DNA of 64,000 nucleotides from Buxus sempervirens (Eukaryota > Streptophyta > Magnoliopsida > Buxales > Buxaceae). Below the pieces are notes generated by a model. It worked only from the letters and a program-made list of their open reading frames with translations. It was not told the DNA's origin and made no database searches. This document shows positions 1-64,000 of this stretch, one piece after another. Both the position numbers and the translations under genes were made by a program. Location: the NCBI GenBank assembly GCA_947561395.2, contig OX387183.1, positions 13,691,402 through 13,755,401 of the forward strand, read 5' to 3'. The first letter of the stretch is position 1. Every line of letters begins with the position of its first letter.

Positions 1-1403
1 CAAAAACGTTACCGAACGGAGCCTAAATTAGCAAGTTGAATTGAATATTAATATAAAATAATAATATTAATATCTTTCTCGGCCTTAATAATATTAATAT
101 CTTTTTGGAGCCTCTCATTAATAATATAATAATAATATTAATACCATTCTCGGCCTTTTGGGTAAGATCAAGTGGAATGGAATATTAGTAATTTTCTTGA
201 GAGTTGACTTATTAATAAGGATATAGATACGGATGGATAAGGACGAAGGTGCTGCGATGAATACGAATAGAAAGTCATAATATAGATAATTAAGGAGCTG
301 ACACACGTGAAAAGACGCGAAAATATTAGAAAACTAGATTTCATTATAAAATTGGCAAACATGGATTATAGTTGCAAATTTTATCAAAAATTTTAGTAGA
401 ATGAAATTATTGTTTATTGGAGTGATTCTATTGATTAAAAATAAACCATTCGAGAATGAAATGAAAATAGTAGCAAAAGTAAAAAGAATAAAAAGGATCC
501 ATATATTTTAAATGAAATTCTACTACTCCTAAAAGTAAAAAGGGCTTCTTTTGGTTGTCATCTTCTTTTTCCTTACGATTTTAGTGTAAATTATCTAAGC
601 GCCATTGAGAAGAGAATTAATTTATTATATATAATACAAAATATGCTAGCAATTCTCAATTTGTTAAGGTTAAGAAAGTAACTTTAAAATATTGGGAAAC
701 ATAGGTAAAAAATATAAAATTTCTTCCTAATGTCAATAATTGTCATACAATTCTAATTAATCTCAATATTAATGGGACAATGAAAAGTTTTGTGACTATT
801 CATCTCTATCATTCTCAAGTTACATCCCCATCCTCTTTTATTTTCTCTAACTCATAATTAAACTTAATTATAAAAGAAAATTTTGTAACCACTATCTTTC
901 TACTTTCTCATAACTTATTTTTAATAAAGAATACAAAAGGTTTCAATTTGAAAGTTCAAAAGGCTTTAGATTAAAGGTTAATAATATAATTTAAAAGTTT
1001 TCAATTAAGAAGTTCAAAAGGTCAGTAACATAATTCAAAATCTTTTAGTTTAGAAGTCCAAAAGGCTTCAATCTAGAAGCTCAAAAGGCTTCAAATTAGA
1101 AGATTAAAAGGCTTCAGTTTATTCTATTAATGCTCAATGTAAAACTAATGCATTAATTGATGGTCTCTTGGAATTACCATTCTCTACACTTTAAATAGAT
1201 CATTTGTCCCCTGTTGTTGGCTTCGTAGGCTAACTATAGTCTTTGACCTAATTAAGTGAAAACAAGAAACAAATGAATGACTGAAATGATATTTCGTATT
1301 ACCAGTAAGTTTGAGATGATTGTATTCTATATTACGATTAGAAATAAGGTAATATATAGGAAGCTTCAAAGGTATGTGAATTTTGTTCAAATGGAAATGA
1401 CAG
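1..1403. other. AT-rich intergenic DNA, no gene
   Basis: No coding region is supported on either strand; the few open stretches are short and of low complexity. Two degenerate repeat patches are visible. Between about 48 and 157 the word TAATAATATTAATAT followed by CTTTCTCGGCC-like sequence recurs three times. Between about 940 and 1117 a 25-30 bp unit built on AAAGGCTTCAA and TTAGAAG recurs about six times. Both look like local slippage products. Confidence 0.6.
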
Positions 1404-1926
1404 GCTGGTGTAACTCCTGAAGGAGCTGAGGTTCCACATAGTTTGGTCGATGTAGAAGTGCAGCAAAAGTTGAAAGCAATAACCAAGGAGCGCCAGCCAT
1501 CCATTCTGGCAGCAGAACTTGACCTAAGTAGAGATACATGTGGTGAGTGGGTGCTCGGCCATTGAGCACACATCTGCAGGTCTTGTGTCTCTTTTTTTTT
1601 AGTGGTCTTACCAAGTGTACATTTTTTTTTTCCTTTTATGTTCCTTAATTTTTTCTAATTGCCAATACTTTTGTTTGCACAGGAACTGAATTTTGAATTT
1701 TTTTATAGTCGAAGGTTTCCCCGAGTGGAAAGACACCATGGACTCTTAAGGATATGAAATGAATTCTGCAAATGGGGTGGAGGACATAGGGATTTGTTTT
1801 ATTTTTTTATTTTTTGTATTTATTTTTTAAACTATGTACTTTTATTTTTTGTTTAGGCTGTTGTTGAAATTGCAGCAATTGGGTTTGGCTTGCCAAAGGA
1901 TGCATTCACTTTCCTGTTATGCAGAT
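1404..1926 (+). pseudogene. Broken 2-oxoglutarate/Fe(II) dioxygenase-like gene fragment
   Basis: Three exon-like blocks lie in order on the plus strand. Block 1 (about 1404-1540) follows an AG acceptor and reads AGVTPEGAEVPHSLVD onward; it ends near a GTGAGT donor. Block 2 (about 1708-1790) reads VEGFPEWKDTMDS, then a TAA stop, then GYEMNSAN. In relatives, as I remember them, this site is a Trp (DSWG). Block 3 (about 1857-1920) follows a TTTAG acceptor and reads AVVEIAAIGFGLPKDAFTFL, then diverges. The order and wording match a plant family of 2-oxoglutarate/Fe(II) oxygenase-like proteins (IPNS-like). The catalytic HxD...H region is absent, so this is a central fragment. The family call rests on remembered motifs. 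The in-frame stop and the lost 3' part make it a pseudogene. Confidence 0.5.
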
Positions 1927-2486
1927 TTTTATTCCTTGATTATGGAAGAACCTTATACTTGCACAATTCATTAGGCTATCTTGTGGAGGCCTCGAGGAAC
2001 CTTCCCTTGTTTAATGGGTTCCTTTAATTGTCTTTGTGACAATTCCTTAGTTTAATCCCAAGTTTTATGGCTTCTAAATTGGACAGAAAAAGGTTTCTAA
2101 GCATATAGTGTAAAACCCAACATTAATAATGCTATTGTATTGCATTCAAGAAAGAATGGTATATCCTAGGCTTTGAATCTTTATTAAAGCAAAACCCATT
2201 TAGGGACTTGATGTACAATATAAGATCTATTGCAAGTAATGTTGTCAACTTTGGTTTAAAAATCATATGATCAATTGCTTTAATTGTGAATCAATGATTT
2301 AAGAATCATATGATTAATCATAAATTTGTGCGAACTATGAGCCATTATGAATTTATTTTCCTTTTTATGGAGCATAAAACATGACAATTTGAATAGCCTT
2401 TCTAATTAGTTTCTTGTAGCTATCTATGTGACATACACCAATTCAATTCCAACATCTTATGAGTTAAACCACATAATTACTAGAAT
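1927..2486. other. Intergenic, no gene seen
   Basis: AT-rich sequence with no supported reading frame, between the dioxygenase-like fragment and the putative old solo LTR. Nothing distinctive is visible. Confidence 0.5.
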
Positions 2487-4768
2487 TGGTATGTCGGGCG
2501 ATAAGTAAATCCATACCTTAATTAAGATACAAGATTTATAAGGTCTAAAATCACTCATCTAAGACATATCCTGTCATCTGAAAATCCAGATAATCCATGT
2601 CCATAACATATATCAGAGTGTGCCATAAAAATTTAAAGCATCAATAAAGCACTAGAGAAAACAACCCCATAAAGTATCGTTTCGACGAAGATACAACTCC
2701 AAAATACATATACACACAAATACACAGCGGAAGACAAATATATACAACATTAAACTGGAAGGTAACTAGAAAAGAGAATTCCCACAACTCGGGAATCTCA
2801 AAATATACAGACTCTGACTGAAATGAAACAAACCAAAAAGATAACAGTAGGAAATAAACGAAATGTCCACCTCTTCCCAATCTGACTCATATCACTCGTC
2901 AGATGTAGGGACCAACTCAGGAATACTCTCAGGAATCATCACATCACTAGGATCCTCCTCTGATACATCTGCACAGTCTATAAATATAAACTAAATGAGA
3001 TCGGAGATCCTAGCAAGCCATCATTTATATAACTTGAATAAACAATATATCATATAATCCAAACTACAATACAACATAAATCAATATGTGCAAGTGATAG
3101 AAACAGATATCTCACTAAATAACAGGAATTCACAATAAGGTTCAGAAGAATTAAAATAATCATGAACTAGAATATAGCAATCATTTCATAACTTAAAACT
3201 GGATTAATCCGATCAATCCAATAAACCATATCATATTATATCATAAGATTAATCAAAGTAATGTCCAGCCGGAACTATAGGCATTGACCAGAACTACAAC
3301 TATAGTTGTTAGGCTGGGATGAATAGCCTCTGGATCACAAGATCGCCACACACAATACATTTCGGGTAAGTCCCCTTCTACTGGGAAATACCAAACACAT
3401 TGCTCACAATGCCAGGAGGAATAACACATCTTGATTGGCTCTCATCACAAAATAAAGGAAAACATGTTAGGAGGAATCCTCAACTCAACCAGCTTCGTCG
3501 CTACAATCAGTACGATTCCCTCTACTCCCATACTGAAGAACACTCAGAAACTCAAGTTTTAATTATCTTTTTATGCATCCACACAAAGTACTGGATAACC
3601 AAAACATAATAAGGATCTATGTTGAGATCAAATAATGAAATTCATTTGGCCCTTACTAATCAGTAAATTGCTAACCTACTACTGATAAGTCAAACTTATC
3701 GCAGGGTAAAAACCAATTTAATAAGAGAGCAATATGTACAAATCAAAAGTATAAATACTCAAGTGTGTGTTAACCTAATCAAATATGCATAATTTTACAA
3801 CTCTAAAATTACTATAATAAATAAAGCAGTTTTATGCTCGCGTTTCTGGAATTCATGTGAAATGTTAAATATCAAGGGTAATGAACATTGTTTGAAACTT
3901 ATTACTTTTATTTAATCGATAAAACACAATTTATGAGAATCAGTTGCAATAAAGGAATCATGATGTTATAAAACACATTCATGAATAAATTCCCTATTTT
4001 GGTCAATTTGCCAAAATTCCTTTCCATGCAATAATTCAGGTAATATCGTGGTCAAACAATAAATTTGGTGCTAAAACTTTGATTAGGTTCTAATTGATTT
4101 CTTAAACAAATTTCTAAGCTACTAAGCCAAGTCCTCAACCAAACATTTAACTAAGCCAAACCCAGTAAAACCATCTTAAACCATTCTAAGAAGTCATAAA
4201 TGTAAGATATAAGTACAACCACTTAGCATACATAATAATTCCAATAACACTTACCTGTGCTATGTATATTGTTTTACATTAACAGTTAACAACTTTGCAT
4301 GCATGAGCTTTGCATGCATACTTATTAGATTTACACTCATTATAGCTAAGTAACTTAAAACATCTGATTTCATTTTATTGCAGCCATTGGTATATTAATT
4401 ATTAAAAACATGGCTTCATCATAGCCACATAACATAGCATAGGTTTTCCATGCATACAAACTAATGCTATTTCTAATTATTTAGTAGTTATATCATCTTC
4501 ATGGTTTAAAAATAGTCAACCCCAGGTCGATGCAAATTGTTATTATAGTTGGATGTCAATGAGTTCAATTAAACCTACAAATCCATAAAATGTAAGAGTT
4601 TAAAAACCCACCGATACTAGATATCTCAAATTTTTGCATTCACCGATAATAACTATCAACTCCAAATACTAAAGTATTCAAGGGCACCCATAAAAACCAT
4701 CAACCCCAGGTACTCAACTATTCAGGTGCAGTGTTCTAATAAATTCATTATAATAGCGCTTAGGCAAT
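2487..4768 (-). mobile_element. Putative solo LTR (Gypsy-like), 3' part, split by CACTA-1
   Basis: Read on the minus strand, this stretch has the layout of a long non-coding Gypsy LTR. A segment with ATCTCATTTAG and TTTATAGACTGTGCAG followed by GAGGAGGATCC lies near the distal end, and the sequence finishes at CGCCCGACATACCA (plus-strand start 2487). The solo LTR at 25466-28749 has a comparable layout (TATCTCACCCCTAC, TTTTCAGG, then GAGAGGACGCC). The other part would be 47224-48026 beyond CACTA-1, giving about 3.1 kb once CACTA-1 is removed. I could not find a clean 5-bp TSD, so the ends and the class are tentative. Confidence 0.4.
4766..4768. repeat. Left TSD (AAT) of CACTA-1
   Basis: The triplet AAT immediately precedes the CACTA terminus at 4769 and recurs at 47224-47226 directly after the opposite terminus. 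Three-base duplications are characteristic of CACTA superfamily insertion. Confidence 0.9.
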
Positions 4769-5510
4769 CACTATAGGAAATATGCCTTTTTACAACGAAA
4801 CTATTTGCAATAACATAAAAGTCGTTGCCATAAAGCAGTCATTTGCCACGATTTTCCAGATCGTTGTGAATGTATAACTTTTTGCAACGATGTGTGTAAT
4901 CGTGGCAAATACACAATTATTCGCAACGAAATACCCCTTGTTGCAAATGTTCATTGCAAAAACTGTTAATTGTGACCAATATATTTCCAACGACATAGAA
5001 GTCGTGGCAAAAAAAATAGTTATTTACAACAATTTATAGAATCGTGGCAAATACATAACTATTTGCAACGCAATACTAATTGTTGCAAATGTTAGTTGCA
5101 AAAATTATTATTTGTGACCAATATATTTGCAACGACATAAAAATTGTTGCAAACAAATAATTATTTGCAACAATTTATAGAATCGTTACAAATACATAGC
5201 TATTTGCAACGACATACTCTTTGTTGCAAATGATAGTTGCAAAAATTGTTATTTGTGATGTGCAACAACATAAAGAAAATCGTTGCTAGCAAATGGCTAT
5301 GTGCAACGATTTATGGCAAATGGCTATTTGCAACGATTTATATAATCGTGGCAAATACTTAATTATTGGCAACGAAAACACTTTGTTGCAAATGTTCGTT
5401 GTAAAACTTGATAGTTGTGACAAATATATTTGCAACACCATAAAAAAACATTGCAAATACATAATTATTTGCAACAAAATTTTCTTGCAGCTATTCACCC
5501 GAAAAAAAAT
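4769..5510. repeat. CACTA-1 left terminal inverted repeat and subterminal repeats
   Basis: After the terminus there are about 15-20 imperfect copies of a motif such as TTTGCAACGA and TCGTGGCAAATA, in both orientations, spaced roughly 30-50 bp apart. The reading TTGCAACGATTTATAGAATCG recurs in variants. In characterised En/Spm elements the subterminal repeats are binding sites for the TNPA-type protein, so these are the likely cis sites for this family's proteins. Confidence 0.85.
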
Positions 5511-8500
5511 CACTAATATTAAGTTTTAATATATATAGATTACTAAAATTTCTAAATGTCACAATTGCCTTTAAACTATAGTGATGCTTTTTAATAAAAA
5601 GTCAAAAAATAAAATTTATGAAGGTTTGTACTAGCTAGGGGTGCAAATTGATCGGTTTGGTTTTGGTTGACATTAACCCAAAACCAAACCAAGGTTTTTG
5701 ATAGTCAACCCAAAACCTAGCGGAATCAAATTGAGAACCGAAATGTCTAACTCGAAACCAAACTTACATAGAACAAAAAACCTTAGAACCTAACCAACCC
5801 AATTTGAATTGCAAAATTGGTTCAATTTTGAGTTGACTTGGATCAATTTAACACACGCTAAGAAACTCTAATCTTTAAGCAACCCAATCACTGGTAAAAA
5901 CTGCTATTTGTGACGAATACATCTATAATGACATAAAAAACGTTCCAAAATTTATTATTACCTAACATGTACTAGTGAATGTATTTTTGTGGAATTCTTG
6001 GTTATGTCGAAATTTAGTGGAATTCTAACCGGACGAGGGAATTCTATCAAAAACTGAACTGACATTAAATTAAAAGCCATAAAATTGGCCCACCCAATCC
6101 GAATTGCAAAATTGGTTTGCTTTTGAGTTGAGTTGGATCAAATTAACACATCTTAAGAAAGTCCTTTAATCTTTATAGGCTATAAGATTAAGACGAAGAT
6201 AAATGTTGGCTTTGTATTATAACTATGGTAAACTAATTATAAATAAATAAATAAATAAAGAGACATGAATAATATATATATATAGATCAAATTGTGTTGG
6301 TTTATTAAAAAAGATTTATAAGTTGGGTTTAATTTGTGTTGGAAATGATGGCCCATATTCTGGGTCCAAGGTCCCTCCTAGTGTAAAGGAATGAGTTAGA
6401 TGTGTGGTGAACAATGGGGTTGGGGGGTGCGGGGGGCGAAGACCCCGTGGTACGGTAAAGAGTATTCTTGGGTTTTCAAAAATACTGGGTTTAGGGTTGT
6501 ATAGGTATTGAAACCCAACCCATGATTGACCCAAAATCAGATTGGGTGAGTCGGTTCTCAATTTAACCCACACATTAATTTTAATTGTAAAACTAAACGA
6601 AATCTATAACTATACTTTTTAATCCATTCCGCGCGCTGGCCCGTCTTCCCGCTGAAATTGAGTAATGGAAAGATCAAAGTTCATCGACGGTTTGCCGAAA
6701 GCCCTCATACGCTTTGCCCTATTTTCATTCGAATCTCTATCTCTCGTTCTTTCTCTATGGAACCTCTGATTAGCTGCAAAGAGTACTCCTATTGCCGATT
6801 GATCAATCTGCCAAGCAGTTGCATAGTTCTATTTCATTCTCTTTTTATCTCTGTCTGACGATCATCCTCATCAGGTATTTACTTAAACACTGTGTTATTT
6901 TGTTTTGTCTCTCTCGTTCACTCTCTTTTTGTCTCTGATTTTGTTTTGTGTTAGTTCGTTTGAAAGTGTTATCTCTCTCGTTCACTCTCTTTTTGTCTCT
7001 AATTTTGTCTCTCTCGTTCACTATATTTTTGTCTCTGATTTTGTTTTGTGTTATCTCGTTCACTCTCTTTTTGTCTCTGATTTTGTCTTTGTGGTTTATG
7101 CTGTTTCAGCACTTCGACTCTCTTGGAGTTTGAAAGTGTTGTGTTAATTCGTTTTGTGAATATGTTGTTTTGTTTTGTCGCATTGCGAGTGTTTGCAAAA
7201 ATGCCTTGTTATTTCGTTTTCTCTCTGGCTCTTTGTGGTTTGTGTTGTTTCTTCATTTCGACTAGATGCTTGTAGTCAACCATTGGTAGTAGGGACGGTA
7301 AGGAATATAGCAGAGGATTTCTGGTCCTTCTAGAGTTCTGGCTAAAGAAAGATCTTATTCAGTTACCAAGTCCGATAAGTCTACTAAAAAGAGACAAAAA
7401 ATCAGATTCTTGCAGTAGAAAAGTAGGTAAGCCAAAATCTTATATGTTGCTATGACATTTTTGGAACTACTTGTAAATACAAATTGCTTGGTGGATTGTC
7501 AATCCTTCAGTGTGATTTTTTCTATTATTAATCAGTCATTTATCTATCATGCATATTCATCTTTTTTTTTTCCTCTAATGTTATCTAAGAAAACAAAACA
7601 TCCCATCTGTTTGACTTAATGGATCTTAAACTAATCATTAATTAACCATTTATACTATGATCTAATACGAACTGGATTATTTTGGAAAAGGCCTTGGATC
7701 AATCACTAATATTGCTTGCTTCACATGCCAACAGATCTTGCACTTCATCACTAACAATGGTTAGCTACTTCATTTAATTTGCTGCCAGACTCACCCACTG
7801 GATATCTCCCTCTCAATATTGATGAACTAATCCTCTTAATCATTTCATCCGTAAGTTATTGATCCCATATGGGATTTTTGTGATGTGGATGATGTTCTAA
7901 GTTCCTCATCTTTGCTTCTTTCTATTGGACAGACCATATGTCTCATAAAAGAAGATTCCAATACATAATTGCGCACCATATTAAATTAATCCATATGTTA
8001 GAATCTTAGCATCAGCTTAATTATTAATAGATATTAAAGAGAAATATAGGTTTGATCATGGTGGCTGGTCTGGAAGCTAATCCAAATCTTTTTTGTGTTC
8101 CACTTGTTCTAGTGACCATACAATTTCTTCTCATTTTAAGAGCCCATTCCCTACGTTACTGGTGATTATAATTGTCCCCCTCGTTTCATTAATTTCCGGC
8201 ATTGGTGTAATATAAGTGTCAATAAGGCAGTGTCTTCAGTCTTGGCGTATCAGCCTTCCATGATGCTAGCCTGACACAGCCCATGGTCTAGGTATAAGCC
8301 ATGCTTTGTCGTATCGTGTTTTTGTCGTGCTTGGGTTGTGTTTGTGTCAAGAAATTAACAAGAAATTAGAGGATAAATTAAATACCTTTGTGCTTGCATT
8401 TATGAAGAAATTAGAGGATAAATTATTATTATTTTTAGAATGGAGAAAACATTTGTTAAAGAAATACATGCTATGACCAATGTTTGGGCCTTTAGCTCAA

Positions 8501-8757
8501 ATAGTCAATTATCCGTATTGATAACATGCTATTATATTAAACTTGATTGATGATAATTTATCTCTCTCTCTCTTTTGTCACTAACTCTTTCTCACATTAG
8601 TTTTTATAATTCATGTCGTTTTTGTCTTTCTTTCTCTCTCTTACTCTTTAATCCCATATCACTTTTTTTTTTAAATTTTGGTCTCTATTACGTTATAACC
8701 TTTTAGTTATGACTCATGTATTGAGATGCCTATTGCAGCTCTTTTATATTTAAAATT
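5511..8757 (+). other. CACTA-1 5' region upstream of the transposase
   Basis: No convincing coding frame. It holds a duplicated block (about 5780-5880 and 6085-6180, both with AATTGCAAAATTGGTT and TTGAGTTGA wording), an ATAAATAAATA tract near 6240, and the CT-rich tandem repeat at 6902-7090. The stretch 6600-6900 with a GC-richer start, followed by the CT-rich repeat, would suit a promoter and leader for the gene at 8758, but I cannot place a start site. A sequence starting TAGGGGTGCAAA at about 5637 resembles a hAT-type end; no partner end was found. Confidence 0.5.
6902..7090 (+). repeat. CT-rich tandem repeat, about four copies
   Basis: A unit reading roughly CTCTCGTTCACTCTCTTTTT then GTCTCTGATTTTG occurs four times with partial linkers (GTTTTGTGTTA). 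The copies are close to identical. Pyrimidine-rich blocks of this kind are common in plant 5' leaders; here the array lies 1.7 kb upstream of the transposase start. Confidence 0.8.
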
Positions 8758-11700
8758 ATGATGGAGAAAAGTTCGATTAGTCTAAAGCATAGATGTTGTG
8801 CTGAATATGTGACCGGTGTTAAATATTTCTTGAGTATAGCAGAGAGTTGTGCAGATAGTAGTGGTATGATAAGATGTCCATGTCGTCGATGTGTGAATCG
8901 GTATTATAAGCCAATGGATGTTGTTGAGCAACATATATTCATTAATGGGTTTGAAACAACATATTATAATTGGACATTCCATGGGGAAGCAGAAAATTGG
9001 GAGGTACATGAAGATAACAATGAGTTTGACGTTAATGTCGAAGAAGATAATGATGATGTTGATAATATTGATGATTTGTTGGACGATATTCGTATGGCCA
9101 ATAATGTGGATGCAGATAATGATGAAGGGGGTAGAGAAACACCAAATATGCGTTCACCAACTCAGTTTGATCAATTTTTAAAGGATGCTGAGTGTGACTT
9201 GTATCCAGGGTGCAAGAAAATGTCAAAGTTATCATTTATTTTAAAGTTTCTCAACATAAAGTCAATGAATAATATGAGTAATAATGCTTTTAATGAGGTG
9301 CTTAAGTTGTTTAAGGGAGTATTACCTGATGAGGAGACATTGCCAAGCTCTTATTATGAGGCCAAAAAATACAAGCGAGCATTAGGCTTTGGATATGAGA
9401 AGATACATGCTTGTCGAAATGATTGTGTGCTTTTTTGGAAGGAGCATGAACAGAAGAATAATTGTCCTAAGTGTGGTATGTCTAGGTGGGAGGAGAAAGA
9501 CGGCATAAGTAAGAAATTGCCAGTAAAGATATTGCGTTATTTCCCTCTTAAACCAAGATTTCAACGCTTGTTTATGACAAAGAGTATAGCTACTCATATG
9601 AGGTGGCACAAAGATGCTAGGCCAACAAGTGATGATAAGTTGAGACACCCAGCTGATTCACTGTTATGGAAAGAGTTTGACAAGAAACATGAATGGTTTT
9701 CCAATGAGCCTCGGAACGTGAGACTTGGTTTGGCTAGTGATGGGTTTAACCCATTTGGTAATATGAGTACCTCTTACAGCATGTGGCCAGTAATATTGAT
9801 GCCTTACAACTTGCCACCATGGATGTGCATGAAGGACCCATACTTCATGATGTGTTTACTAATTCCTGGACCTAAGGCACATGGAAATGATATTGATGTC
9901 TACTTGAGGCCATTAGTTGATGAGTTAATAGAGTTATGGAGCAGTGGTGTTCTCATGTATGATGCGTCATGCAAAGAGTACTTTACTTTGCATGCAGTGT
10001 TGTTGTGGACAATTAATGACTTTCCTGCCTATGCAAATTTATCGGGGTGGAGTACAAAAGGGAAACTTGCTTGCCCGGTGTGTAATAGTGCAACTGATTC
10101 TGAATGGTTGAAGAACGGGAGAAAACATTGCTACATGGGCCATCATCGATTTTTGCCCCAAAATCATATTTGGCGACAAAGGAAGGATATGTTCAATGGT
10201 GCTGAAGAGCATAGACCAGCTCCATGCAAGTTATCTGGAGAGACTATATTACATCAGTTGGATAGTATCGATCATTTGCAATTTGGGAAGGACCAAAACA
10301 AAAGAAAGAGGAAGAGAGAGGAACATGAGCTTAATTGGAGAAAGAAGAGCATTTTCTTTGAGTTGCCTTACTGGTCTGAATTGTTAATGAGACACAATTT
10401 AGATGTTATGCATATCGAGAAAAATATATGTGATAGCATATTGGGGACTTTATTAAGCATTGAGGGTAAAACAAAGGATACTCCCAAGGCTCGCATGGAT
10501 TTAGAGGTGAAAGGCATACGCAAAGACTTGCACATACAACAAGGTGAAAATGGAAGTCGCATGAAAAAGGCAGCATTCACTTTAACCAACAATGAGAGGA
10601 AATCATTTTGTCAGTGGGTGAAGTCTGTGAAATTCCCAGATGGCTATGCATCCAATATTTCTCGATGTGTAAGTGAAGGTGATTGGAAGATCTCTGGTAT
10701 GAAGAACTACGATTGTCATGTATTCTTACAGCGGGTACTACCTATTGCTATTCGTCGGTACTTCCCAGATAAGATATATGTCACCATAGTTGACTTATGT
10801 ATATTTTTTAAAGAACTTTGCTCACGCACCTTGAGTGTAGATGTACTAGACCGTTTAACAAAAGATATTCCTGTTATTTTGTGCAAATTAGAGATGATAT
10901 TTCCTCCGGCATTGTTTGACATAATGGTTCATCTGGTTGTTCATTTACCTCATGAAGTCAAGGTTGATGGTCCAGTTCAATACCGTTGGATGTATCCTAT
11001 TGAACGATATCTGGGTAAGCTTAAGAAGTATGTACGGAATAAAGCACATCTCGAGGGATCGATAGCCGAAGCATATATTGCCGATGAATGTATCAATTTT
11101 TGTTCAATTTATCTAAGTGGGATTGAGACTAGATTTAATCGTGCGGAAAGGAATGATGATGGTTGCCATGGGAAAAACAGTGACGGTTTGTCCGTGTTCT
11201 CACAAAATGTTTGCAAATTGGGCGCATCAAGAGTTCATAGACTAGGGCATAAGGAATTGGCAGCGGTTCGTTGGTATATCTTGAATAATTGTCATGAGAT
11301 TGCATCCTACCGAGAGTAAGTACTTATAAAAAATGTATTGGTAATATGGTTTATTGACATTTATAATTTGCTCTAATTAGCCAATCAATATGACTTTTGT
11401 TGTAGAGCACACAAAAAGTCCATCATAGAATGTGAAGGTGGTTCCCATGATGACCTTGAACGTAAACATGAGGCTAGATTTACTAAATGGTTTGAAGAAC
11501 ATGTATGTGATTAGGAGATTTTATGTTTTTGTGTATTTACGTTTTAGATTTTTAAATCAATATTACTTTTTCATTTAACCTTTATTTCTCTGCATTGGCA
11601 TTATCTTATAGATCCTGGCGGATTTATATGTTTCAAAAGAGGTGTCTTCATTGGCATGTGGACCGAATCCACATGTTGAGTTGTACAATGCGTGTATTGT

Positions 11701-12182
11701 GAATGGTACAAGATGGCACACAATCAATGGATTAAAGTCTCATTGTACACAGAATAGTGGAGTTGTTGTTTCGACAGATGGTGGAGAATTTTATGGAGTT
11801 CTCAAGGAGATCTTAGCAGTACACTATCAAGGGGGACTTGTTGTGTATCTATTCAAGTGTGATTGGTGGGAGCAAGGGAAGAGAGAAAAATTACCAAAGG
11901 ATCCCCACTTTGTTGTCTTGAATACTGACTTGACATGGTATAAGGATGATTCATTTATTTTGGCAATCCAAGCTTCACAAGTTTTTTATTTGGAAGACCC
12001 AAAATATGGGCATCCTTGGCATGTTGTTCAGAAGATTACAACGAGAAACATTTACGATGTTCCACCAGTCGAAGGGGAACAACAACAAGACTTTGATGTA
12101 CATGTGACGGGACCGGATGACGCATACCAAGAAGAGTGTGCCACTAGTATGACTTTAAATAGAGAAGATGTGGGTGACTTGG
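8758..12182 (+). CDS. CACTA TNP2-like transposase (three exons, 3' end interrupted)
   Basis: This is the transposase of CACTA-1, expected to bind and cut the element ends. Exon 1 (8758-11315) encodes about 852 residues. A transposase-associated N-terminal domain covers residues 1-80 (CPCRRC at 40-45, then an HGE motif). The TNP2 core includes GLASDGFNPFG, IDVYLRPLVDEL, STKGKLACPVC and HNLDVMHIEKN. A DUF4218-like region includes FPPALFDIMVHLVVHLPHEV and YRWMYPIERYLGKLK. A GTAAGT donor follows, and the phase continues in exon 2 (11406-11502, ending at GTATGT). Exon 3 (11612-12182) is a DUF4216-like domain (CDWWEQGKREKL, LTWYKDDSFILA, YGHPWHVVQK). The frame is open through all three exons, so decay is slight. 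The Tat/Ogre-like insertion starts at 12183 and removes the natural end. Start chosen: the first Met of a Met-Met pair. Confidence 0.9.
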
Positions 12183-15061
12183 TGTGAGACATGGAAATGT
12201 CATCTAGGATGACTTCCGATATCGTCACGTGGGGATCGATAAATGTAAGAGTCGCCACCATTCATGTTAAGGTGTGAATGGACACCAAAGGGATCATAAA
12301 AGCCAAATAGAGCCAAAGTAGCTCTAATACAAGGAAAAAATCCAGAGATCAGGTAGGGGGAATTATTTAAGAGCGGGGAAAGGTGTTAGGCACCCCCACT
12401 CATCCGTCTAAGACGATTGCCACATGCTTGCTCATGCTAAGGATTGTTTGCTAACCAAAATAGACAAAGGTTGCTTAAAAGTAAGCAAAATGTAAGTGAT
12501 TATTCCACATGAGTAGTCCAATGAGTTTAGACTCTCTTCATGGATATATCACTTTAGAACTTCATGAGTGAAGGAAAATCCAAGTAAAATTTGAAGCAAG
12601 ACCAATTCAAGGCAAATCTGGAAAAATCAGATTATGAGAACTTGAAAGCTTCGATTAACCATAACTCACTCAATTTAAATCCAAATCCAATGAAACCAAA
12701 GCCATTTGAAAACTGGTATATAGTAGAGTATACAGTAAAAAATTCAGCTCAATCCGATTTAAAACGAGAGAGAAATCCACATCTGAAATTTGCTGCTATA
12801 ACTCAGAAAAAGTGGTGAGTAGGCATTTTAAAAGTCTTATTCGTGGAGTTTGGCTCAATAAAAATCCATAAAAATTTGCTTGGAAGAAGTATGTTGTGCC
12901 ATTTTTCCAAATAAATAAGCCTCACCCCAAACTCTATCTGGATGTGGCTTGTGTGCCCTCTTGAACAGGCCTAGAAGACCACAGATTAGCTCTGGACTAT
13001 GCCAGGGAGCACCTCTGAGTCAACTGTGCACCCAAGGCACAAAACAGATCAAAAATCTACTGAAACTAGTTGGAAATGAAAATAGACTTCTCAAGGAAAA
13101 CTCAGGAATTGGAATCACTCAAAACGGATTAAAATTGAGCAAACGGTGCACCATCAAAGCGGCAAGTTCAGCAATCTGGGCTGAACTGACTTACATACTT
13201 TGAACAGATGGTGTCAAAAAATGGCTCCATAAAAGTAAACGAAATTTTTCAGATATAAACTAGACATGCTCATCTATCACATGTCTTTGGAATCACTCAA
13301 AAATTCATCCGGAGGATGAAGTTATAAGCATTCTAAGACAGGCCACAGATGCTGCCCTGTTTTGAAGTTTGTTGAAGAGAAAACCAAAACTAGCTGCATG
13401 TGTGCAAGTGGATTCGACCAAAACAACTTAAAATCATGAAAAACAACTCATGAAGTTCTAAAAGTTCATTCTAAGGCCTGGGATATCAGATTTTCCATAT
13501 TGAACATGGAAAGTCCAAGATCTAGCCTATTTGATGAAAATAGTGAAAAGTGTGTGAAGAGGTGTGGAAAATCACATTTCTAGGAGAAGGTTGGAATCCA
13601 TTGCTATTGAGAGCATGGATTTGTGCATCTTCTCCATAGGTAAATACAAAAACAGATCAGAGAAACAACCATAGGTTCAAAATAACCAATAAACATGCTA
13701 TTCATCATATGTAGATTCTAAGCCTAAAGGGTCCATTCCACCTTCCTTTTCCCAAGGCTCTCTCTTCACGTTTTACGGCTAGAGAGGATTCCCAGGTACT
13801 TTGGAAGAGGTTTGGGGCTTGCAAACAATCATACACTGGCTTTACACTACAGAAAGGTAGAAGTTGGGAGTTGAAATGTAAAGGAGAAGCAAGAAATGAA
13901 ATGGAGCTTTACCTTTAGTAGCTTGGGCCTTGAGGCAGCAATCCAGTAGGGTTTTCCTTCTTCTTGTAGAGCTTCTATGCTTCAAATTGCCAGCCATTTG
14001 CAAGAGGAGGACCCCTCTATTTATAGGCCAAGCCAAGGGTAGAAGAGTCCCAAGGGTAGGCCTAAAAAGCCTTCTAGATTATTCCAATTCTCCTCAAAGG
14101 CTTGAATTGGTGTAATACTAGAAGTTTCGGAAGGTGAAATAGGGAGTTCAAGTCCCTGAGAGAGGGGTAATATGCGTAAATAAGGCTCAGAAATTGAGCA
14201 ATTTCGCAAATCCCCGAAACAGCCAAAACCGTATACTCAGTGCGGTTTCAACAGAACCGTCACTCTAATACGGTTTCCATGCAAATTCAACCAAACCGCA
14301 CATACAGGGCGGTTCAATTCAGTTACGCTTGTCATGATTGCTGTCGACGTGTCTCAACGGCCGAAGCTTTCGGAAGCCACGTGGCAGCTCACGCAACAAG
14401 CATGAATATCAACCGTGCTGTGTGTGCGGTTGCAACCGTACATACAAGGCGGTTCAGACCAAATTAACCAAAACCGCACATGCAGTACGGTTAGCACAAT
14501 TTTGGTTGGTTTTGAGCCTTAATTGCACAGGCCAGACTTATTTACATGTAATATCGTTTAAGTAAATGTCCTCGTATTTTTTAATCTCCATTTACTTAAG
14601 ATATTACATGTAAATAAGCAAACACCCCCCCCCCCCCCCATTTGAATCCATTAAAAATATTTCCAGACCCAAATTCCAAGTGAATAAAAAGTCAACTTTC
14701 CAGTTTCAGGCTAAATTCCGGTTTTTCAGGTCTGGTAAAAAGATTCAACATGTTGATACAAAGGTATTTGTCAAGATTTAAAATCTCAAAAAATTCATTT
14801 ATGCAATAACATTGCTAAAAACCTAATTACCGGGAAAAATTATCTTCAAATCTTGCTTTAAAAAATATTTCATTTTCTGGGGTCAAAAGTCAACAAAATT
14901 CAACTCAAAAAAGTTTGACTTTGCATAAAAGATTGAATTCGGGCCTTTTCCTTTGCGGCTTTGGATTCAAATGGGTTAAGGATCTCAAACCCAATGCTAA
15001 GAATTGAAAATTCAATAAAATATTTCTCTCCTTCAAGATTTATCAAAAATCGTGCAATTTT
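12183..15061 (-). repeat. Ogre-1 LTR copy in inverted orientation
   Basis: Reverse-complement match to almost the whole 3' LTR (39831-42717). It starts TGTGAGACATGG, the complement of the LTR end CCATGTCTCACA, and runs to within about 12 bases of the LTR start; the TGTAGACACCCC terminus is missing. A TATA box is visible as TATTTATA at 14018-14025. It contains six 21-bp AACCG-N11-CGGTT dyads between 14227 and 14492, an 83-bp palindrome (14537-14619) and a run of 15 C (14625-14639). By eye it is closer to the 3' LTR than the adjacent direct LTR is. Confidence 0.9.
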
Positions 15062-15064
15062 TGG

Positions 15065-17153
15065 AAACCGCACATATAGGACGGTTCTGTGGAGACCGTA
15101 CTGTGTATGCGGTTTTGGCTGTTTCGGGGATTTGCGAAATGGCTCGATTTCTGAGCCTTATTTACGCATATTACCTTTCTCGCAGGGACTTGAATTCCCT
15201 ATTTCATCCTCCGAAACTTGCTGAATTACTCCAATTCAAGCCTTGGAGGAGAATTGGAATAATCTAGAAGGCTTTTTTGGCCTACCCTTGGGACTCTTCT
15301 ACCCTTGGCTTGGCCTATAAATAGAGGGTCCTCCTTTTGCAAATGGCTGACAATTTGAGGCTTAGAAGCTCTGCAAGAAGAAGGAGAAGCTCTGCTGGAT
15401 TGTCTACTCAAGTGTTTAAGCTACCAAGGTAAAGCTCTTTACATTTCTAGCACTCTTTTTACATTCCAACTCTCTCATCTTCTACCTTTCTGTAGTGTAA
15501 GGCCCCTTTTGTGCATCTTTGCAACCCCAAACCTCTTCCAAAGTACCTGGGAATTCTCTCTAGCCGTAAAACGTGAAGAGAGAGCCTTGGGAAAAAGAAG
15601 TAGGAATGGATCCTCTAGGCCTAGAACCTACAAGTGATGAAGAGCATGCTATGTGGTTATTTTAAACCAATGGATGTTTATTTTCTGATGTTTTGCACTT
15701 GCTCATGGAGAAATATGTGAATCCTTGCTCTCAGTAGCAAAAGATTCCATCCTTCTCCTAGGAAGTGGATTTTCACATATTCACATACCTCTCACCATTT
15801 TTTTATCAAAGAAGCTAGATCTTGGATTTCCATGTTCAATACGGGAAATCTGAATCCATTGGCTTCAAAATGAATCTTAGAACTTCATGAGTTGGTTTTT
15901 GTTGATTTTTAAGAGTTTTGGTCGAATTCACTTGCACACATGCAATGATTTTGGCTTTTCTATGCAAAATCTTCAAAACAGGGCAGCACCTGTACCATGT
16001 CTTAGAATGCTCATAACTTCATCCTCTGGATGAATTTTTGAGTGATTCCAAAGACATGTGATAGATGGATATGCCTATTTTATATCTAGAAAATTTCGTC
16101 CATTTTTATATAGCCAATTTTTGACACCATTTGTTCAAAGTTTATAAGTCAGTTCAGCCCAGATTGCTGAACTTGCCGCTTTGATGGTGCACCGTTGCTC
16201 AATTTTAATCCGTTTTGAGTGATTCCAATTCCTGAGTTTTCCTTGAGAAGTCTATTTTCATTTCCAATTGGTTTCAGCAGATTTTGATCTGTTTTGTGCC
16301 TTGGGTGCTCAGTTGACTCAGAGGTGCTCGCTGGAATAGTCCAGAGCTAATCTGTGGTCTTCTAGGCCTGTTCAAGAGAGCACACAAGCCACATCCAGAT
16401 AGAGTCTGGTGTGAGGCTTATCTCTTTGGAAAGATGGCACCACATACTTCCTCCCTACCAATTTTCATGGATTTTTATTAAGCCAAACTCCACGAATAGG
16501 ATTTTGAAAAGGCCTACTTGACACTTTTTCTGAGTTATAAACAGCAAATTTCAGATGTGGATTTCTCTCTTATTTTGAATTGGATTGAGCTGAAATTGTT
16601 ACTGTACACTCTACTATATACCAGTTTTCAAATGGCTTTGGTTTCATTGGATTTGGATTTAAATTGAGTGAGTTATGTTTAATCGAAGCTTCCAAGCTCT
16701 TTTGATCTAATTTCTCCAGATTTGCCTTAGCTTGATTTTCTTTATTTTTTACTTTGATTTCCATTCGCTCATGAAGTTTTAGAAGTGATGAATCCACGAA
16801 GAGAGTCTAAGCTCATTAGACTTCTCATGTGGAATGGTTACACACATTGTGCTTGTTTTAAGCACCTCTTTGTTCATTTTATTAGCAAACAATTTCTAGC
16901 CTAAGCAAGCATGTGGAAACCGTCTTAGACGGATGAGTGGGGGTGCCTAACACCTTCCCCTGCTCATAAATAATTCCCCTTACCCAATCTCTGGATTTTT
17001 CCTTATCTTAGAGCCATTTTAGCTCTATTTGGTTTCTATGAACCCTTTGGTGTCCATTCACACCTTAAAATGGATGGTGGCGACTCTTTACATTTATCGA
17101 TCCCCGCATGACGATATCGGAGGTCATCCTAGATGACATTTCCATGTCTCACA
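15065..17153 (+). repeat. Ogre-1 5' LTR, direct orientation, truncated at its 5' side
   Basis: It matches the 3' LTR from position 40622 to its end and lacks the first about 790 bp. The start coincides with a 21-bp dyad (15066-15086); a second dyad lies at 15094-15114. A TATA box (TATAAATA) is at 15316-15323 in the context TTGGCCTATAAATAG. It ends in TCTCACA, two bases before the primer-binding site. It differs from the 3' LTR at many sites and by small indels. Confidence 0.88.
15316..15323 (+). promoter_or_regulatory. TATA box in Ogre-1 5' LTR
   Basis: TATAAATA in the context TTGGCCTATAAATAG. The same box is at 40873-40880 in the 3' LTR and, in reverse, at 14018-14025 in the inverted LTR. 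Position and conservation indicate the core promoter at the U3/R border. Confidence 0.65.
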
Positions 17154-17155
17154 AC

Positions 17156-17173
17156 TGGCGACTCTGCTCGGGA
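17156..17173 (+). promoter_or_regulatory. Ogre-1 primer-binding site (tRNA-Arg type)
   Basis: TGGCGACTCTGCTCGGGA begins two bases after the LTR terminus TCTCACA. It is nearly identical to the site at 60940 in the second Tat/Ogre-like element, which reads TGGCGACTCTGCTGGGGA. tRNA-Arg priming is typical of the Tat/Ogre group of Gypsy elements. Confidence 0.85.
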
Positions 17174-18869
17174 GTCTAGTGGAATTGAGCCATGTTTTGA
17201 TTGATTGAGCATGATTGATTGATTTCCATGAATTGTTTACTGTTTTGCCATTTGTGATAAACATGTTTGATCTGAGTGTTTTTTTTTAGAATACCTGAGA
17301 CCTTAGACAATAGGCCATGTGATGTGTGTTTGCTTCGATTATATTCAAATTCATGTTAGGAGACATAGTTAGTCATACCATGTTAGGCTATCATGTGTAT
17401 ATGATGAGCATATTTTGACTAAGATTTTAATGTCATTAAGCATGTGATCAGGATTTTAAAGAAATGTTTTGGAATATGTCAAAAGCATGCTCACCATGAT
17501 TGAATGCTCTTTTGGGTAAAATGATAACATGCTTCCATGCTTACATTATTTGTGTGAATGCATGTGTAGATTGTGCATGCTAGGTTTTTCTTTTTCCTTG
17601 ATATGCTTGTGATTACTTATCAAATTTGATCTTTATATCATGCCTTGGTGAATGTGTATGGCTTGCATGGCTACGAAAAAGAGTGGCAAGGGTGGGACGT
17701 TGTGTTGAATGTGACCCACTTTTTCAAATGCACTTGAGCACTTTTTTATTTTTTACACAGCCTACCTATCACCTATAGGAAGTTGAACAAGAATGTGTGT
17801 AGCTTGGCGCACCGAGGTCGTTACTTCAGAAAGCGAAAGTGAAAACATTCACCTTAGAAGCTTTGAGCCAATGATGTGATGACATGGTGGATCTAGAATT
17901 CTGGTCATACACTAGGCTTGAGCTCTAAGTTGCCAAGAAGCCAAAACCCAAAACCCCTACGCGAAGGTGGAAAAGCACCCTTTTGGCCAAAATAAACCAA
18001 TTGCGATGGGGAAAGGGTTTGTAATGAGGGAAGGCCGTCTTGCATGGCTCAGGTGGTCCAAGGTATGATATGGACACCATTTTGAAGGTAAACATGAGGT
18101 AACAAGGTACTTTCAGCTTATTCTTTATGGTAACCTCTATACTTTGTAAGTATCAAGCTCATGGTGTCCATTTGTTCGGGATTTTATTTTCCCAGAAAAT
18201 TGCTGTTAGCCTAGGATTGGTGTAGCCCTTAGAGAGAGTTTTCACTCTTCTTAGGTGTCATTCTACCCAAATGCCCATAGGAGGCACCCAAAAGTCCCAA
18301 ATTCCATGCATTAGGTGTCCATTTTTAGGAGGGAGCCTAGGCCCTCCTTTGTACGAATATGGCTAATCCTCTTTCTTGCAGGAAATTTGTGTGTGAAGGC
18401 CACCCAGGAGCTGCTGGTGCAAAGGGTCTTTTCTTTTTCTTTTGGTTTAGAAATTCTCATTCTCAAGCCCAAGGAGGCTAAATTGTAATTTTATTTTGAT
18501 TCATGCCCTTGAAGGCCAATTTGTATTGTAACATATTTCCTTTATTGTAAGGGATCTTTTGTGCATATTTGTGGCCCCCCCATGCAATCTCATAAAATTC
18601 ATGGTGTAAGTGGGTTTTTAGTACCATTTGATGTGTCAAATGCCCAATTTGGGGTGGTCCGAAAGCCACCCAGTGGTGAACAGTGTGTTTGGGCAAGTAA
18701 CCAAGCTAATAAAACCAATTGGAAAAGGAAACAAATCGAAAATCTGTTTTTTGGCTTAAAACCATCCTGAGTATGTGGTTGCCTGCATTTTCGCTACAAC
18801 CGCATGTATCATGCGGTTTGAGGAAAACCGTTCTGAGTGCGCGGTTTTAAGCCGAAATCCTATTCTAGC
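17174..18869 (+). other. Ogre-1 leader, first part
   Basis: Non-coding on inspection: no long frame and no Ogre-type ORF1. The last 75 bases contain two more 21-bp dyads (18798-18818 and 18826-18846), identical in design to those of the LTRs. The Sirevirus inserted 28 bp after the second dyad. Confidence 0.7.
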
Positions 18870-18874
18870 CTTGC
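18870..18874. repeat. Left TSD (CTTGC) of the Sirevirus
   Basis: CTTGC directly precedes the 5' LTR start (TGTAAGTGTG) and is repeated at 32565-32569 directly after the 3' LTR end (CTCATTCA). A perfect 5-bp duplication fixes both borders. Confidence 0.95.
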
Positions 18875-20056
18875 TGTAAGTGTGAAAACTCACACTCCTT
18901 TTATGGCAAATGTTTGACAAATTATGTCTTCTAATAAATCTTCAAGATGTGCAGATTAAATAATGAAAATTCAGTGAATTTAGTAAAGAAGAAGAAGACG
19001 ATGCTGCCACACAGCTACCACGCCGCTGGTAGCTCAAGGAAATGAAAGATTTTCTAAATAGAGCATTTTCTTGTAAAGGCACTTGCAAAGATCAACGCCG
19101 CTGCCACTCCACTGGCAGCGCATAAGTGAATCAGTGCTTTGAAAATAAGGCACGTGCACTAGCGTCGTAAGGCGACGCCGACACGCCGCTGGTAGCGCAG
19201 AGCGTGATTGAAGATTATATGATCAGCTGTGCACATGCCGCGTTCTCTCCCGCTAGCAGCTCGCTGGCAGCGCGCCCTTAACTCAACCTGTTCTGAGCGG
19301 GACTTGAGTTCGCTTCCAGCCGTCTACCCCGATCGCACCACGACGCCACCAGCGCTCGACGCGATCTGAATTTTCTCCTTTAAATAGACGTGCTGTAATT
19401 TTTAGAATGGACTTTTTCTTTGGATAAATTTAATTTCGGATCTTGAGGTGTTTGAGATTCGATCAAATCTTCTTTAGAGAGTCAACGATCGAGTGAGGGG
19501 GAGATCTGAGATAGATCGCCTGGAATTGAAGGTAGAGGATTCTTCTTCAATTCGGAACTTCATCTGATCGTGTGATCGCCTGGACTGGTGATCGGCTTTG
19601 ATTGATGCGTAGGTGGATTCCTACTGCATTAGATTGTCTCAGTGGATTCTGAGGTGATTGTTGCGATCTGGATTGATCGTGTTCTGCAGCCTGTGGATTC
19701 AAGCTGTGTTGCAGTTCGTGGATTCGAACTGTGGATCACTGGTGAGTGATTGGTTGCGATCTGGATTGATCGTGTTCTGCAGCTTGTGGATTCAAGCTGT
19801 GTTGCAGTTCGTGGATTCGAACTGTGGATTGCTGTTGAGTGAGTTCAATTGTAAAGGTTAAGTATGTGCTCCTTTGTAATTGTCTTTTCATTCAATAGTG
19901 GAATTTCGAAGGGTTAGTCGCCTCATATAGACTCGAGGTTTTTCCTGGATCTGGATTCAGGTTTCCTCGTATAATTCTCTGTGTGTATGTTTCCGCATTG
20001 TTAAATTCTGAATTGTTGTAGATCGTGGACCTATAGAGTAGTCCTCTACTCATTCA
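18875..20056 (+). repeat. Sirevirus 5' LTR
   Basis: It runs TGTAAGTGTG...CTCATTCA. U3 holds GC-rich palindromes of exactly 22 bp: AGCTACCA-N6-TGGTAGCT at 19013-19034, CGCTGCCA-N6-TGGCAGCG at 19099-19120, and an imperfect one at 19251-19272. A weak TATA-like TTTAAATAG is near 19379. The 3' half holds a tandem duplication of about 91 bp (units from about 19653 and 19744) that includes palindromic GTTCGTGGATTCGAAC wording. Confidence 0.92.
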
Positions 20057-20058
20057 AT

Positions 20059-20070
20059 TGGTATCGGAGC
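20059..20070 (+). promoter_or_regulatory. Sirevirus primer-binding site (tRNA-iMet type)
   Basis: TGGTATCGGAGC lies two bases after the LTR end. The consensus for plant Copia elements is TGGTATCAGAGC, complementary to the initiator Met tRNA 3' end. One base differs from that consensus. Confidence 0.85.
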
Positions 20071-20116
20071 CTATTTACTTTGAATTGCTATACAAAGTGT
20101 GATCTAGATCTATAGC

Positions 20117-20623
20117 ATGGATTTTGGAAAAGAAAGAGGATCTGCGTCTAGACCTCCATTATTTGAAGGTAACAATTATTCTTACTGGAAAGCAAGAATG
20201 AGAGCTTACCTGAAATCTATCGATGAGCGTGTCTGGCTCTCGGTTTGTAATGGTTATCATCCTCCTGAGATCACAACAGAAGGAGGTGTTGTGATCCCTA
20301 AACCTCATGATCAGTGGACTAAAACTGAATCTGATCAATGTGGATGGAACAACAAGGCAATGAATGCCTTATTTTGTGCTGTTAGTGTTGAGGAATTCAG
20401 GAGAATTTCCTCATGTGAAGTCGCTAAGGAAGCTTGGGACATTCTTGAGGTCACTCATGAAGGAACCTCAGCTGTCAAGCTGTCCAAACTTCAAAGACTG
20501 ACAACATCTTTTGAAACTCTATACATGAAAGATGATGAGTATTTTGATGAATTTTATGCCAGACTGTCTGATATTGTTAATTCGAGTTTTAATTTTATGC
20601 CAGACTACATGAAAGGTTGTTAG
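20117..20623 (+). CDS. Sirevirus gag, N-terminal part (168 aa before a frameshift)
   Basis: Start of the nucleocapsid-type structural protein. The first ATG after the primer site opens with [20 protein letters not shown], and [11 protein letters not shown] follows, the DUF4219-type start common to Copia gags. A UBN2-type region follows ([20 protein letters not shown], then [14 protein letters not shown]). The frame stops at a TAG (20621-20623). The downstream coding region continues in another frame, which opens just after a TGA at 20610-20612, so one small indel near 20590-20613 separates the two. The same product should run into the 20631 frame. I regard this as damage rather than programmed shifting because no slippery heptamer is obvious at the join. 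Confidence 0.8.
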
Positions 20624-20630
20624 AAAAATT

Positions 20631-23600
20631 TTGAGATCTTTGCCTGAAAAATTCAGACCTAAAGTTACTGCCATACAAGAGGCAAAAGATGTAGATACCA
20701 TGAGAATTGAAGATCTTGTAGGATCTTTACAGACTTATGAGCTAGATCTGAATATTCCTAAAAGGAGTAAAGGAATAGCTCTAAAATCTGTGAATACTGA
20801 AGAATCAGATAATTTTGATGTAGATATGGATGAACTTGTTCTCTTAGCTAAAAAGTTCAAGAGAATGTTTAAAAAGAGACAATCCAATCCTTCATCATCC
20901 ATGGACAGATCTAATAGGAGATCTGATAAGAAAATTTCTGATCCAAGAAAGGAGAAGAAATTTTCTCAGAATGATGAAGTTCAATGTTACAAATGTAGAG
21001 GATTTGGACATGTTGCCTCTGATTGTCCCTCAAAGGATAAAAAGAAAAAGACGAATTATCAGGTTACTTGGGATGACAGTAATACTAATAATTCTTCACA
21101 ATCTGATGAGGATATTTCTCCTAATTTTACTGCTTTCAATTCTTTTTACTCATCTTCCTCTGGTAGTTCAATCTCTGGAATTGCAGGAGATAATAAAGAG
21201 ACTTTATCAGATGATGAAGAAGAACTACAAGAAGCCTACAATCAGCTCTATAAGGAATTCAATAGAGCTCAGAAGAAAGTCAAGAAACTGAGTAAAAAAT
21301 TGAAGGAATCAGAAATAGAGAAAAATAAAGCTCTTGCAGAAATAGATTCCATAAACAAGAAGTTACTTGAAAGACATGCCAAAGAAAATTCTCTGGTAAC
21401 TTCTTTAACTGAAAAAACTGAAAAATTAAAAGAAAAGGAAGCTCAGATTTCTGCACTTCAAGGTAAAGTGATTGAACTTGAGAAAGTTTCAAATTCAATT
21501 AAATCTAATGCTTCAAATTCTTCTGCAGGAAATCATCAAATTGATGAGGAATCAACTTCAAAGGAAGTTCCTGAAAGCTCAAATTCTGCTGAAAAGAGAA
21601 TGAGTGTAAGTAATCAAAATAAGGAATCTTCACAGAAAAATTATGCTGGAGAAGTAAGACCAACAGGTAAATCTTCAACATCTGAGAAATCTAAATTTGT
21701 ACAATTTAGAAATACTGTCAAATCTGGAAATGTTGATTCTTCTGAACAAAGGTTCATACCTGTATGCCATCACTGCAATAAAAGGGGTCATATAAGACCA
21801 AAGTGTTATGTTTTGCATGGTTTTCCTGAGGGATATTTTGACAATAAGAGGAAAGTAAATCAAAGTCAATCCCTGGATTTATACAACAGATTTGATTCCC
21901 TGTTAAAATTGACTGAAACATTAAATAAGGAAGTCACAAATCTGTCAAAGAAGCTTCCTTCAAAATCTCAAGTAGTTGATGAAGGCACTTCTCAGAAAAC
22001 TCCTGAAAAACAGATTTGGATTAGAAAAGATTCCTTAGTTGCTAATGTGGTTCATGTAGCTTTGAAAGCTCATGATGTCAACATGTGGTACTTGGACAGT
22101 GGTTGTCCAAGACATATGTGTGGACATAGGTCTATGTTTAGTACCTTTGAAGAATACTTTGGTGGAAGTGTTACATTTGGTGATGGAAGCACTTCCCAAG
22201 TTAAAGGTAAAGGAACTGTAAATGGTCCAAATGGTGTCTGTCTGAAAGATGTGTTATTTGTATCTGGTTTGAAGGCAAACTTGATTAGTATTAGCCAGTT
22301 ATGTGATTTCAGATTGTTTGTCAATTTTACTAGAAAAGAATGTAAAATTTTGGATAATTCTGGTAAAACTGTTCTTATAGGTGTAAGAACAAATGACAAT
22401 TGTTATGGAATCATTGGAAACAATGAAAAATCTTTAACATCTTCTGTATGTAATGAAATTGATTTGTGGCATAAAAGACTGGGTCACATTAACTATAGAG
22501 ATTTGTCAAAAATCTCTAAGTTTGAATTGGTTAGAGGAATTCCCAAGTTCGGGAACAATAAAAAGAAAGGAATGTGTGGTCCTTGCAATCAAGGAAAACA
22601 AATCAAAGCCACACACAAGAAACTCAATATTGTAGGAACCTCTAGACCATTAGAACTGATTCATATGGACTTAATGGGACCTACAAAGACTGAAAGTCTT
22701 GGAGGAAAGAGGTATATCTTTGTTGCTGTAGATGACTACAGTAGATATACTTGGGTAAATTTTTTAAGAGAAAAATCTAAATGCTTTGATTGTTTTAAAC
22801 AATTGTGCTGTCAAATTCAAGTTGAAAAGAACTTTCAAATAGGGAGAATAGTTAGAATAAGATCTGATCATGGTACAGAATTTGAAAATCAGATGTTTTC
22901 AAAATTCTGTGAAGACCAGGGAATTAAACATGAATTTTCTGCTCCTAAGACTCCACAGCAAAATGGAGTTGTGGAAAGGAAAAACAGAGTTTTGCAGGAA
23001 ATGGCTAGAACCATGATGATAGCCAAGAAAGTATTAACAAAATTTTGGGCTGAAGCTATAAATACTGCCTGTTATATAAGTAACAGAGTATATGTCAAAT
23101 CTGGGTGGAAACAAACTCCTTATGAAATTTGGAAAGGAAAACAGCAAAACTTGAAATATTTTAGAGTCTTTGGAAGTAAATGCTATATTCTAAGGGACAG
23201 AGAAAATTTAGGAAAATTTGATTCTAGAAGTGATGAAGGAATCTTTCTAGCATATTCTTCTTCTAGTAGAGCATACAGAGTTTTTAACTTGAAAAAATCT
23301 GTTGTAATGGAATCTATTAATGTGTTAATAGATGATGAAGGAACTGACTGTGAACTTTTGCAGGTTGTAGATGAAGAGGATGAAGTCAGAGATGCTTTCT
23401 CAAGCAATGAAATTGTTCCTCTGTCAAAAACTCTCAAAGATCACCCAACTGAGCAAATTGTTGGAAATATTTCAGATGGTGTAAGAACAAGACATCAAGT
23501 ACATAATGAGGTAAGATTTTCTTCTTATCTATCTCAATTTGAGCCAAAATCTTACAAAGATGCCTTGTTGGATGAATCCTGGTTAAATGCTATGCATGAA

Positions 23601-25067
23601 GAACTAAACCAATTTACTAGAAATAATGTATGGGAATTAGTTGTAAGACCCTCTGATCTGAATGTGATAGGAACCAAATGGATTTTTAAGAACAAATCTG
23701 ATGAAAATGGGGTTGTAACCAGAAATAAAGCTAGGCTTGTTGCTCAGGGATACACTCAAGTAGAAGGAATAGATTTTGATGAAACCTTTGCTCCTGTAGC
23801 TAGGTTAGAATCAATCAGATTACTTTTGTCTATTGCATGCTATTTGAAGTTTAAACTGTTTCAAATGGATGTTAAGAGTGCATTCTTGAATGGATATCTG
23901 AATGAAGAGGTCTATGTAGAGCAACCTAAAGGATTTGAAGACACAAATCATCCTAAATATGTCTATAAGCTGAACAAAGCCTTGTATGGACTCAAACAAG
24001 CTCCTAGAGCTTGGTATGAGAGACTCACCTCTTTTTTAGTTGAATCTGGTTTTATGAGAGGAAATGTGGATAAGACTCTTTTTATTCAAAGAGAGTCCGA
24101 ACATATTTTGATTGCTCAAATCTATGTTGATGACATAGTGTTTGGATCCACTTCTGAAAAACATGCTCACTTCTTTGGAGACTTAATGAAAAGTGAATTT
24201 GAGATGAGTATGATGGGTGAACTGAACTTTTTCTTAGGACTTCAGATTTATCAATCTCAACAAGAAATTTTTTTCTCTCAAGCCAAATATGCTAGAAATC
24301 TAGTGAAGAGATTCAGTTTAACTCATGCTAAACATGCTAGGACTCCTATGAGTACTAGCTTAAAGCTTGGAAAAGATGAATCTGGTAAGGATATAGACCC
24401 TACTTTGTACAGAGGAATGATTGGAAGTCTTCTGTACTTAACAGCAAGTAGAAGTGATATAAGCTTTAGTGTTGGAGTTTGTGCTAGATATCAGGCTAAT
24501 CCTAAAGAATCTCATCTAAATGCTGTGAAAAGGATAATAAAGTATGTTAATGGTACTGTTGATCTGGGAATCTGGTTTTCCAAAGAAACAAACCCATATC
24601 TGACTGGATACACTGATGCTGATTGGGCTGGGTGTATGGATGATAGGAAAAGCACCTCTGGTGGTTGCTTTTATATGGGTAATAATCTCATTGCTTGGTT
24701 AAGCAAAAAGCAAAACTCAGTTTCTCTAAGTACTGCTGAAGCAGAGTACATTGCTGCAGGTAGCAGTTGTACTCAACTTATTTGGATGAAACAAATGCTT
24801 TCTGATTATGGTTTAGATCAGGACCAAATGATTCTCTTCTGTCACAATCAAAGTGCCATAAATATTTCCAAAAATCCTGTTCAACACTCAAGGACCAAAC
24901 ATATAGACATCAGGCATCACTTTATAAGAGAGTTAATTGAAGACAAAACTGTTTTGATTGAATATATATCTACTGAAAAACATTTGGCTGACATTTTCAC
25001 TAAACCTTTAGATCAGAACAGATTTGAAACTCTTAGGAAATCCCTAGGAGTTTGCTCTCAAAACTGA
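20631..25067 (+). CDS. Sirevirus gag C-terminus plus pol polyprotein
   Basis: Open for 1478 codons; its first codon is TTG, so this is a continuation and not a true start. In order: a gag remainder with a zinc knuckle at about residues 118-132 (CX2CX4HX4C in [14 protein letters not shown]), a coiled coil at about 195-290, and a second knuckle at about 378-391 ([14 protein letters not shown]). The protease has a DSG catalytic motif ([13 protein letters not shown], about 486). Integrase has an HHCC-type region (HKRLGH...CGPCNQGK) and DD35E residues near 678, 746 and 782. Reverse transcriptase shows [12 protein letters not shown] and the YVDDIVFG active site at about 1165. RNase H shows TDADWAG and AEAEYIAA. 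All catalytic motifs are present, so only the gag join is broken. Confidence 0.95.
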
Positions 25068-25465
25068 GACAGGTTCTGTTTTGAGTTAATTTAGATGTAA
25101 AATAATCTACATATCTGTTCAAAATGATCTTGTGTGTTCTTGATACTGAAATCTTAATTCAGGAAGCTTGAGTCTATGCATATTGATAGAAATGTCTTAT
25201 AATCAATTATCATTTTTGTCTTAAACACTTTTGTGCATTGAAGTTTATTGTGTGTTTGAAGCTTGGATTCTATAGGCTATCACCTTTATGAAAAGAAAAG
25301 TTTTGGAAATGGCTGCCATAGAGATTCGAGTGAAAGCCACTGTTATTCTCAAAAAGAAAAAGAGAAAGAAGGTATATCCTTGGAATGAACTGTAAACTCA
25401 GGTTTTTTAAGGGTCAATGCCTTCTACAAAAAGAAAAGAAAAAGAGATCAGAAAAGGCTACCTAT
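25068..25465 (+). other. Sirevirus spacer after pol
   Basis: Non-coding. It contains A-rich stretches (AAAAAGAAAAAGAGAAAG and similar) and ends at the TSD CCTAT of the nested solo LTR. The spacer resumes at 28755. Confidence 0.6.
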
Positions 25466-28400
25466 TGTAAAACCCCGAATTTTCAGTAAATAAATAAATA
25501 ATAATTACTTATGAATATCTTGAATGTCAATATATTTGTCAAAATAACTTAGAGAATAAACTTGGAGATTTCGGAAGAAATTGAATGGGTAGATGTGAAA
25601 ATATTGAGAGAAGGGTATTTCGGTCAATTCACATTAATTATCGGTAAATAATTAAATACATTAATTAAAATTTGTTATTAGACTTGAGAAATACTAATAG
25701 ATTTAAATTGGGGTTTAGATTGTCTATTAACAATGATATTTAAAGTTTAGTAATAGGAATAATGGCATATTGGTAATTATGTTTGATTTGAAGCCTGAAG
25801 TCGAGGAGATCAGAATTTTTTTGAAGGAAATATATTATAATTATAGATGATCACACTGATAGGGGAGATCTGGAGTTTGATGCAGATCTGACCGTTGAAT
25901 CGCGAGATATCGAGTTAAGTATGGATTAACGGTCCTTATTAAGTCTAATGGGTGGATGAGTATGGAACCTGATCCTAGGGAGATGCGTGGGATCAGGGAA
26001 GAATAAAATAGGGTTGAATAGTTTTAGTTGTATTCGTAGGATGTCTTGTGCGTTGAAGTTGGAGGCTGCGGCGGAAGAGAAGAAGAACGAGAGAGAGAAA
26101 GGGAGACCGAGAAGAAGGAGGAAGAGGGCATATCTCTGGTTCCTCACCATTCCTGGAACGTCTCTTGCCTGCGAAGAGGAGAGGAAGTCTCTGGTTGGAA
26201 GAAGAAAGGATTTGAGCGGACGGAGGTAGGTGGCACTTCGTTTTAACGCTTATTTTGTGTTTATGAGATTATTCGATTCGATTGCATGATCTTCTATGTT
26301 GTAAATATGTGTATATTGATTGATATTAATTTATATGAATTTTAGAAGCGATTAGAACCCAAAAATTTGATGTTTAGAAACTCGGTTCGTCGTTCTGGTT
26401 AGAGCGCCGAGCTCGCCTGCACTCAGCGCTCCTAGGCGATGTTCGGCGTTCGTTGAAAAATTTCGAGCACCCGAGACCGCCGAGTGACGGACGATCGGCG
26501 CTCCTTTTATTTATAATGAAATACGCGTAACGCTGAAGAGCGCCAAGTTAGTCTATCGGAGCGATCTTAGGCGATCAATGAAAAAAAACGAATTAATGGC
26601 TTGTAATGATTACAAGCCTAAACCTTAAATATTTTTATATACTTTAATGAATTAAAACCCAAACGTAAATACTTCCATCTTACTTTATTGAATTAAACTA
26701 AACTCTAAATACTTTCATATGCCTTTTTGACCCTCACCAAACTTTAAATAAATTGAAAAACTTAACCTAAACATACTTAGATTTGTTTACGTACATGACT
26801 CTTTCACTAAACCTAAACTTTAACAATTTTTGATAATTTAACCGTATATTAATTAAATCTTAATACTTTAAAAACCAACCACATATATTCTTAAATAGTT
26901 GAATATTAATTAATACATTATTAGAACCGCACTTTAGCGTGCGTGTTATGCGTTCAACTTTCGATATAATTAAATACCTGTTTAACACTAAATCAGGATG
27001 TCACGTTAAACTTATTTTTATATACTGAACAAAATATTATGATTAATAAACTGGGGAACTGTTTAGAACCGGACCTTGAACATGAACCTAATATGTTATA
27101 AATAATAATGGAATTGAGAACTATCTGTGATGGCTTGGTGGCCAGTTTTATAAATAACCTGCTTGGTGGCAGAGATACCCGCTTGGTGGCGGAGACCCTA
27201 ACCCGCTTGGTGGCGGAGACCCTAACCTGCTTGGTGGCAGAGATACCCGCTTGGTGGCGGAGACCCTAACCCGCTTGGTGGCGGAGACCCTAACCTGCTT
27301 GGTGGCAGAGATACCCGCTTGGTGGCGGAGACCCTAACCTGCTTGGTGGCAGAGATACCCGCTTGGTGGCGGAGACCCTAACCCGCTTGGTGGCGGAGAC
27401 CCTAACCTGCTTGGTGGCAGAGATACCCGCTTGGTGGCGGAGACCCTAACCTGCTTGGTGGCAAAGATACCCGCTTGGTGGCGGAGACCCTAACCTGCTT
27501 GGTGGCAGAGATAACCCGCTTGGTGGCGGAGACCCTAACCCGCTTGGTGGCGGAGACCCTAACCTGCTTGGTGACAGAGATAACCCGCTTGGTGGCGGAG
27601 ATACCCGCTTGGTGGCGGAGACATTACCTCCTGCGGGAGAGATTCATTACCTCCTGTGGGGCAGATGTATTTCCGATGGATTGCATCCTACAGGAGAGAT
27701 ACCTCATGTGGGGGAGATGTGATTATGCGTGATTGCATCCCACATGGAGGATGGGTGTGTGAGTTACCACTGGAAGGTGAGGAAGCTATCTCCTATGGTA
27801 GAGGTAGATGCTAGGTGTTCACATCCTGCGGTAGAGTTATGCTGTCTCCTGCAGGGGGTACCTGTAGTCTTAGAGATGTGCATTCTCCTGCGGAGCTTGT
27901 GTGGATACTACGTGTTTGAGTTCTATGGTAGAGATAGGCTACTACCTGAAGGTTGGCTTTTATTACTGATATGATGATTGATTCTCAGGATGATGGATTG
28001 TTTATTTAAAAAGGAAATATTGAAATGTTATAACTGAATAGAATTGCTATGATTTAATGAGAACTGTTAAAATGGAATATTATGGAATCACGAATAAAAT
28101 GTGGAACTGCTCTTAAGAAGACACTACAGAAAATAAACCAGAAATCATGGGAATGTGAAATATGATACATTGTCCTTTAAATTGAAATGAAACACACATA
28201 ATTAACTTCTTTTAAATTCGGGCATTGATTAAATGTTTGTTTTATATTGAGATTATTCGTTTATCTTATTGACCGTAATTAGTCGTCTATTTTACCGAGC
28301 ATGAAACCACTGTTATTTTCTGTATGTATAAACTGTTTCCTCATGCATGTGTTACCTACTGAGATAGTTGTATCTCACCCCTACTTCATATTCTACTTTT

Positions 28401-28749
28401 CAGGTTATCTTGGAGAGGACGCCACGGGTTAGACAGATAGTGGGTTGAAGTCTAGAAATTCCATATGAAAAGAGTAGTGTGATTTTATATAGCTGTATTT
28501 ATTTGGAATCGTAATAGATGATTTTGTAGGATATTAAGAGTTAGTTAAATTTGTAGTTGCCTTCCATTTGATTAGTGAATGTAATCGGATGATTCAGCTT
28601 CTAATAAATTATTTAAGCTTCCTAGTACTCTGATAAATTTTAGTTCTTTATTTCCTTATATTTGAACTGACTGTAATGTACCACAAGTTAATGCCTTGAT
28701 CCGAGTCAAAATGAAAAAAAAAAAAGAGACCCGGATTCGGGGCGTTACA
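25466..28749 (+). mobile_element. Solo LTR (Gypsy-like, 3284 bp) nested in the Sirevirus
   Basis: It starts TGTAAAACCCCGAATTTTC and ends CCGGATTCGGGGCGTTACA, so the termini are near-perfect inverted repeats beginning TG and ending CA. A perfect 5-bp TSD (CCTAT at 25461-25465 and 28750-28754) flanks it. There is no primer site, purine tract, gag or pol inside, so it is a solo LTR or an LTR-like non-autonomous unit. A purine-rich leader-like block (26080-26230) and a large minisatellite (27133-27625) lie within. The short open frames here are translations of repeats and are not genes. Confidence 0.85.
27133..27625 (+). repeat. Minisatellite of about 22 units within the solo LTR
   Basis: GCTTGGTGGCGGAGACCCTA and GCTTGGTGGCAGAGATACCC alternate, with spacing of 24, 24 and 20-21 bp in a higher-order pattern. 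About 22 copies of GCTTGGTGG are present. Copies are almost identical except for the CGGAGACCCTAAC/CAGAGATAC choice. Flanking sequence (27625-27960) shows weaker repetition of CTCCTGCGGGAGAG wording. Confidence 0.9.
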
Positions 28750-28754
28750 CCTAT

Positions 28755-29616
28755 CTCTGATGTGCGAAAGCCACCAAAATGAAGTTGGGGTATGTCTATA
28801 CTTTCCAAGTATGATTACACTAAAATAGCCTTCCATATGTATAAAGTGTAAAAGTCAAAAAATATTTTTCACACACTACACAAACATTGACTAATTAATA
28901 TGCATATGAGCTCAATATCTTGAAGAAAATTTATAGTATGAGAAACCATGAAGGAATTTTGGTCATAGATATGAAATGTGTCACATCTGAATTAACCTTG
29001 ATAGGTTCCTTAAGATCAGTTTTGTGAATAAGTACTTCTTGGATTGAATAACAGTTGATTATCTGGATGATTTTAGTTTAGTTAAAATCTTAGCTTTGTG
29101 TTTAGAAGTATGATTTTTTTCATGAAGAATAGTTCAAACTCTCTTTATAAATTTTTTCCTTATGAGTGTATTTCTGTTTGAGTGTGCATGTGCACCTTCT
29201 ACGTCGCTAGAAGCGTGCTGGTAGCCTCTCCTCTATTTCATGCTTTGGCACCTGCCATGGTAAGCGTCGCTGGATGCACGCTGGCAGCGAAATTTTTTTC
29301 CCTATAAAAGGGGGAAATCTGTTTCATTTTTTTTACCTCTGTTTTTTTTACTCTCTCTGCTTTTCACCTCGCTCCTCGCGTCGTGGTCTTACTCTTCCTT
29401 CGTGCTTACCCTCCGTCACCTTGTCCACTGTTCAGGTAAATTTTTTTTTACTGTCTTCATCTTGCTTCTCCATTCTCTGCTTCCTATTTCAGTTGTCTTC
29501 TCTTGTTCTTCTTAGCTAGGGTTTGGTAGATTATTCTGCCATTAGGGCTTTATCGTTCATTGTTTGTTTCTGTCTGTTTGTTCTTTCTCTTTCATTTTTT
29601 TAAAAAAATCTTCACC
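28755..29616 (+). promoter_or_regulatory. Probable internal promoter of the Sirevirus env-position ORF
   Basis: Two palindrome-like modules of exactly 22 bp lie at 29205-29226 and 29268-29289, both ending TGGYAGC with a CGCT start. They have the same length and wording as the 22-bp palindromes in the LTR U3. A TATA box (TATAAAA, 29303-29309, in CCCTATAAAAGGGGG) follows 14 bp after the second module. Downstream is a CT-rich leader with a possible 5'UTR intron: donor TTCAG|GTAAAT near 29435 and acceptor TATTTCAG near 29490. The ORF start at 29617 sits in the context TTCACCATGCC. The promoter role is inferred from layout only. Confidence 0.5.
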
Positions 29617-30741
29617 ATGCCTCTCAAGAGAAAATCGAGGACTGATTCTCCTTCCACATCTTCTCCTCTTGTGAGGTCTTCTCCTGTTATCTCTTCTCCT
29701 CCAGTGAGACCCCCGTCCCCTCCTCAGTCCTCTGATCCATTCATTGGTAATGGTTTATCTGATTTTAATGAGTTCTTCAAGCATAGGCCACTCCTGTTGG
29801 AAAGGGCCATTAAGCTTGAGTCTTTTTCTGAATCTCTTCTCTACTCATTGTTTTCGGACAATGGTTGGAAAAAATTTGCTTTGGTCAATGGTTTTGCATA
29901 TCCGGACCTGGTCCGTGAATTTTATTCAAACCTCCACAATCTTCATCTTGCCAATCAAGGCTATGTCAAAGCCTATGTCAGGGGTATCTCGTTCGACTTC
30001 TCGAAAGAGCTTATCTCCTCTCTTCTCGAACTGCCCCTTGTTGATTCTCCTTCCTTTAACTTTCTTGATTCTCATACTGATCCTCTGATGGAGTCTATTA
30101 TTCCTTCTCTAATTGTTCCGGGTGCTCCTACTTCCATCAAAAACAAGCCCAACTACTTTCCTCATGGCTCTCTTCAAGATCTTCTCCGGATCTTGAATCT
30201 GTTTGTGTGTGCTTCTCTTGTTCCCTCAGATCACCATTCTAAGATTTCTCACTCGAGAGCAAGACTTCTTCATGCTCTCTGGAACAGAGACAGTGTCTGT
30301 ATTCCCTCCATCATATTCCATCAGATCCTTCAGTCTCGGAATTTAAAATCCAAGACTGCTGCTCTTCCTTTTGGCATATTCATCACTTACCTGTGTATTC
30401 ATCAGGGGGTACTCCCTGATCCTGCTGAAATGATCCTTCATCCCAGACCTCCCATTGATTCCTCAACCCTGACCAGAAGTAAACGAGCAAATCCTTTTCG
30501 TTTGGTGTCTTCTGAACCCTCTTCTTCTCAGTCCTCTTTGTCCAGCTCTGATGCTGTGGCAATTATGGAAAAACTGAATTCCATGCAAGCCTCCCAGGAG
30601 GCTTTCAACTATGAAGTTAGGGCTCACATGCTCATGATGAGCATGTTCAAATCAGAGACCCAAGAGAAGCTGGAGCAACTGGCAAAGGTTGTTGATTTTA
30701 CCTGTGGTGAGGTACAAAGGGATGTTGCTGCTCAGCAATGA
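29617..30741 (+). CDS. Sirevirus env-position ORF (putative plant transposon protein domain)
   Basis: 374 residues from the ATG at 29617, chosen for its ACCATGCC context and basic start MPLKRKSR; the frame is open 19 codons further upstream without a clear role. A Ser/Pro-rich N-terminus is followed by a region (about 60-250) with WKKFALVNGFAYPDLVREFY and YVKAYVRGISFDFSKELI. This wording resembles the domain called putative plant transposon protein in many plant retroelements. A C-terminal coiled coil follows (about 320-374). No signal peptide or membrane segment is evident, so an envelope function is not supported. After the TGA at 30739-30741 the same frame stays open to about 30904 with more helical sequence, so this stop probably truncates the protein. 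The gene lies after pol and before the 3' purine tracts, as in SIRE-type elements. Confidence 0.75.
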   Translation: MPLKRKSRTDSPSTSSPLVRSSPVISSPPVRPPSPPQSSDPFIGNGLSDFNEFFKHRPLLLERAIKLESFSESLLYSLFSDNGWKKFALVNGFAYPDLVREFYSNLHNLHLANQGYVKAYVRGISFDFSKELISSLLELPLVDSPSFNFLDSHTDPLMESIIPSLIVPGAPTSIKNKPNYFPHGSLQDLLRILNLFVCASLVPSDHHSKISHSRARLLHALWNRDSVCIPSIIFHQILQSRNLKSKTAALPFGIFITYLCIHQGVLPDPAEMILHPRPPIDSSTLTRSKRANPFRLVSSEPSSSQSSLSSSDAVAIMEKLNSMQASQEAFNYEVRAHMLMMSMFKSETQEKLEQLAKVVDFTCGEVQRDVAAQQ

Positions 30742-31097
30742 ATGCAAAATGAAGCTGATCATTTTCTGGAAAGCATTCAGAAGACTCAGTTGGAGATGGA
30801 TCACAAACTCTGTTGGCTGCACTCCAGGTCCCAAGACGCATACAAGCATTACTCAAGGACTTGGGAACCAAAACCACCTTCCAGAAAGGGGGAGTTTTTT
30901 GGATGATGATGCTGCTGGAGTTGATGTTTCTGTTGATGGTTCTGCTAGGTTGTTGCTGCTGCTTGCTTGTTGCTTGCTGCTTGTTATTTTTTTCTCTCTA
31001 TGTGTTGTGTATTTGTTATGTTTCTGAAAGTTGGCTTGTAGAGGAGTTTTCTGTGGGTTTGTAAGGGAAGTTTTATGTTGGTTGGTTGGATGTGTAT

Positions 31098-31256
31098 ATA
31101 TCTGTTGGAACAATGTATACTCTTTTTTGAATGAATGAAATTCTGGATTCTCATATCTGTTGGAACAATGTATTTTGAATGAATGAAATTCTGGATTCTC
31201 ATATCTGTTGGAACAATGTTTATCCTTTTTGAATGAATGAAATTCTGGATTCTCCA
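31098..31256 (+). repeat. Three tandem copies of a 48-55 bp unit near the Sirevirus 3' end
   Basis: ATATCTGTTGGAACAATGT...TTGAATGAATGAAATTC, then TGGATTCTC, occurs at 31098, 31153 and 31201. The variation is confined to the T-rich linker. It lies between the env-position ORF and the 3' purine tract and is non-coding. Confidence 0.85.
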
Positions 31257-31365
31257 AAATCACTGTGTCTCTCCTTATCAGTGTGGTTTTAAAATTCTTA
31301 AATGAAAATCAATATTAACTGAGTTTGATATTAAACACTGTTTTAAGGTTGTTGTCAGGCATTTG

Positions 31366-31378
31366 CCAAGGGGGAGAT
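31366..31378 (+). promoter_or_regulatory. Sirevirus polypurine tract
   Basis: CCAAGGGGGAGAT abuts the 3' LTR start (31379). It is the plus-strand primer site expected for Copia/Sirevirus elements. A similar AGAAAGGGGGAG sits upstream near 30886; extra purine-tract copies are reported for Sireviruses. Confidence 0.85.
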
Positions 31379-32564
31379 TGTAAGTGTGAAAACTCACACT
31401 CCTTTTATGGCAAATGTTTGACAAATTATGTCTTCTAATAAATCTTCAAGATGTGCAGATTAAATAATGAAAATTCAGTGAATTTAGTAAAGAAGAAGAA
31501 GACGATGCTGCCACACAGCTACCACGCCGCTGGTAGCTCAAGGAAATGAAAGATTTTCTAAATAGAGCATTTTCTTGTAAAGGCACTTGCGAAGATCAAC
31601 GCCGCTGCCACTCCGCTGGCAGCGCATAAGTGAATCAGTGCTTTGAAAATAAGGCACGTGCACTAGCGTCGTAAGGCGACGCCAACACGCCGCTGGTAGC
31701 GCAGAGCGTGATTGAAGATTATATGATCAGCTGTGCACATGCCGCGTTCTCTCCCGCTAGCAGCTCGCTGGCAGCGCGCCCTTAACTGATTCAACCTGTT
31801 CTGAGCGGGACTTGAGTTCGCTTCCAGCCGTCTACCCCGATCGCACCACGACGCCACCAGCGCTCGACGCGATCTGAATTTTCTCCTTTAAATAGACGTG
31901 CTGTAATTTTTAGAATGGACTTTTTCTTTGGATCAATTTGATTTCGGATCTTGAGGTATTTGAGATTCGATCAAATCTTCTTTAGAGAGTCGGCGATCGA
32001 GTGAGGGGGAGATCTGAGATAGATCGCCTGGAATTGAAGGTAGAGGATTCTTCTTCAATTCGGAACTTCATCTGATCGTGTGATCGCCTGGACTGGTGAT
32101 CGGCTTTGATTGATGCGTAGGTGGATTCCTACTGCATTAGATCGTCTCAGTGGATTCTGAGGTGATTGTTGCGATCTGGATTGATCGTGTTCTGCAGCTT
32201 GTGGATTCAAGCTGTGTTGCAGTTCGTGGATTCGAACTGTGGATCACTGGTGAGTGATTGTTTGCGATCTGGATTGATCGTGTTCTGCAGCTTGTGGATT
32301 TAAGCTGTGTTGCAGTTCGTGGATTCGAACTGTGGATTGCTGTTGAGTGAGTTCAATTATAAAGGTTAAGTATGTGCTCCTTTGTAATTGTCTTTTCATT
32401 CAATAGTGGAATTTCGAAGGGTTAGTCGCTTCATATAGACTCGAGGTTTTTCCTGGATCTGGATTCAGGTTTCCTCGTATAATTCTCTGTGTGTATGTTT
32501 CCGCATTGTTAAATTCTGAATTGTTGTAGATCGTGGACCTATAGAGTAGTCCTCTACTCATTCA
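31379..32564 (+). repeat. Sirevirus 3' LTR
   Basis: Nearly identical to the 5' LTR: about 14 substitutions and one 4-bp insertion (GATT in the AACTGATTCAACC segment) by eye. The first two palindromes keep their 22-bp length. In the second (31602-31623), the 5' copy reads CTCCAC between the arms and this copy reads CTCCGC, so the change is in the loop and the arms are unchanged. It is followed by the TSD CTTGC. Confidence 0.92.
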
Positions 32565-32569
32565 CTTGC

Positions 32570-34942
32570 TAATCAAACATTTCTGGGTCCTTTCGTCCCT
32601 AAGGTATACAAGTAATTGGGCAGAAGTGCCAAATAAGATAAATGGCATATAAACCATTCCAAATGCACCCAAATCAAAGGATTAAGGTCATTTTGAACAT
32701 ATTCACCTAAATTGAACAAATTAACTCAACTCAAAGGTGAAAATACAAAATAAAAGTTGGTTCAAACCAAAAAACAGGTCAGGTACCTCAATTTGGGGAT
32801 TAAGTGTACATTGGGCTCTTTTTACCCAATTTGACCACTTAACCCATTCTAAGTGAAGTAAATGATAAAAAAAAATTGGTTCAAATAACCAACCAAATCT
32901 TGCTTCAATCTTAGGAATTGAATTTGGAAATTACCATAAGCTTTAAAAACATATTTCAAGCTCAAAACTCAATCCAATGCGAAGAGAGCTTAATTCATTC
33001 CTAAAATGGGGCAATACCCAACCAATCTGTAAATAAGAAGTCTTTAATCATAAAGTGTTCAAACTTTTAAGATTTCTTCCAAAGAGTAATTGGGTCACTT
33101 GGAAACCTTTGAATTCCAAGCAAATAATCATTTAAAAATCCAATGAAAGAAAATTTCAAATAAATCACCACCTTAAAGGCAAATTGAGTCTCTTTTTAAC
33201 TCAAAACACCTAAGGGGGGGGGGGGGGGGGGAAATCAAAAATATTTTAGGCATCTGAAAGCCTTGGAATTTCAGAAAATCAAATCATAGGACCCCTGGAA
33301 GCCTGAAATTCCAGATCTTTTTCAAAATCTTCATAGACCTTCTAAAGCCTGAATTTAGAAACTCATAGGATCCCTGGAAGCCAGAAATTCCAGATCTTTT
33401 TCAAAATCTTCATAGGCCTTCTAAAGCCTGAATTTAGAAAATCATAGGCACTTGGAAGCCTGCGTAATTTCAAGGGGCTGTGGAAGCCTCAATTCCAACC
33501 TTGGTCGGTCTTTTTCGCACCAACCAATTCATAGGTTCCTGAAAGCCTGCATAATTTTAGGAGGTTGTGGAAGCCTTAATTCCAAAGCATAAGCCCTTGG
33601 AAGCTTGCATAATTCCAAGTCTCGAGTTTGTCTAAAGACTTTTACTTTGGACATCTCATCTTTTGTGGGATATGTTGGAAGCCCTAGAATTTTCCAATAT
33701 TAGTTAGTCTTTTTCGTACCAACCAATGCATAGGCCCTTGAAAGCCTGCGTAATTTCAAGAGGCTGTGGAAGCCTTAATTCCAAAGCATAAGTCCTTGGA
33801 AGCTTGCGTAATTCCAAGTTGTGATTTGTCTAAGGACTTTTACCTTAGGCATCTCATTTTTGTGGGACGTTGGAAGCCCTAGAATATTCCAGCATTGGTG
33901 GGTCTTTTTCGTACCAACCAATTCATAAGCCCTTGGAAGCTTGCGTAATTCCAAGTTGTGATTTGACTAAGGACTTTTACCTTAGGAATCTCACTTTTGT
34001 GGGATGTTGGAAGCCCTAGAATATTCTAACAAATCCTTTGGATGGTCTTTTCCATACCAACCAATTCATAGGCCTCTAGAAGCCTGAGTAATTCTAGAAA
34101 CCTTTTGCTTGGGCCGTCTAAAAGCCTCTGAATTTTAGACACAACCTTTTTGGGCCGTCTATAAGCCTTTAAATTATAGACACATATCTTGGGCCGTCTA
34201 AAAGCCTCTGAATTTTATACACCCTTTTTGGGCCGTTTGAAAGCCTCTGAATTTCAAACATCATTTCTTTTTGGCCGTCTAAAAGCCTCTGAATTTTAGA
34301 CACCTGCATAAGCCTCTAGAAGCTTGCGTGATTCTAGAACCCACTCATAGGACTTCTGAAAGCCTGAAATTTCAGAATTTATCTCTTGGGCCATCTAAAA
34401 GCCTCTGAATTTTAGACACAACCTTTTTGGGTTGTTTGAAAGCCTCTGAATTTCAAACATAATTTCTTTTGGACCGTCTAAAAGCCTCCAAATTTTAGAC
34501 ACCTCATAGGCCTTCTAAAGCCTGAATTTAGAAAAATCATAGGATTTTTGAAAGCCTTTAAATTTCAGAACTCATATCTTGGGCCGTTTAAAAGCCTCTG
34601 AATTTTAGACATTTCTCATTTTTTGGGACCTTTTGGAAGCCCTTAAATTCCATATTCTTTTGGATGGTCATTTGTACCAACCACTTCTCCTCACAAGGTC
34701 AATTTTGACCAAAACAAAAACAAACAAAAAAAAAGAAAGAAAAATTTAAAAATAAGAAAAACAAAAGAAATTGTAATTCAAACTCATGTTCACCAAAACA
34801 TGCATACATGCATTCTTGAAAGTGTGTGAGTTTAACTTGAAATGTGCACTAACTATGTTTCTTTTCTTTTATTTCAAAAGGTCTTCGGCTCCTACCTGCA
34901 ACCATTGCTCCCAGGTGCTCTCAGAGACTAAGATCTGCCACC
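32570..34942 (+). other. Ogre-1 leader, second part, with the hairpin array
   Basis: Non-coding continuation of the Ogre-1 leader after the Sirevirus. A run of 18 G lies at 33214-33231. From 33253 to 34660 it is filled with short inverted repeats (separate entry). From 34690 to 34880 the sequence is A-rich and leads into gag. Confidence 0.7.
33253..34660 (+). repeat. Array of about 30 short hairpins with conserved core and varying stems
   Basis: Each unit is an imperfect palindrome of 20-25 bp with a core AAGCCT(n)AATT. Examples: TCTGAAA-N9-TTTCAGA (33253-33275), TTCTAAA-N7-TTTAGAA (33340-33360), CTTGGAA-N10-TTCCAAG (several), GTCTAAAA-N9-TTTTAGAC (34116-34140), GTCTATAA-N9-TTATAGAC (34157-34181), GTTTGAAA-N9-TTTCAAAC (34235-34259), TCTAGAA-N10-TTCTAGA. 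Stem changes on one side are matched on the other. Units are separated by short phrases such as TTGGGCC or CATAGG. In the transcript they would form a run of small stem-loops before gag. Confidence 0.88.
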
Positions 34943-36848
34943 ATGAACCCTATTGAAGAACGATCTACTGTGTCTGCTGAAGCCTTTGCTCAACTGCAAG
35001 AGCAAGTGGCTGGGATGACCAAACTACTGGAGAATCTACTGGCTAACCAAGCAGCCCAAGCCCAGACGCAAGCGCAATAGGCACAAGCTCAGGCTCAGGT
35101 TCACCAAGCCTCTTCTTCCCACAATGCACCACCACCAGCACAACCTATCCAACCTCCACCACCAGCACAACCCATTCCACCTCAACCTGAATTCCACCAA
35201 CCTATCTCTAAGCCTATCTTGATCAGGGAAGAGGAGTCTGAATTTGAGAAAGAGAAAGAGAAGGAGAAGGAGAAGGAAAGACTGAGAATGGAAACAGAGA
35301 AGAAATTTTTCGAGAGACTGGAATCACTCCAGGAGGAACTGAGGGAAGTCAAGGGGGTTAACACGTTCGGAGGCACAAATTTTGATGATCTTTGCCTCTA
35401 CCCTGACATATGCTTACCGACCAAGTTTAAGTGCCCGGATTTTGACAAATACGACGGCACTGGCTGCCCAATGAGCCATCTGAAGCTCTACTGTGGGGCA
35501 TTGTGCCAATTTGGCTGGGATGACGGCATTTTGATCCAACTATTCCAGAGGAGCCTGACTGGGGCAGCCTTGAGGTGGTTTGCAACTGTAGACCATGGCA
35601 AGATCGGGAGGTGGAAATATCTGGCCGATGCCTTCCTAGCTCAATACCGCTTTAACTCAGACATTGTGCCAGATCGGTACGATATGATGAAGATGAGCAA
35701 AGGAAGGGAAGAGACAGTTAGGCAGTATGCCAAGAGGTGGAGAGAAGCTGCCTCCCAAGTAAGGCCGCCAATGATGGAGCCCGAAATGACCTCCACCTTT
35801 ATCGGCACACTGGGGCAGCCATTTTACAATCATCTCGTGGGTCAGACTACCACCAGTTTCGCCGCCTTAGTGCAAGTGGCCGATCGGATTGAAGATGGAG
35901 TAAGATCAGGGAGGATCATCGACTACTCTGCCGCAACCGGCCAATCAGATGCATCTGCCTCCTTTGCTCAGAAAAAGGGGAATGGAACAAGAAGGAATGG
36001 AGGAATGAAAGAAGGGGATGAATATGGTACAACTCCAATCTGCAAAGAAACCCCTCCAAATCAACATTTCTGCACCCCCATCCATGACAATCCAACCACA
36101 AACCACCTTTCAAAACCCTCTCAATGTCAATGTTCCTCAGCAAGCAATGCCTTACCAAAGGAAGGTCTTTTCGAAAGAGGAGAGAGAAGCTTGGATGGCG
36201 TCCAGAAGGAACAGGGTCTTTTCCCCTCTTCCCGTGACTCCATCCCAGCTTTTGCCAACCCTGTTAAATGCAGGGTATGTTACTCTGAAAGAACCATATC
36301 CTAATGCTTCAAAGGGAAAGAATTTTGATCCCTCCACCACTTGTGATTACCATATGGGTGCACCAGGACACCCTACAGACAAGTGTTGGCTTTTAAAACA
36401 TGCCATCCAGGATTTGATCGATCAGAAGACCCTGCAGTTTAACACAGTTGCTCCCTCTCCCTCTGGGACTGACATTGGTCAAAATCCTCTACCCCAGCAC
36501 AATGGGGCAGGCCCCTCCAATTTCGTGGAAGCCATCTCTTCTGGACCTAGGACTTTTGATCCCTCGCAGCTGATTGCGCTTATAGGGACGTCCGTTAAGG
36601 TCTATTTTGACAAAGAAGAGGTAGAGGAACAGATCAGTGTCATTCCTGGAAGGAAAAGAAACGGCAAGATTGCTGAGGACATTGACTCCTCTCTAGTCTG
36701 GGTCGCATCTTTCATGGCCCAAATCAATGCCTCCAAACCACCTTCTATGCCCAAAGCCACGGGTGAGCCTGAGCCACTGCCACAAGAGCAACAGGATTTC
36801 ACAGAAGGAGCCGGGACATTCTTTGCAATGGCAGAGAATGAGGAATAA
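34943..36848 (+). pseudogene. Ogre-1 gag, broken by a stop and a frameshift
   Basis: Capsid-type protein of a Tat/Ogre-like Gypsy element. The frame opens at ATG 34943 (MNPIEERSTVSAEAF) and meets an in-frame TAG at 35078-35080 within a Gln/Ala-rich stretch, where neighbouring codons are CAA/CAG. It then continues through an acidic coiled-coil segment to the retrotransposon gag domain (FQRSLTGAALRWFATVDHGK at about 35545-35605, then AQYRFNSD). Near 35985-36020 the frame shifts by one base. The rest continues to 36848 with a CX2H-type knuckle in the wording CDYHMGAPGHPTDKCWLLKH, as in Tat/Ogre gags. After the TAA at 36846 the same frame resumes with MPFMDWAVVQDQV, so that stop may also be acquired. 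The start of the second element's gag at 63113 is a homologue. Confidence 0.85.
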
Positions 36849-39830
36849 GAAGAAGCAGAAAGAAAGATGCCTTTCATGGATTGGGCAGTCGTTCAAGATC
36901 AAGTAATGTCACTTCTTCCAAGGGCTGAGCATGATGCCCTTTATATGAAGACAATTGCTGATCAAAGAAAGGAATTCTTGCCTCAACCAGCAAAAGATGG
37001 AAATTTTTGCAAAATCGGAGAAAAATCAACTTTTGCCTTTGAGAACAGGGGCAATTTTCGAATTCCCACGTTCTCTGAAAAGAAACCCCCATAGAAAGAA
37101 TGCACATTTCCTGAGGATCCTAAGGAGCCTTGTTCTCAGGAAGTGATTTCAATAAAGGCTCCTGAAAAGAAACTTTTCTCCCTTAAGAATTTTTTTAGAA
37201 AAAGAAAAAAAAAAGAGGTTTTCAACAGGGTCCTTTTTACTTATGAGTCATATCTTCCATTAAATTTCATGAAGTTGAATATAACTTCGACAATGGGCTC
37301 AATTTCGAGACCAAAATCAAAGAAAACGACACTCTATATGAAAAATCAAATCTTTTTAAGTGTCATGAGAAGAATATTTTGCAAAATTTTGAAATGACCA
37401 ATCTTATGAACTTTGGAATCAAAGATGACCCGTAGTTTTCACTTGAAAGTAGCAAGTGCAGAAATTTATTTCATTTGGATTCAGAGAGGGTTGCATCATT
37501 TGCTCGTCAAGGAGAAGCCAAAGGTGAAGATATTGAAAGAAGAAGTTTTTTGCATTTTTGACTCTGAAGATGAATCCAAGTTTGCACTCTGCATTGGAAA
37601 ATATGGAAAGATTTGGATCCTTGGTTGAGATATGAAGTGCGATTCAGCTACAAAGTCTAATGAAAATGAAGCTTGATTCAAGAGGCTAATCTGGTGAGAA
37701 GGATGTTTTATGGTTGAAATTTTGTCTTGACACAAAAAAAAAAAAAAAAAAAAGAAGAAGAAAAAAAAAATTCCTGAGCCAGTCATATAGTGCAACTCTA
37801 GCAAGTTTGAAAATTCAAATTTTGCTTAAAATGATAAGAGGCCTTTCTTTCTTATATCCCTGAAATCTTTGAAATCCCTAGTTAGACCCTTTGAGCTTTA
37901 TAAATTTTTCCAAATAACCTAAATTGGGAATTGTAACTCCACACTAGGGCAAATTTTTTAAGGCATGAAAGAAGAAGAATGAAAGGACAAAATTAAAAAA
38001 GAAGAAGGGAGCACTATTTGAATTTCAAAATGGATTTTGAAGATGTTTTCAGAAAAGGGGGCAAAGAAATGAAAAAAGAAAAAAGAACAAGAAGAAAGAT
38101 GAAAAAAAAATCATCAAATGCCATGGGATATTTGGAGAATGTTTTCCGAAAGGGGCATTAAAAATTGCAAAGAGAAGAAAAGAAATTCAATACCGGGGTG
38201 AAAGTTCTAAAGGAAGAAGAACTTCAATACTGGAGGCAACTTTTGTATTCCAAGGAAAGAAATGCCTTAAGAATTACAATCTCAGTTAACCCATTTGATC
38301 ATATAGTGTTTGAGCCTTTTATCCCTTTTCTTCCTAAACAAAAACCAAGCCTATATTTCGTCCCATTCATAAGCCCTCTTTGATTAAGAAATTTTGAATT
38401 AAGGCAAGTATGACTACATATGCTTCTGGTAATGAAGGATTAAAAAGAAAAAAAAAGAAGAAGAAAAAAAAATGGAGAAAATGTAGTGAAAACCCAGAAA
38501 GGCACTACATGGTAAATAATCAACCATCTACAAGGAGAAAACCAATGACGTCATATGAGAAGAGAAGTCCATGATTGTCATGAAATATGAGGGAGTTTTC
38601 ATATCATGGATGCAAGAAACAACTTTTTCAAGTTCAAGGTCTTTCCAAACCAGGGCAAAATGGTCAGATTGAAAGAGCTGTCATATCTGGAGCATCAATT
38701 GACAAGCCAATGGTCATAGGAATGAGTCTAAAGGTTCCGAAGGCTTATTTTGGTCTTTCTTCATTTTCTGAAATAATCTTCTCATTATTCAACTTGATTT
38801 TAATTCTTTTGGACTATATGCTAATAAGTGATTGGATCATTTTTTCAAAAACAAAAGAAAAAACAAAAAAAGCAAAAATTATATTTTGGCCTATGATGAG
38901 CATCTATGTCTTTTCATAAAACATTGGTTTTGCAAGCATTAGAGAATTCTGAGGCCACTAATATAAAACCTATTTTTTTTATATGCACTTTTGCATTCTT
39001 TTATAAGGATTTCTTTTTATATAGGCAAAAAAAAAAAAAAAAATTCATCTCTGCTGTGAGGTAAGTGCATTTCCAAAGCATCAAGACTAGGGCATTCTCA
39101 ATTTCCTTTGCTTCTAAATCCTCAATGAAAGGAATCGTATCATCCTAAAGATTGGGCAATGCCTCCAAACAAGAGCCCCTATCTTTCAATCATAAAGATG
39201 GCATTCAGTTTGGTAGTAAGAAGGCATGAAAGAGAGAACATGGGCAGTAAGGGTATGAGGTTAGATCAACAGATCATGATTCTCAAATCCAGCAGTCAAG
39301 AAGAGGGCATTCACTTGAGCAGTTAAAAAACATGAAAGCAGGTTATGGGCAGCGAGGGCACATACATCATTAGTGAGAGAGCAAAAAGATGAAAAAGCAA
39401 AAGCAAATTGCAGAATATTCAAGCACAGGTTTGGGCAGCACATGGCACCCAGGTAAGTCAATAAAAACCAAATCATGGAAAATTCAATGAAATATTTCCT
39501 TCCTTATTTTTGAGCTGCAAAGTGAAAAACATCAAAAGCAATTGAGTTTGCGGAGGTCAATTTTAAATCCACCTTCTTTTGAAAATTTGCTTGGCTCAGA
39601 TTTCTTTTCATAGCCACGAGAGCTCCAAGAAATCTGAGATAAGGAAGAGACGCCACCCCATCAGACTTCTAGCAGGGGTTTCATTGGTTATCTTCAAATC
39701 CATGTTTTTTATCACTCATTTGTTTGACTAAACCAAGTTCAACTGATGAGATGTCTTTCAAACGTGCAATTTTGAGTTGTGTCTATTCTTTGCTGTTCAT
39801 TGTGTTACAACTCCAGCAAAGAGGGGCAGT
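36849..39830 (+). other. Ogre-1 degenerate 3' internal region, no pol
   Basis: About 3 kb with no reverse transcriptase, integrase or protease motif in any frame. It is A/G-rich, with GAAGAAGAAAAAA tracts at 37190, 37730, 38080 and 38450 and an A-run near 39020. Several frames of 60-110 codons are compositional artefacts. It ends at the purine tract CAAAGAGGGGCAGT (39817-39830) before the 3' LTR. Confidence 0.7.
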
Positions 39831-42717
39831 TGTAGACACCCCAAAATTGCACGATTTTTGATAAATCTTGAAGGAGAGAAATATTTTATTGGTAATTTCA
39901 ATTCTTAGCATTGGGTTTGAGATCCTTAACCCATTTGAATCCAAAGCCGCAAAGGAAAAGGCCCAAATTCAATATTTTATGCAAAGCCAAACTTTTTCGG
40001 GTTGAATTTTGTTAACTTTTGACCCCAGAAAATGAAATATTTTTTAAAGCAAGATTTGAAGATAATTTTTCCCGGTAATCAGGTTTTTAGCAATGTTATT
40101 GCATAAATGAATTTTTTGAGATTTTTAATCTTGACAAATACCTTTGTATCAACATGTTGAATCTTTTTACCGGACCTGAAAAACCGGAATTTAGCCTGGA
40201 ACTGGAAAGTTGACTTTTTATTCACTTGGAATTTGGGTCTGGAAATATTTTTAATGGATTCAAATGGGGGGGTGTTTGCTTATTTACATGTAATATCTTA
40301 AGTAAATGGATATTAAAAAAATACGAGGACATTTACTTAAACGATATTACATGTAAATAAGCCTGGCCTGTGCAGTTAAGGCTTAAAACCAACCAAAAAT
40401 GTGCTGACCGTAGTATATGTGCGGTTTTTGAGAATTTGGTCTCAACCGCCCTGTATGTACGGTTGCAACCGTATACACAGCACGGTTGATATTCATGCTT
40501 ATCGCGCGGGTTGCCACGTGGCTTCCGGAAGCTTCGGCCGTTGGGACACGTCGACAGCAATCATGACGAGCGTAACTGAATTGAACCGCCCTGTATGTGC
40601 GGTTGAGATGAATTTGCATAAAAACCGCACATATAGGACGGTTCTGTAGAAACCGTACTGTGTATACGGTTTTGGTTGTTTCGGGGATTTGCGAAAAAGC
40701 TCGATCTCTGAGCCTTATTTATGCACATTACCTCTCTCTCAGGGACTTGAACTCCCTATTTCACCCTCCGAAACTTGCTGAATTACTCCAATTCAAGCCT
40801 TGGAGGAGAATTGGAATAATCTAGAAGGCTTTTTTGGCCTACCCTTGGGACTCTTCTACCCTTGGCTTGGCCTATAAATATAGAGGTCCTCCTCTTGCAA
40901 ATGGCTGAGAATTTGAAGCTTGGAAGCTCTGGAAGAAGAGGGAAAACTCTGCTGGATTGCTGCCTCAAGTGTTCAAGCTACCAAAGGTAAAGCTCCATTT
41001 GATTTTCTTGTTTCCTCTTTACATTCAACTCTCCACTTCTACCTTTCTGTAGTGTAAAGCCAGTGTGTGATTGTTTGCAAGCCCCAAACCTCTTCCAAAG
41101 TACCTGGGAATCCTCTCTAGCCGTAAAACGTGAAGAGAGAGCCTTGGGAAAAGGAAGGTGGAATGGACCCTTTAGGCTTAGAACCTACATATGATGAAGA
41201 GCATGTTTATTGGTTATTTTGAACCTATGGTTGCTTCTCTGATCTGTTTTTGTATTTACCTATGGAGAAGATGCACAAATCCATGCTCTCAATAGCAATG
41301 GATTCAAACCTTCTCCTAGAAATGTGATTTTCCACACCTCTCCACACACTTTTCACTATTTTCATCAAATAGGCTAGATCTTGGACTTTCCATGTTCAAT
41401 ATGGAAAATCTGATATCCCAGGCCTTAGAATGAACTTTTAGAACTTCATGAGTTGTTTTTCATGATTTTAAGTTGTTTTGGTCGAAATCATATGCACACA
41501 TGCACCATTTTAGCTTTCTATTCAAAAATATTTCAAAACAGGGCAGCATCTGTAGACTGTCTTGGAATGCTCATAACTTCATCCTCCGGATGAATTTTTG
41601 AGTGATTCCAAAGACATAAGATAGATGAGTATGTCTAGTTTATATCTGGAAAGTTTCGTCCACTTTTATGTAGCCAATTTTTGACATCATCTGCTCAAAG
41701 TTTGTAAGACAGTTCAGCCCAGATTGCTGAACTAGCCGCTTTGATGGTGCACCATTTGCTCAACTTTAATCCGTTTTGAGTGATTCTAATTCCTGAGTTT
41801 TCCTTGAGAAGTCTATTTTCATTTCCAACTGGTTTCAGCAGATTTTGATTTGATTTAAGGCCTGTGTGCTAGATTGACTCAGAGGTGCTCGCTGGCATAG
41901 TCCAGAGCTAATCTGTGGTCTTCTAGGCCTGTTCAAGGGAGCACACAAGCCACATCCGGATAGAGTTTGGGGTAAGGCTTATCTCTTTGGAAATATGGCA
42001 CTATATACTTCCCCCATACCAATTTTCATGAATTTTTATTGAGCCAAACTCCACGAATAGGACTTTGAAAATGCCTACTCATCACTTTTTCTGAGTTATA
42101 AACAGCAAATTTCAGATGTGGATTTCTCTCTCATTTTGAATTGGATTGAGCTGAAATTTTTAATGTAGACTCTACTACATACCAGTTTTCAAATGGCTTT
42201 GGTTTCATTGGATTTGGATTTAAATTGAGTGAGTTATGGTTAATCGAAGCTTTTAAGCCCTTTTAGCCAGATTTTTCCAAATTTGCCTTGAATTGGTTTT
42301 GCTTCAATTTTCACTTTGATTTTTATTCACTCATGAAGTTCTAAGAGGTGATATATCCATGAAGAGAGTTTATATTTATTGGACTACTCATGTGGAATAA
42401 TCACTTACATTTTGCTTACTTTTAAGCAACCTTTGTCTATTTTGATTAGCAAACAATCCTTAGTATGAGCAAGCATGTGGCAACCGTCTTGGACGGATGA
42501 GTGAGGGTGCCTAACACCTTCCCCACTCATAGCTAATTCCCTTTACCTGATCTCTGGATTTTTCCTGGTATTAGAGCTACTTTGGCTCTATTTGGCTTCT
42601 ATGAATCCTTTGGTATCCATTCACACCTTAAGATGGATGGTGGCGACTCTTTACATTTTATCGATCCCCGCGTGACGATATCGGAAGTCATCCGAGATGA
42701 CATTTCCATGTCTCACA
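39831..42717 (+). repeat. Ogre-1 3' LTR (2887 bp)
   Basis: It runs TGTAGACACCCCAAAATTGC...CATGTCTCACA. It contains an 85-bp near-perfect palindrome (40278-40362), six 21-bp dyads (40406-40426, 40444-40464, 40467-40487, 40584-40604, 40623-40643, 40651-40671), and a TATA box TATAAATA (40873-40880). CACTA-1 sequence resumes at 42718 (GTGTTAATTGTAAG). Confidence 0.92.
40278..40362. repeat. 85-bp palindrome in the Ogre-1 LTR (MITE-like)
   Basis: The arms start GCTTATTTACATGTAATATC and run about 31 bp; the opposite arm ends GATATTACATGTAAATAAGC. About 20 bp of TA-rich loop separates them. The same structure is at 14537-14619 in the inverted LTR. It either arose within the LTR family or is a small inserted foldback element. 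Confidence 0.8.
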
Positions 42718-42814
42718 GTGTTAATTGTAAGTATTATACGACTTTTTCATTTTGTATCTTCTAATTTTCTTTCACGAACATATTCAAATTGAATGTATCA
42801 ATTCTTTTCCCCAG

Positions 42815-45800
42815 CTGCTCTTCACACTGCTAAAAAAGGTCGTGGCAAAGGAAATCCAACAAAACGATATAATGCTTTTCGTGCTCAGGGTAAAATCCCT
42901 GTAAATATCCCGAAGGCAAGTAAAGGGGTTATTGGGGAGCATGCCAATTTATTCATATCCATGGTTACTTATATCGTAGAGAACTTTTCTCCATTGGAGT
43001 GTACATGGAAATCTGTGCCGAAGGATAAAAAACAAGCCATATGTGAACGAATTTTGGTAAGTTTTGCACTTATTATTATAACATAAATTTTGACTTTGCA
43101 GCAACCATAACCCTATTCCCTTCTTATCACGTTTTCTTTTTGTTTTACAGAGTGGGTTCGACCTTGACATGAATTGGTTGGAGGACCGCTTATGCTTAGA
43201 AAAGCAGGTAAGTGAAGCACACAGGAGGGTTTGCCACAAATTGTACAAGAAATACTTGAAGTATGGCAGTAAAGCAGAAGCCCTCCGCCATCGCCCGGAG
43301 GAGGTAGAGGAAGCAGCTTGGAGCCGATTGTGCGATGTATTTTCAAGTGAGGAATTCCAGGTATTAAGTACCATGGAGATGCCTAATTATTGTTTATGTG
43401 ATTTTTTATTTTCTAGGATCATGGCTGCAGTCTTCTTCATTCAAAAATATAATGCATAAGCTGCAGGTTTGTGCCTTTATAAACTGTATTTCATCTTGCA
43501 GTCACTTTGCTGCGTCATCACTTTTCTATTTTTGTTTTAAAAGCTGCACTTGACTTTCTTGTTTCTTCTTAAGCAAAATCTGAAGTACAAAAAAAGATTA
43601 AATTTATAATTTTGATTAAGGACCATTATGATATTGTGAAATCTCAGAAAAAAATCCATACAATCACCTGTGCCTCAAATGTCTTTGATTTCTGTGCATT
43701 AGTATCTTGCATTTTTTGGATTTATGTAAATTTCTAAATTTTGATTAATAACCATTATGATAGTAGGAAATCTGTGAAGCAATCAAATGATCACTTGTGC
43801 CTCAAGTGTTTTCAATTTATGTGCATGAGTATCTTGCATTTTTTGTGCTTGACCATTAGAAGTAGCTGCAAGATTTTCCACTTCAGCCAATAAGCGGTCT
43901 CTCCCTCACTTTAGTTGCACAAGTAGACGAGTAAATTCAACTGTTTAAGAAAAAGCATAGAATAGGACACATGTCAAGAATTTTCTATTTAACCTGCACA
44001 GTTCTTTTCTCATCCTCAAGCTCCATAATTTTCCTCCCAAAGTGCTGCTTAAGTGCAATTGTGTCAAATCCTCCAAATTGTGCACAAATTTAATAGTAAA
44101 CTCAAATTAATGGTAAAGCACAGATGCAGGAAGAATAATTAAAAATTCCCAGAAACATAATAAGGCATTATAATTCATATTATGGTACAATAAAGATGCT
44201 TGTTGTGATACAATATAGCATTTAACTCACAAAAAACTCATACTTACTAAGCATACATTATAATGAGAGTGGATGTGTGAGTAAAAATTAAAAGTCTCAG
44301 GTTTGAGTCTGAGTGTAGCCACTTTGTATAAAAATACTAGAGTTAGGCCTATTGCCAGTTTACCCCTCCTAAGACCCTGCTTCAGCATAACTTGCACTAG
44401 GTTATGGTCCAAAAAAGGTTTCATCATTCTTCACTATATGTTATATTTTGCTATTTCTCGTACTCATGAAAATAAGACGCAAAGATGCTGGCTGTAGGAG
44501 AAATGCCAAAAAGGCTGAAGATATTTCATTCTACATTAATATTTGTTACAAAGCCATTAAGTATTACTCTGTTTATAGTGCTTCCAATTTACAAAAAAAT
44601 TCATGATTTTAGTCTTATGTCCTATGTTATTATTTGTCACAAAACCATTAAGTGTTACTCTGTTTATAGTTCTTCCAATTTACAGTACTGTTTTCTTTGC
44701 AAAAAGTTCAATTAAAAAAGATTTAATATTTTCCTTCTCCATTTGGGCTTAGCTAGGGAAAAAACTGTAAATGCTGCCACAGAAATCAACGTTGGTTCTT
44801 TCTTAGACAAAGATGCCACTATGGGACCCATGGACTCTTGGGCTGGTGTTTTAACAGAGTTCAGGAATTCGCAGTTTCAAACATTATTAGATGCTGGATT
44901 TAAACTAGTTGTGACTTTGTGTTGGGGGCTGAAGGCTTCCTTCTCCCACATTCCAAGTTCAACCAATAAAACAGCAGAAATTTTAGATAAGAGGATGGGA
45001 AGTGGAATCTTTGATTGAGGGCATTAAACCAGAGGATATGTTATGAAAATGATATTGATTGTTTGGGATGTTCGTAGTTACTAAGTCATTGCCTTTGTTT
45101 TGTAATATAAATTTTTCCTGTTTTTGGCCTTCCTCGATCTCTGCTGCACACTCTTTCTATCTCCTATTAATACATTTCACTCGAAGAAAACCAGGGGGAG
45201 GAAAAAGAAGATGAGAGAGTTCTTATATGTGATACAGGAATTTGTGGTGGGAAAATTGGAATTGGAGTCTGGAATTTCAATTCTATTACCATGTGGCAGC
45301 AGTGAATTGAAATCAGAATTCCTTTTCCCAATTCCATGAGACTCAATTTCTGCTTATATTCTTTGTTTCATTTTTTTTTTGCTCATTTTCTATTAAGGTT
45401 CTCTTTTCACTAGACTAGCTTTGATATTTTCATCTTGTGCATATTATACTTGACATGTTGGCTGAATAAATTATTTCAACAAAACAAGATGCAAGTGTCC
45501 CTTTCTTGTTAAAATTTTAAATTTTATTTAGACTTCACTTTCAAAGAGGAAAAAATTAACTTGAGAAAAGGAAAATGCTAGTGGGAAAAGGAAACTACAT
45601 AAGAGAAGACAAAAATGTTATGAGATTTGATCCAAAAGTAGTTCCATGTTTTGTTATATAAAGTTTATGTTTTTTTTTTTTTGGTTTTTTTTTTTTGTTA
45701 GGTATTATCAAAGAAGAATACTACTAACAAAGGAAAAATGCAAGTTAATCATACTGCAGGCTCACAATCTTTTCTTGCTGCTTATGATAAGCTGGTATGT

Positions 45801-46500
45801 AATTTTTATACTTGATCTTTGTTAGTTCGTATTATTACTATACCATTGTCTTTATCGATTTTTTATGTATAAATTTTCATTTTTGTAGAGAAAAGAAACA
45901 CAAGAGGAGCCTACCTCTATAGATTTTGACTTGGCCAGCCATCTAAAAAAGAATGGAGATTTTGTTACGCCCAAGACAAAAGAGTATTATATAAGTCATG
46001 TTTTTAATAGAAGTATCGATGTGTGAACACTTTTTATTTCTCTTACCTTATAATGATTTATGTTAAATGTCTAAAATTTTTATTCATTTCTCTTTGTGTA
46101 TTGTAACTTAATATTTTTTTTGAATATTGTATCAACAAGCATATAATTTTGTTTTTCTTTTGGCTTAATAATGTTTTTTAATTGGCAGAGTAAGATGCAA
46201 GAAAAGCTATCTGAGGCATCAAAGAGTGCCTCCTCCAAACCAGAAGAGGAGATTGTTCCAGAGGTTTTAGGGCATAAGCCTAACTATTTCAAGGGGATGG
46301 GTAATTCATTCAATGCACCTAGATCTGAAAACTCTTCAGTACAACTTTATAAAAAATTGTGGGAGGAATCACAAGAAAAATTGGCTGAGCAAGGTGGAGA
46401 ATTAGCTTCAAACAAGGAAAAGTTGGACTCAACAGTGGAACGAGTTGCATCACTTGAGAGCCAAATAGCAATCTTGATAGCTCGGGGGTCTTTTTCTTGA
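42815..46500 (+). CDS. CACTA-1 second gene: En/Spm-type (TNPA/PF03004-like) protein, five exons
   Basis: Likely the element's DNA-binding accessory protein that recognises subterminal repeats. Exons by splice signals and frame: 42815-43055 (KKGRGKGNPTKRYNAFRAQG, ending before GTAAG), 43151-43360 (FDLDMNWLEDRLCLEK, ending CAG|GTATTA), 45702-45794 (QVNHTAGSQSFLAAYDKL, ending GTATGT), 45889-45990 (SHLKKNGDFVTPKTKEYY), and 46189-46500 (KPEEEIVPEVLGHKPNYFKG and a C-terminal coiled coil). Phases agree at the joins. The donor after 45990 reads ATAAGT where GTAAGT is expected, so that splice is probably lost. The intron 43361-45701 is 2.3 kb and holds captured kinesin fragments. The 5' end is uncertain: the upstream exon lies beyond the Ogre-1 insertion. 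Confidence 0.8.
43600..43842. repeat. Tandem duplication of about 120 bp
   Basis: Copies at about 43600-43719 and 43728-43842 share AATTTTGATTAA, ACCATTATGATA, GTGCCTCAA and AGTATCTTGCATTTTTT in order, with about 80-85% identity by eye. The repeat covers a kinesin exon segment and its flanking intron. Confidence 0.75.
43655..44096 (-). pseudogene. Captured KIN4-type kinesin gene fragment (antisense in a CACTA-1 intron)
   Basis: On the minus strand an exon at about 43994-44095 reads FDTIALKQHFGRKIMELEDE, then KRTVQ before a CAG|GTTAAA donor. A second block (about 43785-43912) reads RDRLLAEVENLAATSNGQAQ, then KMQDTHAHKLKTLEAQV. These match the coiled-coil stalk of plant kinesin-4 proteins (FRA1 group), where remembered relatives read ERDRLLAEVENLA and AQKLQD.HAQKLKALEAQ. 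Part of the second block is duplicated at about 43655-43720 (KMQDTNAQKSKTFEAQV). Motor domain and C-terminus are absent. An in-frame TGA lies just before RDRLL. The intron boundary shows that genomic DNA was captured. Its position inside an intron of the transposon gene, antisense to it, fits CACTA transduplication. Confidence 0.7.
44743..45018 (+). other. Unidentified ORF-like fragment in the CACTA-1 intron
   Basis: A plus-strand frame of 91 codons. The part KTVNAATEINVGSFLDKDAT and MGPMDSWAGVLTEFRNSQFQ has balanced composition and reads like real protein, followed by less convincing sequence. I do not recognise it. The minus strand also has a protein-like frame here, broken by one stop, so the coding strand is uncertain. 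It may be a second captured fragment. Confidence 0.3.
45248..45342. repeat. Imperfect inverted repeat
   Basis: GGGAAAATTGGAATTGGA and GGAATTTCAATTC on the left pair with GAATTGAAATCAGAATTCC and TTTTCCCAATTCC on the right, around a central TATTACCATGTGGCAGCA. It resembles a small foldback element in the long intron. Confidence 0.55.
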
Positions 46501-46679
46501 TTCTTTTTTTATCTTTTGTGGACACATTTAAACTTTGTAAATACTTTATTATGTGTTGCTAACATTTTGATAAACTACAATATATGGTTCTTTTTTCTTT
46601 TGCCTTTAATGTATGTTATAATTAATTTGTTTGATGGCAGTATGATTTTAGTTATACCGTACAGGTGGATAAAGAACAA

Positions 46680-47223
46680 TTAATAAGAGTAATGACGATA
46701 TAAAAACATTGCTATAAAAAGGGCAAGTTGTCTAATATGATTGCATTTGCGACGACTAGAAAGTAGTTTACTATCTACAACGACATTTGCAATGACAAAA
46801 TTGTCGTTGCAAAATAAAGTTACAATTGCAATGAGATATAGTTGTCGCAAATAAATTTACAATTACAACGAAATATAGTCATTGCAAATAAATTTACTAT
46901 TGCAACGAGATATAGTCATTGCAATTACAATTACAATTTCGACGACTATAAAGTCGTTGCTAATAAGTTTACTATTAGCAACGAGCTCTTGTTGTTGCAA
47001 TTTGGAGGTACATTTACAACTACTATTTGGCCACGTGATGTTATTGTTGCAATTACAAATGCACTAGCAACAAAAAAAAATTTCGTTGCAAATAAATATT
47101 TGTGACCACTTTTTTGCCATGACTTTGCAACGATTTTTTTCCGTTGCAATTATGTTTTTGCCACGACATATGGAGGATTAGCAACGACTATAGTGGTTGC
47201 AAAAAGGCATATTTCCTGTAGTG
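46680..47223. repeat. CACTA-1 right subterminal repeats and terminal inverted repeat
   Basis: Repeats of GCAACGA/TCGTTGCAA and GCGACGACTA type, more than ten copies in both orientations, end at the terminus GGCATATTTCCTGTAGTG. The arrangement mirrors the left end. The right TSD is AAT at 47224-47226. Confidence 0.88.
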
Positions 47224-48026
47224 AATATTTCATACTACTCAAGTGCACCAATAATAACCATCAACCTAACGTATTAAACTATTCAGGTGTAGTGTTTTAA
47301 TGAAATAATTATAATAGCAATTAAACAATATCATGAAAAAGAAATTATATGATGACTCACTTGCTCCGTAGTGCAGAAATCAGCAACTCAATCACACTCT
47401 CTTGGAGGTAATTCTCCTACCTGAACTTTGTCGATGATCACCTCACTTGGATCGAAGCCATGGAGTGTAGGCACAGCTTATCTAAACCCAAGCATCAAAA
47501 GAACAAAACCCTGCAACTAAGAGAGGAAGAACACAGAATGAAAGAAGAAGCTCAGAAGTGCAATAGGGGTTTCGTGGAGCACTCACTCTCCCATTCTGGA
47601 GAATTGTCGATTTGTATCATGAGGGGTGATTTGGTGTATCGCCAATACATCGACCCATACAACTCTCTTAACAATTTCACTTACAAACCACCGCATTACC
47701 TAAGGAGTACTAAGGTCCAAACATAAAGACCATAAGACCATACTTTAAACACTTTAACCAATTAAACTAAAGTTAAACACTTTTAATGCTAATTAAATCC
47801 CAATAAAATCAGTTAAAATCCAATAAATACAAAAATTTAACCACAATTAACAGAAAAATATTAAAATTAAACTAAAAGTATTCTTGCATCCATAAACCAT
47901 AATTTCTATCAATAAACCATAATTAATTTACTAATTAATGCAATAATTAACAAAAAAATTCAAGATAATCCCCGTAGCATCGAAAGTAAATCCAATTCAT
48001 AGAAACACTTAAAACAGGATGTTGCA
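47224..48026 (-). mobile_element. Putative solo LTR, 5' part (beyond CACTA-1)
   Basis: On the minus strand the likely start is TGCAACATCCTGTTTTAAG (plus end about 48026), with an AT-rich stretch and then a purine/leader-like block (about 47410-47600) comparable with that of the 25466 LTR. Sequence next to the CACTA border (CACCAATAATAACCATCAACC, ACTATTCAGGTGTAGTG) resembles sequence just left of 4769, so that area carried a short local repeat before CACTA-1 inserted. The ends are not confirmed by a TSD. Confidence 0.4.
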
Positions 48027-49194
48027 AACTATCAAAAGGAGGATGACATCATGTTTAATAATTTAATGGGGATGTATATGAACAAACATGAAGAAAGTAT
48101 ATATAAATATGCTAATTTTCATGCTCAACAAGTTTTGCTTATAGGCCTATGAATAATATTTTATTTTTTATTTTAATTTTGTGCATGTGTTGTCGTCCAC
48201 TTATCAATCAAATATAATTCCAAGCTTTATAAAATTTATTGTGAAAATCAGCTTTTTATTTATTCATTTTTAAAGATGTAAAAATATTTTTAAATTTTTA
48301 TAATTGATATGTGGAAGTGTAATCTTTATACTAAAATAAATTACTTCTATATCTATGATTATGAGGTGACATAAATATTACGTTGCTCTTCAAACCGAAG
48401 TTAAAAATATGTAATTTTTTGGAGTTTTTCCTTAGGTTTTTTTTTTTACTTTTGTAAGCTCTTTATGAAGAATTTGATTAAGTAAATGTACATAATGAGG
48501 TCATATTGATTTAGTTGTCCACGTGTAACGCACATGCTATATACTAGTAAATAAAAGTTCTTAAACCCTTTCTTATGCATTGATTCAAAAGCACTCTTGT
48601 AGAATAGGAATTATTAAATTCAGTTAAGATGAAATCATATTTTGAGTGCCACAGAAAGACGGTCTCTAGATGAACAGCTCAATTGTCATTGCATTTAATT
48701 GAACCTTGGGTTTTTGTATATATGGGGACGAGTAGATGACTTCTATCTTACAAATTGAATGCTCTCGTAGAACTGGATGAACAGCTCAATTGTCATTGTA
48801 TTTAATTGAACCTTACAAATTGACTTCTATCTTACAAATTGAATGCTCTCGTAGAACTAAATATATATAAAAGAAGTTAGATGAACAGCTCAATTGCCAT
48901 TGCATTTAAGAAAAAATAATCTTTTTCAGCGAGATGGGCAAGCGACAAACATTTAAAAACTGAGGACTGTGGTTACATCTTTTCAAGAATCTTATATTTA
49001 TGGGAGTAAATTGCATTGCATTCAAAAAAACGTTAGCAAGGAGTGGTGAAATAATCCCATCAACTCCTTGCTAGTCTAGATGTGGAGGACAAGACACACT
49101 ATATGGTAGCGACGACAAGGATGACAAAATCCCTATCTTAGATTGTTTTACGTGAACGCTAATACTTCTCACATTTCTCATCTTTATCTACTGT
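48027..49194. other. AT-rich intergenic with a local repeat
   Basis: No gene. Between 48668 and 48911 GATGAACAGCTCAATTG recurs three times and GACTTCTATCTTACAAATTG twice, a tandem-type duplication of about 105 bp. The rest is featureless. Confidence 0.6.
49192..49194. repeat. Left TSD (TGT) of CACTA-2
   Basis: TGT precedes the CACTAC terminus at 49195 and follows the opposite terminus (GTAGTG) at 56155-56157. Confidence 0.85.
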
Positions 49195-49534
49195 CACTAC
49201 TAAAAAACAGGTTTTTACGGGCGGTTTTAAAACCGCCCGCCGGTAAAAATAAAAACCGCCGGTAATTATATTACTGGCGTTTCCCCAACTGCCATTAAAT
49301 CCAGCGTCGCAGATGGTATCTGCGGCGTTTTTATAAGCGCCGCTAATAAGAAATTTATTTACTGGCGTTCCACGCCACTGTTTGTCGATTGTATGTTTAG
49401 ACCATTACGGGCGCCGGTAATTGTTTATTTGAATTTTTTTTTTCCGACCGTTGGGACGGCCCCCAACGGTTGGGACGGACCATTACCTTGATTTAAGCGG
49501 CCCACAACCATTGTGAGTGAATCACGGATCAAAC

Positions 49535-49574
49535 TATATCAATTCCTGTCCATTTGTTCATGTGCACTTCCTCT
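49535..49574 (+). repeat. 40-bp direct repeat, left copy, flanking the GALS fragment
   Basis: TATATCAATTCCTGTCC through TGCACTTCCTCT recurs at 50708-50747 with one mismatch. GTGAGTGAATCACGGAT lies just before this copy (49513-49529) and 33 bp after the second (50781-50797). The captured gene piece lies between the copies. Confidence 0.88.
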
Positions 49575-49737
49575 ATTAGGGGTCGGGTTTTGGGATTGTC
49601 TTAATACGTTTCAGTTTTGTTAAGGGTTTCTTAGACCAACATGAATTTTCAGTAAATATGTGGCATTAATTCAATCTATCAGTAAATTGAGAAAAACAAA
49701 ATGGAGCTCATCACACTCACGGAGTTCAAGTTCATAC

Positions 49738-50321
49738 CTAAAAGTTTTCCCAGCATCGGCAGCGAGACACAATTTGTTTGACATGGGCATCTGCTCTATT
49801 GTGAATTGCGTATAATCAGAGAGGCTATCAAGAACCGATCTAATGGTGCTCTTGGAAGGAACATACACGTATTCATCGACATCAAAGAAGAACATCCATT
49901 TTGCTGCAAACCGATACCGATGCAAACAATCATTCACCACCATGAACTGATTATGATAATACCCATCAAACCTCTCCTGCTCTCTAATGTCCTGCAATGT
50001 CACATACCCTTTCTCCATCCAAGGCTTCAAAACATCCAAAACCTCTCTATGAACCCCTCCAGCATCATGAATTACAAAATGTGATCTTACCCCTAACAGC
50101 CTCACATGATAAGCAAGCCATTCCCTCACTCTCTGTGGACTCAAATTGCCATACAAGGATGATCCACAGTAGAGATAATCATACCGAGGGGGCAAGGTGA
50201 AGATGGAAGCATCAAAGCTCCCAGGAGCTTCCCTTAATGCTTCAATCATCCAAACACCTTTATTATTCACTTCAGATGAGACTATTACAGAGAGATCATA
50301 GGATTCCCAAAGCAGGTTTGT
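49738..50321 (-). pseudogene. Captured GALS-like (GT92 galactan synthase) exon
   Basis: GALS proteins are Golgi glycosyltransferases that extend beta-1,4-galactan on pectin. The minus-strand exon follows a CTACCACAG acceptor and is open for 194 codons. It contains YDYLYCGSSLYGN, REWLAYHVRL, HFVIHDAGGV, DGYYHNQFMVVNDCLHRYRF, the DxD-type motif FFFDVDEY, and TQFTIEQMPMSNKLC. It ends at TTTTAG|GTATGAAC, a good donor. The rest of the catalytic domain is absent, so it is about one third of a protein of roughly 500 residues. The exon is free of stops, so capture was recent or the sequence is constrained. Retained splice sites point to capture of genomic DNA. An uncertain upstream part lies at 50421-50650. 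Confidence 0.85.
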
Positions 50322-50420
50322 CTGTGGTAGTTTTGATTAGAATGCATTAAACCCCAGAAAATTTCACCCAAAAGGAGTAAAAAGAAGAGCAGGATTTACC
50401 CAATAACATCTGGAGTTGTT

Positions 50421-50650
50421 CTAGCAGAGAGCCAGAGTCCTGTTATTCAGATGCAGAGGGGGCCCATTGTCCTTCTTTGCCTGGTAATAGTATATGCATG
50501 TTTTAAGGTAATATGGGAGAAAAAGAGAGCACAAGGAATCTAAATGGCACTTCGTGACAACCACAACTGTAAGGACCACTGCTTTATTCTCCATCTCCCA
50601 GCCCAAAAAATCAACAACATGATCATTAAGAAAATGCAACATGTTCAAGG
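50421..50650 (-). pseudogene. Possible upstream part of the captured GALS fragment
   Basis: A minus-strand frame contains LGWEMENKAVVLTVVVVTKC, reminiscent of the segment (RVYTVVVVNCTF-like) preceding the catalytic exon in GALS proteins. The rest of the frame is not convincing. The spacing to the exon at 50321 would suit an intron or degenerate linker. Confidence 0.35.
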
Positions 50651-50707
50651 ATCAGAATCACAAAAATATGTTAGTTTTTAATGAAAATCTGACTGAAATG
50701 GAAAAAT

Positions 50708-50747
50708 TATATCAATTCCTGTCCATTTGTTCGTGTGCACTTCCTCT
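50708..50747 (+). repeat. 40-bp direct repeat, right copy
   Basis: Matches 49535-49574 at 39 of 40 bases. See the left copy. Confidence 0.88.
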
Positions 50748-51589
50748 GCTGGGCGTGATTGCATACACGTTTAAAACCATGTGAGTGAATCACGGATGTG
50801 CTACACTAATATTAAAAAAAAAAAAATTTCAAACCACTGATTGCTTCTTAGACACGAACCTTCACAGTTGAGCTTGATAACATGGAAAGAATGCTGATTC
50901 AGATTGAACTACCGGTCATGGCTGGGGACCATGAATCATTCAGAATATCTGCAAAACAAGGAGCCAGCAACAGTAAATACCAATAGTGAAGTGACAGCAT
51001 TCAGATAATAAAGAGCATATTTTCAGTATCATTACATGCATTCCTTTTACAAGCATTTGTAGTGCAAAAGCTAACATCAGCCCTATAATTTCTACAAATC
51101 AAATAAGTAATTAGAAATGCTATAACAAAACAAGGACTTACATCACAACCATTGTCTATACAGATAACCTTCCGCAGCAATCAAAAAAGAACAATTTAAT
51201 AAGCAATAACCCGTGAATCTAATTCAAGTGCAGAAATTCTATTGTTCCCAAATGTGCATGAAGAAATTTATATAGTTCCTAAAATTTCTATTGTTCCAAA
51301 AGTAAAGTTTGCAAAAAAATTCTGTAGTTCCTTCTTAGATTCGCTTGATGTAGCTTGCAAAAAATGCTCTTCACATTGCACCTACAAAACCCAGGTTTTA
51401 ATAATCTTATCACATAACAATGAAGCAACTACCAAAAAATAAGTTGAAAAAAATGCAAAATATATATTTCGAGGGTTTTTGAAAATAAATTCAAGAAACA
51501 CTTACATAATATGAAGGCTGAACTAGCTAGGTCCAGCATCATCATTAGGTAAAGGGGATGGTCCGCATTGTCATTTTAGAATGTTTAAT
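50748..51589 (-). other. CACTA-2 interior, possible exon piece
   Basis: Mostly non-coding. On the minus strand, after a TTTTGTAG acceptor (about 51384), the frame QCEEHFLQATSSESKKELQN and FFANFTFGTIEILGTI is open to about 51240. It is not recognised; it could be transposon-derived or another captured exon. Confidence 0.3.
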
Positions 51590-51980
51590 TATTATACGAT
51601 GGATTTTGGAAGTTTGAAAGAAATATATGAACAAATAAATTGTAGGAGACTACTTGTTTTGATAAAATCTCTACCATATTCTTGAGACGTTGCATTTCGA
51701 CCTCCATCTGCTGCATGTGCTGCTGGACATGCTCTTGCACTTGTTGCTGCATGTTCTTCTCCAATGATTTTACTTTTTCCCTCAAGGCAGCCATCTCTGG
51801 TGCATCACTGGATGGTCTAGAAGAGCTTGAGGAATGACCCCAAAGTTTTGTTGGTGTTGGGCCTAAGCCATAGCCACGAACACGCCCATGCCTCTCTGGT
51901 CCCATGACATGAGAGTACACATCATGTCGGCCTGTACTTTCTTGTGATCTCTCTGATTGTTGTCCCATCATCTCTTTCAT
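51590..51980 (-). pseudogene. CACTA-2 remnant of En/Spm-type second protein
   Basis: The minus-strand frame reads KEMMGQQSERSQESTGRHDV, GRVRGYGLGPTPTKLWG, and then a Gln/Glu-rich coiled coil (MQQQVQEHVQQHMQQMEVEM). The GRVRGxGLGPTP wording is typical of the C-terminal part of plant En/Spm (PF03004-like) proteins. Only this C-terminal part is left. Confidence 0.7.
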
Positions 51981-52023
51981 TCGTTGCTAATTAAATAGAA
52001 AAGTATACACTATGAGTTGGAAA

Positions 52024-52480
52024 TCATTTTATAGTTCTTGAACTGTTTCTGCCATCAATCTTCCCAAATGTATAAGTAGTGCCCTGTAAGTGATACAACA
52101 CATCGGAACCTAGAAATGGAGTTGGAGCAGATCTATCCTCCGTAGTACCATCAAAAGAATGTTTCTGCTTCCGAAAAATATGATCTGATGGTAAAAACCG
52201 ACGATGACCCATATAACAACACTTCCGCCCATTATACAAGTACTGGCTACACGTGTCCTTATGGCAGGAAGGGCATGCATACCTCCCTTTTGTGCTCCAC
52301 CCTGATTACATTGCATATCCTGGAAAGTCACTAATTGTCCATAATAATGCTGCTCGAAGTTTAAATGTCTCATTTTTTTATGCATCATAAGTGTCCAACC
52401 CAAGTTCCCACAAGTCTTTCAATTCTTCTATCAGTGGCCTCAAGTAGACTGTTGTTGCGTGAACGATATGGAACGGTTCA
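52024..52480 (-). pseudogene. CACTA-2 TNP2-like transposase remnant
   Basis: The minus strand reads VYLRPLIEELKDLWELGLDT (about 52385-52455), then a TAA and a frame change, then NFEQHYYGQLVTFQDMQCNQ. It continues in another frame to the CYMGHRRFLPSDHIFRKQKH and SFDGTTEDRSAP wording. These align in order with IDVYLRPLVDELIELW and CYMGHHRFLPQNHIW in the intact CACTA-1 transposase. At least two frame breaks and one stop are present. Confidence 0.8.
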
Positions 52481-55400
52481 TCCCCATTGACATCATGAAC
52501 ATACTACTCTCACATTTCCTTGACATTGCCTAATCGTGTCAAATTCTGTTCTGTCGATGTCATAAAAAAAGAAAAAAACTAAAGGCTGAAAGTCCCTTCA
52601 AGGAACATTTTGCCACATATGCTTAGATCAACTAATGCGGAATAAATTGATTTTGTATAAGTAGTAGGTGATCCATCCAATATTTACATTACAAGTCAAA
52701 TGATTGGATTCTATTTTTTAAAGTTCCAGGGATTTTGCAATGAAATCATTTATCACTCACGGAAAAAGGACTCATCCAAATCAGAAGTGTAGCTTAAGTA
52801 AAGACTAAAGAGACGGTTTCTATTAGTTTATGACTTTACATCACTCCAAGAGCTAAAACGTGGTCACGAGGACCAAAGGAGTTTGGGCCTTTGGTCTACT
52901 TGAGTTCTTAGAAATAATGTCATTCTACAGCTCCTCTTACTTGAGCAATCAAAAGAGACAGTAAATAATTTCAGTTCATCTTGCTATAATGATAACATGT
53001 TAGAGATCACTCAACCAGTTTAAGTTAATCAAAAATATCATTCAATTCTTAGCACATCTGGCCCTTCTGATCTCTACAGCAGGAGTCATAAATGAAAAGA
53101 ATGACAAAAGTCTGCATATACTAAAAATCTAAGAAAAATAACTAACAAGGGAGCATGAAGACTTGCATCCCATTGAAATGACTACAACTGCCAGAATGAT
53201 TTTGAACTTCTGATAGAGCATGAATTGAACTCTGCTAAATAACTAAAACACGTAAAGAAATTTAATGCACCAAAGTTAATAGATTCAGAATTGCAAGCTT
53301 GCTCTTACTCTGTGGAAATTGCTTGTAGTCTGGCAATTTATGGAATGCTTCCCTTATCTTGCTGTTTAGTTATGAGAAGCTGCAGCAGTAAAACCAAAAA
53401 CTGAATTTTTTATAACAAAATAGATACTGGAAACAATGAAATATATACTCTATATCTACAAAAATAAGGACTGTTGTATATGTTTTATGTTCCAGGTTCC
53501 TGCAGATCAACTAAGAGCCAAGGAAAAGAAGTTCACAAATTCTCTAAGTATATGGTAATTAAATAAGAAAGATATATTACTTCTATCAATTGAACCTCCA
53601 GAATTTTTATCGCCCGCTGAATCTGAGACCTGTATCATAGGCAATAAATCCAATACTAATCCCATCTCATTTGATAAAACCCAATAAAAAGCAGATTCTA
53701 ATTAATTTGGGCACATAAATATAAAAGTTACTTCTGCATCAAGTTCAGATAACAGAAACATGCTTTGGAATCAGATCCACAATAACTTAACTATATTTAG
53801 AGCCCAATATTTGGTCACATTAAGACCAGAATTAGAGAAATTTGATGGCTCAAGTAGTGTAGCTACCAGAAACAAGAATCTAAACTAATCAAACTAGTTG
53901 AATTAGCTTTAAAAGTGAAAGTTGAATGCAGTCAATAGGGCATATGAAGCAGAAACTCAGTTGGGTATAATAAGCATATATTCTAGTCAATATTTTGTGA
54001 GAGAAGATTGAAAACTAGATGATGAAATTGCATCATAATTAAGATCCAATAAAAAGATAAGAAGAATTAATGGTAAAAGGTGAGAGAGCCTGTATTGGAA
54101 ATCTGAAACGAAAAGTTTGGTTTTAGAAATCAGAAAGCAATCCTTACTACAGAAGTATGGATGTTGGAGCCACCAACATCCATACCGCAGAAGTAGAAAC
54201 CTTTTGTGAGTATAAGCTGAAAACTGGAAAATTTATCAATAATACTGGGACTGTACGTCTAGGCAGCATCACTTATTCCTTGATGTTTTTAAAAGTCTGC
54301 ACAACTTCAGAGATTTAAGAAGAAGACAGTTGTCAAAGGCATATATAGTACAGGGTAGCAGAGGTGAGAATGACAAATCACAATACAAGATCCAATATTT
54401 GTATCTTTTTGAATTTGAATACTCCAACTCAATTCAGAGAGCATCAATAACATGTCAAAATTTTTCAGTATCAGATTTGTGATAATACATTTTGAATTGC
54501 ATGTTGTTAGTATCTCCAAATGGTTACATATGACAATATTTTTATGGAGTACTGATGTGAAATCAAGGGAACAGTAGCCATACCATATGCAGAACCAGGT
54601 ATGTGGGTAATTGAGAACTTCTGATAAACTTCTTCAGCCAAATGAACTATCAGGATAATGGGTGTGCATCTTGTCACAATAACATTGCTGGCATGAGGTA
54701 ATGATATGTAATATTATTTATACCAGACACTAACAGGCTTAACCACCCAGTAGCTTTTACCTTTTTCCATGTCGGATAAAGGAAAAGGTTCAATTTCTAA
54801 ATTTCTGCAGGTTGGAAAATTTGCTTTTTGTTTCAGAAAAGAACAAAATATGCCCCTTACAACATTTTAAAACTTAGTGGTCTGTTTATAAAAATTAGGA
54901 AATTTTGAGACAGCTAAAAATGTTGTGAACAAGTAGGTGCTTCAAGAAGAGCTTTTCCTCAAACAGAAAAAATAAATTTTTGCAATCCATTCATTTTAGT
55001 CAGAATGATCGATGACCCTTAATGCTAAGCATTTGCTTTTGGAGTCTGAACCTTGCATTCAATGGCTATCAAAAAAAAAAAAAAAAAACTAATAAATGAA
55101 GTAGAAAACAGAGAATTTGAGACTGATTTAATGTGGTTCAGCTTATAAGTCTACATCCACTGAATTAAAGCTTTTTCTTCTTTTCTCACAACTGATTTCT
55201 CTGATGTGCATCACTCATTCATATGGAGATCATGATCATAACAATTACAGCAAGCAAATCAAGCCAACAGAAAATGATCATAATGTGCTAGTAGAAAATG
55301 ATAATAGACATACAAGAGCTCGGGTTTTTGGAGCAGGTCTGGGGAACAAATGGTGTTATAACTTGACTACAATCAAGGATCAGGACTACCTCGTAAGGGC

Positions 55401-55800
55401 TACATTTCTCTATGGTTCAATTCTTCGTACTCCTCTGGAAAATGATAATAGACATACAAGAGGTTGTTAACTTCTGCTTGGGAAGGGTAAAGGGAAATCC
55501 TTACCTTTCAAAGCTTGAATTGAGGCCTCTGAGTGATTCAAAATATTTAGAGAAAGATCCGTCCGGTATCCTAACCTTGATTGCTTAATTGCTACTCCAT
55601 GGAACCGTTGAGAACAGACTCCGAACTAGAAAAAAAACAAAAAAAAAAACATTGATTAAACGAAATAAAACAACATTTGATCAATCACGAACACGTTGAA
55701 CAGCCAGAAATGATGAAAATCGTTCAGATCCCTAAAAAACAAAAAAGGAACCAAAAATTAGGGCTTAAAATTCCTCTAACCTCACAAAGAGAGCGTTCTC
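52481..55800 (-). other. CACTA-2 right interior, possible captured gene pieces
   Basis: No long frame. Exon-like blocks on the minus strand, all unidentified: 53309-53361 (KIREAFHKLPDYKQFPQ between AACAG and GTAAGAG); 53580-53632 (VSDSAGDKNSGGSID after CAG); and about 54586-54712 (ASNVIVTRCTPIILIVHLAE, then EVYQKFSITHIPGSAYG). A perfect 13-bp stem with a 5-bp loop is at 54155-54185 (arm GTATGGATGTTGG). GAAAATGATAATAGACATAC is repeated at about 55296 and 55438. These fit captured host introns and exons, but the source is unknown. Confidence 0.4.
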
Positions 55801-56154
55801 CTTCGTCGCAACTCCTTGAGAGAAAATAAAACGGCTAAGAGAAAAATGCAAAGCCGCTCGGGCGTAATATCCTCCACGATGAAAACGGCAGATGCAGAAA
55901 TGCAATGGAAGAATGGAAGAGAAGGGCGAAGGGCGAAGGGCGAAGGGCGTAAGGGGATTTCACCTATTAGCGGCGGCCACTTAAAACAATTAACGGCGCT
56001 TACAAGAATAAACGCCGTTAATATCTAAGACTTTTCTAACCCACCCGGGTTTTTGGGGCGCTCGGGTCAAAAGCGCCCCTGTATATATTATTACCGGCGG
56101 TTTTTATAAAACGCCGGTAAAACTCGCCTCTAATACACCCGAAATTTTGTAGTG
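55801..56154. repeat. CACTA-2 right subterminal region
   Basis: A short tandem GAAGGGC repeat (about 55917-55950), then GC-rich subterminal repeats (GGCGGCC, CGGCGCTTA, CGCCGTTAA, GGGGCGCTC, CCGGCGGTT) up to the terminus TTTTGTAGTG. Confidence 0.7.
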
Positions 56155-58511
56155 TGTCAATTTTATTCCTTCGAAAATCTCTCTTGTTGTTTGATTCCAT
56201 AATGCTAACGTTTCTTGTCGATTGATCAAGAATAAAAAACCCTAACTTCTCTTGCTTTAAAACCCCTATTTTAATGTAATCCTATTTAATTTAATAACGA
56301 TTTTGGGTTAAAAGCGCCCTATTTTAACATTAATTCTATTTATTTTTAGTTATGGTTAAAAACACATTTCTATTGTTCAATTATATATATATATTAATGA
56401 TATATATATAATCCTACTTTATTAGTAATTTATCCTATTTTAATGATTTTTGGCATATTTTTAATTTTAGTTTGTTAAGGATTAACTATCTAGAGCAGAG
56501 GAATTATACTTATAAAATAATAGTCTAAAAGGATTTTTATGTATCTATTTTACTAATTAATATAAATTTGACATAAAAAATAACATAAATTTAGTATGGC
56601 TTTAATCAACATTTATTAACTTCTTTCTTATTAGTTTATCAAAATGCATCTAATTTTTTAAATATTAATTTAATTAAATAAAATATAATATTTAGATAGA
56701 ATTCTAGAAATCAAAACAAAATTTTATTTTTAATAGAAAGATATAAGAGAAGCACAAATAATCCTATTTGCTTTTTCTTCACTCTAAAGGATAATGATTA
56801 TTTTAATATAATAAATAAATAAATAAATTTCATCTTGTAAATAAATTTTAGTTTATTTTTTATTTTTAAAAGGAGGAACAGTTTGTCTAAGTAGAAACTC
56901 TAAAATATAATGGTTAATGATATATATGTTATCCTATTTTAGTTAGTAGTTTAAATAGATGTCTCTCTTTTTTAGTTAATTAATAAATTGTAATTTATTA
57001 ATTGACATCTCCCTTGTTTAGTTAGTTAACATCTTTACTAGTAATTTACTTTTATGTTGTTATTTAAAAACCTTCTTAAATAGAGGAGTATGTTGAATTA
57101 AAGACTAAATAGAAGGATATTTTAGCTATGTGAAAATAAAAAATACTTAAGGTAGTTCATGCTTTCAGTAGTAGTATAGATATAGATAAGTATTGTAGAA
57201 GAACTCCATTCGGGCCAATTTTTATGAAAATTTTTTTTAATGAAAAGAGAAAATTAAATATGCAATGGTAGTTTATTTCTTAAAAATTATTTTTAGGTAG
57301 ATAAGTATTACGGAAGGGGAATATAATATTAGTTAAATATAGTAGATAAATAATATTATAGATAAGTTAACCAATATAGTCCATTAGTTAATTAGTAATG
57401 TAATATATATATTAGTTAAAATTCTTTTATATCTTTATTCTCCAAGCCTAACGAAATAATAGAGTTAATAAAGTTAATTCACTATTATCTAATTTCTTCT
57501 TCTGTCCTATTTTAATGTTTTCACATTAGTTAACAATATATATGTATATCCTATTTTAATGTTTTAACATTAAATACAAAATAGTGGGTCAAGGAGGGCA
57601 AAGTTTTGCTGACGGTTGTAAAACCGTCGGGAAAAGGTGGTTTCCCTGGCGCTTTTTAAATGCCCTGGCAAAAGTCCCTAAAACTCGTGAACTTCGTTCT
57701 GCTTTTTTTACCCTCTTTCCAGTGTCTTGTGTTTTGCGCATGTACTATGGTGTTCCTGCAAGGTTCCAGTGCCCTCCTTCCAGCACCCTTGTTTTCTTAC
57801 CCTAATCCTAAATCAAATCGTGTTCTTGAAGATGAGGAGGGGAGATATATGGTGACAAGGTTCTAGGTGCCAAGTTTCAACATTGCTGTCTTCAACACAC
57901 TGTCAAATTTTGTTTGCTGTGATAGAGGAGAGACATGCGGTGATGAGGGGCGACCAGGTATGGGCCACCCCTTCTGTCCCTCTCTCTCTCTCGCACTACT
58001 GTTGAAGACGAGGAGGGGGGACCAAGTAGTGAAATCTCTCTTTCTCAGTATGGTTGTTCTTAGTTATTGCTTCTTCTTTTTTTGATCTCTAGGTCTAGAG
58101 ATGATTTGTGGAAAAAATCTCTGATTTTTTTTTTCTTTTCATGTGCTTGTGGAGGAACCAGCCCTGTATTTGGTTTTTTTTTTTATTGATCAGTAGCTTT
58201 GTATTTGGTTGTTGATGATGTTATATGCAGAATTTTTGTTTTGTTGTCCAAGCTTACTCCTTTAATTTCTCTTCCAATTTTTTTGAGCTTTTTGAAAGTT
58301 TAGACTTCGGGCATGATAGTTCAGTTTTAGAGCTTGTTTTCGCTCTGTTATGATTTTTTTTCAACCGTTTCTTTTATTTTCTTTATTTTTCTTCCCTGCA
58401 TGAACGACTCATGGCTCCATCTTCGATGTAATTGCAGGTTCTCTTCTCTCCTCTATTTCCGTTAGTTGACATATCTAAAATTTTTTTTGATAGATTATTG
58501 CGGGACCATGG
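56155..58511. other. Intergenic, no gene established
   Basis: 56155-57570 is very AT-rich (TATATATATAT tracts, many ATTTTAAT words) with no frame. 57580-58500 has more balanced composition, several 60-70 codon frames and two similar GAAGATGAGGAGGGG/GAAGACGAGGAGGGG segments (57828, 58003). CT-rich stretches look like an untranslated leader. I cannot assign a gene. CATGG (58507-58511) should be the left TSD of the next element. Confidence 0.5.
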
Positions 58512-60936
58512 TGTTAGCACCTGATTTTTGCACCCCCAAAATAAAGAAAAATGAAAAGTCAAACCCTGAGGGGGTCAAAAATTGACTTTTTGATTCAAGT
58601 GAATTTGGCCATCAAACTTCATCTCATTGAAAAGAGCATTTCGACACGATTCTAACGCAACCGAATTTGCTGGAATCGGAGTCCAGATGGAAAAGATATG
58701 AGCTGGTCAAACTTTTGGGGAGCGAAAAGTTGACTTTTTGCTCGACCCCAATTCAGCTGCCAAACTTGACCCCAGTGGACAGGTGGTTCCGAGCCGGTTC
58801 CAACGACACTAAGTTTGCTGAAATCGGACACCGGATAAAGAAGTTATGAGCAGTTGAAGTTTCAGAAAAACTGCCCATGTGGCAAAAAGGCAGCAAAAAT
58901 GGACTAAACCAATAAAATAAATAAGATAAAAATGTTTAATAATATTTTAATAAAGGAATCTCGTTTATATAATAAAATAATCATAAAATCGAATGTAAAT
59001 CTTGCAAAAAACCAAATTGAATAAAGATTTGAAATCCAAACATTTTTAAAACGTGCTGGACCGTATTTGTATTACGGGCAAGGCATGCCCGTATTTGAAG
59101 TACGGGCACGCTTCTAGAAGGAAACACGCGTCGCTGTACGGCGAGACACGCGTCCCGTACGGCCGAATCTGCGATAATTGCAAATATTCGTTTTTCGCCC
59201 GTATTTGAATTACGGGCAAGGCACGCCCGTACTTGAAGTACGGGCAAGGCATGCCCGTAGTTCAAATACGGGCACGAAAATTTTGCCTATAAATAGAGAG
59301 GCCACCCCCCTCATTTGAACAAGCCCTCTCCCCTGGCCTTCCCCCTCTCCCTCCTGGTGCTTCCCACGGCCAAGTCTTGCCTAGTTGCCACCACCCTACC
59401 CAAGCCAACATAATGCCCAAAATGCCCTCACCATCCTAAAACCATGTTTGAACCTCCTCATACCTTCTTTTAAACCCTATTTTATAACCAAGCTCTTCCC
59501 ATTTCACCCCAGCAAACCTTGGAGAGTGCGGAAGCGCTGCCGGAATCTCCGGAGAACCACGAAGAACAAAAACAAGCAAAGGAGTTGTATTGTAAGTATT
59601 TTTATAAACATAAGCAAAAATGTGATTTCTCTAATATCTATTCGAATTTCTTTTTATATTCTGATTTTACCCTAACCTTTCTAATCAATTTGTTGATGGG
59701 TGCACATCATGAGAAATTTAATTCAAGTCGGCGAGTTCCATCAAGAAGAAAGGGGAATGTCTTAAGTTAAATGGACATTTTAACTAATATTTGGGCTAAT
59801 TTTGGCAATCCATTATGTTCACCATTAAAAAGAGTTTCAGGTGCTTGTGAAAGCCGGTTCTACCCTTGTAATCTCCCCCTTCTTCCTTTCTTAACAATGA
59901 CCACAAGTGATTAAAAGAAGGCCTAGTCATTCAGAAATTGCAAAAGAGGAGATAAATGGCTTTTTATGCCAAATGAGACAAAATGAAGCATCTGGAGGGT
60001 CTGAAGAAACCCACTGGAATTACCAGGACACTTGAAGAGGCCACGGAATTGATCCCAGGCAGGATCGGCGGCCAAAATGCAAAGCTGAAGAAGCCCGTAA
60101 ACTCAGAACGGTCCCGTCTGGACCGTGTTTACTTCACGGGCAAGGCCAACCGGATTTCATTCACGGGCGATGGTGGACCGTATGGAAAATACGGGCGATT
60201 GTAATGTAGCTTAAAAAATGTAATTTCTCGGCCTGGTTGGATCAATTCCGGTCTAAACCGGCCTGAACCGACCTCTGTAGCATTTTGGGCTTTCTTAAGC
60301 CCATTTTTGGACTTTGGGCCTGGATAGGCCCATCAAGATCCCTTTGGCCCACTTGTGGGGCCCACTTTTGACTGGCCCATACCAGGCCTGTTTTCAGTAA
60401 ACAAGCCCGGGCCACTTGACCTTTGGCTAATGGGCCAAATCCAAGCCCACAAAGCCCATTGCATGTGTAAATGGTTTAATTTAATAAATAACCAAAAAAG
60501 GGTTACCCAATAACCCTACTGGGCCCAAGGCCCAACCATGGCAGCCCACGGGTCTTCCAACGGGACTCGGGTCCGACCCACTCCACTTAAATCAATAAAA
60601 AGATAAAATCAAATAAAAGGGACCCACACCTTCAAAGGGCCCCGCCAGACCTAACAAGGCAGCATGCTGGTCTAGGAAAAGGGTGAACTTGACTCAAAAA
60701 CCAGGGAGACCCGAGGGACCCGTCGAACCGACGGGGCGGGCCGGGGTGTCTTAGGGCTTCCTCGGACGTAACCGAGGACGTAGCTAGATCTCTAATAAGC
60801 CGCAGACCAGACTTAGACCCGGATAGGGTAAATCCGTGTCTGCCTGCACTCTCAGGCAGTGGCGACTCCGAATGTCCCGAGGCACGCACCAAAGGTGCGC
60901 CCGGTGTGCAATCTAGATCGATTTTAGGTGCGCACA
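58512..60936 (+). repeat. Ogre-2 5' LTR (2425 bp)
   Basis: It begins TGTTAGCACCTGATTTTTGC and ends GGTGCGCACA. Seven dyads of exactly 21 bp occur (59059-59079, 59087-59107, 59197-59217, 59225-59245, 59253-59273, 60121-60141, 60176-60196), of type GCCCGTA-N7-TACGGGC or GACCGT-N9-ACGGGC. A TATA box (TATAAATA, 59288-59295) follows 14 bp after the fifth dyad. A block dense in GGCCCA/TGGGCC/GCCCA words lies at about 60280-60560. Confidence 0.88.
59288..59295 (+). promoter_or_regulatory. TATA box in Ogre-2 LTR
   Basis: TATAAATA in GCCTATAAATAGAG, the same context as in Ogre-1 (GGCCTATAAATAGAG). It follows five 21-bp dyads, which therefore occupy the upstream promoter position. Confidence 0.7.
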
Positions 60937-60939
60937 GCT

Positions 60940-60957
60940 TGGCGACTCTGCTGGGGA
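60940..60957 (+). promoter_or_regulatory. Ogre-2 primer-binding site (tRNA-Arg type)
   Basis: TGGCGACTCTGCTGGGGA lies three bases after the LTR end. It is the canonical Tat/Ogre primer site and supports both the LTR border and the class. Confidence 0.9.
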
Positions 60958-63112
60958 TCCCTCAACCCAGTCGGACCCTGGTTATCATATGAGTCAACTT
61001 AGGAGGATATAGGCTAATTCAGGAAGTACTTCTTGTCCAACCTTAGTAAAGTATGGAACTCATATAATTACATGATATTGGGGGATCCTGTCAAACGGAC
61101 ATGATAATCGCCTAAGGTAAGTGGTTTTTAACAGGGACCAATGTGACCCGCCCACTTACCTGGGGATCCACCCAGATTTTGTATTACATGCTGTTCTGCA
61201 CTTTTACTATAAATGTGACATTAAAGAACCCTTTGTTGGCCCTTATCCGAGAATCACCCGAATAGACACAGCACTTGACCCCATTGCACATACAAACACT
61301 TCACTACACCGTGAATGAATTTTTTAACTGCGTGGGGTGACATGCACGAGGGAGTCTGCATGAATGATCCGAACTGAATGCTGTCTGCACCATGTGAATG
61401 CTTTTCTTAACCAAAACCTAGATCTCTCTAGCAGCCACCCTTCTTCAATCGAGAAACTTACTTTTGGGATGGTATTAGCCCTACGCTCCCGTGGCTTGCC
61501 GGGGAAAGCAAGGTAAACCCATCTCCCCAGGTTTCTAGATTCTTCAAGCGCCATTGGTTTCTTGCCATGGTACGCGAGGGGTCTAGTACTTGGCTCAGAC
61601 CCTTGAAGGCAGGTGCCTCGGGCTGGGTATCCTTCCCCACCTATTGATTCTGAAAAACCTTGATACTCTGAATGTCAATGGATCTGAATCTGAATGTAAA
61701 CGCGAATGTTGGAACAAAATAAGGGAAAAATCAATTTAGAACCCAAGAGTCCATCAGGGGTAGCAACCCCCGCCGTTTTTTGCATCAACCTGAGTAAAAC
61801 CTAGACCATGGGCTGCCTTAGCCCTAATTTAGGAAACCAACCCAATTTGATCAGGGGTCTAACCCCAGATCCATGCATTTGAGTCCTGTGAACCATGGGC
61901 CTCGACCCATTGAGTCCGCTGGAAGCACTCTAAGTCTTAGTTGGCCTTTTGAGCAGATGAGAGCCGGTCAGATCAGACAATCAGACAGAAACAGGCCAAA
62001 ACAGGGGCAGAAAAACCCTAGATTTAGGATTACAGCCCACCTGCCAAGAAGCAAACTTGTACCCTCCTTTTGGGTTCCCAACAACCCTAAAGGTGATTTT
62101 CTTTACAGAATTATTTTTGTAAATTTCGCCCTCGATGGCAAGTTGTAAACATTTTTGTTGTGGTTTGACACCCAAAAGCAGATGAAAGAACAGATGAAAG
62201 ATAAAAGGCTGATCAGGACTTAGGAGTGCTTCCTTACACAAGTATGTCTAGGAGTCGTGCCTTAACAGGCACCAACCCTTCTAGGATTATGCACACACTT
62301 GTAGGTTTTTTTTGTTGTTAGCATTTAACTTTCATTTTACCTGTGTATATATTTGTTCTTGCATTAAACACGTGCGCTTCGAGATCATTTACACCAACCT
62401 GTTTAGCCGAACTGTTTTAAAAAATGCAAAAAAATTTTCTGGGCATGCATTGAGCCGGCTTTTGAGGCGTTCATCAAAATTGCTTTTTAAAGCACACAAT
62501 AAAGTGGCCTTCAAGCCTACATTGAATCGTCTCCACTTTGTCTTTTGCTACGCACAATAAAACCGTTATTAGTGGTTATATTGAGCTAGCTGTTTAGACA
62601 TAAATCAAATCGACCATCTTGCGGCGTAAATTCTCCATGCCATGATATTAATTGTTCAGGGCACGTTTTCAAAGAAATTTTCAGTCGCCGCCCATTAAGG
62701 CACGGATATGATTTCCTGAGGTTTGCACTCATAAAGCACGTGTTGCACGGTTTTGAAAACCATCAAACACGATATGATCTCCAGAGTCTCAATCTCTGAA
62801 AGATCGAACCGCAAGTTTTTTTTAACATCGCAATTTTCAGGAAAAACTCTTGATTGGATACGACACTGTCACACACTGTTCACAGTGATGTTTTGTCAAA
62901 ATTGTGATTTTCATGCATGAATCATCCCATATCTGTTTTCGTTCATCGTGACACCAGAGCACCACTCACGGTGTAAATGATCTCGTCACACACAACACCT
63001 TGTTCATAAGTTAAAAAGAAACTGATTGAGATTTTTTATGAACAGGTACAATTCAGGTACTTCACATTAAGCACTACCCAGAACGCTGCATTTGCATTGA
63101 AAAAGGACTGCA
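60958..63112 (+). other. Ogre-2 leader, no ORF recognised
   Basis: Non-coding on inspection; frames of 60-90 codons on both strands lack recognisable domains. Many Ogre elements carry an extra ORF before gag; none is evident here. The hairpin array of the Ogre-1 leader is not present. Confidence 0.6.
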
Positions 63113-64000
63113 ATGAATTCTTCTGAGGCTCCAACTTCGTCATCCTCACAACCAAGAACTGAAGAACAGCAAGTCATGATGGATCTAAGTCAACAAGTAG
63201 CCATGACACATGCCACGGGGGTTCAAGTACCAGAAGTCCAACAGGGACAACCACCCCAGCCGAACCTCATGTCAGTTGATCTGCCACCACGGGACACCCG
63301 ATTCCCACATCCGGCAGCAATAGCCACCCACCTTCCATCATGTGTGCCTGTCCAATTGGGGCAAGAAGAGCAAGACCGGAACAGGGTACGGATGGCCCAA
63401 CTTGAGGAAATGTTGGCTGCAGTAAAGGAAGATAGTAAGGCCCAAATAGCCGCAATAAGAGAAGAGCTCTTGAAACAACTCCAGCCCAACCCAGTACGTG
63501 AGGAAACCACACTGGCGAGCTTGTGTCTTTTCCCAGACATCCATCTGCCAGCAAAGTTCCGATGTCCTGACTTGCATAAGTTTGACGGTACTGGCTGTCC
63601 TTTGATACACCTGCGATCCTATGTTGGTGACATGTGCCAATATGTGAAGGATGAAAAGATCATGGTTCAGTTCTTCCAGAGATCGTTAACTGGGGCAGCA
63701 TATTCTTGGTTCCTAAGCCTAGACAAGCAGAAGGTCAAGACATGGAACGACCTTGCTGCTGTATTCATCCAACAGTACCATTTGAACAGTCCGACGATTC
63801 AAACCCGGGCAGAATTACATAGACTGTCAAAGGGAAATAGCGAGTCTGTAAGAAACTACGCTAAAAGATGGATAAAACTAGCAAATATGGTTCAACCCCC
63901 TCTCCTTGAACAAGAACAAACTTCTCTGTTCATTTCATCACTGGGGCAACCATACTTTACAATGCTGTTGGGACAATGTGTTGCAAGTTTCGCCGATTTG
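63113..64000 (+). CDS. Ogre-2 gag, open at the window edge (296 codons)
   Basis: The ATG at 63113 (MNSSEAPTSSSSQPR) begins a frame open to the last base. A Pro/Gln-rich N-terminus is followed by a coiled-coil segment (MAQLEEMLAAVKEDSKAQIA), then LCLFPDIHLPAKFRCPDLHK, and the retrotransposon gag domain with FQRSLTGAAYSWFLSLDKQK, AVFIQQYHLN and VRNYAKRW. The broken Ogre-1 gag has the same order (LCLYPDICLPTKFKCPDFDK, FQRSLTGAALRWF, VRQYAKRW). There is no stop or frameshift in the visible part, so this copy is less decayed than Ogre-1. The zinc knuckle should lie beyond the edge. Confidence 0.9.
   Translation, partial: MNSSEAPTSSSSQPRTEEQQVMMDLSQQVAMTHATGVQVPEVQQGQPPQPNLMSVDLPPRDTRFPHPAAIATHLPSCVPVQLGQEEQDRNRVRMAQLEEMLAAVKEDSKAQIAAIREELLKQLQPNPVREETTLASLCLFPDIHLPAKFRCPDLHKFDGTGCPLIHLRSYVGDMCQYVKDEKIMVQFFQRSLTGAAYSWFLSLDKQKVKTWNDLAAVFIQQYHLNSPTIQTRAELHRLSKGNSESVRNYAKRWIKLANMVQPPLLEQEQTSLFISSLGQPYFTMLLGQCVASFADL

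Follow-up and report, generated by a model that had tools for sequence, protein, structure and literature searches.

The 3′ UTR of tobamoviruses such as TMV carries the upstream pseudoknot domain (UPD), a row of three small pseudoknots beside the tRNA-like end of an RNA virus. According to the available portion of its description, structure rather than sequence matters in the UPD, which binds eEF1A (PMC4683447). The 5′ pseudoknot of Ty1 (TIPIRT domain) is reported, in the accessible text, to be needed for efficient retrotransposition (PMC5454406), and a packaging role could not be demonstrated for it, as far as the accessible text of a second paper goes (PMC4974528). In Sireviruses, clusters of palindromes with predicted structure draw excess small RNAs (PMC2829016, PMC10760457). 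These palindromes have a CGG-CCG core and are found either within the LTR or before the env-like gene; covarying stems and pairing of the loop with upstream sequence are not described in the available parts of these sources. Tandem repeats are also known from the Ogre/Tat lineage, where the available text places hypervariable repeats in the 3′ UTR, downstream of gag-pol (PMC7004042). The RNA transport elements of MusD and IAP and the CaMV leader are described as single elements.

The locus described here lies in the window, a stretch of 64,000 nucleotides from Buxus sempervirens. Its Ogre-like leader probably gives the sense RNA a row of small H-type pseudoknots before gag, kept by selection while the elements were active. 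Sequence statistics support both the structure and its selection, and the ratio of G.U to A.C among the most common states supports the sense strand. Like the UPD, the array would be a series of small pseudoknots in a plant RNA, but it has 9-34 scanned units per locus and lies 5′ of gag in the leader of an LTR element, not in a 3′ UTR beside a tRNA-like structure. It would resemble Ty1 in having pseudoknot structure early in the RNA of an LTR retrotransposon; the Ty1 pseudoknot is single and long-range and lies within the first 326 nt, whereas the Ogre-like leader has a tandem array. Sireviruses likewise show palindrome arrays in plant LTR elements, but the present array has the core AA-GCC...AA-TT and sits in the leader of an element with a PF03732 gag, which sets it apart from the palindromic repeated motifs (RM) in the LTRs of Sireviruses, which are copia elements. 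The Ogre/Tat 3′ UTR repeats belong to the same lineage, but the array is upstream of gag and conserved in structure. Compared by description, it differs from the MusD, IAP and CaMV elements in having many units. The UPD, the Ty1 pseudoknot, the Sirevirus palindromes and the retroelement export elements are the nearest systems found by mechanism, and none of them is a long tandem array before gag. The first-pass annotation of this DNA, which knew of no described counterpart, was thus worded too strongly, given the tobamovirus 3′ UTR pseudoknots, the Ty1 5′ pseudoknot and the Sirevirus LTR palindrome clusters. Among the top-ranked literature matches, no title dealt with arrays of pseudoknots or hairpins in the leaders of Ogre/Tat elements.

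The window is plant DNA, as judged from its Ogre-like, copia and CACTA-type frames. The array belongs to an old Ogre-like element, which extends from a truncated 5′ LTR at 15065 to the end of the 3′ LTR at 42717 and has the following parts:

15065..17153, plus strand: 5′ LTR of the Ogre-like element, truncated at its 5′ end, matching 40622-42717 at 86.6%
17154..18874, plus strand: first part of the Ogre leader, with 55 ATGs and no ORF of at least 100 aa
17156..17173, plus strand: primer binding site TGGCGACTCTGCTCGGGA, read directly
18875..32564, plus strand: copia element nested in the leader, outside the array, flanked on both sides by CTTGC (18870-18874 and 32565-32569) as its 5-bp target duplication
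34943..36304, plus strand: gag (PF03732, from Pfam), with its ATG in the context GCCACCATGA
39840..42717, plus strand: 3′ LTR region, from alignment to the 5′ LTR

Because of its truncation, the 5′ LTR does not define where the 3′ LTR begins. An inverted LTR fragment of the same family (12183-15064, 92% to 39840-42717) meets the truncated 5′ LTR exactly at 15064/15065, forming an LTR-LTR inverted junction. The LTRs are very long, a trait of the Ogre lineage: at least 2.1 kb are aligned, and 2.9 kb are reached when the inverted fragment is counted. In the primer binding site, 17 of 18 bases are the complement of a tRNA-like 3′ end present at other loci of the genome; we take this tRNA to be tRNA-Arg. 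Ogre elements use a tRNA-Arg primer, according to the available text of PMC9289625. Of 21 matches to the tRNA-like 3′ end, 6 loci were run through ARAGORN, which called no tRNA at any of them. At L216, L217, L218 and L221, more tRNA-like sequence precedes this end, about 39 nt altogether (AACCAGAGATTCTGGGTTCGATCCCCAGC[AG]GAGTCGCCA in L216, L218 and L221), which suggests copying of the primer tRNA past the usual 18 nt; in L217 the tRNA-like 3′ end comes after the LTR end, at the primer binding site.

Since the copia element was inserted in the leader, the Ogre-like leader is made up of 17154-18874 and 32565-34942, about 4.1 kb. The array sits in it upstream of gag, which bears out the position assigned by the first-pass annotation. 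Many, but not all, Ogre members have an extra ORF upstream of gag; neither leader part of this old, broken copy contains an ORF of at least 100 aa. The gag gene is interrupted by an in-frame TAG (35078-35080), and near its end the reading passes into an overlapping frame, 36009-36848. Pfam, run on the gag frames and two downstream frames of the window copy (37095-37394, 38584-38916), detected no pol domain. At another gag locus, L222, which is additional to the 38 described below, a gag-containing frame (3-3713) is followed by an RT frame (PF00078, 4238-5188). This layout would fit the Ogre order of gag-pro, putative intron and RT; no protease domain was called, and RT_RNaseH_2 is the only RNase H domain seen. 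Close to its end, the gag-containing polyprotein of L222:3-3713 has a G-patch domain (PF01585); the separate RT frame follows about 0.5 kb further on.

Other features surround the element. The nested copia element has an RVT_2 frame (20613-25067) and an additional ORF with PF20167 (29560-30741), with a GC-rich minisatellite (27155-27622) between them. Transposase frames at 8725-12184 (Transposase_21, DUF4218, Transpos_assoc, then DUF4216) are presumably CACTA-type. A match to glycosyltransferase family 92 on the minus strand (49671-50336) is probably a piece of a host gene. A 28-bp tandem repeat at 59196-59274 holds the palindrome TACGGG/CCCGTA, and tandem repeats with abundant TTGCAACGA-like motifs occur in two separate places (4898-5448 and 46803-47000).

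The array with its outlying units spans roughly 33092-34652, on the strand of gag:

33248..34652, plus strand: array of 32 AAGC[CT]-core hairpins, putative H-type pseudoknot units, with an S1 score of at least 3 in 29
33092..33120, plus strand: upstream outlying unit with S1a GGGT, stem CTTGGAA/TTCCAAG and loop ACCTTTGAA, from the core-free scan
33175..33204, plus strand: probable extra unit with another core, AAAGG, stem TTGAGT/ACTCAA and loop CTCTTTTTA, read directly
33624..33653, plus strand: internal unit with a different core, S1a GAGT, stem TGTCTAAAG/CTTTGGACA and loop ACTTTTA, from the core-free scan

The first-pass annotation had reported about 30 small hairpins over 1.4 kb, and 32 of the 35 AAGC[CT] sites in the array do open a stem of at least 5 bp (Watson-Crick and G.U), at 33253-34652. 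Elsewhere in the window, only 4 of 148 such sites on the plus strand and 2 of 129 on the minus strand open such a stem. The three array sites without a hairpin lie inside CATAAGCC blocks just 5′ of units. Perfect stems of at least 6 bp with at least one G/C number 26, against 3.4 ± 1.9 (maximum 11) in 500 dinucleotide shuffles, the control that the annotation had proposed. The core, given there as AAGCCT...AATT, is more precisely AA-GCC[T]...AA-TT; its loops measure 7-11 nt, and GCTT (four units), GCCC (four) and GCCA (one) also occur as variant loops among the 32 units. The two innermost stem pairs are A-T in all 32 units, and pairs 3-7 are variable (G-C, A-T, T-A, C-G) and paired in 27 to 32 of 32; full pairing of pairs 1-5 is partly selected because stems shorter than 5 bp were left out of the count. 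As hairpins, the extra units occupy 33098-33120, probably 33184-33204, and 33629-33653. As for the outlying units, 43 unit matches to 33092..33120 were obtained among the 71 copies described below. For 33175..33204, the scan recovers a counterpart in L211-L215 and chose an overlapping alternative, 33190-33219, in the window.

Tandem periods of 39, 79-80 and 199 bp are present in the array. Other small hairpins recur between the core units (33500-33525, 33629-33665, 33821-33866 and repeats). Their types are TCTCA-TTTTTG-TGGGA, GGT-CTTTTTCGT-ACC and GTCTAAAG-ACTTTTA-CTTTGGAC, the stem of the last being CTAAGG/CCTTAG in the other 199-bp repeats. A run of 18 G residues (33214-33231) immediately precedes the array.

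The stem arms (helix S2) were said to vary from unit to unit while staying complementary. This was confirmed against permutation and tree-aware nulls, except that one of the listed arm pairs is broken in the window copy, in the unit at 34196 (GTCTAAAA/TTTTATAC). When right arms are permuted among units, pairing at S2 pairs 3-6 drops from 123 of 128 to 95.2 ± 3.2 (maximum 108, 10,000 permutations). When each distinct arm pair is counted once (17 in total), pairing reaches 3.82 of 4 positions, compared to 3.07 ± 0.13 after permutation. In a tree-aware test covering S2 pairs 3-7 together with pairs 3-4 of the block-loop helix (S1), 214 of 224 positions are paired, where the null gives 142.5 ± 14.3 (maximum 184, 2000). 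Independent covariation events are few since many units are tandem copies. The persistence of pairing in 17 distinct arm pairs, beyond the nulls, upholds the earlier proposal that the unit was kept as a structure.

The first-pass annotation overlooked a second pairing, interleaved with the stem. The loops start with GCCT, GCTT, GCCC or ACCT, which are complementary to AGGC, AAGC, GGG or GGGT in a block just 5′ of the left arm. The sets include CATAGGC with GCCT, CATAAGC with GCTT, TGTGGGA with GCCC, and TTGGGC with GCCT (G.U). Pairing of block and loop around the stem results in the topology of an H-type pseudoknot, and the geometry predicted from sequence agrees with that type: two interleaved helices, a short L1, an L2 near 0 and an L3 of at least 2 nt. 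S1 has 3-5 bp, L1 0-4 nt (mostly 1-2), S2 5-9 bp (mostly 6-8) and L3 3-7 nt; the S1 register used for unit geometry and for the tree-aware tests was chosen by pairing, and the 661 units of the copy-wide geometry survey were also picked by pairing. An L1 of 1 nt is able to span a deep groove of 6-7 bp.

The S1 score is at least 3 in 29 of 32 units, against 23.6 when blocks are swapped among units (maximum 28, 5000) and 5.3 (maximum 12) when the letters of the upstream block are shuffled. On the unit tree, S1 alone has 116 of 128 positions paired versus 81.8 ± 11.5 (maximum 115, 2000); S1 pair 3 changes twice (p about 0.01), and the G-test for S1 pair 4 gave p 0.46. A scan for pseudoknots that does not use the core picked out 28 units of the array, whereas 100 shuffles gave 2.2 (maximum 7). 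The same scan found 3 in the first leader part (shuffles 2.8), 2 just before the array (0.8) and none after it. Units with other cores obey the pairing rule as well, GGGT with ACCT at 33098 and GAGT with ACTT at 33629. A mirror control, in which the 3′ part of the loop is paired with the downstream block, was somewhat high (23 of 34 vs 15.4, maximum 23 in 1000 shuffles). Pairing of loops with the blocks of neighbouring units was considered and rejected; loops pair with their own block in 91% and with those of units within six places in 69-79%. The evidence for S2 is much stronger than that for S1.

Other copies were sought in the same 676 Mb genome. In an array search, 40 of 1977 first-look candidates were scored (124 matched pieces). 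A second search used gag, so that loci were not chosen by their array, and 102 of 12011 candidates were scored. The gag set consists of the best 30 loci (73-100% gag identity) and 8 of the 102 chosen for divergence or long frames (68-81%), four of which have open frames of 1270-1276 aa. The best 30 include the window itself, the near-identical L182 and L183, and three loci that overlap array-selected copies. Family members with the core and without complementary arms, which the first-pass annotation regarded as evidence against its view, were looked for in both sets: all 37 array-selected copies have hairpins, 14-37 units each, and the array is present at every one of the 38 gag loci, among them the window itself. 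At these gag loci it lies within 1.5-1.8 kb before gag and on gag's strand, with the last core unit 396-544 nt upstream of the gag match. The array loci span 68-100% gag identity, all in one genome.

Database searches were also carried out. Rfam gave no match in the whole window at the gathering threshold. A search of viral contigs with the unit pattern returned at least 120 stretches, then 12, with at most 4 scattered units per locus examined; no relative was confirmed in viral contigs searched with the gag and copia proteins, and the unit pattern had no match in genome contigs. A protein search with gag gave 3 matches, including one Hevea protein, and one with a spurious array frame gave none.

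For comparison between copies, the 37 array-selected and 34 gag-selected loci were combined into 71 copies; 4 of 75 loci were dropped as overlapping or window-derived, and near-identical copies were kept. Altogether 1508 unit copies were matched, ungapped and at 75% identity or more, to 34 window units, and 33 positions had at least 5 matches. Between copies, stems differ by 2.6% per base and flanks by 13.7%, a figure that reshuffling of units may inflate. A neutral origin, in which a palindromic founder was amplified like the Tat 3′ UTR minisatellites and covariation arose from block-wise recombination between units, appears very improbable. The clear tandem periods (39, 79-80 and 199 bp), the many near-identical units in some copies, such as L210, and the Ogre tandem repeats known downstream of gag-pol (PMC7004042, available text) speak for it, but 17 distinct arm pairs stay paired, stems diverge far less than flanks, and arrays are present at 38 of 38 gag loci with gag identities of 68-100%.

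Block-loop pairing was followed across the copies. The modal block is complementary to the modal loop at 32 of the 33 unit positions. None of 10,000 permutations attained the observed mean, and the result holds after collapse to 23 distinct combinations. The window copy has four S1 mismatches at pairs 2-4. Those at 33340, 33374 and 34476 are private or nearly so, other copies being paired in almost all cells, and the fourth (34277) is mostly G.T in other copies. In L208, AGGT with GCCT occurs beside AGGT with ACCT, which gives T.G and T-A at one S1 pair. These observations bear on whether the units are simple RNA hairpins in series with a constant loop, the block-loop complementarity being a by-product of a conserved spacer. 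That reading gains from the much stronger S2 signal, from the abundance of GCCT, with which swapped blocks mostly pair (23.6 of 32), and from the small number of founders, whose match could be chance. We consider it unlikely, since variant loops match variant blocks (AAGC with GCTT, GGG with GCCC, GGGT with ACCT, AGGT with ACCT), the modal units pair beyond permutation, and three of the window mismatches are copy-specific or nearly so.

Among the most common states, S1 has 110 Watson-Crick, 13 G.U, 1 A.C and 8 A.G pairs (A.G at the first S1 pair), and S2 has 232 Watson-Crick, 4 G.U and 1 A.C. The mismatches of both helices thus comprise 17 G.U, 2 A.C and 8 A.G. By reading, one of the two A.C states is a one-base register shift (33295) and the other an outermost pair (34354). 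S1 pair 4 accounts for 11 of the 13 S1 G.U states, and eight of these 11 belong to related units of GGGC type; given this clustering, the independent events are perhaps ten in all. Changes at both positions of an S2 pair from a Watson-Crick majority gave Watson-Crick pairs in 51 of 52 cells (10 distinct) and another state in one. Four of the 10 distinct doubles are private to one copy, and distinct S2 single changes number 160. Both S1 double changes gave Watson-Crick pairs. The double changes include transversion pairs (A-T to T-A, C-G to A-T). In one unit of L209 and L211-L215 (TGTTGGAG/CTCCAACA), G-C replaces A-T at the innermost pair, which does not vary otherwise.

Single changes show little wobble preference. 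Distinct changes to G.U and A.C number 50 and 49 in S2, and 28 and 21 in S1; in cells, the counts are 102 to 96 in S2 and 57 to 32 in S1. These numbers are roughly as expected from copies decaying after insertion. In the 37-copy set, 46 G.U against 69 A.C cells in S2 leave a wobble preference unsupported at the level of single changes. An argument for RNA from the window copy alone (6 G.U and 0 A.C in pairs 1-6) was weakened by the other copies. At the window's non-Watson-Crick positions they are Watson-Crick in 68 of 107 cells, so the count of most common states was used in its place.

The first-pass annotation had left the choice between RNA folding and a palindrome-generating process, and of the two, RNA is favoured. 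At the DNA level, quasi-palindrome correction or template switching would copy arms, or cruciforms or protein-binding palindromes would be kept, and RNA folding would be irrelevant. The near-perfect palindromy of the arms, the transversion pairs among the doubles, the absence of a marked G.U over A.C bias in single changes between copies and a nested folding that does not favour the plus strand speak for such a process. It is nevertheless improbable: copying of arms cannot easily create the interleaved S1 pairing, if it acted on inserted copies, many private doubles would be expected, where 4 of 10 are private against 160 distinct singles, modal mismatches are 17 G.U to 2 A.C, and the array has a fixed place before gag.

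Two further results concern the strand. Nested folding was rejected as a discriminator. It gave modest z values for the array windows (-0.3 to -3.3), the minus strand was more stable in 4 of 7, and the method cannot score pseudoknots. The core-free scan found 10 units on the minus strand of the window array against 28 on the plus strand, and 1-35 on the minus strand over the gag loci (1-19 in the 30; L210 has 35 vs 34). It is uninformative on strand because base complementarity is equal on both.

In the pseudoknot row that we favour, a purine block (AGGC, GGGC, AAGC or GGG) would pair with the first bases of the next loop (GCCU, GCUU or GCCC). The loop would close on a stem of 5-9 bp, and its remaining A-rich bases would lie over the short stem. 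The most likely use of such a row would be as a multivalent docking platform in the leader of the genomic RNA, with a constant loop and shape and variable stems. The constancy of the loop and inner pairs, combined with free stems, suggests recognition of loop and shape, and the variable number of units suggests additive binding. Binding by Gag for packaging is a possibility that we put forward tentatively. Binding by host translation factors that govern gag initiation is a slightly less favoured possibility, and a role in RNA export or stability is less likely. The pseudoknots might also be interchangeable parts of a switch between translation and packaging of the genomic RNA, in which every unit would bind Gag, or else a host factor, through its constant loop, while occupancy would be tuned by how many units there are; we hold this view with considerable reserve.

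Translation of such a leader must also be considered. ATG is depleted in 38 of 38 arrays (110 vs 438 expected from dinucleotides), which fits a leader where ribosomes must not start, a weak argument because the repeats share ancestry. In the first part of the leader, 55 ATGs occur where base composition predicts 34, so plain scanning from a cap through all of it is unlikely. Splicing, internal entry or shunting may operate instead.

The array would help to annotate leaders of this kind, which may go unseen after repeat masking. It would also amount to a natural repeat experiment on RNA covariation, with a large number of paralogous pseudoknots in each RNA and numerous copies to compare. Ogre-type elements account for a large share of certain plant genomes, for example 45% in Lathyrus sativus, according to the available text of PMC7004042. 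A selected array before gag is a concrete candidate for the choice of Ogre RNA between translation and packaging. To our knowledge, how Ogre RNA is chosen for either fate has not been established. If the array does work as a switch, we know of no packaging or translation element that was defined earlier in a Ty3/gypsy retrotransposon of plants.
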